A stretch of DNA of 45,986 nt from positions 1-45,986 of the forward strand of contig SKNY01000035.1 in assembly GCA_007123105.1 (NCBI GenBank), in the 5' to 3' direction. The notes beneath the pieces are model-generated. The model was not told the origin of the DNA. It saw nothing but the letters and a program-made list of their open reading frames with translations, and did not search any database. The translations under genes were made by a program, and so were the position numbers. The DNA is from Salinarchaeum sp. Its GTDB lineage: Archaea; Halobacteriota; Halobacteria; Halobacteriales; SKNY01. Positions 1 through 45,986 of the stretch are shown here, piece after piece. The first letter of the stretch is position 1, and the number at the start of each line of letters is the position of its first letter.

Positions 1-2
1 AG

Positions 3-377
3 GATGTGTTCTCCGTCGTCATCGATCACGGGCAGTGCCCGGACGAACAATCGTATGCGTACTGCATCGAAGACATCGATGACGCAGTCCCAGCGGTGAC
101 CGTCCTCGCCAACACGACCGCCCTACAAGCCGTCCACGATGGATATTACCTCCAACTCGCCGTGCACGAAGCAGGCGCGTATGGTGTTGGCGACCATACG
201 GTACGTACCGACTCCCCTTGTCTTTTCCAGCTCGGACCCGATAGCTTCACGGTCGGAGAGCCGAGTCGGCGATTTCGGGATATCGAGGTCATGATTGACG
301 ATGAACGGTTTGAGCTCGAAATGCCGACCGATGCCGCGGTTCCGCCACAAACGACGATCGACACCTTCCCGGACTAG
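3..377 (+). CDS. C-terminal fragment of polysaccharide lyase family 8 (hyaluronate/chondroitin/xanthan lyase-like); 5' end outside window
   Basis: Open reading frame continues to the left edge; 'DVFSVVIDHGQCPDEQSYAYCI' resembles the PL8 C-terminal beta-domain motif (dHG..P....YaY). Confidence 0.65.
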   Translation, partial: DVFSVVIDHGQCPDEQSYAYCIEDIDDAVPAVTVLANTTALQAVHDGYYLQLAVHEAGAYGVGDHTVRTDSPCLFQLGPDSFTVGEPSRRFRDIEVMIDDERFELEMPTDAAVPPQTTIDTFPD

Positions 378-1483
378 CGTTCCCCGGAGAGCGCTTCGTA
401 CACCGCGTAGTAGGCCGGTTTGGGGTCGCTGCCGCCGTCGAAGAGCAGTGGATCATCAGTGAGGTCCGGGAACCATCCCGGGACCCACGAATCCGTGTCG
501 CGGACGCCCCATGTCACCATCGTATCGATCCCCTCGCGCACACAGAGTGCCGTGAGGTCGGCGTAAAACTCTGCCTGTGCCGCGCGATGATCGTCCGGTT
601 TCTGCGCCGCCTGATACGCGACATCGACCTCAGTGAACGCGACCTCAAGGCCCAATTTCTGAAACCGCCGGACGTTTTCGGCGACCGATGCCAAGTCGGG
701 GGTCGAGTGTAACGCATGCATCTGGAATCCGATCCCGTCGACGGGGACATCTCGGTCGAGCAGTCGACCGATCAGTCGGTAGATGCCGTCTGATTTGTCG
801 TTTACCTCTTCCGCACCGTAATCGTTGTAGTAGAGATCGGCATCGGACACCTCGTCTGCCCACGAAAAGGCAGCATCCAGATACTCCTCCCCGATGGCGT
901 CGTACCAGACCGTCTCTCGCAACGAACCGTCATCGAGTACGGCCTCGTTCACGACATCCCACTCGTCGATGCGACCGCGGTAGCGTCCGGCCACCGTATA
1001 CACATGCTCGCGGAGGAAGGATTCGACTTGGTCTGGCGTGCGTTCCCAGCCACGGAACCAGTCCGGCTGTTGGTTGTGCCACACCAGTGTATGGCCTCGG
1101 ATGTCCATGTCGTATGCCGTCCCGAAGTTCACGATTGCATCGGCATCCGAAAAGTCATACACGCCCGGTTCGGGCCGGAGCGGCCCCATTTTGAGGGCAT
1201 TTTCCGTAGTAATAACGTTGAATTCCTTCCGCAGGAGATCCCGGTAGTGAGGATCCGTCCGGAGCGTCCCGCCAGATACGGCGGCACCGATGCCGAACGA
1301 GGCCGCGTCGGCCACGTCCCGCAACGTCTGAGCAGTTGGCATACGCAGCATGTCAACGAGCCATTGGATAAGCGCATCGGCGGGGTACTCTTGTACGATC
1401 AAGTACCAATCAGTGCGTCGCGAGCGCCAAGAAGCGATCGTGGCGCGAACATGCCGTATGGCCACCAACGTCGTGTAGATCAT
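374..1483 (-). CDS. GH10 endo-1,4-beta-xylanase
   Basis: GH10 motifs GHTLVWHNQQPDWF, EWDVVNEAV (acid/base Glu), GIGFQMHAL, LEVAFTEVDV (nucleophile Glu), TWGVRDTDSW. Start set at the internal Met at 1483 because the ORF 5' extension overlaps sfsA. Confidence 0.9.
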   Translation of the reverse strand: MIYTTLVAIRHVRATIASWRSRRTDWYLIVQEYPADALIQWLVDMLRMPTAQTLRDVADAASFGIGAAVSGGTLRTDPHYRDLLRKEFNVITTENALKMGPLRPEPGVYDFSDADAIVNFGTAYDMDIRGHTLVWHNQQPDWFRGWERTPDQVESFLREHVYTVAGRYRGRIDEWDVVNEAVLDDGSLRETVWYDAIGEEYLDAAFSWADEVSDADLYYNDYGAEEVNDKSDGIYRLIGRLLDRDVPVDGIGFQMHALHSTPDLASVAENVRRFQKLGLEVAFTEVDVAYQAAQKPDDHRAAQAEFYADLTALCVREGIDTMVTWGVRDTDSWVPGWFPDLTDDPLLFDGGSDPKPAYYAVYEALSGER

Positions 1484-1533
1484 GGCCGGACAACCGAAGC
1501 GATCCTGTACCCGGTCGTCGTATGATCCTGTGA

Positions 1534-2256
1534 ATGGTGCGGCTACTCTCGCTCCGGGAGCCGTTTGTATCCGGACGCATCGTCGATCGACCAAACAGGT
1601 TCGTCATCCGAGTACGGTTTACTGACGATGTTGCCCGGGCACATCTGGCTGATCCGGGGGCACTTGAGGGAATCGTCGAGCCGGGTATGGAAATCCTCTG
1701 TCGGCATGCCCCCGCCCCGGATCGAACGACCGACTACGACGCTCTCGCCGTTCGTGTCGAGGATATGTATGTCAGCCTCCGCGCGAGCCTCGCAAACGAG
1801 CTCTTCGCGCGAGCGATCGAGGCCGCCGCCCTCCCGAAATTCGCGAACTACCGAATCGACCGGCGCGAGCCGGCGCTACCCGATCACGGACGAACCGATT
1901 TTCTCCTGGTGTCGGACAGTAGCGACCCATGCTACGTCGAGGTCAAGTCATGTACCCACGTGGACGGTGAGGAGGCGAAATTTCCGGATCGACAGACCGA
2001 ACGCGGCAGGCGACATCTTCGGAGCCTGGAATCACTCGTCGAAAATGGCCACCGGGCAGCGCTGGTGTTCGTCGTCCAGCGTCCCGATGCGACCAGGGTT
2101 CGCCCGTACCGGTCAGTCGATCCCGAATTTGCCACCCTCCTGGCCCGGGTCGAACGGGCAGGTGTTACCGTCACGGCATGTACAACGGCGTTCGAACCCC
2201 CGATCTATCGGCTGGATCGGCCGACCGTGCCGGTCGTACCGGCTGAGGACGGATGA
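1534..2256 (+). CDS. sfsA: SfsA family (sugar fermentation stimulation protein)
   Basis: GRTDFLLV...CYVEVKSCTHV....AKFPDRQTERGRRHLRSLESL and ALVFVVQRPDA are SfsA signatures. Confidence 0.88.
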   Translation: MVRLLSLREPFVSGRIVDRPNRFVIRVRFTDDVARAHLADPGALEGIVEPGMEILCRHAPAPDRTTDYDALAVRVEDMYVSLRASLANELFARAIEAAALPKFANYRIDRREPALPDHGRTDFLLVSDSSDPCYVEVKSCTHVDGEEAKFPDRQTERGRRHLRSLESLVENGHRAALVFVVQRPDATRVRPYRSVDPEFATLLARVERAGVTVTACTTAFEPPIYRLDRPTVPVVPAEDG

Positions 2257-2869
2257 GGGATCACAACATCGGATGTGATGGGGGAGTAGTCCGGGCGCGA
2301 CCATCCATGAGAGCCACACCTGAGTGCGGATTGAACATCGGTGAGTATAGTAACTCCATATTGTCATATCGTCATGATAACTGTCACGGCAATCATACCG
2401 GGTAGTATGGGACGATTCACGCAATGACGGACCCTTCTGTTCGGATGTGGAAGCATTGCTGTGATCGCGTCGGTCCCGGCATTCGGTTCGGTATCGAAAC
2501 CGGTTGAGTTCGACAGGTACCTCAGACTGTTGCACATCGTCGGGACGTCCTTCGTGGTGCTTGCAATCCTTGACGCCGTGTTGGAATGGGCGGCCTTGTT
2601 CGGCCCCCATTCCCTGGGCCGTCGGGCTCTGGACGCTTGCGACGATCGGATCCAGCGCTCGCACAATGGTGCAACCACCGCCGGGCGGCGGCGTGTACTT
2701 TGGACCGATGTTCGTCGGAGTGGCACCCATACCCTCGCCGCGACGCTGTTGGTTCGCAGTGGCACTCAAGTCGTCATCCCCACGGCACGATAGCCGATCC
2801 TGCTCGATCTGCGGCCTTAAGCGCCGGTAGTCCGCCTCCTTTTTGTCCTCCCCCGTTGGTCGGCGATAC

Positions 2870-3922
2870 ATGACCGAATCGAGACGCGTTGTGACCGTCG
2901 ACGGCGAGGGAACGATCTACCTCGCCGATGAGCCATGCCCAACACCCGGCCGCGGGGAGGTAGCGATCGACGTGAAAGCGTCGTTGATCACGCCCGGAAG
3001 TGGCGCGACACCTGTTGCGAATCGGCGGTCCGATCCCGATCCGGATCGCGAGCATCGAAAGCGAGGCTACCAGGCGGCAGGCCGTATCCGTGACCTTGGT
3101 CCGGACGTCGATATCTTCGAGGTCGGAGATCGCGTCGCGTGTATGGGCAGTGGGTATGCGTTTCACGCCGATGTTGACGTCGTCCCCCAACACCTGGTGG
3201 TGCCGTTGCCGGACGGCGTATCGTATGCGGAGGGCGCGGCGAACCACCTAGCAGCAACCGGTCTCCATGCGGTACGACGCGGGGCGGTCTCGGTCGGTGA
3301 GTTCGTCACCGTCGTCGGACTCGGGCTCGTGGGACAGCTCACCGGACAACTTGCCGGAATTGCAGGCGGTCGAGTCGCTGGTGTCGATCTGTTGGATGGA
3401 CGTGTTCGCACGGCGCGATCGGTCGGGTTCGATTTGGCCGTGTCCGCAGACGAGGATGCCGTGGATACCGTGCGCTCGTTCACCGACGATCGTGGCATCG
3501 ATTGCGGCGTGATCGCATTTGGTGGTGAGGGTACTGCGGCGTTCGAGCAGCTCTTGGAGATGACCAAGACCGCCCCAGACGGCCATCGGTATGGCCGGAT
3601 TGTTATTGTCGGCGGAGCACACGTCGCCGCCGATTACCCAACGGCCCTCGGGAACATGGACGTCCGCGCAGCCTCGCGTCCGGGGCCTGGGTATCACGAC
3701 TCCGATTGGGAACGAGGAATGTCCTACCCAACCAGCTATCGCGGTGATATCGAGTGGACGACGCGTCGCAACCTCCTCGAGTCGGTACGGCTCATCGACG
3801 AGGGCCGATTGGACGTCGAATCGCTCATCACGCATCGGTTCGATCTGGAGGACGCGTCAGCCGGGTACGACGTCCTCATCGATGATCCAAACGAGGCCCT
3901 GGGAGTCGTGTTCGAACCGTAG
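2870..3922 (+). CDS. MDR-type (zinc-binding-dehydrogenase-like) oxidoreductase without canonical catalytic Cys/GHE
   Basis: GRGEVAIDVKASLITPGSG...YQAAGRI..LG..V..F.VGDRVACMG, GEFVTVVGLGLVGQLTGQLA Rossmann motif. Confidence 0.8.
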   Translation: MTESRRVVTVDGEGTIYLADEPCPTPGRGEVAIDVKASLITPGSGATPVANRRSDPDPDREHRKRGYQAAGRIRDLGPDVDIFEVGDRVACMGSGYAFHADVDVVPQHLVVPLPDGVSYAEGAANHLAATGLHAVRRGAVSVGEFVTVVGLGLVGQLTGQLAGIAGGRVAGVDLLDGRVRTARSVGFDLAVSADEDAVDTVRSFTDDRGIDCGVIAFGGEGTAAFEQLLEMTKTAPDGHRYGRIVIVGGAHVAADYPTALGNMDVRAASRPGPGYHDSDWERGMSYPTSYRGDIEWTTRRNLLESVRLIDEGRLDVESLITHRFDLEDASAGYDVLIDDPNEALGVVFEP

Positions 3923-3975
3923 GTTTTCTTCCGAATTTCGGTAGAATGATGCGGTGAGTCCACGCCAGCCCCGAT

Positions 3976-4740
3976 ATGGACATCGAGTGGGACGCGATCA
4001 ATCACGTCACGAAGGTCGATCCGGCAAAACCACTGCCGGCCGACCTCGCGATCCTTCGAGAAACCGACCTGATCATGGTCGGCGGCTCGGACGACGTGAC
4101 GGCTGAGAACACCCAACAGGCGGTCACCAGCATCCGCGAAGCGGTCCCCTCGATACCGATCGTCCAGGAACCGTACGATTCGAGTCACGTCTCGAGTGAG
4201 ACGATCGACGCGGTCGACCGGGTTGCAGTCCCCGCCGTCTTCAACGGAGATAGAGACCACTTTGTCGCCAAACACCTCGATTTCTTCACCGAGATCTGTC
4301 GCAAGCCGAAGGCGGTCACGGGTGCCTCGTTGCCGGTCGTCGGGGAGGTTATTGCGACCAAGGGTCGGGAAGCGGTTCGTGAGGTGGCGTCGGTGATCAT
4401 GGCCGAGGGCTACGTGATTCAAAATCTCGACTCGAAAGCAGCGACGCTCACCGGCGTCGAGCGGACCCTCAGTGTCGAAGAAGTCGCCGGCGCCGCCCTG
4501 GCCACCGAGATGTTTTATAACTTTCCGATCTTCTACATCGAATACTCGGGTACCTACGGTGGAACTGAAGACGTAACGGCTGCCGAGCCGTACCTTGAGG
4601 AGACGGTATTGCTCTACGGTGGCGGGATCAGAAGTCGCGAGCAAACAGAGCAAATCCTCGCCGCAGGAGCGGACGCAATCGTCGTCGGCGATTGTTTTCA
4701 CGACGATCCGGACCGATTCGTCCGGACGATTCCAGGGTGA
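3976..4740 (+). CDS. Geranylgeranylglyceryl-phosphate synthase family (PcrB/GGGPS-like)
   Basis: NHVTKVDPAKPL, IMVGGSDDVT, GYVIQNLDSKAATLT, PIFYIEYSGTYG, LLYGGGIRSREQ..ILAAGADAIVVGD. Confidence 0.85.
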   Translation: MDIEWDAINHVTKVDPAKPLPADLAILRETDLIMVGGSDDVTAENTQQAVTSIREAVPSIPIVQEPYDSSHVSSETIDAVDRVAVPAVFNGDRDHFVAKHLDFFTEICRKPKAVTGASLPVVGEVIATKGREAVREVASVIMAEGYVIQNLDSKAATLTGVERTLSVEEVAGAALATEMFYNFPIFYIEYSGTYGGTEDVTAAEPYLEETVLLYGGGIRSREQTEQILAAGADAIVVGDCFHDDPDRFVRTIPG

Positions 4741-4785
4741 TCAAATGATATGAGTTGGGCTTCACAACTGCTGTCGAGGAAGCAG

Positions 4786-5646
4786 TCACGTGTCGTTTAG
4801 TGTCTCCCAGTAACGCAGGATGGTCGTCGCGTCCCCGACGTCTTCGTGTTGTTCTTTGAAGCCCATGCCGAACTTGTACGCCTCGAACACGGCGTTGGTA
4901 ATCGGGGTTGCAGTCCCGCGATCTCGGGCAACTTCGAGGGCGTAGCCAATGTCCTTATGCCAGATAGCCAACCCACCCAATCCGCTGATCGACTGGGTGA
5001 AGTCACGGTCGAGGTACCCTTCGTCGATATCGAGTTCGAGAAACTCGCGGTAGATCGCGGGATCGAGCCCACAGTCCCGCGCAAAGGCCACGATCTCTGC
5101 ATCGACGGCCGTCTGGGAGGCGTATCGGACCTGCAGGATGAGCTTGAACGTCTGGGCTTCGGCTGGTGAACCGATCCGTACATGATTGCGAGAGAGTACC
5201 TCGATGAGCGGGCGCGCAATCTCGTAGTCTTCATCGTCGGCGCCCACCATCATGTGAATGCCACCGACCGGTGCCGCCCTGGTCAGCGGAGCAGTGACGA
5301 ACGCGTGATTGTGGTCGTGACACCACTCAGCTGCGGCGGTGGCGACTGCGGGCCCGGTCGTGGTGGTGTCGATGATGATGCCATCGGTCGCGAGGGTTGC
5401 ACAGATCCCGTCTGGCCCCTCGAGTAGCCCAGTCACCTCAGGACCACCAGGCACGGCAAGTACCACAGCATCGACCTGCTCTGCCACCGCCGTTGGAGAG
5501 TCCTTCCATGTCCCGCCTCGCTTCTCGAGGACTGATTCACACGCGGCGTTCACGTCGTATCCGTACACCTCGTAGTCGGCATCGACTAAGGCCTCGACGA
5601 GCCGGCGACCGATGAATCCGATGCCGATGACGCCAATTCGTTCCAT
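4786..5646 (-). CDS. NAD(P)-dependent beta-hydroxyacid dehydrogenase (3-hydroxyisobutyrate/tartronate semialdehyde reductase family)
   Basis: MERIGVIGIGFIGRRLVEAL; DTTTTGP; APLTRAAPVGGIHMMVGA; catalytic Lys in TFKLILQ. Confidence 0.88.
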   Translation of the reverse strand: MERIGVIGIGFIGRRLVEALVDADYEVYGYDVNAACESVLEKRGGTWKDSPTAVAEQVDAVVLAVPGGPEVTGLLEGPDGICATLATDGIIIDTTTTGPAVATAAAEWCHDHNHAFVTAPLTRAAPVGGIHMMVGADDEDYEIARPLIEVLSRNHVRIGSPAEAQTFKLILQVRYASQTAVDAEIVAFARDCGLDPAIYREFLELDIDEGYLDRDFTQSISGLGGLAIWHKDIGYALEVARDRGTATPITNAVFEAYKFGMGFKEQHEDVGDATTILRYWETLNDT

Positions 5647-5709
5647 ACCTCGGGGCCAGTGCCTGCCGGAGAGATAAATCACGGTGGTCACAGAACCACC
5701 ACCGGGAGG

Positions 5710-5715
5710 TTTATT
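5710..5715 (+). promoter_or_regulatory. TATA-box candidate (TTTATT), leaderless promoter of M24 peptidase gene
   Basis: Centred about 27 nt upstream of ATG 5740. Confidence 0.5.
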
Positions 5716-5739
5716 CGACGGCCGAACGGACGCTGGCCG

Positions 5740-6822
5740 ATGGTGCTCGATCGGCTCCAACGACAACTCGACGGCACCGCAGCCGTCGTCGGTCCCGGCG
5801 CGAACTTACGGTATCTGACCGGATTTACGGGGGAACGAGACCGCGCCCTCGCGCTCCTCCTCACCGAGGAAGACTGCATCGCGGTGACGGCCGCCGGCTA
5901 CGAGACGCAGGTCCGCCAAGAAATGGGTCTCACGTCGGTGTCGACGGTGCCGACTAACGATCCAGTGTCGATCGGCGAGCGTATTGCAGACCTGCTCCAC
6001 CAGCGCGATTCACACACCGTCTTCGTCGATGAGGAACTTCCGATGGGTATCGGCCGTTCGATCGCAGGTGATCTGCAGTGGGAGCTCGTCGACGGACGGG
6101 ACATCTTTGATCCGCTCCGACGGGTGAAAACAGCTGCCGAGCGAGCCGCGTTGCGGCGCTCGGCGGCCGTTGCCGACGAGGTGCGTGCCGCCACCATCGA
6201 GATCGGTGCGGACGTTGTGGGATTGACCGAGGCAGCACTCGCACGTCGTATCCACGCAATGCTCGTCGAACGTGGTGGTGCAGGCCCCGCGTTTCCCATC
6301 GTGGTCGCGAGCGGTCCACACGGTGCAGCGCCGTTGTCCCATCGGCACGGCAATCGGCTAATCCGATCGGGGGAGCCAGTCGTACTTGATTTTGGCACGA
6401 TCGTCGACGGGTATGCGAGCGATCAGACCAGCACGGTCGTATTTGACGGAACGCCGCCATCGGAATTTCCTGCCGCGTTTGCCGCTGTTGAGGCGGCCCT
6501 CGATGCCGGCGTCGGAGCGGTTCGTCCGGGACGTGACGCCGCCGAACTCGACGAAATCGTCCGCAACGAACTCGACGAACGGGGATTCAGAGATGCGTTT
6601 ACCACCGGAACCGGACATGGTATCGGCCTCCGAGCGCACGAACCGCCGACAATCGGGCCGGATGCCGACGACGTGCTCGAACCTGGGATGGCGATCACGA
6701 TCGAGCCGGGCATCTATCTCCCGGAACGATTCGGCGTCCGCCTCGAAACAGTCGTCATCGTAACCGACAAAGGTGGCGAATCCATCAACGACGTCCATCG
6801 CGAATGGCGGTTGGCCGACTAA
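5740..6822 (+). CDS. M24 family metallopeptidase (Xaa-Pro aminopeptidase-like)
   Basis: Metal ligands in VLDFGTIVDGYASDQTSTV, GTGHGIGL, ITIEPGIY, RLETVVIV; N-terminal creatinase-like domain NLRYLTGFTG. Confidence 0.9.
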   Translation: MVLDRLQRQLDGTAAVVGPGANLRYLTGFTGERDRALALLLTEEDCIAVTAAGYETQVRQEMGLTSVSTVPTNDPVSIGERIADLLHQRDSHTVFVDEELPMGIGRSIAGDLQWELVDGRDIFDPLRRVKTAAERAALRRSAAVADEVRAATIEIGADVVGLTEAALARRIHAMLVERGGAGPAFPIVVASGPHGAAPLSHRHGNRLIRSGEPVVLDFGTIVDGYASDQTSTVVFDGTPPSEFPAAFAAVEAALDAGVGAVRPGRDAAELDEIVRNELDERGFRDAFTTGTGHGIGLRAHEPPTIGPDADDVLEPGMAITIEPGIYLPERFGVRLETVVIVTDKGGESINDVHREWRLAD

Positions 6823-7160
6823 CTGACCAGCAGCCAGGCACATCCGAACGCGAGTACCGACACAACGAGGTTACCGACGGCGTTTATTACAGCGAGGTCT
6901 GGGCGGTCCCGTTCCCAGAGCTCGACCGTCTGGTAGCTGAACGACGAGAACGTGGTAAATGCCCCACAGAAGCCGATGCCGACGAGCAGCGTAACTGGCC
7001 TGGACACTCCCGCGAACAGCATGATGCCCAACACAAAACTACCGAGTACATTCACGACGAGCGTAGCCCACGGAAAGGACCGACTAGCTAGTAACTGACT
7101 GACCACGTACCGGAACCATGCCCCGAATACACCGCCGATGCCGACGAGCACCACTTCCAT
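6819..7160 (-). CDS. crcB: Fluoride efflux channel CrcB/Fluc
   Basis: GIGGVFGAWFRYVVSQLL, TLVVNVLGSFVLG, GFCGAFTTFSSFSYQ. Confidence 0.93.
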   Translation of the reverse strand: MEVVLVGIGGVFGAWFRYVVSQLLASRSFPWATLVVNVLGSFVLGIMLFAGVSRPVTLLVGIGFCGAFTTFSSFSYQTVELWERDRPDLAVINAVGNLVVSVLAFGCAWLLVS

Positions 7161-7592
7161 TTATGGCTCACTTCCGCTGGGAAGGATTCCGTTATTCGAA
7201 CGTTTGATCACGACGTAACGACTCGCCAGGATGCCGGCGATTCCTGTTGAGTAGCTAGCCACGACATAGGCGATGGCGATCGCGGGAGCAGTGGTGGCGA
7301 CATCCGCGATAAACGTACTGTATGTCGTAAACGACGAGAAGAAGCCGGTACCAGCAATCAGACGGTGCTGGCGGCCCAGGTAGCGGTCGGCCCGTGCGTC
7401 AAACAACAACAGACCAAGGCCAAACGAGCCAACGGCGTTAACGACGAGCGTCACCAGCAATCCTTCGCTGGCGATGGCTCCGAGCAGGAACCGGAGAGTC
7501 GCCCCGAAAAAGCCGCCGATCCCGATAAGCACGAACACGCGACCGTGGCCACGAAAGGACCGGCTCGATATTCCTCGGGCGCTCACGGTCAC
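7161..7592 (-). CDS. crcB: Fluoride efflux channel CrcB/Fluc (second subunit)
   Basis: GIGGFFGATLRFLLGA, TLVVNAVGSFGLG, GFFSSFTTYSTF. Stop abuts the ATG of the next crcB. Confidence 0.9.
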   Translation of the reverse strand: MTVSARGISSRSFRGHGRVFVLIGIGGFFGATLRFLLGAIASEGLLVTLVVNAVGSFGLGLLLFDARADRYLGRQHRLIAGTGFFSSFTTYSTFIADVATTAPAIAIAYVVASYSTGIAGILASRYVVIKRSNNGILPSGSEP

Positions 7593-7648
7593 CGTCTCGT
7601 AGAATACTCCCGACTAGTTGCTCCTAACGATGCCGATTTTCACTGGTC

Positions 7649-7963
7649 TCAGCGCAGCCGGACAGCCGTGCCGTAGGCTATGACTTCGGCCCCACCCTGC
7701 ACGACGGTCGAGGTTTCGAATCGGACGTTTACGACGGCATCGGCCTCAACCTCCGCGGCGTCAGCTTCCATGCGAGACAGCGCCTCGTCTCGGGCATTTG
7801 AGAGCAGCCGAGAGTATGCCTTGAGCTCACCGCCCGTTACGTTGCGGACGAGTTGCGTGACATCGCGGCCGATGTTCCGTGCCTCGACTGTACTCCCGCG
7901 GACCACTCCGATTGACTCGTCGATCTCCGCGCCGGCAATCGTCTCCGTGGTAACCATCTTCAT
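7649..7963 (-). CDS. YbjQ/UPF0145 family protein
   Basis: Start at internal Met: MKMVTTETIAGAEIDESIGVVRGSTVEARNIGRD...AYSRLLSNARDEALSRMEADA..ADAVVNVRFETS typical of YbjQ. Confidence 0.9.
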   Translation of the reverse strand: MKMVTTETIAGAEIDESIGVVRGSTVEARNIGRDVTQLVRNVTGGELKAYSRLLSNARDEALSRMEADAAEVEADAVVNVRFETSTVVQGGAEVIAYGTAVRLR

Positions 7964-8000
7964 CCCGTCGGGGATGTGTCTCAAGATCCTAAAGCTGCTA

Positions 8001-8942
8001 TCAATCCAGTCCGTAGTAGCCAGTTCCCGGTGCGTGGGCAATTCCCTGCCAGCGGGCGATTACCGGTACGCCGTCCATCTTCCTGACGCACAGCTGGCGC
8101 CGCATGGTTTGATCCTGGTCGACTTCGGTCAACCGGATGTCGATCTTGCCGTCCATCGCATGGGTCATATCGAGCGGGAACGCGTCCGGATCGCCGGCCG
8201 TCGCGCCGGCAAAGATCGGCACGAACCGCCCCTTGCAAATGCGGGCACGGATGTCCTTGACGAACTGGTGTGCCCTGATCGGGGGGACGGTCGTCGCAAA
8301 CTCGGTAAGCGAGTCGATGATTACGTAGCCCCGATTAAACATCGCACCCTCGCGGACCGTGCGAACGAGCACGTTGCCCAATTCCTGGACGTCCGTTGGA
8401 TCGCGGAGGGTCCGCGTCCGTGGTTCGACAAAGCGCAGCACGTGTTCGATCCAGGACCCGCGACGGGAATCGACGGTCGTGCCTGGTTCTTCGTATCGAG
8501 TGAAACAATCGATTATCTCGAGCTGTCCGGCTTCAAGAAACGGGAGTATGTTCCAATCCAATAAGAGGAACTGTTCGACGACGGAGATTGGCGTGTCGTT
8601 GAATGAGACGAGGACGACGGGCTCACCGGCAAGTAGTCGCCGCCAGGCGAGTTCGGCGTGAATCGCCGCCTCGAGTCCGTCATCCTCGCCGACGAGGAGG
8701 ACGCATGCGTTGCGTGGCATCCCGTACGGCAGGTCGACGTCAATTGGACCGACACCAGTCGAGGTTAGTTTCTCAGCGGGGACAACCGGTAAGCCGGCGA
8801 CGCCGATATCGCGGCAGGTGGCGGAGCAGAACCGTCCCCCGGCATCTTCGACGACGGTCCCCGCATGGGAAATCGGATAGCCACAACAGCCACACCTCGG
8901 TTGGTCGAATTCCGACGGTGGGTAATATCGCGGGGATTGCAT
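8001..8942 (-). CDS. KaiC/RAD55-like (HTR-like) ATPase with N-terminal Cys-rich putative zinc finger
   Basis: N-terminal CGCCGYPI...GGRFCSATCRD; RecA-like core PYGMPRNACVLLVGEDDGLEAAIHAELAWRRLLAGEPVVLVSFNDTP, YVIIDSLTEFATT. Confidence 0.7.
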   Translation of the reverse strand: MQSPRYYPPSEFDQPRCGCCGYPISHAGTVVEDAGGRFCSATCRDIGVAGLPVVPAEKLTSTGVGPIDVDLPYGMPRNACVLLVGEDDGLEAAIHAELAWRRLLAGEPVVLVSFNDTPISVVEQFLLLDWNILPFLEAGQLEIIDCFTRYEEPGTTVDSRRGSWIEHVLRFVEPRTRTLRDPTDVQELGNVLVRTVREGAMFNRGYVIIDSLTEFATTVPPIRAHQFVKDIRARICKGRFVPIFAGATAGDPDAFPLDMTHAMDGKIDIRLTEVDQDQTMRRQLCVRKMDGVPVIARWQGIAHAPGTGYYGLD

Positions 8943-9343
8943 GACAATCGATGCTTCGGGCCGGGTTACGTTCAAACCCAGCCCCCAGTCGAGCCGTGTG
9001 GGATCAGTATCTGGTCGGATCAAAAAGCGGCTGGTTCACCGTCCGTCTCTGGGAACCAATGGCCATCGACGAGGGGTTTCGGAATCGCGCTCTGGCGAGC
9101 GGCAAAGGGCAGGTACGCGACGACTGATGACGGTTCGACTGCGGCCGGAACTGTTCAGCTTTAGACGGTCCAGGGGTGTCGGAGTGGTGGCTCCAGTAGA
9201 ACCGGCCTCTGGCCAGGGAATCGCGAACATGCCTGCGGAAACCAACATTGTTCAATCTGTCAAATGGACCGCCTGCACATGGAGCAACCTGGCGACGCCG
9301 GTGAGTCGATACGATCAAGCAAACGCCCGCTCCGTGCAGGCAC

Positions 9344-10390
9344 ATGGCCGGCAAGCCACTGTTTACGAGTGGAGAGGGAGAGTATCACACCTACCGAATT
9401 CCGGCACTCCTGACGGCAAGCAACGAGGTGGTGCTCGCCTTTTGTGAGGGGCGGCGGTCGTCCGCACGCGATCACGGTGACGTTGATCTGTTATGTCGTC
9501 GATCCACGGACGGGGGCGCGACGTGGGGACCAGCCAGCATCGTCTACGGAGACGTCCCGTGGACGGCGGTTACCGACGGGAACCCGTGTCCCGTCCATGA
9601 TCGCGAGACGGACACCATCTGGCTCCCCTTCTGTCGCGATAACAGGGACGTGCTCGTCACCGCGAGCGTCGATGCGGGCCGGTCCTGGACGGATCCGGTT
9701 GCAGTAACCGCAACGGCAAAGGCACCAGCGTGGACGTGGTACGCGACCGGACCCGGCGTCGGCGTTCAACTGTGCCACGGCGAACACGCCGGGAGAATCG
9801 TGATCCCGTGCGATCACGGCGGTCCCACCGTAAGCGACGGCCACCGCCCGGACGTCTCCTCCTCGCACATGCTCTATAGCGACGATTACGGGCAGACCTG
9901 GCACCGCGGTGAGCCGATACATCCGCACACGAACGAGTGTCAGGTCGTCGAGCGGGCGGACGGATCGCTGCTTGTGAACATGCGAAACCACCTCGGGCGA
10001 CGTGGTGGCCAACCCGGGCGTGCCGGGCGACGACTTGTGGCCACGAGTGAGGACGGCGGCGAGTCCTGGAGCGAGATTCACACTGACGAGAAACTTATCG
10101 AGCCTGCATGTCAGGCCAGCATGATCTCTGCGGAACCGGACGATCCTGGCGACACACTGGTGTTCGCGAATCCAGCCTGCGAGAACGATCGCCGACGGAT
10201 GACCGTCAGACGCAGTGACGACGGGGGCGAGACGTGGATGGACGGGACAGTGGTACACGACGGCCCAGCCGCGTACTCGAGCATGACGATCCTGCCCGAC
10301 GGGAACGTCGGTATCATGTACGAGCGGGGTAATGATGATTGGCGCGAAGAGCTATACTTCGACTCCGTCACGTTGGCGGCACTCGAGTGA
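9344..10390 (+). CDS. Sialidase/neuraminidase-superfamily (GH33-like, Asp-box beta-propeller) protein
   Basis: YRIPAL (FRIP-type motif) and five Asp boxes: RSTDGGATW, ASVDAGRSW, YSDDYGQTW, TSEDGGESW, RSDDGGETW. Confidence 0.85.
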   Translation: MAGKPLFTSGEGEYHTYRIPALLTASNEVVLAFCEGRRSSARDHGDVDLLCRRSTDGGATWGPASIVYGDVPWTAVTDGNPCPVHDRETDTIWLPFCRDNRDVLVTASVDAGRSWTDPVAVTATAKAPAWTWYATGPGVGVQLCHGEHAGRIVIPCDHGGPTVSDGHRPDVSSSHMLYSDDYGQTWHRGEPIHPHTNECQVVERADGSLLVNMRNHLGRRGGQPGRAGRRLVATSEDGGESWSEIHTDEKLIEPACQASMISAEPDDPGDTLVFANPACENDRRRMTVRRSDDGGETWMDGTVVHDGPAAYSSMTILPDGNVGIMYERGNDDWREELYFDSVTLAALE

Positions 10391-10394
10391 TGGA

Positions 10395-11855
10395 TTAGCG
10401 CGCGGTGTAATTGGGTCCCAACGCCGCCTCGTGGCCGTCCCGGGCAAGCAGTGCGAGTCGGGCCATACCGTGGAGGAGAAACCCCGTCCCGAGTTGGTTC
10501 TCGTAGTGATCGACCGTTGGTGTCCCTCGAGGCAGGGGGTCCGCAAAATACGACGGCAGAAGCCGATCGATCGTGGTAAGACCGTCCTCAAGCCAGCGGG
10601 ATTCGTTGGTTCTGGCATACAGGTCGGCGAACAACCCCGTCGTACAACCGGCCGCGAACGCCCAAACGGGAATCGTACCGTCCGGACCTACCCCACGTAC
10701 GTTCTCAAAGGACGTGTCCGCGAGCGGGATCGTTCCATCCGGTGGAAACGGATGCTCTCGGTATCCTCGGCCAATCTCGAGGGCCCATTCGAGAAACGCA
10801 TCCCGTCCGGTCAGTTCGTGGGCAGCGAGCAATTGTAGGCCGCGCGTAGCGGCGACTTCGCCCGGCGGGGTACCGCCGTACACCGACGCCCACCATGCGG
10901 CGGGAGAATTGCCGTGGTCCGCGTAGTGATCGAGGAGTGCGTCACAATAGGTTTCGCCGCGGTCACGAAGCCGAGCCGCACGCTCGGATGCACCGTCGGC
11001 GAGCAAATCTGCGGCATCATACAGGCTGACGGCGTGCGAGAGCGTCTGTCCGACTGCCGGCCGATCTGCGTGCCCACGACTCTCGAGCGGAAGGAGGTCG
11101 TCATCATGTCGTCGGGTCCACCAGTAGTCGACGAGTTCGTCAATGCGCCGCAGATACTCATCATGGGGATCCTGCGTGTACACGAACGCCCAGTCGTATA
11201 CGTAGTGGCCGCCATGCCGGGGGAAATCACAGGAGCGATCGCCCACCGGAAAGCGGGCCTTTTCGGTGATGTAGGCGTGCCGGATGTACTCGCGGTTCTC
11301 CGGATCGTTCCAGTGGTAGGTGAGCCCGTCGGCGAAATCATGGACTGCCTGGGGATTTCGGGCGTAGATCCGCTCCCAGAGGCGGGCAGGCACGAGCCGG
11401 AGATGGTCGTGGATTGCCGGTCCCGGGTGCTCCCGATCGTGCGCGCGGCTATTACCGACCCGATGTTCATCGAGATGCCAATAGGCGTGTTCACCCCACG
11501 GAAATAACCCAGTCACACTCCCGTTGGACTCACGATCGAAGGTTCGACCCACGCACCGACTCGCAAAGCTATCCAGATACCGATCGATCGCGGCGTCATA
11601 GGCCGGTCGGTCGCCCGACGTGGCCAATGCTGACATGGTCTGGACGATCGGTTCGTCGTGAATCAGGTTGGTTCCGCGTGGTGCTCGATCGTGGTTTCGT
11701 TGACCGGGTACGGTCGGTGGCAGTGTCTCAAGGAGGTTCCCGCTCTTCGGGTCCGCGATGGACGGGAAGAGGCCGTCGGTTTCGGCGCTCGCATCGATCA
11801 GGATGTCGATGGCATCCAATACGTGATCGAGCGCTCGGGAAGCACGGTCGTCCAT
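10395..11855 (-). CDS. Uncharacterised large enzyme, probable (alpha/alpha)-barrel glycosidase/polysaccharide lyase-like
   Basis: Long ORF with good haloarchaeal composition (Asp/Glu rich); aromatic/His-rich helices GLTYHWNDPENREYIRHAYI, GGHYVYDWAFVYTQDPHDEYLRRIDELVDYWW; placed beside mannonate dehydratase. Start chosen at internal Met 11855. Confidence 0.55.
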   Translation of the reverse strand: MDDRASRALDHVLDAIDILIDASAETDGLFPSIADPKSGNLLETLPPTVPGQRNHDRAPRGTNLIHDEPIVQTMSALATSGDRPAYDAAIDRYLDSFASRCVGRTFDRESNGSVTGLFPWGEHAYWHLDEHRVGNSRAHDREHPGPAIHDHLRLVPARLWERIYARNPQAVHDFADGLTYHWNDPENREYIRHAYITEKARFPVGDRSCDFPRHGGHYVYDWAFVYTQDPHDEYLRRIDELVDYWWTRRHDDDLLPLESRGHADRPAVGQTLSHAVSLYDAADLLADGASERAARLRDRGETYCDALLDHYADHGNSPAAWWASVYGGTPPGEVAATRGLQLLAAHELTGRDAFLEWALEIGRGYREHPFPPDGTIPLADTSFENVRGVGPDGTIPVWAFAAGCTTGLFADLYARTNESRWLEDGLTTIDRLLPSYFADPLPRGTPTVDHYENQLGTGFLLHGMARLALLARDGHEAALGPNYTAR

Positions 11856-11901
11856 GGCCAGATGGGGACCGGGTCGTCCATGTAACCGATGGTAGGGGCA
11901 A

Positions 11902-12861
11902 TCAATCCGATGTTTGTTCCATGAGCCCCCGCATATATCCGATCGCGTGGAGTCTGCCCTTGATCGTCTCGTCGCCATCTCCCGCGGTCACGATTGGATA
12001 GTGATCGGGACGAATCGGCCCGTCGAAGCCGATGTCCCGATAGGCTCGCATCGCGGCAAGCATGTCGGTCTGACCATTGTCGTGCCAGCTCTCATAGAAA
12101 TTCTCCGACGTTCCGACCACGTCGCGGAAATGGACAAAATGAATGGCGTCATCAAAGCGTCTGATTTCGGCCGGAATGTCTGCCCCCATTGCCGCGAAAT
12201 TACCCTGCCCGAGACAGATACCATTGTTCGGACTCGGATACAGATCAATCAATCGCTGGAACGCGTCGGGGTCAGTCATAATCCGGGCAGTATCTCCGAT
12301 CGGTCCGTCGATCGGGGGATCGTCGGGATGGATGGCGAGTTTTACGCCAGCCTCCTCGGCCACGGGAACAACCTCCGCGAGGAAGTCCTCAAGTCGGCTC
12401 CAGAGCTGCTGGGCGGAGACCGCTGGTGCATCCACGTCGATGGGGTTCCCCTCGAGGTGGCCGGGAAGCTGTTGGTGGTTGTACGCGGTTCCACGCGAGC
12501 CGCCACGGATCCGTGCGCGGCTTGTCCGAATGACCGGATAATGCGTTCGCCAGCTCCAGCACCAGATCGGAATGCCGAGTTGCCCCATGTTCCGGATGAG
12601 CGTCTTGACCGACTCAATCTGGGTATCCCGTTCGTCGGTATCCAACCGAATGGCGTCCATCGGGGGGCGTTCCTCGAGTACGGCGACGTCGAGGCCACGG
12701 GCGGCGGCGCGTGATTGCATCGCCCGAAGCGGCTCGTAGTCCCAGGGTTCGGCGTCATCAGTGCCAGCCGGAAGATTGAATACGCCCGTCTCGATGCCGG
12801 TTTGATTCGCGACGTCCCACACGGCATCCGGAGTCGGCCCCAAGCGGAGTGCAAGCTGCAT
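11902..12861 (-). CDS. uxuA: Mannonate dehydratase (UxuA family)
   Basis: IPIWCWSWRTHYPVIRTS, VKLAIHPDDPP, LYPSPNNGICLGQGNFAAMG, IHFVHFRDVVGT, DHYPIV metal/active-site motifs. Confidence 0.88.
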   Translation of the reverse strand: MQLALRLGPTPDAVWDVANQTGIETGVFNLPAGTDDAEPWDYEPLRAMQSRAAARGLDVAVLEERPPMDAIRLDTDERDTQIESVKTLIRNMGQLGIPIWCWSWRTHYPVIRTSRARIRGGSRGTAYNHQQLPGHLEGNPIDVDAPAVSAQQLWSRLEDFLAEVVPVAEEAGVKLAIHPDDPPIDGPIGDTARIMTDPDAFQRLIDLYPSPNNGICLGQGNFAAMGADIPAEIRRFDDAIHFVHFRDVVGTSENFYESWHDNGQTDMLAAMRAYRDIGFDGPIRPDHYPIVTAGDGDETIKGRLHAIGYMRGLMEQTSD

Positions 12862-12954
12862 GCCGGTGCAATCGCATAGCGCTACTTAATCAGTTGTGTC
12901 CCGGCATTGTGAAAGCCAATAGAATCATGAGGGGGCCGACACATCGTTATCAGG

Positions 12955-13719
12955 ATGACGGATGCATATGACCTAGACCTCGACGAGGAGCCGCGCACGA
13001 TCGACGCCACCGACCTCGAACGCGTCGCCCGCTTCAAGGAAGCAGGCTATGGCGGAAACGTCTCCGATGCGCTCAACCGCCTGGGCATTCGGGATACCGT
13101 GCTCAGCGCGGACTTCTTTTCGTTAAATGAGGGGCAGATCCTCGCAGGACGAGCGCTACCCGTAAAGCTTCACTCTTACGTCAAGGACGAGGCGGTCGTC
13201 GAGTATCTCGAGGAGAAATGGGAGACAGAAGGCGGCCACCCCCAAAAGCGAATGATGCGGACTGTCGAGGAGAAAGAAGACGGGACCGTGCTCTGTTTCG
13301 ATGCCGGCGGTGACATGCAACCGGCCCACTTCGGTGAGATGAGTTGCCAGCTCGCCTACTCACACGGCTGTCGCGGCATGGTATGTGCAGGGAACGTCCG
13401 CGATACACAGTACGTCCGCAAGATGGATGAGTTCCCGATATACACGCTCGGGACCCGCCCCAATGCCTTCGGTGGGTGGGAAATCGTCGAGGTCGACTTG
13501 CCGATCCACCTGCCGGGCCATCTCACCCATTACGTTGAGGTCCGGCCGGGCGATTTCATCTTCGGCGATTTCGATGGTGTCCAGCTGATCCCAGAGCCAG
13601 TCGTCGACGAGGTCCTGCTCCGCGTTGAAGCGATTTACGAGGAGGAAAACGAAGAACGCGAGCTGATCGCCGGCGGGATGTCCATCGATGAGGTGTACGA
13701 AGAGTACGGCGTGCTCTAA
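12955..13719 (+). CDS. RraA/HMG-aldolase family protein
   Basis: NVSDALNRLGIRDTVL, DGTVLCFDAGGDMQPAHFGEMSCQLAYSHGCRGMVCAGNVRDT, VRPGDFIFGDFDGVQLIP. Confidence 0.85.
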   Translation: MTDAYDLDLDEEPRTIDATDLERVARFKEAGYGGNVSDALNRLGIRDTVLSADFFSLNEGQILAGRALPVKLHSYVKDEAVVEYLEEKWETEGGHPQKRMMRTVEEKEDGTVLCFDAGGDMQPAHFGEMSCQLAYSHGCRGMVCAGNVRDTQYVRKMDEFPIYTLGTRPNAFGGWEIVEVDLPIHLPGHLTHYVEVRPGDFIFGDFDGVQLIPEPVVDEVLLRVEAIYEEENEERELIAGGMSIDEVYEEYGVL

Positions 13720-13768
13720 CCCGTGACGTTCAGGAAGAACTATAGTAATTGCCCAGTTGTCAGGTGAT

Positions 13769-13906
13769 ATGCCGCCCCGCAGAACGGTGATCGTGGGCAC
13801 GACCGTCCTCGTTTTTGGAACTGCCGGCTGTCTCGGCGATGAACCCCCCGGGTACGGAAATTCGGATGGCTACGGGCGCGATCCGTATGGGAGCTCCACG
13901 GCGTAA
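13769..13906 (+). CDS. 45-aa predicted lipoprotein (small ORF absent from the supplied ORF track)
   Basis: Translation MPPRRTVIVGTTVLVFGTAGCLGDEPPGYGNSDGYGRDPYGSSTA*; basic n-region, hydrophobic h-region, lipobox-like GTAGC, short Gly/Tyr-rich tail; ATG of the next gene is 3 nt after the stop. Confidence 0.6.
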   Translation: MPPRRTVIVGTTVLVFGTAGCLGDEPPGYGNSDGYGRDPYGSSTA

Positions 13907-13909
13907 ACC

Positions 13910-15085
13910 ATGGTGGAGGAAACGCCACGCTTTGGGTTGAACACCTACGAACCGGGCGACACTGACTGGGACCACGGCGACACCGTGAACGCCGTCGACG
14001 AACTCGCGATTGCCCGCGGTTCGATCAAAGATCGGCCCGAGACCGGCAGCTACGACGACGAATTGTACCTTGCAACGGATCAACGCGTCCTCTGGCGGTG
14101 GGACGACGACGAAGCCGATTGGATCGCAGCCGGCGGTGTCGGCTCCGCGGACGCGCCACTCGACGAGCTGGTTGCAACACTCGTCTCCGCAGACAGCGTC
14201 GCCACCGACGAACTCGCGAGCAATCGGCTCGATTCTACCACAGTTCCGGACGGATTAACCCTCAATGTCGACCACGACGATCAACGTGAATCCTCGACGA
14301 TCGACTGGGAGACCCCCTCCCGGTGGGACTACGACTCGGGCGAGTTTCAGTCGCTGTTAGAAACCTCCTATGCAGTCGGTGGGGGCTACGGTGTCTCCGG
14401 ACACTGGCAGATCATGTCCGCCCACCACTACGGACCGGCATACAACGTCCCCTTTCAGCGCGACGTGCACTGCCCGATTCACATCTACGGGGCCGAACCC
14501 GACGATGGGGCCGCCGAATTTAGCATTACTTTTGGCGACTTACATAACCGCCGACATCGAATGTGGCTCTCGAAGGCCGGTGTCACGATGCTCGAAGAGC
14601 CTTCACCCGCCGCCGAGTTCTCCATCCTCCGGCACTACGCGAATCATGATCAGGTAACCCACATGGCGATGACACCCAACTATCTGCGCGAGGGCGAAAA
14701 CATCACCGAAGAACACACGCCGATCAGCCCGGGAACATTCAGATTTCGTGGGGCCTACTGGAACGACGGGCTCGAGACCGCACGAATGCTCCAGTTCACA
14801 CCGTCGATGGACGGTGATGACCATCGGTTCCACGTCGCCCTCGAGGTCGAATCAGCGGATGGTGATCTGGAGGAAACTGCCCGCATCGATCAGGACGGCA
14901 CCTGGACGTACCGTGATCTGGCCGCCTCGGCGTGCTTCCGGCCGCCTTCGGTCGAAACCGTCGAGGAGCTTCCGGTCGATGCCAACGAACCCGAACTCGT
15001 GTGGGTTCGCGACGCGAGCGCATACTTCACCTACACCGAGACGGACGGATGGCTCGAAATCGGGAATGTGACGTCGACTGATTGA
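13910..15085 (+). CDS. Phage tail/fibre-like or surface structural protein of unknown function
   Basis: ETPRFGLNTYEPGDTDWDHGDTVNAVDELAI..., then SADSVATDELASNRLD segment and C-terminal SVETVEELPVDANEPELVWVRDASAYFTYTETDGWLEIG, reminiscent of tail-fibre-type proteins. No enzyme motif seen. Confidence 0.6.
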   Translation: MVEETPRFGLNTYEPGDTDWDHGDTVNAVDELAIARGSIKDRPETGSYDDELYLATDQRVLWRWDDDEADWIAAGGVGSADAPLDELVATLVSADSVATDELASNRLDSTTVPDGLTLNVDHDDQRESSTIDWETPSRWDYDSGEFQSLLETSYAVGGGYGVSGHWQIMSAHHYGPAYNVPFQRDVHCPIHIYGAEPDDGAAEFSITFGDLHNRRHRMWLSKAGVTMLEEPSPAAEFSILRHYANHDQVTHMAMTPNYLREGENITEEHTPISPGTFRFRGAYWNDGLETARMLQFTPSMDGDDHRFHVALEVESADGDLEETARIDQDGTWTYRDLAASACFRPPSVETVEELPVDANEPELVWVRDASAYFTYTETDGWLEIGNVTSTD

Positions 15086-15099
15086 GGTCTGAGGAATCG

Positions 15100-15106
15100 T
15101 TATATT
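15100..15106 (+). promoter_or_regulatory. TATA-box candidate (TTATATT), leaderless promoter of uspA
   Basis: Centred about 28 nt upstream of ATG 15131. Confidence 0.5.
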
Positions 15107-15130
15107 GCCGTCAGTCGTAAAGCACGCCCG

Positions 15131-15565
15131 ATGTACAGGACCGTGCTCGCGCCGACGGACGGAAGTACGTTATCGATCCGGGCAGCTGAGGAAGCGGTCG
15201 CGTTGACCGACGAGGACGGGACGCTTCACGTGCTGGCCGTGCTCGAGAAATTGCCGTTATACAGGCGCGCGGGCATGGCAGAGAAGTTCGAGAGCGACGA
15301 CGATGACTCCCGTCGGGACCAACTCCAAGATGCAATCGAACGGATTACGGCCCTCGCCGATGACGAATCGATCGCGTACGAGACGCATCTCGCAGAGGGC
15401 GTTCCATACCGGGAGATCGTTCGGTACGCAACGGAACACGAAGTCGACGCGATCGTCCTCGGGAAACGTGGTATGGGCGCCGACGCCGATGACATGCTCG
15501 GGTCCACGACCGAACGCGTGATCCGTCGGGCCGCCACCCGGGTCGTGTCGATTCCGGAACGGTAG
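15131..15565 (+). CDS. Universal stress protein (UspA family)
   Basis: MYRTVLAPTDGSTLSIRAAEEAVAL ... GKRGMGADADDMLGSTTERVIRRAATRVVSIP. Confidence 0.93.
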   Translation: MYRTVLAPTDGSTLSIRAAEEAVALTDEDGTLHVLAVLEKLPLYRRAGMAEKFESDDDDSRRDQLQDAIERITALADDESIAYETHLAEGVPYREIVRYATEHEVDAIVLGKRGMGADADDMLGSTTERVIRRAATRVVSIPER

Positions 15566-15576
15566 TGCCGATACCA

Positions 15577-15584
15577 TTATTATG
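15577..15584 (+). promoter_or_regulatory. TATA-box candidate (TTATTATG), leaderless promoter of MBL-fold gene
   Basis: Centred about 27 nt upstream of ATG 15607. Confidence 0.45.
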
Positions 15585-15606
15585 GCCGCCCTGTCCCGTC
15601 CTGACG

Positions 15607-16467
15607 ATGATACATTCAACGTGGGGTGACTGGTTCGTTCGAAATGAGCTCGAGGCAGCAGAGGTCGACGGGCTCTCGATGTGGTATCTCGGCTGTAACG
15701 CGTTTGCAATCCGAACACCCGAAACGACCCTGTACATCGATCCGTACTTCGGCGATGGGGATCCGCCGTACGTGTTTCGAATGATCCCCGTTCCAATGGA
15801 TCCTGCTGATGCAAGCCGGTGTGACGCCGTGTTGATCACCCACGAGCACCTCGATCACATGCACGCCCCTTCTTATCGTCCGTTCGTAGAGGATCTCGGG
15901 GCCGATCTCTATGCACCACCGGCGAGCTGGACGAATCCGGACGTACCAACGGACTACGAGGTTCCGGAGGAGCTGCGCCACGTAATCGAACCGGGTGCAG
16001 TCCTCGAGCTTGACGACGTGACAATCACGGTGTGTGAGGGAAATGATCCGGATGCCATCGATGAGGTCTCATTCGTGATCGAACACGAGAGCGGGACCCT
16101 TTTCAACAGCGGCGACAGCCGACCGACCGAAGCGTTTCTCGACATCGGGGAGCGGTTCGACATCGACGTCGGTACGCTGACATTCGGAACCCACGGCCGG
16201 ATTTACGATCCGGACAGCGACGCGACAACGGTCGAAGCCTGGTACAGTTCGGAAAACGATGTCATCGAAATGGCCAACGCCCTCAAACTCGATCGACTCG
16301 TCCCCTGTCACTACGACATGTGGAAGGGAGTCAGAGGCGATCCCAAGGGGTTGGTCGAGCATGCGGCCTCTTTCGAATACCCGCATGCGATCGATATCGT
16401 GTCCGTGGGCGACCGTGTTGACGTCGATCGCCCCGGTGTCCGACCGATGAGCACCCTCAACCAGTAA
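15607..16467 (+). CDS. MBL-fold metallohydrolase (UlaG-like)
   Basis: LITHEHLDHMH (HxHxDH), FNSGDSRPTE, LVPCHYDMW. Confidence 0.85.
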   Translation: MIHSTWGDWFVRNELEAAEVDGLSMWYLGCNAFAIRTPETTLYIDPYFGDGDPPYVFRMIPVPMDPADASRCDAVLITHEHLDHMHAPSYRPFVEDLGADLYAPPASWTNPDVPTDYEVPEELRHVIEPGAVLELDDVTITVCEGNDPDAIDEVSFVIEHESGTLFNSGDSRPTEAFLDIGERFDIDVGTLTFGTHGRIYDPDSDATTVEAWYSSENDVIEMANALKLDRLVPCHYDMWKGVRGDPKGLVEHAASFEYPHAIDIVSVGDRVDVDRPGVRPMSTLNQ

Positions 16468-16516
16468 TCAGTACGGCGGTCGGAACGCCCATCACTCCGC
16501 CCTCGCATGGGCTGGC

Positions 16517-17395
16517 ATGGGCATCGAGACGGTTGCGGTGACCGGCGGGAGCGGAACAGTGGGTAGCGAAGCGATCGCCGTTCTCAACGAACGTGGATAC
16601 CGGACGATCAATCTCGACGTCGCCGCGCCGTCGGAACGGATTGCGGACGAGTACGTGGAGGTCAATCTCGTGGATGCCGGTGAAACGTGGGCGTCCATCG
16701 GAGAGCGGGATGCAGACGCGGTAATCCACCTCGGGACCATCATCCACCCCCAATCCGATCCCGGCCATATTGTGTTCGAAAGCAATGCGATGACCTCGTA
16801 TCACGTGCTGGCGGCAGCCACCGGGCTCGGACTCGAAGCTGTCGTCCTCGCCTCGTCGATCAATGCAATGGGATGGAGCTTCCAATCGGAACCACCGGCG
16901 GTCGAGTATCTGCCGATTGACGAGCAGCATCCGGTCTCGCCCCGCGACCCGTACGCCCTCGGGAAATACGTCATCGAGGTACTGGCCGACGGCTTTGCGC
17001 GCATGCCGAACGGCCCCGATCGCATCGCGTCGATGCGATACCCTGGTGTCCGGTCTGCATCACGACTGGCCGACATGGCAGCCGATCCGCAATCGGTGGC
17101 CGATCTCCGGGCAGCCACTGACATCGGAAATCCGAGCGGTGCGTACATCGCCGCGGCTGACGCCGGTCGCATCTGTGCGGACGCGATTGCCGCCGACTTC
17201 ACGGGTCACGAAGTCTTCTGGGCGACGGCGGCGGACGTCGCCATCGACGGAACGGCAACAGAGGTTGCAGCCGCGTTGTTCCCGGATGCCGAACGTCGGG
17301 CCCCGCTCGAGGGAACAGAAACAATCTTTGACATCTCGAAAGCGGCGGACCTGCTTGACTGGGAACCCTGCCAGAGCTGGCGCGATCATCAGTGA
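16517..17395 (+). CDS. NAD-dependent epimerase/dehydratase-family SDR, uronate dehydrogenase-like
   Basis: AVTGGSGTVGSEAI, VIHLGTI, VVLASSINAMGWS, DPYALGKYVIEVLADGFAR (YxxxK). Confidence 0.75.
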   Translation: MGIETVAVTGGSGTVGSEAIAVLNERGYRTINLDVAAPSERIADEYVEVNLVDAGETWASIGERDADAVIHLGTIIHPQSDPGHIVFESNAMTSYHVLAAATGLGLEAVVLASSINAMGWSFQSEPPAVEYLPIDEQHPVSPRDPYALGKYVIEVLADGFARMPNGPDRIASMRYPGVRSASRLADMAADPQSVADLRAATDIGNPSGAYIAAADAGRICADAIAADFTGHEVFWATAADVAIDGTATEVAAALFPDAERRAPLEGTETIFDISKAADLLDWEPCQSWRDHQ

Positions 17396-17444
17396 GTCCG
17401 GCCGAAGACAGAAGTATTTGGTCCTCGCGATTGACCAATCGGCC

Positions 17445-18308
17445 ATGGTAACACCCGAGATCATCGCCGATTACGCTTGCCACACCGGTGAGGGGCCTCT
17501 CTGGCATGCCGACCGAAACGTCCTCTACTGGATTGACATCCCAGCGGGCAAGCTTTTCGAGTACCATCCCGACAGTGGTGATCACGACATCGCCTACGAA
17601 CGCAACGGACCGATCGGCGGATTCACCATCGAAACCGACGGGCGGTTGCTCCTCTTCGAGGAAGCCGGCCGGATCGAAGCGTGGGACGGCTCGTCGACAA
17701 CCGTCATTCGCGAATCCCTCCCCAATGAGGATGGATCCCGGTTTAACGACGTCATCGCAGATCCTCTCGGTGGCGTGTTCGCGGGCACGATGCCCGCCGG
17801 CTCAAGTCCCGGTAGGCTCTATCGCTTCGATCCGGACGGTTCGTATGCCATCATTGCGGAGGAGGTAGGCGTTCCCAACGGACTCGGTTTTACACCTGCA
17901 CTCGACTCGCTGTATTTTACGGAATCAGAAGCCCAGCGGATCTACCGATACGAGTACGACGGTGAGACGGGCGAGGTTTCGAACCGTGAAGTCTGGCAGA
18001 CATTCGACGAAAATGCCGGCATGCCAGACGGGATGACCGTCGACGCGACGGGCGCCGTGTGGATCGCATTCTGGAATGGAGACCGGCTCGAACGGCGAGC
18101 ACCCGATGGCACGGTACTCGATACGGTATCATTTCCCGCCCGGAAAGTCGCCAGTGTTACCCTCGGTGGACCGACGTTACAGACGGCCTTCGTTGCGTGC
18201 GCTGGCGGTGACGAGAAGGAGAGCGAAGGGCCGGGCGCAGGTGCACTGTTTGCATTTGACGCGGGAGTCCGCGGCCTTCCCGAATTCCGATCGACACTGG
18301 CGGACTAG
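17445..18308 (+). CDS. SMP-30/gluconolactonase/LRE family protein
   Basis: GEGPLWHADRNVLYWIDIPAGKL, RFNDVIADPLGGVFAGTM, GVPNGLGFTPALDSLYFTES, GMPDGMTVDATGAVWIAFWNG, RKVASVTLGGPTLQTAFV. Confidence 0.92.
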   Translation: MVTPEIIADYACHTGEGPLWHADRNVLYWIDIPAGKLFEYHPDSGDHDIAYERNGPIGGFTIETDGRLLLFEEAGRIEAWDGSSTTVIRESLPNEDGSRFNDVIADPLGGVFAGTMPAGSSPGRLYRFDPDGSYAIIAEEVGVPNGLGFTPALDSLYFTESEAQRIYRYEYDGETGEVSNREVWQTFDENAGMPDGMTVDATGAVWIAFWNGDRLERRAPDGTVLDTVSFPARKVASVTLGGPTLQTAFVACAGGDEKESEGPGAGALFAFDAGVRGLPEFRSTLAD

Positions 18309-19306
18309 CGCCGTCGTGGTGCGGTGGGGCCGACCGGGTCGGAAACCCTCTCACTGGGAGCGACGAAATAGCTCACCAGTACGCCAACGATCACCGCAAT
18401 GAGGAGAGTCCCGCTCCAGATGTGAATCGTCCAGGCGATCCCCCAGATAAGTTCGTGGACGAGAAAATACGTACCGAACAGGGCGATCGGGATTATTGAC
18501 CCGAGCAATCGGCACAATAGAACTGGCCGCTGACCCGCCCTACCCAGGACGAGGATGACGTCCGCGGTCAAGCCTGCAACTACCATTGGTACGAGCAATG
18601 CATTTTCCACGCCAAGGGTAAACGGGAGGCCCAAGAGCACGAATGTGACCGTCATCACGCCTGGAGCGAGCGCAAATCGTCGGGCGAGCACCAGCACCAA
18701 CCCGACGGCGAGGACCGTGAAGGCAACGACGCTGAGGACGGCGTGATCTTCGCTGCCACCGGTGGCGATCGGTCCGATAAGCGGATTGCCGTACATGCCG
18801 AAAGCGCCGATGAGCGTCCCGATAAACGCGGCCGAGCAGGCAAGTGGGAACTGGGCACGGAACGACCGTTCCACCCCCCGGAACCAGGCAGATCGTAACG
18901 GGCCGGTCACGAGAAGTGCCCCAGCCACTGCCAGGAGGAGATGTGCCGGGCTTGTTAACGCTTCGAGCCCCGATTCAGCACCAAACGCCCAGTGCCAGAA
19001 GAAATCGACTGGGCCTCCGATCACGAACAACCCAGCACCCAGGAGCGAATACCGATATCCCGTTGGGATAGCCCGGAGGATGCCATCCGAACCCGCAACG
19101 TGTTGTGCGGCGGCAATGATGAACAGGCCCGCAATCATGGCTGTACCGTAGATCGTGATGTGTGGCAACGTGAGAAATCCCTCCTCCTCGAAGCTGATCC
19201 CGGCTGCATGAATTCGAAAATCCCAGATGAGGCCGATCATGAACACCGCACACACGGCGGAATACAGGAGATCGAAACGTCGGTACGGAAACGGTCGCTC
19301 GTCCAT
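18305..19306 (-). CDS. Polytopic membrane protein of unknown function
   Basis: Many hydrophobic helices; polar/His motifs LPHITIYGTAMIAG, DFFWHWAFGAESGLEALTSPAHLLL inside predicted helices. Start set at internal Met 19306 (ORF opens at 19321). Confidence 0.75.
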   Translation of the reverse strand: MDERPFPYRRFDLLYSAVCAVFMIGLIWDFRIHAAGISFEEEGFLTLPHITIYGTAMIAGLFIIAAAQHVAGSDGILRAIPTGYRYSLLGAGLFVIGGPVDFFWHWAFGAESGLEALTSPAHLLLAVAGALLVTGPLRSAWFRGVERSFRAQFPLACSAAFIGTLIGAFGMYGNPLIGPIATGGSEDHAVLSVVAFTVLAVGLVLVLARRFALAPGVMTVTFVLLGLPFTLGVENALLVPMVVAGLTADVILVLGRAGQRPVLLCRLLGSIIPIALFGTYFLVHELIWGIAWTIHIWSGTLLIAVIVGVLVSYFVAPSERVSDPVGPTAPRRR

Positions 19307-19381
19307 GGGTGGATCTATCAATGTTATAATTGATACATGAGATGATCGGATCGGCTCTCGGGACGTACCTTCCGGGCGGCT

Positions 19382-20542
19382 TTACCACTCGGCGACGCTG
19401 CCGTCAGCGTGTCGCCAGATCGGATTGTGCCAGTCGACGTCGGCGTCGACTTGCTCGCGCACGTGCTCCTCGTCAATCTCGATCCCGAGTCCCGGATCGT
19501 CCGGGATCGTGGCGTACCCGTCTTCATATGCGAAGATGGTCGGATCTGCTAGATAGTCGAGTACGTCGCTGGTCTGATTGTAATGAATCCCAAGGCTCTG
19601 TTCTTGGATCAACACATTCGGGGTGCAGGCGTCCACTTGCAGTGACGACGCGAGCGCGATGGGTCCGAGTGGACAATGAGGTGCCACTGACACGTCGTAC
19701 GCCTCGGCCATGGTTGCGATCTTTTTAACTTCCGAGATTCCGCCTGCATGTGACAAATCTGGTTGGATGATGTCGACAATTCCCTGTTCGAACAGACTCT
19801 TGTAATCCCAGCGCGAGAACATCCGCTCGCCGGTTGCGATGGGGATCGACGTGTGTCGGGCCACCTCCGGCAGCGCATCATTATGCTCTGGGAGCACGGG
19901 CTCTTCGATGAACAACGGATCGTATGGTTCGAGTGCCACCGCGAGGCGTTTGGCCATTGTCTTGGTGGCACGACCGTGCAAATCGACACCGACGTCAATG
20001 TTCTCACCGACGGCCTCCCGAACTTGTGCGAGGCGGTCCGCAGCGGCAGCGACCGACGCGGGATCGTCAACTCGTTCGAGCATTGGCGTTGCATTCATTT
20101 TGACCGCCGAAAATCCCTCTTCGACCTTCCGGGCAGCCTCCTCGGCGACGGCGTCCGGCTCGTCGCCACCGATCCACGAGTAGACGCGCACACGTTCCCT
20201 GGCGCGCCCACCCAACAGTTCATACACCGGGCATCCGAGGCGCTGACCCTTGATGTCCCAGAGTGCCTGATCGATACCGGCGATCGCTGACATTAACACC
20301 GGGCCGCCGCGATAGAAACCGCCCCGATACATCGCCTGCCAATGGTCCTCGATGGGTGCTGGATCCTTGCCGAGCAGGTAGGAATCAAGCAGTTCTTCGA
20401 CGGCGGTCCGAACCGTCCGGGCACGACCTTCTACAACTGGTTCCCCCCAGCCGACGAGGCCGTCGCTCGTTTCTAGCCGGAGGAACAACCAGCGCGGCGG
20501 GACCGCGAAGAGCTCGTAATCGGCGATCGTTGCGCCGCTCAT
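19382..20542 (-). CDS. Enolase superfamily, D-galactonate dehydratase (DgoD)-like
   Basis: YELFAVPPRWLFLRLET, VGVDLHGRATKTMAKRLA, FIEEPVLPEHN, IATGERMFSRWDYK, VAPHCPLGPIALASSLQVD. Confidence 0.87.
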   Translation of the reverse strand: MSGATIADYELFAVPPRWLFLRLETSDGLVGWGEPVVEGRARTVRTAVEELLDSYLLGKDPAPIEDHWQAMYRGGFYRGGPVLMSAIAGIDQALWDIKGQRLGCPVYELLGGRARERVRVYSWIGGDEPDAVAEEAARKVEEGFSAVKMNATPMLERVDDPASVAAAADRLAQVREAVGENIDVGVDLHGRATKTMAKRLAVALEPYDPLFIEEPVLPEHNDALPEVARHTSIPIATGERMFSRWDYKSLFEQGIVDIIQPDLSHAGGISEVKKIATMAEAYDVSVAPHCPLGPIALASSLQVDACTPNVLIQEQSLGIHYNQTSDVLDYLADPTIFAYEDGYATIPDDPGLGIEIDEEHVREQVDADVDWHNPIWRHADGSVAEW

Positions 20543-20623
20543 CGTTGATTCTCCTCACTCCTCGAAGGTTCCATATGATCGGCTCTCCCTGGACCTGATT
20601 CAAGATGTCGATGTCGGTAACGA

Positions 20624-21601
20624 CTACAGCGCGGCAAGCATGCCCTTGAGATAGCCGACCGTGTACCCGCGGCCGGCGGCCCACGGGTCGTCACAGTTCA
20701 TCGTCGGCACGTGATCGGGAATCATTACTCCCGAGAACCCAACGTCATTGAATGCCTGGATCACAGCCCATTCGTCGTAGTTACTCGACTCCTCATCAAG
20801 GAACGTTTCGTGAAATCGCGGTACTGTGCCGGCAACATCCCGGAAATGAACGTACGTGATCTCGTCGCGTGGACCGAAATACTCGATGACTTCGATTACA
20901 TCCTCACCCATTTCAGAGAACACACCTAATCCGAATTCGATGCCGTGATTGGGCGAGTCGACCAGATCCATAGCGCGTTTGTAATTGTCGAAACTACGGA
21001 ATAAACGGGGGATACCGCCCAGTGATTCGACCGGCGGATCATCCGGATGAACGCACATTGTGACCCCAGCCTCTTCGGCTACCGGAATCAGGCGTTCGAG
21101 AAAATACTCGTAATTCTCCCATAACTCCGCTTCAGTGTACGTGCGATCGTGGGTCTGCGGTGCATCCTGTAACTGTTCGTGATCGTAGGCTCTTGCTTCG
21201 GCTCCACCGCGGACTGGATAAGTCCTCGAACTGCTCCAGACTAGATTCGGCATCCAGTTGTACCCGAGAATCGGGATGTCCGCCCGGCCGAGATTTCGAA
21301 TCGTCGTTTCAAGGCCGTCGAGTTGGTCCTCCCGACGAGGGCCATCAAGCATCACGTCCTCATAAAAGTCGAGCGGGACGTTTTCGATCGCGGCGAGCCG
21401 CAGTCCGGCGTCCTCGACACGGTTTCGTAACTGGACAAGCTCCTGGAGATCCCACGATGACTCCCCGGAAAGCGGCACGTCGGCGGCCTTACCGGCAAAG
21501 TTGAAGATCACATCCTCGATGCCGAGCTGGGCGATAAATCGCAACTGGTCGCGGGATGGGTCACGTAGCTGGCCGATGCCGACACGCATAGTTTCGGTCA
21601 T
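20624..21601 (-). CDS. uxuA: Mannonate dehydratase (UxuA family) paralog
   Basis: IPILGYNWMPNLVWSSSRTYPVRGGA, VTMCVHPDDPPVES, DSPNHGIEFGLGVFSEMG, ITYVHFRDVAGT, MIPDHVPTM. Confidence 0.87.
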   Translation of the reverse strand: MTETMRVGIGQLRDPSRDQLRFIAQLGIEDVIFNFAGKAADVPLSGESSWDLQELVQLRNRVEDAGLRLAAIENVPLDFYEDVMLDGPRREDQLDGLETTIRNLGRADIPILGYNWMPNLVWSSSRTYPVRGGAEARAYDHEQLQDAPQTHDRTYTEAELWENYEYFLERLIPVAEEAGVTMCVHPDDPPVESLGGIPRLFRSFDNYKRAMDLVDSPNHGIEFGLGVFSEMGEDVIEVIEYFGPRDEITYVHFRDVAGTVPRFHETFLDEESSNYDEWAVIQAFNDVGFSGVMIPDHVPTMNCDDPWAAGRGYTVGYLKGMLAAL

Positions 21602-21623
21602 GCACGCTCATGGCCACAACCAG

Positions 21624-21631
21624 TACTTAAA
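21624..21631 (-). promoter_or_regulatory. TATA-box candidate (minus strand TTTAAGTA), leaderless promoter of uxuA paralog 2
   Basis: Centred about 27 nt upstream of the minus-strand ATG at 21601; a similar TTAAGTA box lies about 26 nt upstream of uxuA paralog 1 (12861). Confidence 0.5.
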
Positions 21632-21665
21632 CGTATGTGAACAAAGAACGAACGCGTCCGTCGGA

Positions 21666-23642
21666 CTACCGTTCGTCCTCGGGGACGTAGCGTAATCCGC
21701 CGTTGTACCAGATCCGGTCCTCGTGGCGCTGGATCCACGCCGGCGGGTTCTCCTCGGGGAGATCAACGTGCCACGCGTTGTCGTTGAAGACGAACTGTTG
21801 TGTCGATGCGGTAACCGGCGAGCGCACGACGATCGTGTTTGCAACCCACCCGAGTCGGTCGACCAGGTTTTGGTATGCATCCGGATCGACGGTCACGGCA
21901 AGCCGATCGGCCATCGCGCGGGTGTCGTAGGATTCCCAATCGTCATGATCTGCGTCCGGCTCGCCCATTGGCGGAGCTTCGACTGTTTCGGGGAGGTTGT
22001 TGTTCCATGCAGTCCAGGAGAGGTTTGATTCACCGAAAATGGTGTCGTACACCCATTCGGGGACGAGACCACCGATGTAATCCGATTCGACTCGCCACGG
22101 ATCGTCGCCCGGACGGTCGGTCACCATACTCGCCGTAATGCCCCACTCTTCGAGATCAGAGAACCAGTCAGATCCGAGATCGCCGACATAGCCCATCCAG
22201 TCGAAGCCACCGATCGTCAGATCGATTGCCTCACCTGCAGTTTGACCGCCTCCATCCTCTTGCATGGTCCAGAATCCATCTGCATTGCGTTCGAAGCCGC
22301 CGAGTTCCATCTCTGCCTCGGCCTGATCCCAGTCGGCATCGAGGTCGCCGTAATCCAGCATGGAGTCCGTGACGGTGTCACTATGCCAGCTATGGAACCG
22401 ATCATCCGTGAGGAACGGATGGCCACCAACCTGGGGGAGCGATCCGACATCTTCCCAATCGGTCGGTCTGGTGGCCCAGATCCACGCCCGGCGGAAATAG
22501 GGATTACTGGTGGGTGGTACTTCGGCATTCATATTCCAGCCCCACGTGTCAAACTCGCGCTGGAACTCGACGAGCTTAGTGGGGAAGTCGTACTCCTCGT
22601 CGGGGTCGTAGGACGTGAACGATTTCTCCTCGGCCAGGAATAATTCTTCGCGGGTCGGATCACGTTCCTCACGGGAGATAAACCGGAGTTTTTCGTAATT
22701 CAGTTCATCCGTCTTATATCGCGTAATCCCGTTCCGCTCCGGGATGAGTTCGAGCTCCCAATAATCCTCACCAACATCTCCGATACTGCCGTCGAGTCGG
22801 AATTCGAAGGGAATCTGGAAGTGATGAACGATTTCCTCGTCCGTCTCGATCCGGACGTCACCGAGATCGTCGCGAATCTCTCCGATGGCGTCCATGTCAC
22901 CCCCGGTGTCCTCGAACTGATCGAGCCAGGGTCGCGTAAAGTCGGTGCTCGACTGAATGTTTTCACGATCCATCGTCTGGGTAAGTGCCCAGTCCTCGGT
23001 CCAGGTATCAGCTAGTGAAAATCGCATCCGGAAGTCATCGAGCAGTTCGCGGGCGATGATGTTCGGCTGCCAGTCGAGGTCATCGCCGCCATTATGCCAG
23101 TCACGAAGTTCCCACAACGTTGCCAGGTCGTGGGCGTCGAGGACCTTGTCACTCCACCAAACGATGTCCTCGCGGAGTTTGACCTCGAGAATACCCGGGG
23201 AATAGTCCCAGTCCTCGATAACCTCGCCGTAGTACTGGAGGTCACCGAATGAACGACCAACCAACGAATATTGGTGTCGATCGTCGTTCACCCACCGGGC
23301 GAGCGCTTCACCGTTCCAACCAGCGGCGTACTGGGCATCTGCGGGATGTGGCTCGCCGGTAATGTGAATGGCCGCGACGTCGTGGCGGACGATTTCCTCG
23401 ACATCGTCCGCATCATCAGCATCATCAGCATCGTCGTCATCAGTGACGACCGTATCGTCGGTGTCGTCGGTATCGTCGGTATCGTCGACGTCATCCACAT
23501 CATCGGTATCGTCACTGACGTCATCGGGAGTATCATCTCCCAGACACCCGGCAACGACCCCGGTACCAACAGCACCCGTTGTGAGCAAAAATCGGCGGCG
23601 GTCGGTTCCTAGTACTCGTCGATCGGTGGTACGTCGTACCAT
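21666..23642 (-). CDS. Tat/lipoprotein extracellular solute-binding protein (peptide/oligosaccharide SBP-like) with Asp/Thr-rich linker
   Basis: TDRRRFLLTTGAVGTGVVAGCLGDD signal/lipobox, DDTDDVDDVDDTDDTDDTDDT linker, YSPGILEVKLREDIVWWSDKVLDAHDLAT typical of family-5 SBPs. Confidence 0.8.
   Translation of the reverse strand: MVRRTTDRRVLGTDRRRFLLTTGAVGTGVVAGCLGDDTPDDVSDDTDDVDDVDDTDDTDDTDDTVVTDDDDADDADDADDVEEIVRHDVAAIHITGEPHPADAQYAAGWNGEALARWVNDDRHQYSLVGRSFGDLQYYGEVIEDWDYSPGILEVKLREDIVWWSDKVLDAHDLATLWELRDWHNGGDDLDWQPNIIARELLDDFRMRFSLADTWTEDWALTQTMDRENIQSSTDFTRPWLDQFEDTGGDMDAIGEIRDDLGDVRIETDEEIVHHFQIPFEFRLDGSIGDVGEDYWELELIPERNGITRYKTDELNYEKLRFISREERDPTREELFLAEEKSFTSYDPDEEYDFPTKLVEFQREFDTWGWNMNAEVPPTSNPYFRRAWIWATRPTDWEDVGSLPQVGGHPFLTDDRFHSWHSDTVTDSMLDYGDLDADWDQAEAEMELGGFERNADGFWTMQEDGGGQTAGEAIDLTIGGFDWMGYVGDLGSDWFSDLEEWGITASMVTDRPGDDPWRVESDYIGGLVPEWVYDTIFGESNLSWTAWNNNLPETVEAPPMGEPDADHDDWESYDTRAMADRLAVTVDPDAYQNLVDRLGWVANTIVVRSPVTASTQQFVFNDNAWHVDLPEENPPAWIQRHEDRIWYNGGLRYVPEDER
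23403..23530. repeat. Imperfect 3/9-nt tandem repeats (TCGTCGGTA/ATCATCAGC units) inside SBP coding sequence
   Basis: e.g. TATCGTCGG TGTCGTCGG TATCGTCGG TATCGTCGA; encodes the Asp/Thr/Val linker of the minus-strand SBP. Confidence 0.8.
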
Positions 23643-23902
23643 AACTGAATGAGTTCTTCTGTTTTAATTAAGCGTTTCTAAATTCGTGGAGAATAGTCCC
23701 TTAATTACACACAGACGTACACTGACTGATCGTTTAGTCCTCTATACGACCAATTGAATTTGCATTGGATAACTTTTATCCGATCATATAGTGCTACTCA
23801 AAATATCGGTGTTAATAGATGTTCGTACATGAAAATCCCATACCTATACTACAACACTATCGAAATGGAAAGCCACAGGCCATGGTCAATACCCAGCGTT
23901 GT

Positions 23903-25636
23903 TTATAACAGCGTTGGGTCATTAGCCTGACCGGTCGCATACGCATCGACGGCCCGGACTCGATCGACTGCAGCGGAGAGTGCTTGGGCATACGTAGACG
24001 AGCCAGGATCGGTCAATGCCGATTCGAGCCGGGGTACCGCTTCTAAGCGTCCCTCCCGTTCGGCTTTCGCCAGTCGAATGATCACATCATCCGGATCGTA
24101 GAAGGACGAATCAGATGTCTCCGCCTGTACACAGGCTTCGGCTAACGAGCGTACGCGTGTCGGACGTTCGTCGACCCATGATAGAAATCGATCGATCCAT
24201 GAAACGAACTCTTCTGCATCTGCACGGAGTGTATGCCACCGTTGACGGTTTCGCGGGAGGTATGCACTGATGTGGTCGGCCAGCACATCAGCATCGACAT
24301 CCTGAAGCGAATCGGGCTGTCGTTTTGATCGAGCGGCTAGTATCGTGGCTGCCTGCCGATGTTGTCGATCTGTACCGAGATGATCATTCGCCACGGCGTA
24401 GCTCAGTACCCCGGCCGCAAACGCAATCCGTTCGTTTGCATGCGCACGACGATATGCGAACCGATCACGAGGCGGCTCGAGAACGTCACTCAACCAGTCA
24501 CCTGGCTTCCCGATCGCTCCGACGTGCATCGCGTCAGGATCCTCGGCAAGAATTGTTTGCGTCCGCTCGGATATTGTATCATCCCGCATGGAGATTAGGC
24601 GAACATCCTCCACCAACGCGATCCACGCAATGGGGAGATCAGTAATCGTTCGGGGGTTGGCTACGACGTTTTGATGAGGCTCGAACGCCTCCTCGGATCT
24701 CCATGCGATCCCTGCGACCCTCGCAGCCTCCATATGTTTGATTTTGCCGGTAAATAATGCACTCGCGGTGCAGAGATACTCATAACACTTGGCTAGACAT
24801 GTGGCATATTGGCTTTCCCCCGGGTTCTTGAGGAGCGCTTCGAGGTCCGGCGTCCTCCTTTCGTTGGCCTGGATTCCCCGTGCGAGGTCGATGATCGGAT
24901 CGTCGGCCAGGTAGAATTGGGGTTCGTTAATAAACTGATCCATGTGCCACGGATCCGGCTCGAAGTATGCTTCTGCATACCACCGTATCGGGTAATCCGG
25001 CGTTTGACGTTCGCTAAGAATCCGATCAACGGTTCCGGTATCAAACATCCCTTGTAGGTCCACAACGCACTCATAGCAGCTGGCGAGCTCCGCCATCCAT
25101 TTGTATCGGAACAGTGGCTCGACGTTTTGGACATCCACAGCGTTTGATGCCTGATGGCTTCCCATCGAGACTTCGAACATGCCGGGAGGAAACGTCTCAT
25201 CCTGCCCCGCGTAAATCTCGCGAAAGAGGACCGAATCATGATATATCTTGGATAGTTTTTTGGGAGCCCCGCCGTCGACCCGCGGATAGAGCAATCGATT
25301 TGTCGTGTCCTCGTACTGTTTGTACTCTGGATCGACGTGTCGAAAGATTGGTTTGAAGTGACGGTCGGTAGCCCGATGTGTCCACCATCCCAGCACGAAT
25401 GCGAACTCGCGTTCGAAGGCGGGATCACCGGCTCTGCGATCCCAAGTAGCGCGTGCCTTCCGCACCCCGGGAATGATGTTGTTAGCGTTGCCTCGCGAGA
25501 GCGCGCCCATTCGGCCTGCAGTGTGGTGTTCAGCCAGTACGGTCGTCACTTCCGGACAAAGGAGGTTGTCATCGACCGCGATCGCGATGCGACGGCAATC
25601 GTCAAAGGCTGCGAGATGGGTGATCTGTTCCGACAT
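23903..25636 (-). CDS. 577-aa protein, zinc-dependent phospholipase C/P1-nuclease-like fold suspected, internally duplicated
   Basis: ITHLAAFDDCRRIAI...AEHHTAGRMGALSRG...FVLGWWTHRATDRHFKPIFRH in the N half; second half repeats the pattern in degenerate form (see findings). Confidence 0.6.
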   Translation of the reverse strand: MSEQITHLAAFDDCRRIAIAVDDNLLCPEVTTVLAEHHTAGRMGALSRGNANNIIPGVRKARATWDRRAGDPAFEREFAFVLGWWTHRATDRHFKPIFRHVDPEYKQYEDTTNRLLYPRVDGGAPKKLSKIYHDSVLFREIYAGQDETFPPGMFEVSMGSHQASNAVDVQNVEPLFRYKWMAELASCYECVVDLQGMFDTGTVDRILSERQTPDYPIRWYAEAYFEPDPWHMDQFINEPQFYLADDPIIDLARGIQANERRTPDLEALLKNPGESQYATCLAKCYEYLCTASALFTGKIKHMEAARVAGIAWRSEEAFEPHQNVVANPRTITDLPIAWIALVEDVRLISMRDDTISERTQTILAEDPDAMHVGAIGKPGDWLSDVLEPPRDRFAYRRAHANERIAFAAGVLSYAVANDHLGTDRQHRQAATILAARSKRQPDSLQDVDADVLADHISAYLPRNRQRWHTLRADAEEFVSWIDRFLSWVDERPTRVRSLAEACVQAETSDSSFYDPDDVIIRLAKAEREGRLEAVPRLESALTDPGSSTYAQALSAAVDRVRAVDAYATGQANDPTLL

Positions 25637-25712
25637 CGATTGGCGAGACGAACAATCGTGGAGGTTAAAATTGTGTGTCTTTCTGTTGCCAGCTGATCAG
25701 CGTGAAAAGATT

Positions 25713-25739
25713 GGGTGTGAGGGAAATGCCCCCACACCC
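25713..25739. repeat. GC-rich inverted repeat/hairpin GGGTGTGaGGG-aaatg-CCCcCACACCC
   Basis: 10 of 11 complementary positions around a 5-nt loop, in the upstream region of the 577-aa gene (minus strand); GTTGCCAG occurs on both sides. Confidence 0.5.
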
Positions 25740-26289
25740 AGTTGCCAGGAAACGTGACGGCGGGTGTGTTCCGTCAATCGGTCTCCCCGTGTGGCGGGTC
25801 GACCATCTGTGACGAATGAGTCCATAAATATATAGATGTCGGTACCGGTGGAACACCGACCAATCGGCCGTTGAAGAGGGTTCATGCCAAGTTGACTAAC
25901 TCCCTAGTGATTGCTATAACCCATCTTATTAATTGCGGGCGTGGACAAATTCCGCGCATATTCGCCCGTTATTCGGTGGTATTGATCATCTTGTACTGAT
26001 TGCAGAAACCATGACTGCAACAGAATCGAAATTCGACAGTTCAGTACGTGAGTAGTTAAGTTGATGTGAGCTGATTGACGTATTCTACTTCTGTCGCCCA
26101 ATGTTCCTGCCGGAGTAAAGTAGGGAGAGATACGTTCGACCGTGAATACCACACACGTTCGGCCTGACTGAACAATATCAAAAATATAAACATATTTCTA
26201 AATTCCTCCATCGTTCCTTATACCTGGTGGGTTCTACATTATTCGAACTTATCTCTATGAAATCAATGAAAGTTGGTGTTCGGTTCCAT

Positions 26290-26303
26290 CGAACATCTGT
26301 TCG
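26290..26303. promoter_or_regulatory. Palindrome CGAACA-tc-TGTTCG upstream of iclR-1
   Basis: 6-bp perfect arms; the 9-mer GAACATCTG recurs at 26325-26333 before the ATG at 26345. Confidence 0.4.
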
Positions 26304-26344
26304 TACTCGGTAGGTTTAATCATAGAACATCTGAACGGAACACC

Positions 26345-27133
26345 ATGACTTCTGACGACATCGTCACCGTATCTGCGACCGAGACGAGCCTGCGGATCGT
26401 CGAAGGCATTCATGATCTCCAGGGAGCAGGGATCTCCGAACTTGCACGCCACCTGGACCTTCCGAAAAGTACCGTTCATAATCACGTCAGAACGCTCTAC
26501 GATGCGGAGTATCTAGTCACGAATGACGGAGACTACGATCTCGGACTCAGATTTCTCGAGTTCGGCGATTATGTCCGGAAATACCACCAATTCATTCAGA
26601 TCGGGAGTTCGGAGGCCGAAAAGCTGGCAGAACAGACGGGCGAACGAGTGAACCTCACGGTAGAAGAGCACGGACGGGGCGTCTATGTGTTCAAAGCAAA
26701 CGGCTCTGAGGCGGTCCATATGGACACGTATGCCGGTAAACGTGTCCCTCTTCATGCGACAGCCTTCGGAAAGGCAATACTCTCCCAATGTCCGGCAACT
26801 TTCGTCGATGATATTATTGACCGACATGGGCTGCCTTCGCTTACGTCCCAAACAATCACTGATGCCGATGAGTTACACGCACAACTCGAGATGATCGACG
26901 AGCAGGGATATGCCGTCGATCAGGAAGAACGGCTCGAGGGCGTTAGCTGTGTGGCTGCCCCCATTGTCGTTGAGGGTGAGGTCCGGAGCGCAATTAGCGT
27001 CTCGGGTCCCAAGAGCAGGATCCAAGGCGATGCGCTTGGTACCGAGCTCCCGGATCTCGTGACGAACGCCGCGGAGGTCGTCCGTATTAATATCACCTAC
27101 GCCGACCAGAACACCTTCGACACGTCCTGGTAA
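26345..27133 (+). CDS. IclR family transcriptional regulator
   Basis: wHTH SLRIVEGIHDLQGAGISELARHLDLPKSTVHNHVRTL; effector domain AGKRVPLHATAFGKAILSQCP, CVAAPIVVEGEVRSAISVSGP. Confidence 0.93.
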   Translation: MTSDDIVTVSATETSLRIVEGIHDLQGAGISELARHLDLPKSTVHNHVRTLYDAEYLVTNDGDYDLGLRFLEFGDYVRKYHQFIQIGSSEAEKLAEQTGERVNLTVEEHGRGVYVFKANGSEAVHMDTYAGKRVPLHATAFGKAILSQCPATFVDDIIDRHGLPSLTSQTITDADELHAQLEMIDEQGYAVDQEERLEGVSCVAAPIVVEGEVRSAISVSGPKSRIQGDALGTELPDLVTNAAEVVRINITYADQNTFDTSW

Positions 27134-27134
27134 G

Positions 27135-27156
27135 TTTCACACGATACCGTGTGAAA
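27135..27156. promoter_or_regulatory. Perfect inverted repeat TTTCACACG-atac-CGTGTGAAA between iclR-1 and rdfA-like gene
   Basis: 9-bp perfect arms, 4-nt centre, starts 2 nt after the iclR stop and ends 37 nt before the next ATG. Confidence 0.55.
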
Positions 27157-27193
27157 TCGATGAGATCATAGCTGAGTAGTTGAAGGTCGTCTC

Positions 27194-27790
27194 ATGACGG
27201 ATACGGCAGACTGTTGTAAGGTCAGTCGCAGTCTCCACTTGTTTGGCCGATCGTCCTACCTGGAGGAACTCGCTCGAACGGCCGACCGGGGAAACACCAG
27301 CCTTCGGGACCTGGAAACCCGCGTGAACCGGGTGATCACAGAAGGTGCCCTCGAAGCTGCTTCGGGACCAATCGATCTCGCGGTTCGTACCATCATCGAT
27401 GCATTATCTGGCGATCCAAGCCCTCGCGTCCGCGCACGAGTTCGTACCCGACTCACACAGCGGGATGTAGATCCCGACCAACTCAAGAACGCCTACGTCT
27501 CCTATCGAACGATCAAAAACCATCTCAACGAGTGCGAACATATTGACACGAGCAGGGACGAATCACCAATCACTCCAGCACGAGCTACGGATACGATAGG
27601 GTGGTCGGAAACCAGACATGAGGCGATTATTCAGCGGACACTGGAACGGCTACGGTCAGCGAACGAACTCGAACTCCGCGGATCCATTGAGGTATCGATT
27701 CATACGACCGTTACATGTGATCGATGTCATTCGTCAACACCGTTACGGGCTCTGCTCAACGGTAATGCGGCCTGTAATTGTGATACGTGA
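27194..27790 (+). CDS. RdfA-like (rod-determining factor A) family protein
   Basis: CCKVSRSLHLFGRSSYLEELARTADRGNTSLRDLETRVNRVITEGAL...DVDPDQLKNAYVSYRTIKNHLNECEHID matches the RdfA pattern as remembered; C-terminal CDRCHSST...ACNCD; followed by an SMC-like gene. Confidence 0.75.
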   Translation: MTDTADCCKVSRSLHLFGRSSYLEELARTADRGNTSLRDLETRVNRVITEGALEAASGPIDLAVRTIIDALSGDPSPRVRARVRTRLTQRDVDPDQLKNAYVSYRTIKNHLNECEHIDTSRDESPITPARATDTIGWSETRHEAIIQRTLERLRSANELELRGSIEVSIHTTVTCDRCHSSTPLRALLNGNAACNCDT

Positions 27791-27839
27791 AAACCGGCGA
27801 CTATTAGGTGGACCGATTGAATTGCAAATTCGAGCGAAG

Positions 27840-29861
27840 ATGGACGTAGAACCGCCAGGTGACTCGATTCTCCATGCTGTCGAGGCGTCGTTGGGTACGC
27901 CAATCGATGATGGAACGGTCACGACATCGATTGAAGTTGAGCGCATCGGAGGAATCGAACGCGCGGAACTCTCGGTTTTACCCGGAATCACGATCCTCGC
28001 GGGGGAAAACGCCACGAACCGGACCTCGCTGCTGCGGGCGATCAACGGAGTCCTCGGCGGAACGATGGCATCCTTGCGGTCGGATGCTGGTCGGGGTGAG
28101 GCAAGACTTGTGTTCCATAATGGTACCCACGCGGTTTCATTCGATCGACGATTTGAACGCGTGGCACCGGCTGAAGCAACCCAAGACGATGCTCGCCATG
28201 TGGGAAATCCGATGTCGGAAGATCCCGAGACAGTAGATTCGTTCGTCTCGATCCTCGAGACTAACCCAGCTCGTCGCGTCATCGACCGTGGTGGAAATGG
28301 CCTCAGAGACGTGTTGCTCGGACCGGTCGATACCGAAGCGATCGAGCGACAAATCGTCAGCACGCGCCGGCGTCGGGATGAGCTCACAGAGCGAATCGAG
28401 GAAATCGATGGTCGGCTAGCAGATGAACACGTGCTTCGAGAACGACATGGCGCAGTGAAGGCACGGCAATCAGAAGTGAACGCGGACATCGCGACCCTCG
28501 AGGATCAAATTGACCAATTGGACGCAACGAAGACAACCGGACCGGAGACGCAACGTCTACTTGAGGATCTTGATAACCACCGGACCCGACTTCGTACCCT
28601 CAATGACGATGTGGAACTCAAGCAGTCAGAACTGGATGCCTTGACGGCAGAGGCCGAAGCGATCGAGGAGCGCCGCGCAGAGATCAGGGCCGCACATGAC
28701 ATCGACACCGCCGAAAATGCCTGCTCGATCGATGACCGGATCGACGAGCTACGTCGGAAACGTCGTACGATCGACGACCGGCAGAACGGAGCCAAAGCGA
28801 TCGTCGAGGAACTGGTCCAGTTGATTTCGTTAACAGAACGGCTCCTGGACGACTCGGCGTTCGCGACCGTGCACGTAGCCGATGATATCGACCACAATGC
28901 AGGTACGTCCCTTACGTGTTGGACGTGTGGATCGGAAACCAGATCCGCAGCCGTCGAGAAGCGGCTCAACGATCTTCGAGATCGGTTGAATGAGCAACGA
29001 ACAATACTCCGCGAACTAGAGAACGAATATCAAGCCATCGATGATGAACTCGCAACTCTCGACTCGATCCGAGAAACGTATCAGGAGCAATCAGCGCGAC
29101 TCGAACTGATCCAGGAAGAACAACAGACCCTTGTGGATGATCTCGAAGAACTCCGCCACGAACGATCTGCTGAACAAGCGAGGGTAGCCGATCTGGAGGC
29201 AGACGTCGCTTCAGTAACGGAAGCTCACGAATCCACATTAGTGGAGTCCAAATCCCGATTGTCGGACCTGCGCCACGAGCGCGGACGGCTCGACGAACAG
29301 CGTGCATCGATCAGCACCGAACTCGATGAACTCGAAGCGCTTGCCGAAGAACGGTCGACTCTCGTCGAGAAACGTTCGACGACGCGGTCAGAGCTTGAGA
29401 ACCTTCGGAAGCGAATTTCAACGATCGAACGGCAGACGATCGAGCGGTTTAATGAAACCATGGCTGCTGTGGTGTCGCAATTGAATTATCAAAACATTGG
29501 TCGCGTCTGGATTACTCGTCTCGAGGAAAGAACTCAGACGCGATTCGAACTGCAGATTGCCAGGGAAGAGAACGGTACGACATGGGCGGATACGATCGAC
29601 CACCTGTCCGAGAGTGAACGGACGGTCGTCGGGATTGTCGTCGCCATCACGGGGTACATTGTTCATAAGGTCGGCGAGTCGGTTCCGTTTCTCCTGCTGG
29701 ATTCCGTCGAGGCAATTGACGCTGATCGGTTGGTCTCGCTCACCGAATTGCTGCTTGACCACACGACCTTTCTCCTCGTTGCATTGCTTCCGGAGGACGC
29801 AGCTGCATTCGCCGATGATTATGTTGTCCTCACGCCGGAGCAGTGGCAGGCCATAGGGTAA
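27840..29861 (+). CDS. Archaea-specific SMC-related (Sph-like) protein with Rad50-type zinc hook
   Basis: Walker-A-like GITILAGENATNRTSLLRAING, long coiled coil, central CWTCGS (CxxC at about 28917-28928), C-terminal HLSESERTVVGIVVAITGY signature and VPFLLLDSVEAID Walker B. Confidence 0.85.
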   Translation: MDVEPPGDSILHAVEASLGTPIDDGTVTTSIEVERIGGIERAELSVLPGITILAGENATNRTSLLRAINGVLGGTMASLRSDAGRGEARLVFHNGTHAVSFDRRFERVAPAEATQDDARHVGNPMSEDPETVDSFVSILETNPARRVIDRGGNGLRDVLLGPVDTEAIERQIVSTRRRRDELTERIEEIDGRLADEHVLRERHGAVKARQSEVNADIATLEDQIDQLDATKTTGPETQRLLEDLDNHRTRLRTLNDDVELKQSELDALTAEAEAIEERRAEIRAAHDIDTAENACSIDDRIDELRRKRRTIDDRQNGAKAIVEELVQLISLTERLLDDSAFATVHVADDIDHNAGTSLTCWTCGSETRSAAVEKRLNDLRDRLNEQRTILRELENEYQAIDDELATLDSIRETYQEQSARLELIQEEQQTLVDDLEELRHERSAEQARVADLEADVASVTEAHESTLVESKSRLSDLRHERGRLDEQRASISTELDELEALAEERSTLVEKRSTTRSELENLRKRISTIERQTIERFNETMAAVVSQLNYQNIGRVWITRLEERTQTRFELQIAREENGTTWADTIDHLSESERTVVGIVVAITGYIVHKVGESVPFLLLDSVEAIDADRLVSLTELLLDHTTFLLVALLPEDAAAFADDYVVLTPEQWQAIG

Positions 29862-29902
29862 CAGGTAAACGATTATGTGATCGGTCGTTTCATCCTCAGA
29901 AA

Positions 29903-30853
29903 ATGAATAACAACAGACTTTCAACAATCGAAAAGACCGTCGACATCATTCAATACCTCGAAGCCAGTGGCCCCACACGACTCGGCGTGATCGCTGGCGA
30001 ACTCAAGATGAACTCGAGCACTGTCCACCATCACCTATCTACCTTGGAACATGCCGGCCTCGTCACGTCTGTCGATGGAACGTATACGGTAACTCGTAGC
30101 CGAACCGCAGAGCGCCATTCGATTTATTCTCTCGATCTCTTCGACCTGCTCAGCGACGGGGAAGAGCATTTAGTGGATGCGATCGCCGATCAACTCGACC
30201 TCGATCAACCAAGTGTAGCGCGAATGGTGACCAACTACGAACAGCGAGGGTATGTTACCGAAACCGACGACGGGGCCTATCGCATCGGACTCCGATTCCT
30301 AGAGCTTGGCGGCTTCCGCCGCAACCAGATGCCGATCTACCGCATGGGTAAGGAGCGGATCGATATGTTGGCCACAGAAACCGGTGAACTCGCCAATCTT
30401 GTCATCGAAGAAAACGGGCTCGGCGTATACCTTTATCAGGCAATGGGTGAAGGCTCGGCAAATCTCGACACGTATGTCGGCAAACGCACGCCCCTCCACC
30501 AAACTGCGTTCGGAAAGGCGATTCTCTCCCAAATGCCTCGGGAACGAATACTGGCGATCGTCGACCGCCACGGGCTCTCCTCTGCGACGGATAATACGAT
30601 CACCGAGGTCGAGTCGCTATTCGAACGCCTCGAAACGATACGGGAGCGTGGATTCGCGTATGACGACGAGGAACGCCTCCAGGGGCTCCGATGCGTCGCC
30701 GCGCCAGTTACTGATGAGACGGACACGGTAATCGGGGCAGTTAGCGTAGCTGCGCCTGTCAGCCGGATGCGCGAGGATCGATACCACGACACGCTACCAG
30801 AGCGGGTGTTATCGACGGTGAACCTCATCGAACTCGACGTCAATTACGCATGA
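29903..30853 (+). CDS. IclR family regulator with two tandem N-terminal wHTH domains
   Basis: wHTH-1 STIEKTVDIIQYLEASGPTRLGVIAGELKMNSSTVHHHLSTLEHAGLV; wHTH-2 LDLFDLLSDGEEHLVDAIADQLDLDQPSVARMVTNYEQRGYV; effector domain VGKRTPLHQTAFGKAILSQMP. Confidence 0.92.
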   Translation: MNNNRLSTIEKTVDIIQYLEASGPTRLGVIAGELKMNSSTVHHHLSTLEHAGLVTSVDGTYTVTRSRTAERHSIYSLDLFDLLSDGEEHLVDAIADQLDLDQPSVARMVTNYEQRGYVTETDDGAYRIGLRFLELGGFRRNQMPIYRMGKERIDMLATETGELANLVIEENGLGVYLYQAMGEGSANLDTYVGKRTPLHQTAFGKAILSQMPRERILAIVDRHGLSSATDNTITEVESLFERLETIRERGFAYDDEERLQGLRCVAAPVTDETDTVIGAVSVAAPVSRMREDRYHDTLPERVLSTVNLIELDVNYA

Positions 30854-30893
30854 GTCGCAACAGTGATGAGATCGTACGAACTATTGAATTTCC

Positions 30894-30910
30894 ATTTCAC
30901 AAAGTGAAAT
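30894..30910. promoter_or_regulatory. Perfect inverted repeat ATTTCAC-aaa-GTGAAAT between iclR-2 and the 629-aa enzyme gene
   Basis: 7-bp perfect arms, 3-nt centre; shares TTTCAC/GTGAAA half-sites with the 27135 repeat. Confidence 0.55.
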
Positions 30911-30976
30911 AACACTCATCATCGATTAAAACCGCATTATCGAAACGTTGAGCACCTGGAAGGGACGCACGTTAGT

Positions 30977-32866
30977 ATGCAGTCGATTACCGCAGGCGAG
31001 CCCATCGATCAGCCCCCGGAGTGGGCGATTCTCGAACGCCAGTGTCTGGAGCTGTTAAGCGATGCAGTGGACCCGACGTGGGAGACCTACTACCCGGACG
31101 GCGAACTCGTCTGGCCCACGGACGGCGGTGGTACTGACGATGCATACGAGTGCTTCTCTAACCTACCCCTTGTGTATCTCCTCGGCGGTCACGAGCAAGC
31201 GTTGACGGCGGCAATCGAACACTGGGAACACGTCACGACACGATTCGCCAGAGATGGGCCGGGCGACGCCCACACCGATATTGTCGACGAATACTTTGCG
31301 ACACATGACTGGATGCACATGGGCGAGGGAAACCAACTATTCTACCACATCTGTCTCGCCGCACCGGATCACCAACGGTTCAGGGAACGGGCCGTTCGAT
31401 TCGCGGATCTCTATCTCGACCCCCATTACGACAACTGGGATCCGGATTCCGGTCTGATCCGTGCCCCGAACACCGGCAGCGACGGACCAACCGACCGGAC
31501 GAACCCCGAAGATGAGACGGATACCCATACGTGGGGATACGCTGACTGGAAGGACCCCTACCATCTCCCGTTTACCGACATCGAAGGGATCGAGTCCGTC
31601 GAAGACTTGCGCGATCCAGCCGCCGCCGCTCGCATGGGCGAGGCCGTTGTCGAACGGTGGCGGGGCGACACTGCCGTTAACTTAGCGGTGACCTCCTTAC
31701 TTGCCAACGCCTACCTTCTCACAGGTGAGGAGAAGTACCGAAAGTGGATTCTGGATTATGTCGATCGGTGGGCCGATGCGACGGCTGAAAACGATGGAAT
31801 CCTCCCGGACAACATCGGCCTGGCAACCGGCACTGGCGAGCACACCGGCGGCAAGTGGTATGGTAACTACTACGGCTGGACGTGGCCGCACGGCTGGTTA
31901 ATCCTCGGTGACTCCTTGCTGACCGCAATCGAAAACGTGGGATTGGTGGCGGGTGACCCGGAACACGGCGCGAAGATGGCTAGGACGACGATCGATGCAC
32001 TCGTGGAGGCAGGCATCGAGCGGGATGGCGTCCTGCACGTCCCGTTTAAACATGGCGATCGCGGAACATTCGAGTACGAACCCCTCAACCCGAACCGTGT
32101 GCTCCGTGACGCTGACGGAGCTGTGCTATGGCGTGACGGATGGTTCGAGATCCAGCCAATGCAAGCCGCCCATCCAGTCCATCTGTATCAGATGACTGGT
32201 GCGCCGGCGGATCGAGCTCGTGCGGACCGATTGCTCGAGGGGCGGACCCCGCAACCGATACAAGCCGGTGGGAAAGACGCTGGCGGTAACGAGGGACCGT
32301 GGTACGAATTTATTTCCGGGAATCGACCCACGTATCCCGTCGACATCTTCCGGCATACCATTACCCACGTCGCAACTATGCTCGACCTCGCGCGTGGCCG
32401 CCAGTGTAATTACGTCCCGGAGGATGATGAATTCCTCAACCGGGACAGCCCCTTTGATGTCGAGGGACTCATCCAGTGTATTCTCGGCGGTCCGATGCCG
32501 TTGTACAACGGTGGTTTGCTCCGAAGCCGGATGCGACCGTTCGATCCCGACCGCAAGCGGCCGGGACTGCCTATCGATGTTGCGGCCCTGGTCTCGGAGA
32601 TAACACCGACGCAAACGACAATCGAGCTTGTCAACATTGGTGCCCGCAAACGAACAGTCGCTCTCCAGGCAGGAACGTTTGGCGAACACGTCTTTGATGA
32701 CGTCCACTACGACATTCGAATCAACGGGCGGCGACAGCGCCGGACCGCCACGGTGGACGGATCTGTCCTCTCGGTTACGTTACCGGGTGCCACCGCGGCA
32801 CGGCTTGAGTGTGGTACCCGCCGGTTTGCGAGTCAGCCGACGTACGACGCACCGTGGGACGACTAG
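30977..32866 (+). CDS. Uncharacterised 629-aa (alpha/alpha)-barrel-like polysaccharide-active enzyme candidate
   Basis: YGNYYGWTWPHGWLILGDSLLTAIENV, FATHDWMHMGEGNQLFYHICLAAP, EGPWYEFISGNRPTYPVDIFRHTITHV; C-terminal beta-rich segment TQTTIELVNIGARKRTVALQAG. Confidence 0.6.
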   Translation: MQSITAGEPIDQPPEWAILERQCLELLSDAVDPTWETYYPDGELVWPTDGGGTDDAYECFSNLPLVYLLGGHEQALTAAIEHWEHVTTRFARDGPGDAHTDIVDEYFATHDWMHMGEGNQLFYHICLAAPDHQRFRERAVRFADLYLDPHYDNWDPDSGLIRAPNTGSDGPTDRTNPEDETDTHTWGYADWKDPYHLPFTDIEGIESVEDLRDPAAAARMGEAVVERWRGDTAVNLAVTSLLANAYLLTGEEKYRKWILDYVDRWADATAENDGILPDNIGLATGTGEHTGGKWYGNYYGWTWPHGWLILGDSLLTAIENVGLVAGDPEHGAKMARTTIDALVEAGIERDGVLHVPFKHGDRGTFEYEPLNPNRVLRDADGAVLWRDGWFEIQPMQAAHPVHLYQMTGAPADRARADRLLEGRTPQPIQAGGKDAGGNEGPWYEFISGNRPTYPVDIFRHTITHVATMLDLARGRQCNYVPEDDEFLNRDSPFDVEGLIQCILGGPMPLYNGGLLRSRMRPFDPDRKRPGLPIDVAALVSEITPTQTTIELVNIGARKRTVALQAGTFGEHVFDDVHYDIRINGRRQRRTATVDGSVLSVTLPGATAARLECGTRRFASQPTYDAPWDD

Positions 32867-33996
32867 TCAATCGAGACGTGGCCAGTCCCCGGTTCGTACG
32901 GATATCGGTCGGCAATGTCGTCCGGGAGGGAGATACCCAGGCCGCCTGCATCCGGCAATCGGAGGTTCGGACCGTCCCGGATGAACCCAACCGGAAGGAA
33001 CTCCGATCGGAGTTCGTTCTGGAGGCGACAATACTCGATGAGTTCGCAATTTGGGTCCGCCGCCGCAAAGTGGGCGTTTGCGAGCAAAGTAACTACGCCA
33101 CCCCATACGTGCAACACGAGCGGGATGTCACGGGCTGCAGCCTCAGCGCTAATCTGTCGAGTGAGCCCGTATCCGCTCCTGGAAACGTCCGGATGGATCA
33201 CGTCTACACAATCGTACGAGAGCGCCGCACGGAACTCATCCGCCCCCACGCAACTCTCCATGCCAGTGATCGGGAATTCGGCGGCGTTCCGGATTGCTTG
33301 ATAGGCGGCGAGGTCCTTTCTTGATGGGGCGGGATCCTCGAACCAGGCGATCCGGTCTGCATGAGCGTTAAGCTCGGCGACGAGTTCGAGCACATCGTCG
33401 AGACCATCATTACTCGTGTCGTCGATCGCAATCGACGTTTCGGGCTCGAGTGCGTCGAGTGCGGTCTCGACCAATTGTAATGTTCCCGCGGTGTCTGACA
33501 TCCCCCGCAACTTTACGGTGTCGAACCCTTCGGCCTCAAATTGAACGGCCTGCTCAACCCGCCGGTCGATGGAATCGCCGAGTCCACCGCTCCCATAGGC
33601 TCGTAATCGACCGTCCGTGCCGGCACCTCCGAGTAACGCATAGACCGGTTCGTCACGCAGTTGTCCGAGCACATCATAAAGTGCGACCTCGATCGCACTA
33701 ATGACACTCTCGGAGAGCCGTGTCGGCAGTCGGGCCCGCCGCATTCGGGCGATGAGCTCATCGACGGCGGCCGGATCGGCGCCGAGCAGGATCCCTTCGA
33801 ACCGCGAAAGTAATGGTGCGACAGCTTCCCCCCGTTGGAAGGCGCCGTTGACCTCTCCCCAGCCAACGAGCCCCTCACTCGTCTCGAGGCGAACGAGCGG
33901 GGAATTCCAGGCGGTCAGACGTCCGGATGAGTAGTCATATTTCAAATGGTTAACATCATATCCAAGGGGAACGGCGTCGACTTCTGTGATCGCCAT
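32863..33996 (-). CDS. Enolase-superfamily (mandelate racemase/muconate lactonizing) acid-sugar dehydratase-like
   Basis: LVRLETSEGLVGWGEVN, FDTVKLRGMSD (KxR), SIAIDDTSND, IAWFEDPAP, ITGMESCVGADEF, PLVLHVWGGVVTLLANAH. Confidence 0.83.
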   Translation of the reverse strand: MAITEVDAVPLGYDVNHLKYDYSSGRLTAWNSPLVRLETSEGLVGWGEVNGAFQRGEAVAPLLSRFEGILLGADPAAVDELIARMRRARLPTRLSESVISAIEVALYDVLGQLRDEPVYALLGGAGTDGRLRAYGSGGLGDSIDRRVEQAVQFEAEGFDTVKLRGMSDTAGTLQLVETALDALEPETSIAIDDTSNDGLDDVLELVAELNAHADRIAWFEDPAPSRKDLAAYQAIRNAAEFPITGMESCVGADEFRAALSYDCVDVIHPDVSRSGYGLTRQISAEAAARDIPLVLHVWGGVVTLLANAHFAAADPNCELIEYCRLQNELRSEFLPVGFIRDGPNLRLPDAGGLGISLPDDIADRYPYEPGTGHVSID

Positions 33997-34115
33997 GCCG
34001 GACAGTCACTGAAGTACGATAAGAACGTAGTGGTAACCCGATCACCCGATCGCCACATGCGCCAGCCAGCAAGTGTACGCTACATTATTCGGTGCGAGCC
34101 GACGACCGCTCGTCT

Positions 34116-34922
34116 CTACTCCAGGTTCGCGCCGCCACTGACACGCAAGACGTGGCCCGTCACGTAGGATGCTGCCGACGATCCGAGAAATAGGACGCCG
34201 TCTGCGACGTCTTCGGGTTCCCCGACGCGACCCAGTGGGATACGCTCGCCATATTCGGCCTTTGCCGACTCGATTTCCTCGTTTGTGAGTTCCTCGGGTT
34301 CCTTGCCCGCAACGTACGATTTGCGTAATTGATAGGAATCCGTCTGTGATGTGGAGACCGCGTTGACTCGGATGCCGTGACCGGCCAAATCGTGGGCCAT
34401 CCGCCACGTGAGCCCGTTCTGGGCAGCCTTTGAGATGCCGTAGATCCCATGACCGGCTCCGTGTCGTTCCCCGGCCTGGCTGGTGATGTTCACGATGGAT
34501 CCAGGGCGTTCCCGTTCGATCATCGATCGGGCAACGAGCGTGGCCGCATAGAAGGTGCCACGCGCGTTGACATCGAGTCCCATATCCCATTCTTCGAGGC
34601 CCACTTCGGGCATCGGTCGCGGCGGCCAGACTGCGGCGTTATTGACAAGCAAGTCAATGGCCCCGAATTCCTCGAGAGTTGCTTCGACGAGCGCCTCCAC
34701 GTCACCGGGCTCGCCGATGTCACCGGCGATGCCAATGATGCTGCCGTCGCCCGAACGCTCGAGCTCCGCAGCGGTCGCCTCGACGGCCTCGGGAGTCCTT
34801 GCATTGATGATTACATTCGCGTTCGCCTCCGCAAGTCCTTCAGCAATACCGCGGCCGATACCCTTCGTTGAACCGGTCACGATCGCGGTCTCGTCAGCGT
34901 ACGAAAAAGATGCCTGTCCCAT
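34116..34922 (-). CDS. Short-chain dehydrogenase/reductase
   Basis: IVTGSTKGIGRGIAEGL, LLVNNAAVW, IYGISKAAQNGL (YxxxK), GIRVNAVSTSQTDS. Confidence 0.93.
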   Translation of the reverse strand: MGQASFSYADETAIVTGSTKGIGRGIAEGLAEANANVIINARTPEAVEATAAELERSGDGSIIGIAGDIGEPGDVEALVEATLEEFGAIDLLVNNAAVWPPRPMPEVGLEEWDMGLDVNARGTFYAATLVARSMIERERPGSIVNITSQAGERHGAGHGIYGISKAAQNGLTWRMAHDLAGHGIRVNAVSTSQTDSYQLRKSYVAGKEPEELTNEEIESAKAEYGERIPLGRVGEPEDVADGVLFLGSSAASYVTGHVLRVSGGANLE

Positions 34923-34972
34923 GCGATCAGCCCGATCAGACGACGGAAGTACCTATTGGTCCGTGTCGCTGC

Positions 34973-35320
34973 TCACTCGGCCCACTGTGGAGCATCCCGT
35001 GGCGGGCTAAAGATATCGACGCCGAGGACCGGTTCGTCGCCGCGGTTCTCGCCCGAATGGGGTTCGTTACTCTGGAGGTAGTAGATGTCGTCCGGGCCGA
35101 GGACGTATTCGGTCTCATCAACCGTTAACGTAAGTTCGCCAGTGAACACGTACCCGATTTGTTCCTGGGGATGGTGATGTGTTTCTACCTTGGAGCCGGG
35201 CAAAAACCGGAAATGCTGGAGGCTCATCCCCTCGAGACCGCCCGTCCCCATCTGGGCGACGTCAAAGTCTGTGGTGTATTCAGTGCGGTCGGTTTCCGAA
35301 ACCCGTTTGATAGTGACCAT
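34973..35320 (-). CDS. Small cupin-domain protein
   Basis: RFLPGSKVETHHHPQEQIGYVFTGELTLTVDETEYVLGPDDIYYLQSNEPHS; start at internal Met 35320 gives 115 aa. Confidence 0.85.
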   Translation of the reverse strand: MVTIKRVSETDRTEYTTDFDVAQMGTGGLEGMSLQHFRFLPGSKVETHHHPQEQIGYVFTGELTLTVDETEYVLGPDDIYYLQSNEPHSGENRGDEPVLGVDIFSPPRDAPQWAE

Positions 35321-35410
35321 GGTTGGCCAGTGTTGGGTCGGAAAATAAACGTATCGTGAACCACCCGAATTCCGTAACCTCAAGACACCCCGGCCACCTA
35401 TCAGACGGAT

Positions 35411-37648
35411 ATGTTCGGGTACAGTCCGTTCCCTGGTTGCAGCCGATTTGGATCTACATTTCGACGCCGCCAGGTGGTGGCCGGCAGTGCGATTCCCCTC
35501 TTCCCCGGCTGTTTGGGGCTGTATTCGGGAGCCGAAGACGGCCCCACAGATACAGAATCGATGGATGATGACCAGCCGGTCGAGGATGCAAACGACACGG
35601 CGGTCGACCACGTGGACGATGCTCGACCGATCCCGGGTGACGCCGCGGCGGTCGAGTTCTTTGTCGCAACCGACGGCGACGACGACAACGATGGGAGCGA
35701 AGACGCGCCGTTCCAGACCATTACTGCTGCTCGGGATGCGGTTCGCAACCTGGTCAACGACGAAGGTTATCCAACTGATGGCGTAACCGTGACGCTCCGG
35801 GAGGGAACCTATCGGTGGGGTGGTGACGAGGATGCAGCATATCGTGGTCCCGTGCGGTTCGGAAGTGCCGATGGCGGGTCACCGGATGCACCAATCGTCT
35901 ATCGCGGTGCGCCCGGAGAACTCGTCCGCCTCGTTGGGGGTGTCGAGCTATCTACGGACGGGTTTGAATCCGTGTCCGGAACCGTCAGGGATCGATTACC
36001 GGCTGAGGTGCGCGAGGAGGTACACCAATTCGACCTCAGTGAGCAGTCGATCACGGGTTACGGCCGTGTCGGGAAAGCCGGCTTCGGGGTAGACGACTCG
36101 AGGGCGCCGCCGGATCTCTTCGTCGATGACCGCCCAATGCGATTGGCGCGATGGCCGAACGACGACTGGGTATCTACTGGCATCGTCCACGACGGCGGCG
36201 GCGAACCGCGGGATGGCGGTGACTGGGACGACGGTGCCGTCTTCGAATACGAAGATGATCGACCCGAACGGTGGGCGAGCATCAACGACGTCTGGATGAT
36301 GGGGTACTGGGGACAGGACTGGGCCCATGGCAACCTCGAAATCGCTGCGATCGATCTGAACGAAGGGGTGATTGAAACCGCGGACGCGAGTTTCTACGGG
36401 GTCAAAGAGAATCGGCCATATTACTACTACAACGTGCTCGAGGAGCTAACCGAACCCGGTGAGTTTTACATCGACCAGGAATCCAAGATGCTGTACCTGT
36501 ATCCTCCGGAGGATATCGGGGAGGCTAGAGTCACACTTCCCACGTACCGCCGCCCGATGTTCGAAGTGCGGGGTACGGATCACCTTCGGTTTGCGAACCT
36601 TACGTTTGCGGCCAGTCGGGACAGAGCGGTCGACGTTCGACGGAGCGAGAATGTCGTCGTCGATCGCTGTACCATTCAACACGTCACGAACGACGGCGCG
36701 TGGTTTTCAAGCTGCACTGCCAGTGGTATTCGCAATACATCCATCGCATCAGTCGGTGCGACTGGGGTGACCCTCCGGGGTGGCTCGCGCAGTGCGCTGG
36801 TGTCGGGCGAGTGTTTCGTCGAGAACTCCGAGATACGGGACGTTGGCCGGTTCGAGCGCACCTACGCGCCCGCCATCCAGCTCGGCGGCGTCGGTAACGT
36901 AGTCGAACACTGCTATCTGCACGACGCCCCGCACGCAGCGATCCTATACAGTGGGAACGACCACCGGATCGAGCGCAACGAGATTTCCCACGTATGCAAG
37001 GAGGCGAGCGACGTCGGCGCGGTTTATAACGGTCGCGATTGGACCCAACGCGGAACCGAAATCCGTCATAACTACTTCCATCACATCGAAAACGACTTTC
37101 TCGGAGGCGTCGGTCAGATCGCGATCTACTTCGACGATCTTCTCTCGGGCGACGTGGCAGAGGGGAACGTGATCTACGACGTCCAGCGCGGCATGCACAT
37201 GGGTGGCGGACGGGACGTCGTTCTCGAGAACAACCTGTTCGTCGACTGTGACGTCAGCATCTCCTTCGACGCCCGCGGCGCACCCGGTGAGTGGCGCGAC
37301 TATAGCTGCGATCCGGACTCAACACTGATGCAGGGACTCGAACAGGTGCCCTACCGGGAAGACACCTGGGCGTCGGCCTATCCGGCGCTTGTCGACATCC
37401 TCGAAGACGAACCGTGTCTGCCAAAGCACAACCGGATCGAACGGAACGCGATTGTGGGCACACCTGCCACGCGTCCAAACATCGACGATCGGGTCGAAGA
37501 GTACGGGACCGTCGCGGACAACCGTGTGGCCCCGGGTGAGGATTACAACTTCGACGCGGAAACGGGATCGATCGACGAGGACGCGCTGCGTGACCTGCTC
37601 TCTGGGTGGGTGTCAATCCCGTTCGACGAGATCGGATTACTCGACTGA
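35411..37648 (+). CDS. Secreted right-handed parallel beta-helix lipoprotein (GH141/PL-like)
   Basis: FRRRQVVAGSAIPLFPGCLG Tat/lipobox; FFVATDGDDDNDGSEDAPFQTITAARDAV; IVYRGAPGELVRLVGG; repeated NV..C.i.hv / N.iyDv..G beta-helix rungs. Confidence 0.75.
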   Translation: MFGYSPFPGCSRFGSTFRRRQVVAGSAIPLFPGCLGLYSGAEDGPTDTESMDDDQPVEDANDTAVDHVDDARPIPGDAAAVEFFVATDGDDDNDGSEDAPFQTITAARDAVRNLVNDEGYPTDGVTVTLREGTYRWGGDEDAAYRGPVRFGSADGGSPDAPIVYRGAPGELVRLVGGVELSTDGFESVSGTVRDRLPAEVREEVHQFDLSEQSITGYGRVGKAGFGVDDSRAPPDLFVDDRPMRLARWPNDDWVSTGIVHDGGGEPRDGGDWDDGAVFEYEDDRPERWASINDVWMMGYWGQDWAHGNLEIAAIDLNEGVIETADASFYGVKENRPYYYYNVLEELTEPGEFYIDQESKMLYLYPPEDIGEARVTLPTYRRPMFEVRGTDHLRFANLTFAASRDRAVDVRRSENVVVDRCTIQHVTNDGAWFSSCTASGIRNTSIASVGATGVTLRGGSRSALVSGECFVENSEIRDVGRFERTYAPAIQLGGVGNVVEHCYLHDAPHAAILYSGNDHRIERNEISHVCKEASDVGAVYNGRDWTQRGTEIRHNYFHHIENDFLGGVGQIAIYFDDLLSGDVAEGNVIYDVQRGMHMGGGRDVVLENNLFVDCDVSISFDARGAPGEWRDYSCDPDSTLMQGLEQVPYREDTWASAYPALVDILEDEPCLPKHNRIERNAIVGTPATRPNIDDRVEEYGTVADNRVAPGEDYNFDAETGSIDEDALRDLLSGWVSIPFDEIGLLD

Positions 37649-37664
37649 CTGTCAGACGCGAACC

Positions 37665-37670
37665 TTTATG
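37665..37670 (+). promoter_or_regulatory. TATA-box candidate (TTTATG), leaderless promoter of enolase-family gene
   Basis: Centred about 26 nt upstream of ATG 37694. Confidence 0.5.
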
Positions 37671-37693
37671 CAACGTTCGCCGACAGATCGGCC

Positions 37694-38881
37694 ATGTCAC
37701 TCGTGTCCAATCCGCGGGAGGTAGAAATTACGGACGTCCAGACCACGCGTATCCATGGGAACTTCACGTGGACGCTGGTTCGCATCTACACCGACGCTGG
37801 TGTCACCGGGACCGGCGAAGCCGTCCTCGGTCCGAAGGCCGACGAATACATCGACTACGCCAAACGGATTATCATCGGGAAGAACCCGGTCGACATCGAC
37901 GCCCGCTGTACGGATCTTTTTGACCGGTTGATACATGTCGGTGGGATGAACGGGATCGGTGTCACCGCGATCTCAGGGATCGATATTGCCCTCCACGATC
38001 TGGCCGGCAAGCTGCTCGAGGTGCCGGCATATCAGCTACTCGGCGGGAAACACCGGGACAGCGTTCGGGTCTACTGCGATAGTCACGCTGGCGAACACAT
38101 GGACGATATCGACGATGCCGAGGGCGATCCCTACTCACCAGCGTCATATGCCGACGCTGCAGAAGAGGTCGTCGGCGACGGATTCGATGCGATCAAGTTC
38201 GATCTCGACGCGACCGACCGGTACGAACTGGACACGAGAAATAAACACCTCAACGCTCGGGCAATCAACTACCGCGCCGACATCGTTCGCGCCGTCACCG
38301 AACGGGTCGGGGATCGAGCGGACGTAGCCTTTGATTGTCACTGGAGCTGGACGGGCGATAGCATTCGGCGGCTCGCCAGCGCGATCGAACCGTACGACGT
38401 CTGGTGGCTCGAGGACACGGTCCCCCCGGAAAACCACGACGTCCAGATCCAGGTCACGCAGGCGACCGACACGACGATCGCGGCCGGCGAAAACGTGTAT
38501 CGAGTCGAGGGCGCCCGCCGTCTGCTCGAACAGCAGGGCCTCGATATCCTCCACCCCGACGTGCCGAAAACGGGGGGCATGTTAGAGACCAAGAAGATGG
38601 CCGACATGGCCAAGGCATACTACATCCCGCTGGCGTTACACAACGTCTCCTCTCCAGTCGGAACGATGGCGAGCGCCCACGTGGCGGCCGCCGCCTCGAA
38701 CTTTCTCGCGCTCGAATATCACGCCCGGGAGATCGAGTGGTGGGACAACGTGATCGGCGAGGCGATCATTACTGACGGACAAATCGAGGTTCCGGACGAA
38801 CCCGGCCTCGGCGTCGAGATCGATCGCGACGTCGTCGCTGAACACATGGCTGGAGACGATACCCTCTTCGAGGACGCTTGA
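37694..38881 (+). CDS. Enolase-superfamily D-xylonate/D-gluconate dehydratase-like protein (haloarchaeal XacD/GAD type)
   Basis: EITDVQTTRIHGNFTWTLVRIYTDAGVTGTGEA, DVAFDCHWSW, WWLEDTVPPENHDVQIQVTQ, IAAGENVYR, ALHNVSSPVGTMASAHVAAAASNFLALEYH. Confidence 0.82.
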   Translation: MSLVSNPREVEITDVQTTRIHGNFTWTLVRIYTDAGVTGTGEAVLGPKADEYIDYAKRIIIGKNPVDIDARCTDLFDRLIHVGGMNGIGVTAISGIDIALHDLAGKLLEVPAYQLLGGKHRDSVRVYCDSHAGEHMDDIDDAEGDPYSPASYADAAEEVVGDGFDAIKFDLDATDRYELDTRNKHLNARAINYRADIVRAVTERVGDRADVAFDCHWSWTGDSIRRLASAIEPYDVWWLEDTVPPENHDVQIQVTQATDTTIAAGENVYRVEGARRLLEQQGLDILHPDVPKTGGMLETKKMADMAKAYYIPLALHNVSSPVGTMASAHVAAAASNFLALEYHAREIEWWDNVIGEAIITDGQIEVPDEPGLGVEIDRDVVAEHMAGDDTLFEDA

Positions 38882-38919
38882 ACCCCTAGGATTTTGGCGG
38901 CTGGGCGGAACGACTGCGC

Positions 38920-40053
38920 ATGCACGTCACTGATTACGAACTGTTTGAAGTACCACCGCGATGGCAGTTTCTTCGGTTGGAAACAGACACCGGCCTCGTT
39001 GGCTGGGGGGAACCGATCGTCGAGGGACGGCCCGGGGCAACTCGCGAGGCGACGGCGGCGCTCGTCGAGGATTACGTACTCGGTAGCGATCCGACGCGGA
39101 TCGAGGACCTGTGGACGACGATGTACCGCCGCAAGTTCTACCGCCGCGGTGCGGTGCTGTACAGCGCTATTTCGGGGATCGATCAGGCACTGTGGGATCT
39201 GACCGGCAAACACCGCGGATTACCGGTCTATGACCTGCTCGGCGGACCGGTCCGTGATCGCATCAGGATCTACCAGCATGTCGGGGGTTCGTCCCCTGAA
39301 GAGGCTGCTGCATCCGCCGAAGCGGCCGTCGATGCCGGTTTTACGGCAGTGAAGACGACACCAACAGGACCGGTCCGGCGGATCGCTTCGCCCGAAACAG
39401 TGCATGCTGCCGCGGCGTACGTCGGCGCGATCCGGGAAGCAGTCGGTCCCGGGGTCGACATCGGACTCGACCTCCATGGTCGCGTGTCGAAATCGATGGC
39501 CAAACGGCTTGTCGCGGCAATCGACCCCCACGAACCGATGTTCTACGAGGAGCCGGTCCTGCCAGAACAAACCGATGCACTCCCGGAAGTCGCCGCGAAG
39601 ACGTCCACCCCAATCGCGACGGGCGAACGACTCTACACGCGCTGGGAGTTTAAACCAGTGTTCGAGCGCGGCGGCATCGATCTCATCCAACCCGACGTCT
39701 CGCACGCCGGTGGCATCACTGAACTGCGAAAAATCGCCGCCATGGCCGAAGCCTACGATGTCGGCGTGGCCCCGCATTCACCGCTCGGCCCGGTGAATTT
39801 CGCAGCCTCGCTACACGTCGACGCAGTTGTCCATAACGCAGTCATCCAAGAGCAGATCCTCGCCCGGTCGGGGACCCCGAGTTACCTCACCGACGAGTCC
39901 CTCATCGATCACGAGGACGGCTACGTCGAGTTGCCCACGGAACCGGGACTTGGCGTGGAAATCGACGAAGCTGCACTCCGGGCCGCCGCCGGCGAAACGG
40001 ACTGGAGTCCACCGGATTGGCGCCACGACGACGGTAGCCTGGCCGAATGGTAG
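38920..40053 (+). CDS. Enolase superfamily, D-galactonate dehydratase (DgoD)-like, second copy
   Basis: YELFEVPPRWQFLRLET, IGLDLHGRVSKSMAKRLV, FYEEPVLPEQT, IATGERLYTRWEFK, VAPHSPLGPVNFAASLHVD. Confidence 0.87.
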   Translation: MHVTDYELFEVPPRWQFLRLETDTGLVGWGEPIVEGRPGATREATAALVEDYVLGSDPTRIEDLWTTMYRRKFYRRGAVLYSAISGIDQALWDLTGKHRGLPVYDLLGGPVRDRIRIYQHVGGSSPEEAAASAEAAVDAGFTAVKTTPTGPVRRIASPETVHAAAAYVGAIREAVGPGVDIGLDLHGRVSKSMAKRLVAAIDPHEPMFYEEPVLPEQTDALPEVAAKTSTPIATGERLYTRWEFKPVFERGGIDLIQPDVSHAGGITELRKIAAMAEAYDVGVAPHSPLGPVNFAASLHVDAVVHNAVIQEQILARSGTPSYLTDESLIDHEDGYVELPTEPGLGVEIDEAALRAAAGETDWSPPDWRHDDGSLAEW

Positions 40054-40068
40054 CTCGTTCGGCTCACC

Positions 40069-40076
40069 TTTTTATT
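40069..40076 (+). promoter_or_regulatory. TATA-box candidate (TTTTTATT), leaderless promoter of Gfo/Idh/MocA gene
   Basis: Centred about 27 nt upstream of ATG 40099. Confidence 0.5.
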
Positions 40077-40098
40077 GGTTCGTCCGAAGGCGTTCGGC

Positions 40099-41151
40099 AT
40101 GAGTCAGGAACGTTATACCGCCGCATTGATCGGGTGCGGTCGGATGGGCGCGACGATCGACGACGAAGTGCGGGGACGACCCCAGCAGTACATTCCTTAC
40201 TCGCACGCCGCCGGTTACGTCGCGGCCGATCGTGTCGACCTCGTGGCGGCTGCCGATCTCGATCCCGAGCAACTCGCGGCAGCTCGCGACCGATACGACA
40301 TTCCACGGGGGTATGAGGACTATCGGGAGATGATCGAGACGGAATCACCGGACATCGTCAGCGTGGCGACTCGACCCGGGCCGCATCTCGACATGGTTCG
40401 ATACGCCGTCGAACGGGGCGTGCCGGCGATTTACTGCGAGAAACCGCTTTGTCGGTCGATGGCTGAAGCCGACGAGCTGGTATCTATTTGTGAGTCGTCA
40501 AATGTACTCTTCAACCTCGGGGTGAATCGACGGTTTATTCCATTGTATCGTACGGTCAGGCAACACGTTGGGGACGGGGCGATCGGCGAGCTTCGTTCGA
40601 TCACCGGCCACGTCGGGGCTGGCTCGACCCTGTGGAGCCACAGCCACTTTGCGGATCTTCTTCTGTTTTTTGCTGGAGATCCGGCAGTCGAGTGGGTTCA
40701 AGCAGAGGCCGACTGCGACACCGGGGATGTCGACGGAGACCGGTTGCGAACTGATCCGGCCCTGTCGATGGGGTACGTCCGGTTTGCAAACGGCATCCGG
40801 GGGTATCTGACCCGAGGCAGCGGGATCGAGTTCGAGATCGATGGCACGGACGGTAAGATTCGGACGACCAACAACGGGCTGGAGGCGAGCATGCGGGTGC
40901 CGGAAGGCGAATGGAATCTCCTTACGGAAACGTCGTTTCCGACGCCGGAGCCACGGAGCGGAACGCTGGGCTGTATCGAAGAGCTGGTCGGCGCCCTGGA
41001 CGGTGAGGCCGACACCAGCGCACCGGTCGAGGTGGCCGCTGCTGGACACGAAATCTGTCTGGGGTGGCTGCAATCCCAATTGGCCGATGGGAGACGGATC
41101 GAGCTGCCTCTCGAGGATCGTTCCTTTTCCGTCGAGCCGGGAGATTGGTGA
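40099..41151 (+). CDS. Gfo/Idh/MocA family oxidoreductase
   Basis: AALIGCGRMGATID, DIVSVATRPGPHLDMVRYAVERGVPAIYCEKPLCRSMAEADELV (EKP motif). Confidence 0.9.
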   Translation: MSQERYTAALIGCGRMGATIDDEVRGRPQQYIPYSHAAGYVAADRVDLVAAADLDPEQLAAARDRYDIPRGYEDYREMIETESPDIVSVATRPGPHLDMVRYAVERGVPAIYCEKPLCRSMAEADELVSICESSNVLFNLGVNRRFIPLYRTVRQHVGDGAIGELRSITGHVGAGSTLWSHSHFADLLLFFAGDPAVEWVQAEADCDTGDVDGDRLRTDPALSMGYVRFANGIRGYLTRGSGIEFEIDGTDGKIRTTNNGLEASMRVPEGEWNLLTETSFPTPEPRSGTLGCIEELVGALDGEADTSAPVEVAAAGHEICLGWLQSQLADGRRIELPLEDRSFSVEPGDW

Positions 41152-41275
41152 TCGGCGTCGACAATAGGCCATTTGGAACGATGAGCCGGTCTACAACCGA
41201 CAATGCACGGTGGTATGCCACGAAACCGCATAAACAACAATTTTATCCTCCACGCCGGACTGTGACGACTAACTG

Positions 41276-43051
41276 ATGAAGCGGGTAACAACTGAACGGC
41301 GGCCTCTGCCGGGAAAAGCACGAGCGCAAGGCCGCCGACGTCTCCTGGCTGGCATGGCGGCCGTTGCCTCGGTAGCCGGTTGTACCGCGGTGTTCGGCTC
41401 TGAGGAGGAGTGGATCCCGGAGGAATTCGAGGATGCCGACGACACGGATCCCGAAGCGACCGAGGACGAGTCCGGTCTCGCGTTCGCCTACCGTCGTGAC
41501 GTGATCGATTATTGGTACGAGGATCAGGACGCCGACCGCGATAAAGCGATCATATCGAACGCGGGCGTGTACGCAGCGGATTTCGATCGCGACGGGTGGA
41601 CGGACCTCCTGTTCGTCGGCGGCCGGGAGCCCGAACTGCACCGCAACGACGGGGGAGAGTTCATCAAGAGCGACGAGCTGCCGTCCGTCGATGGTTCGAT
41701 CCGTGCCGCCCACTGGTTCGACGCGAACGGCTCTGGCTATCCCGACCTCCTGCTGCTCGGAGACGACATGGCCCCGTTGCTGTGCTGGAACGAGCGCGGA
41801 ACGTTTCGGGCGGACGAGGACGCTTTCGACGTCGAGCTCGACGTGCCGATGGGCGCCACGTCCGCCGATTACACCGGAAACGGCGATCTCGATCTCTTCA
41901 TTTTCCAGAACGGGGACTGGGAGAAAGGACTGCCGGACGGGACGCCGCGATACGACGCCGACCTGAATGATGACAACGGCAACCCAGATTACCTGTTCCG
42001 CAATGATGGGGGGACCTTCGAACTCGTTGAGGACGCCGGTATCGAGGGGACCCGTTGGACCCTCGCAGCGAGTTTCATCGATCTCACTGGCGACGGCACC
42101 CCCGACATTCACGCCGGGAACGACTTCAACTACGACGTCATCTATCTCAACCAGGGCGACGGCACGTTCGAGCAACACGTCCTCCCCGAGGAAACCAACC
42201 GGCACGCGATGTCCTCAGAAGTCGCGGATCTTACTAACAATGGCCGCCCAGACGTGTTCGTAACCAACATCTACTATCCAGATTGGGCAGTCAGTGAACT
42301 GATGCCAGGACGGGAAGTCCACGCCGGGGGAAACAACGTCATCACCAGTCGCGGCGACGGCGAGTTCGCCCTCGAGGAGCGGTCCCTCGGCCTCTACGAG
42401 GGGGGCTGGGGTTGGGACGCCGTCGTCGATGATTTCACGAACAGCGGCTATCCCGACGTCATCCATACGACTCGCGTCATGACGTTCTCCGAGTTCGATG
42501 CCAGGCTCTCTCCCGAGGAGATCCAACGGCTACGAGTGAACGACTACTACTCGCTGCCCGTCGTCTGGGTGCAGGAGGCACCGGGCGAGTACGCAAAGCG
42601 GGATCCGCAGGAGGTCGGATTTATCGAGATGGACAGCCGGGGGATCGTCAGTCTCGATCACGACCGCGACGGCAGCCTCGACGTCGTCATCAGCACGATC
42701 GACGATTTGACGGGATTTACTGGGGAGTACCGGTTATTCGAGAACACGGCGGACGTCGGAAACGCTGTCCAGTTCGAGGTACTCGGGGCGGACGGATCGC
42801 TTAGTGGCGCCATCGGAGCAGAGGTCACCGTTCACCACGAGGACCACGATACGACGCTGTGGATCCACGATCGCCAGGGATTCCTGGCACAGAAACCCCA
42901 CGTCAGACACGTGGGAATCGGCGACGCGGCCGGTGTCGACGTCACGATCACCTGGCCGGACGGGGCGGAGGCAACGGTCGACCTGGACGCGAACACGCTG
43001 AGTACGATCACGCCGGACGGGCTGACCGAGGTGATCCGGCTCGACGCATGA
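41276..43051 (+). CDS. CRTAC1-family FG-GAP/VCBS beta-propeller lipoprotein with ASPIC/UnbV-like C-terminus
   Basis: RRRLLAGMAAVASVAGC signal; AADFDRDGWTDLLFVGG, SADYTGNGDLDLFIF, DLTGDGTPDIHAGNDFNYDVIYLNQGDG repeats; C-terminal VGIGDAAGVDVTITWPDG. Confidence 0.88.
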   Translation: MKRVTTERRPLPGKARAQGRRRLLAGMAAVASVAGCTAVFGSEEEWIPEEFEDADDTDPEATEDESGLAFAYRRDVIDYWYEDQDADRDKAIISNAGVYAADFDRDGWTDLLFVGGREPELHRNDGGEFIKSDELPSVDGSIRAAHWFDANGSGYPDLLLLGDDMAPLLCWNERGTFRADEDAFDVELDVPMGATSADYTGNGDLDLFIFQNGDWEKGLPDGTPRYDADLNDDNGNPDYLFRNDGGTFELVEDAGIEGTRWTLAASFIDLTGDGTPDIHAGNDFNYDVIYLNQGDGTFEQHVLPEETNRHAMSSEVADLTNNGRPDVFVTNIYYPDWAVSELMPGREVHAGGNNVITSRGDGEFALEERSLGLYEGGWGWDAVVDDFTNSGYPDVIHTTRVMTFSEFDARLSPEEIQRLRVNDYYSLPVVWVQEAPGEYAKRDPQEVGFIEMDSRGIVSLDHDRDGSLDVVISTIDDLTGFTGEYRLFENTADVGNAVQFEVLGADGSLSGAIGAEVTVHHEDHDTTLWIHDRQGFLAQKPHVRHVGIGDAAGVDVTITWPDGAEATVDLDANTLSTITPDGLTEVIRLDA

Positions 43052-44364
43052 CCCATCCATGTCCCCAGTACAGTCGTCGGCAACTCCTCGGGGCGGTGAC
43101 CGCGTCGTCCCTCGTCGGCCTTGCCGGCTGTAGCCGGCTCCTCGGTCGGATCGATGACGAGGACGGGATGATCATCGCGTGGAACGAACGATTCGTGGAG
43201 GCGATCCAGGCATTCGAGGGTGGTAACGTGGGCCCAGTCCGGTGGGCCGCCCTGCTGAACGTGGCGATCTACGAGGCGGTCAACGCCATCACCGCGGCCC
43301 GCGACGACCCCCATTACGAGGCGTATACCGTCGACGCTGATCGTGCCCCGGCAGACGGATCGCGGCCAGCTGCCGTCACCGGCGCCGCCTTCACGATCAC
43401 CGAACGCGGGTACGGACAGCCGTTCTTCGCCGAAGTGCGTGATGAGTCATTCGAACGGGCGCACGAACAGGACGGTGTCATCCGGGCCGGGTACGAATGG
43501 GGCGTCGACGTCGCGGAGGAAGTGCTTGAGGGTCGGCCGTACGACGAGACGTTCGCGACCGAACCGTACGATGCGTGCCCGGAGGAATCCAACGCGCCGG
43601 GATGTTTCCGTGGGACCTGGCTACCGGAGTTCGCCTTCGTGCCGCCATGGACCATGGAGGAACGCACCCAGTTCCGTCCCGACGGTCCACCCAGTCTCGA
43701 GAGCGACGCGTATGCGGAGGCGTGGACGGAGGTTTACGAACTGGGTCGGGATCGGGAGGATCGCCCGTCCCGTGAAGTGGAGCAGGCCGCCTTCTGGCGA
43801 AGCACAAGGGGCTCGCCGCGAGTTCCCGGCATGTGGAACGTCATCGCCCAAGAAGTCGCTGCCGCCGAGGAGCTGCCGATCCTCGAGACCGCCCGGTTAT
43901 TTGCGTTGCTCAGCATGGCACTGGCCGACGCCGGCATTTCGTGCTGGGAAGCGAAGTACACGTACGGGTTCTGGCGGCCTCGAACGGCGATCTGGGAGGC
44001 CGACCGGGACGGCAACGCAGGGACGACCCCGGATCCGGACTGGGAGCCGATATCGGTGGGCGGGTCGCCCGAGTACTCGGCGGGGCTGGCAACCTATAGT
44101 GGAGTGGCCGGCCGGATCCTCAGGGAGGTAATCGGGAGGGACGAGTATCCGTTCGAGATCGGCGAGAACCTACGGACGGGCTTCGACGCCGAGGAAACCG
44201 GCGTCATGCGATCGTTTTCCGGGTTCGAGGACGCGGTCACGGATGCGTTCGAGAGCCGGATCTATCTGGGCAATCACTTCCGGTTCGCGCTCGAGGACGG
44301 AGTGGCCGCGGGAGAGGACCTGGCCGAATGGATCATGGGGAGCCACCTTCGCGCGGTTGAATAG
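43048..44364 (+). CDS. Vanadium-dependent haloperoxidase/PAP2-family-like Tat lipoprotein with altered SGH motif
   Basis: YSRRQLLGAVTASSLVGLAGC; EAKYTYGFWRPRTAI (K...RP), SPEYSAGLATYSGVAGRIL (normally PSGHATFSG), ESRIYLGNHFRFALEDG. Confidence 0.82.
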   Translation: MTHPCPQYSRRQLLGAVTASSLVGLAGCSRLLGRIDDEDGMIIAWNERFVEAIQAFEGGNVGPVRWAALLNVAIYEAVNAITAARDDPHYEAYTVDADRAPADGSRPAAVTGAAFTITERGYGQPFFAEVRDESFERAHEQDGVIRAGYEWGVDVAEEVLEGRPYDETFATEPYDACPEESNAPGCFRGTWLPEFAFVPPWTMEERTQFRPDGPPSLESDAYAEAWTEVYELGRDREDRPSREVEQAAFWRSTRGSPRVPGMWNVIAQEVAAAEELPILETARLFALLSMALADAGISCWEAKYTYGFWRPRTAIWEADRDGNAGTTPDPDWEPISVGGSPEYSAGLATYSGVAGRILREVIGRDEYPFEIGENLRTGFDAEETGVMRSFSGFEDAVTDAFESRIYLGNHFRFALEDGVAAGEDLAEWIMGSHLRAVE

Positions 44365-44464
44365 TTGGTATCCTTGGAATGGTACCGCTTGGGGAATAAT
44401 GATCACGATGGACATGAGAAACAGGTATCTTCCCGTCTGAGAGATGACGTAGCTACGCCAATCC

Positions 44465-44756
44465 ATGGCACGTATTTCACGGCCTCAGGCGCTTCGTTTG
44501 AGCGGCGCAACCAGCATCGGTGTTATAGCTGGATTTTCGGATGATGACAACGATGTCGAGGACGCCGATGTCATCGGTTCAGACGAGCATCCCGCAAAGG
44601 CGACCGCAACGAACCTCCGGAACCTCGGGCGCGTCGCGTTCCAGTACGCCATCGAGGACGAACGGTAGACCAACCTCCGAGGGGTTAGGACACCCGTTGT
44701 ACCACCACAGCGAATCGGGGTATGCAGTGGTCGGATACGAAGAGTGGGTTCCGTAG
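44465..44756 (+). pseudogene. Possible degraded lipoprotein/substrate-binding-protein remnant (two frames)
   Basis: MARISRPQALRLSGATSIGVIAGFSDDDNDVEDADVIGSDEH looks like a Tat-lipoprotein N-terminus with RR to RP and lipobox Cys to Phe; after a stop, another frame reads LGHPLYHHSESGYAVVGYEEWVP*. Confidence 0.4.
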
Positions 44757-44963
44757 TGATTTAGTTCTGAAGAGACCTTTCGTCCAGTTGGCACTCGAAC
44801 CAAGTATTTCATTCTAATCCACGCCGTTCTAATATATAAAATAGTTGACTGTTGAATGAGTAATATATGTTGATCAATTTAGTTTATGGTTGCAGAAGTT
44901 AGATATCTATAATGACTCATCCAAAATGTTTATCGCAGTTAACGTTACACGGTCGCTCGAATC

Positions 44964-45986
44964 ATGGGTAAAGATAGCACGACTAGTACAGATCATCGCA
45001 CAATCGATCTACTTAACCGGATTGGACGGCGGGAGTATGTTACCGTTTCAACCGTCTTTGGCACCGCGTTCGTCACCGGTTGTCTCGGTGATGATGAAGT
45101 GGAACCAACTGATGACGACGATGTAACAGATGATGCGGATTTAGACGATGGCGTTGGCGATGACGATGACGACGATGTTTCCCTCGAACCCGATGATGGT
45201 AATGACACCGACGATGATGATGCCGATGATACGGCCGAAGAAGAAATCGTCCGACACGACGTCACACTCCATGCGGTAACCGGACCGCCGTTACCGGCCG
45301 ATCTCAGTCTCTCGATACGTGGAGACCCGAGTTTCAACGATTCATCTCCCGGGTATTGGTATCGGCTTGCCGGCCGCTCCTTCGCCGACCGATTGGTGCA
45401 CGCAGAGGCGCTCAAAGACATCCAATATTCACCCGGATTCCTCGAGATCTACTTCCGCGATGAGGAACCGGTGTGCTGGTGGAGCGGCAAGCCGATGGAT
45501 GCGGAGGATTTCATTACCTATGCCGAATTTGTCGACTGGCAGGGTGGTGGAGCCGATCTGGATGCAGAACCAAACATCATAGCCTTCGAACAGATCGATC
45601 AATGGACTGCTCGAATTGCGCTTGCGGACACATGGAACGAGCAATGGGGCCTCCAACAAACCATGGTCGAAGCCCCGTACAATCGACTCTATCAGAGTTC
45701 GGATTGGACCGGACCATGGGTCGAACAATTCCGTGATACCGGCGGAGATATGGATGCCGTCGAGGATATTCGAGAGGAGGTAAGCGACGTGTTTGTCCGC
45801 GAAGATGACGAGCTGATCCATCATCACCACAACCCCTTCGAATTCAGGATGGACGATTCGATCGGGGAGATCGGGGAGAACTTCATTGAATTCGAACTTG
45901 TACCGGAGAAAAACGGCACCAAGCGTGCCTTCGTCGACGATATTAACTATACCAAATGGCGGATGCACTTCACCGAAGAAGAACAC
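44964..45986 (+). CDS. Solute-binding lipoprotein paralogous to 21666..23642; 3' end outside window (missing from ORF track because no stop in window)
   Basis: Open from ATG 44964 to the edge (341 codons): MGKDSTTSTDHRTIDLLNRIGRREYVTVSTVFGTAFVTGCLGDDE..., acidic linker, then RSFADRLVHAEALKDIQYSPGFLEIYFRDEEPVCWWSGKPMDAEDF, DTGGDMDAVEDIREEVSDVFVREDDELIHHHHNPFEFRMDDSIGEIGE. Confidence 0.8.
   Translation, partial: MGKDSTTSTDHRTIDLLNRIGRREYVTVSTVFGTAFVTGCLGDDEVEPTDDDDVTDDADLDDGVGDDDDDDVSLEPDDGNDTDDDDADDTAEEEIVRHDVTLHAVTGPPLPADLSLSIRGDPSFNDSSPGYWYRLAGRSFADRLVHAEALKDIQYSPGFLEIYFRDEEPVCWWSGKPMDAEDFITYAEFVDWQGGGADLDAEPNIIAFEQIDQWTARIALADTWNEQWGLQQTMVEAPYNRLYQSSDWTGPWVEQFRDTGGDMDAVEDIREEVSDVFVREDDELIHHHHNPFEFRMDDSIGEIGENFIEFELVPEKNGTKRAFVDDINYTKWRMHFTEEEH

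Follow-up and report, generated by a model that had tools for sequence, protein, structure and literature searches.

Three kinds of described system come closest to the protein considered here, a 577-residue product encoded in a haloarchaeal sugar-catabolism region. The first comprises internally duplicated enzymes in which one half is degenerate (a pseudo-enzyme). Like these, the protein consists of tandem homologous halves, one of which is without the putative polar site residues of the other and without a segment of the chain; unlike them, it is an orphan, for which no family assignment, demonstrated activity or single-domain relative has been found. The second comprises Zn-dependent phospholipase C (Zn-PLC, PF00882) and the S1-P1 nucleases (PF02265). 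In Bacillus cereus PLC, zinc is held by nine residues: W1, H14, D55, H69, H118, D122, H128, H142 and E146. The orphan resembles these proteins in a predicted HxxxD helix (H87/D91), an N-terminal histidine and, in low-confidence models, a mostly helical character, but differs in having no profile match, at most three of the nine ligands, a duplicated domain and no signal peptide. The third comprises haloarchaeal sugar-acid catabolic clusters, with UxuA, mandelate racemase/muconate lactonizing enzyme (MR/MLE) dehydratases, IclR regulators and ABC transport. The neighbours and regulators of the orphan gene are of this type; however, none of the other haloarchaeal UxuA-bearing loci examined holds a relative of it.

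The window analysed is a stretch of 45,986 nucleotides from Salinarchaeum sp. (contig SKNY01000035.1), in an assembly of 1.88 Mb that is incomplete (67%). Positions 374–44364 form a long sugar-catabolism region, of xylan/uronate type: it encodes GH10, two UxuA-like proteins, four MR/MLE dehydratases, an SMP-30 lactonase, Gfo/Idh/MocA, a right-handed beta-helix protein, two IclR regulators and a BNR/sialidase-like protein. The genome is placed among the haloarchaea because UxuA and other proteins of the neighbourhood have their best matches in Halobacteria. A preliminary description had placed the orphan gene correctly, as a single open gene with a 577-residue product (Table 1), without naming its strand; this is the minus strand, and the plus strand of the same interval has stops throughout. 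The gene has a GC content of 56% and a low third-position GC of 0.58, as do the neighbouring regulators and an archaea-specific SMC-related protein (ASRP), at 0.58–0.61. Its codon-usage distance to the rest of the window (0.077) is as small as that of the other genes (0.049–0.116), which speaks for a real gene. Neither a signal peptide nor a lipobox was seen in the protein sequence, and the product is probably cytoplasmic.

Downstream on the same strand follow the gene for a 658-aa protein, the UxuA-like gene, the MR/MLE dehydratase gene and a gene for a membrane protein. Farther away lie the genes for the SMP-30 lactonase, GH10, Gfo/Idh/MocA, the beta-helix protein, the second UxuA-like protein and the other three MR/MLE dehydratases. 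With such neighbours a role in sugar-acid catabolism is a natural guess. The gap to the 658-aa gene is 260 bp, however, so that the orphan may be transcribed apart from the sugar genes, and a sugar-catabolism region can hold genes unrelated to sugar.

Table 1. Features of the orphan gene and its neighbourhood (window positions; residues numbered in the 577-aa product)
Feature	Position	Strand	Basis
Whole gene, 577 aa	23903..25636	-	ATG at 25636, stop at 23903
Copy 1, residues 1-299	24740..25636	-	self-alignment
Copy 2, residues ~337-571, shorter	23924..24628	-	self-alignment
N-terminal repeat block of copy 1, residues 7-49	25490..25618	-	block alignment and shuffles
N-terminal repeat block of copy 2, residues 338-379	24500..24625	-	block alignment and shuffles
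C-terminal repeat block of copy 1, residues 241-299 (FYLADDPII...NPGESQYA...)	24740..24916	-	BLASTP, alignment, motif scan
C-terminal repeat block of copy 2, residues 512-571 (FYDPDDVII...DPGSSTYA...)	23924..24103	-	BLASTP, alignment, motif scan
GWWTHRATDRH, residues 83-93, polar cluster H87/D91/H93 of copy 1	25358..25390	-	alignment
GVLSYAVANDH, residues 409-419, copy 2 counterpart, only H419 kept	24380..24412	-	alignment
Segment ~residues 101-159, mostly absent from copy 2, contains YHDSVLFREIY (132-142)	25160..25336	-	gap placement; edges uncertain
658-aa protein, GCLGDD lipobox-like start, probable substrate-binding protein	21666..23642	-	23% to ABC substrate-binding protein
UxuA-like mannonate dehydratase	20624..21601	-	PF03786, E 1.7e-59
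MR/MLE family dehydratase	19382..20542	-	context
IclR regulator, upstream divergent neighbour	26273..27133	+	context

The protein had been described as an internal tandem duplication, to be judged by the significance of its self-alignment or the superposition of its predicted halves, and on the first of these points the evidence is strong. BLASTP of residues 1–322 against residues 323–577 aligned 97 aa at 30% identity (E = 2e-7). The Smith-Waterman score of one half against the other was 86, whereas 4000 shuffles averaged 33.5–33.8 and reached at most 72; 18 other proteins of the window scored 27–53 against either half. Aligned end to end, the halves lie 8.7 s.d. above 1000 shuffles. Two blocks, collinear in the two copies, could be aligned. 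The N-terminal match is the weaker of the two, yet still significant: for this block alone (5–48 versus 336–377) the score was reached by 3 of 2000 shuffles with BLOSUM62 and by none of 2000 with BLOSUM45. The segments quoted in the preliminary description (7–49, 338–379, 241–299 and 512–571) are all present, although their ends had been given off by one in places. Between the blocks, the middle parts (100–240 versus 425–515) gave no alignment above chance. The offset between the copies drops from 331 residues in the N-terminal block to 271 in the C-terminal block, indicating that copy 1 is longer by about 60 residues in the middle. Best kept between the copies are FYxxDDxIIxLA and PGxSxYA, which lie outside the proposed metal site. 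A degenerate DNA pattern for FYxxDDxIIxLA, derived from this same gene, occurred twice in 53 archaeal genomes, both times in this gene and 813 bp apart. No repeat is left at the DNA level, which means either an old duplication or a fast divergence of the copies.

An origin of this similarity in chance or composition would be in keeping with the local BLASTP alignment, which takes in just ~97 of ~250 positions, and with the middle that does not align above chance. Against it stand the E value of 2e-7, the end-to-end z of 8.7, a Smith-Waterman score above every one of thousands of shuffles, the much lower scores of the other window proteins, and two blocks that keep the same order in both copies. 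Such an origin is extremely improbable, and BLASTP, shuffles and collinear blocks already refute it at the sequence level. It is thus nearly certain, as far as sequence comparison can tell, that the protein consists of two homologous halves produced by tandem duplication, which by itself is an ordinary evolutionary event.

The two copies are unequal. Residues 1–325 contain 11 His and 7 Cys, and residues 326–577 (252 aa) contain 6 His and 1 Cys; copy 2 is without most of the His, Asp and Cys of copy 1. Being poorer in His and Cys and ~60 residues shorter, it may fairly be called, as it had been, a degenerate second copy. The further claim that the putative ligands of copy 1 are lost or changed in copy 2 holds for H7 (aligned with W338), H37 (D366), H38 (P367), H87 (Y413) and D91 (N417), but not for H93, which is kept as H419. 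R92 is paired with D418, and H133 and H161 fall within stretches that are absent from copy 2. As there is no outgroup, we infer the direction of loss and the status of copy 1 as the ancestral state; copy 1 would then be closer to the ancestor than copy 2.

AlphaFold2 models of the two halves, built from the two-sequence alignment, were of very low confidence, with pLDDT values of 40.8 and 39.8 and a pTM of 0.30–0.34. Both low-confidence models are helix-rich with a similar order of helices, a weak likeness given that the same two-row alignment lies behind both. A PDB search with the copy 1 model (pLDDT ~40) found nothing meaningful, the lowest E value being no better than 2.8.

The family had been called uncharacterised, and indeed no match to the protein was found in Pfam, NCBIfam, PHROGs or the PDB. 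PDB 2qng (E 0.84) was rejected as an expression-tag artefact and 7qiw (E 1.1) as a ribosomal protein. Searches of the tblastn type, which covered several hundred archaeal genomes, gave no relative in 394 genomes of the class, 59 relatives, 125 genomes of one large family or 394 genomes of the phylum (a set overlapping that of the class), and none was found with a half/half profile in 234 genomes. As a control, the neighbouring UxuA-like protein was found by the same genome search in 64 of 244 genomes. Bacteria were covered by a peptide-pattern scan of 84,980 prokaryote species genomes, using the whole protein and the half/half alignment; it returned no relative, and as it needs short, near-exact peptides, distant bacterial relatives may escape it. 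Plasmids and phages searched by tblastn, the plasmids also with the halves separately up to E 10, and viral contigs likewise held none. One genome match (E 7e-4, 73 aa) was rejected as chance, as it falls in R-rich sequence with several overlapping open frames; further weak matches were scattered, and two of the six inspected overlap sulfatase-like genes. At the level of synteny, no relative of the gene was present in three plasmid regions or at ten haloarchaeal loci that carry UxuA, and a literature search yielded nothing relevant to the protein. By ‘orphan’ is meant that no relative lies within reach of these searches, not that the protein is unique in nature.

The reading preferred here, and offered as tentative, is that of an orphan enzyme of sugar catabolism built as a fused pseudo-dimer, in which one half bears the site and the other is degenerate. 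The earlier interpretation, of one catalytic and one structural or ligand-binding half in an uncharacterised family, is upheld in part: in the duplication, in the unequal loss of residues and in the lack of a known family, the roles of the halves being putative. A domain of ~300 residues would have been duplicated in tandem, and the copies would then have diverged within a mostly helical, probably cytoplasmic protein. Copy 1 would have retained a polar cluster (H7, H37/H38, H87-x3-D91-x-H93, H133, H161 and C187-x2-C190); we infer that this cluster binds metal and that copy 1 acts, by hydrolysis, on a small carbohydrate-derived substrate that the neighbouring uronate/xylan-type catabolic genes would provide. 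From copy 2 most of the cluster would have disappeared, along with about 60 residues; this copy would have retained the C-terminal FY-x2-DD-x-II-x-LA ... PG-x-S-x-YA module, and may serve as the other half of the built-in pseudo-dimer, stabilising or shaping the copy 1 site. This proposal draws on the half-half BLASTP and shuffles, the collinear blocks, the His/Cys excess of copy 1, the gene context and, weakly, the helix-rich models with their similar helix order. Counting against it are the pLDDT of ~40, the empty PDB search with the copy 1 model, the 260-bp gap to the next gene, the retention of H419 in copy 2 and the failure of the searches to turn up a homolog that could show conservation of the proposed ligands or give the losses a polarity. 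If correct, a region for uronate/xylan-type utilisation would hold a two-domain orphan to which the searches assigned no family, fold or activity, its halves would be an internal record of an enzyme domain decaying into a structural partner, and an unassigned step would be added to haloarchaeal breakdown of plant polysaccharides.

The putative ligands had previously been linked to a Zn-PLC or S1-P1 nuclease fold, in which case copy 1 would be a divergent domain of that kind (PF00882/PF02265) and the protein a duplicated member of the superfamily. The idea was probably prompted by the stretch AFVLGWWTHRATDRHFKPIF, which looks like the HxxxD helix of Zn-dependent phospholipase C-like proteins. 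By eye, and as a lead only, THLA near the N-terminus and a Gly-Ala step after LAE are followed by AFVLGWWTHRATDRHFKP, reminiscent of the ‘GxxxHxxxD...HP’ helix found in intracellular Zn-PLC-like proteins, and the low-confidence copy 1 model is helical. The profiles nevertheless fail to recognise the protein: PF00882 was not detected at E <= 10, whether in the whole protein, in either half or by a six-frame search of the genome, nor was PF02265 at the same threshold in the 577-aa protein. Among the nine PLC ligands at most three (H7, H87 and D91) have plausible counterparts in copy 1, and in copy 2 all three are replaced. No equivalent of Asp55/His69 is visible in copy 1, the GALSRGN stretch being without Asp and no His occurring between 38 and 87; K95 stands in place of ‘HP’, no HxxxE comes afterwards, and the PDB search with the copy 1 model was empty. 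In other haloarchaea, the PF00882 matches inspected are small membrane proteins unlike the 577-aa protein, save for one secreted PLC-like protein. The assignment of the ligands to this fold is therefore not upheld. Descent from it is possible, though on the unlikely side, and the protein may work in a similar way, family membership being without support from the sequence.

Alternatively, neither half may be an enzyme; the protein would then sense a ligand or serve as a scaffold, as a symmetric repeat protein of helices whose residue differences reflect drift. That the block best conserved between the copies is the C-terminal FYxxDD...PGxSxYA module rather than the His cluster would suit this explanation, but the copy 1 segments rich in His, Cys and Trp (GWWTHRATDRH, YHDSVLFREIY and CYEC) look selected and the copy-specific difference of 60 aa is asymmetric, which makes it rather doubtful. 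A bolder form of the enzyme reading is improbable: the protein, so far seen in one uncultured haloarchaeon, would found a new enzyme family of halophilic sugar-acid catabolism, with a new fold or as a very divergent metal-dependent hydrolase, and its built-in degenerate copy would either regulate the active site or complete it.

Several other genes of the window deserve mention. The 658-aa neighbour matches no Pfam family apart from a weak TAT signal; it has three paralogs of 51–55% identity elsewhere in the same genome, where one locus shows more related-looking ORFs nearby (2–1438 and 17103–19097 of that locus). A search of 293 other haloarchaeal genomes at E 1e-20 found no counterpart, so it may represent a lineage-specific expanded family. 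A 629-aa protein (30977–32866, plus strand) has no match in Pfam or NCBIfam and a 527-aa protein (10395–11978, minus strand) none in Pfam; both are possibly unclassified carbohydrate-active proteins. The 391-aa protein at 13910–15085 (plus strand) looks by eye like a phage tail-fibre or baseplate protein, and its sub-threshold match to S1-P1 nuclease (E 0.065) is regarded as chance. A lipobox-bearing protein (42859–44364, plus strand) gave a weak match, below the cut-off, to the second helical-bundle domain of vanadium chloroperoxidase (E 8.6e-4). Positions 27194–29861 (plus strand), which have an IclR regulator of the sugar region on either side, encode RdfA (rod-determining factor) followed by ASRP, a pair that also lies beside sugar genes on a Halobaculum plasmid (20927–23559 of that locus).
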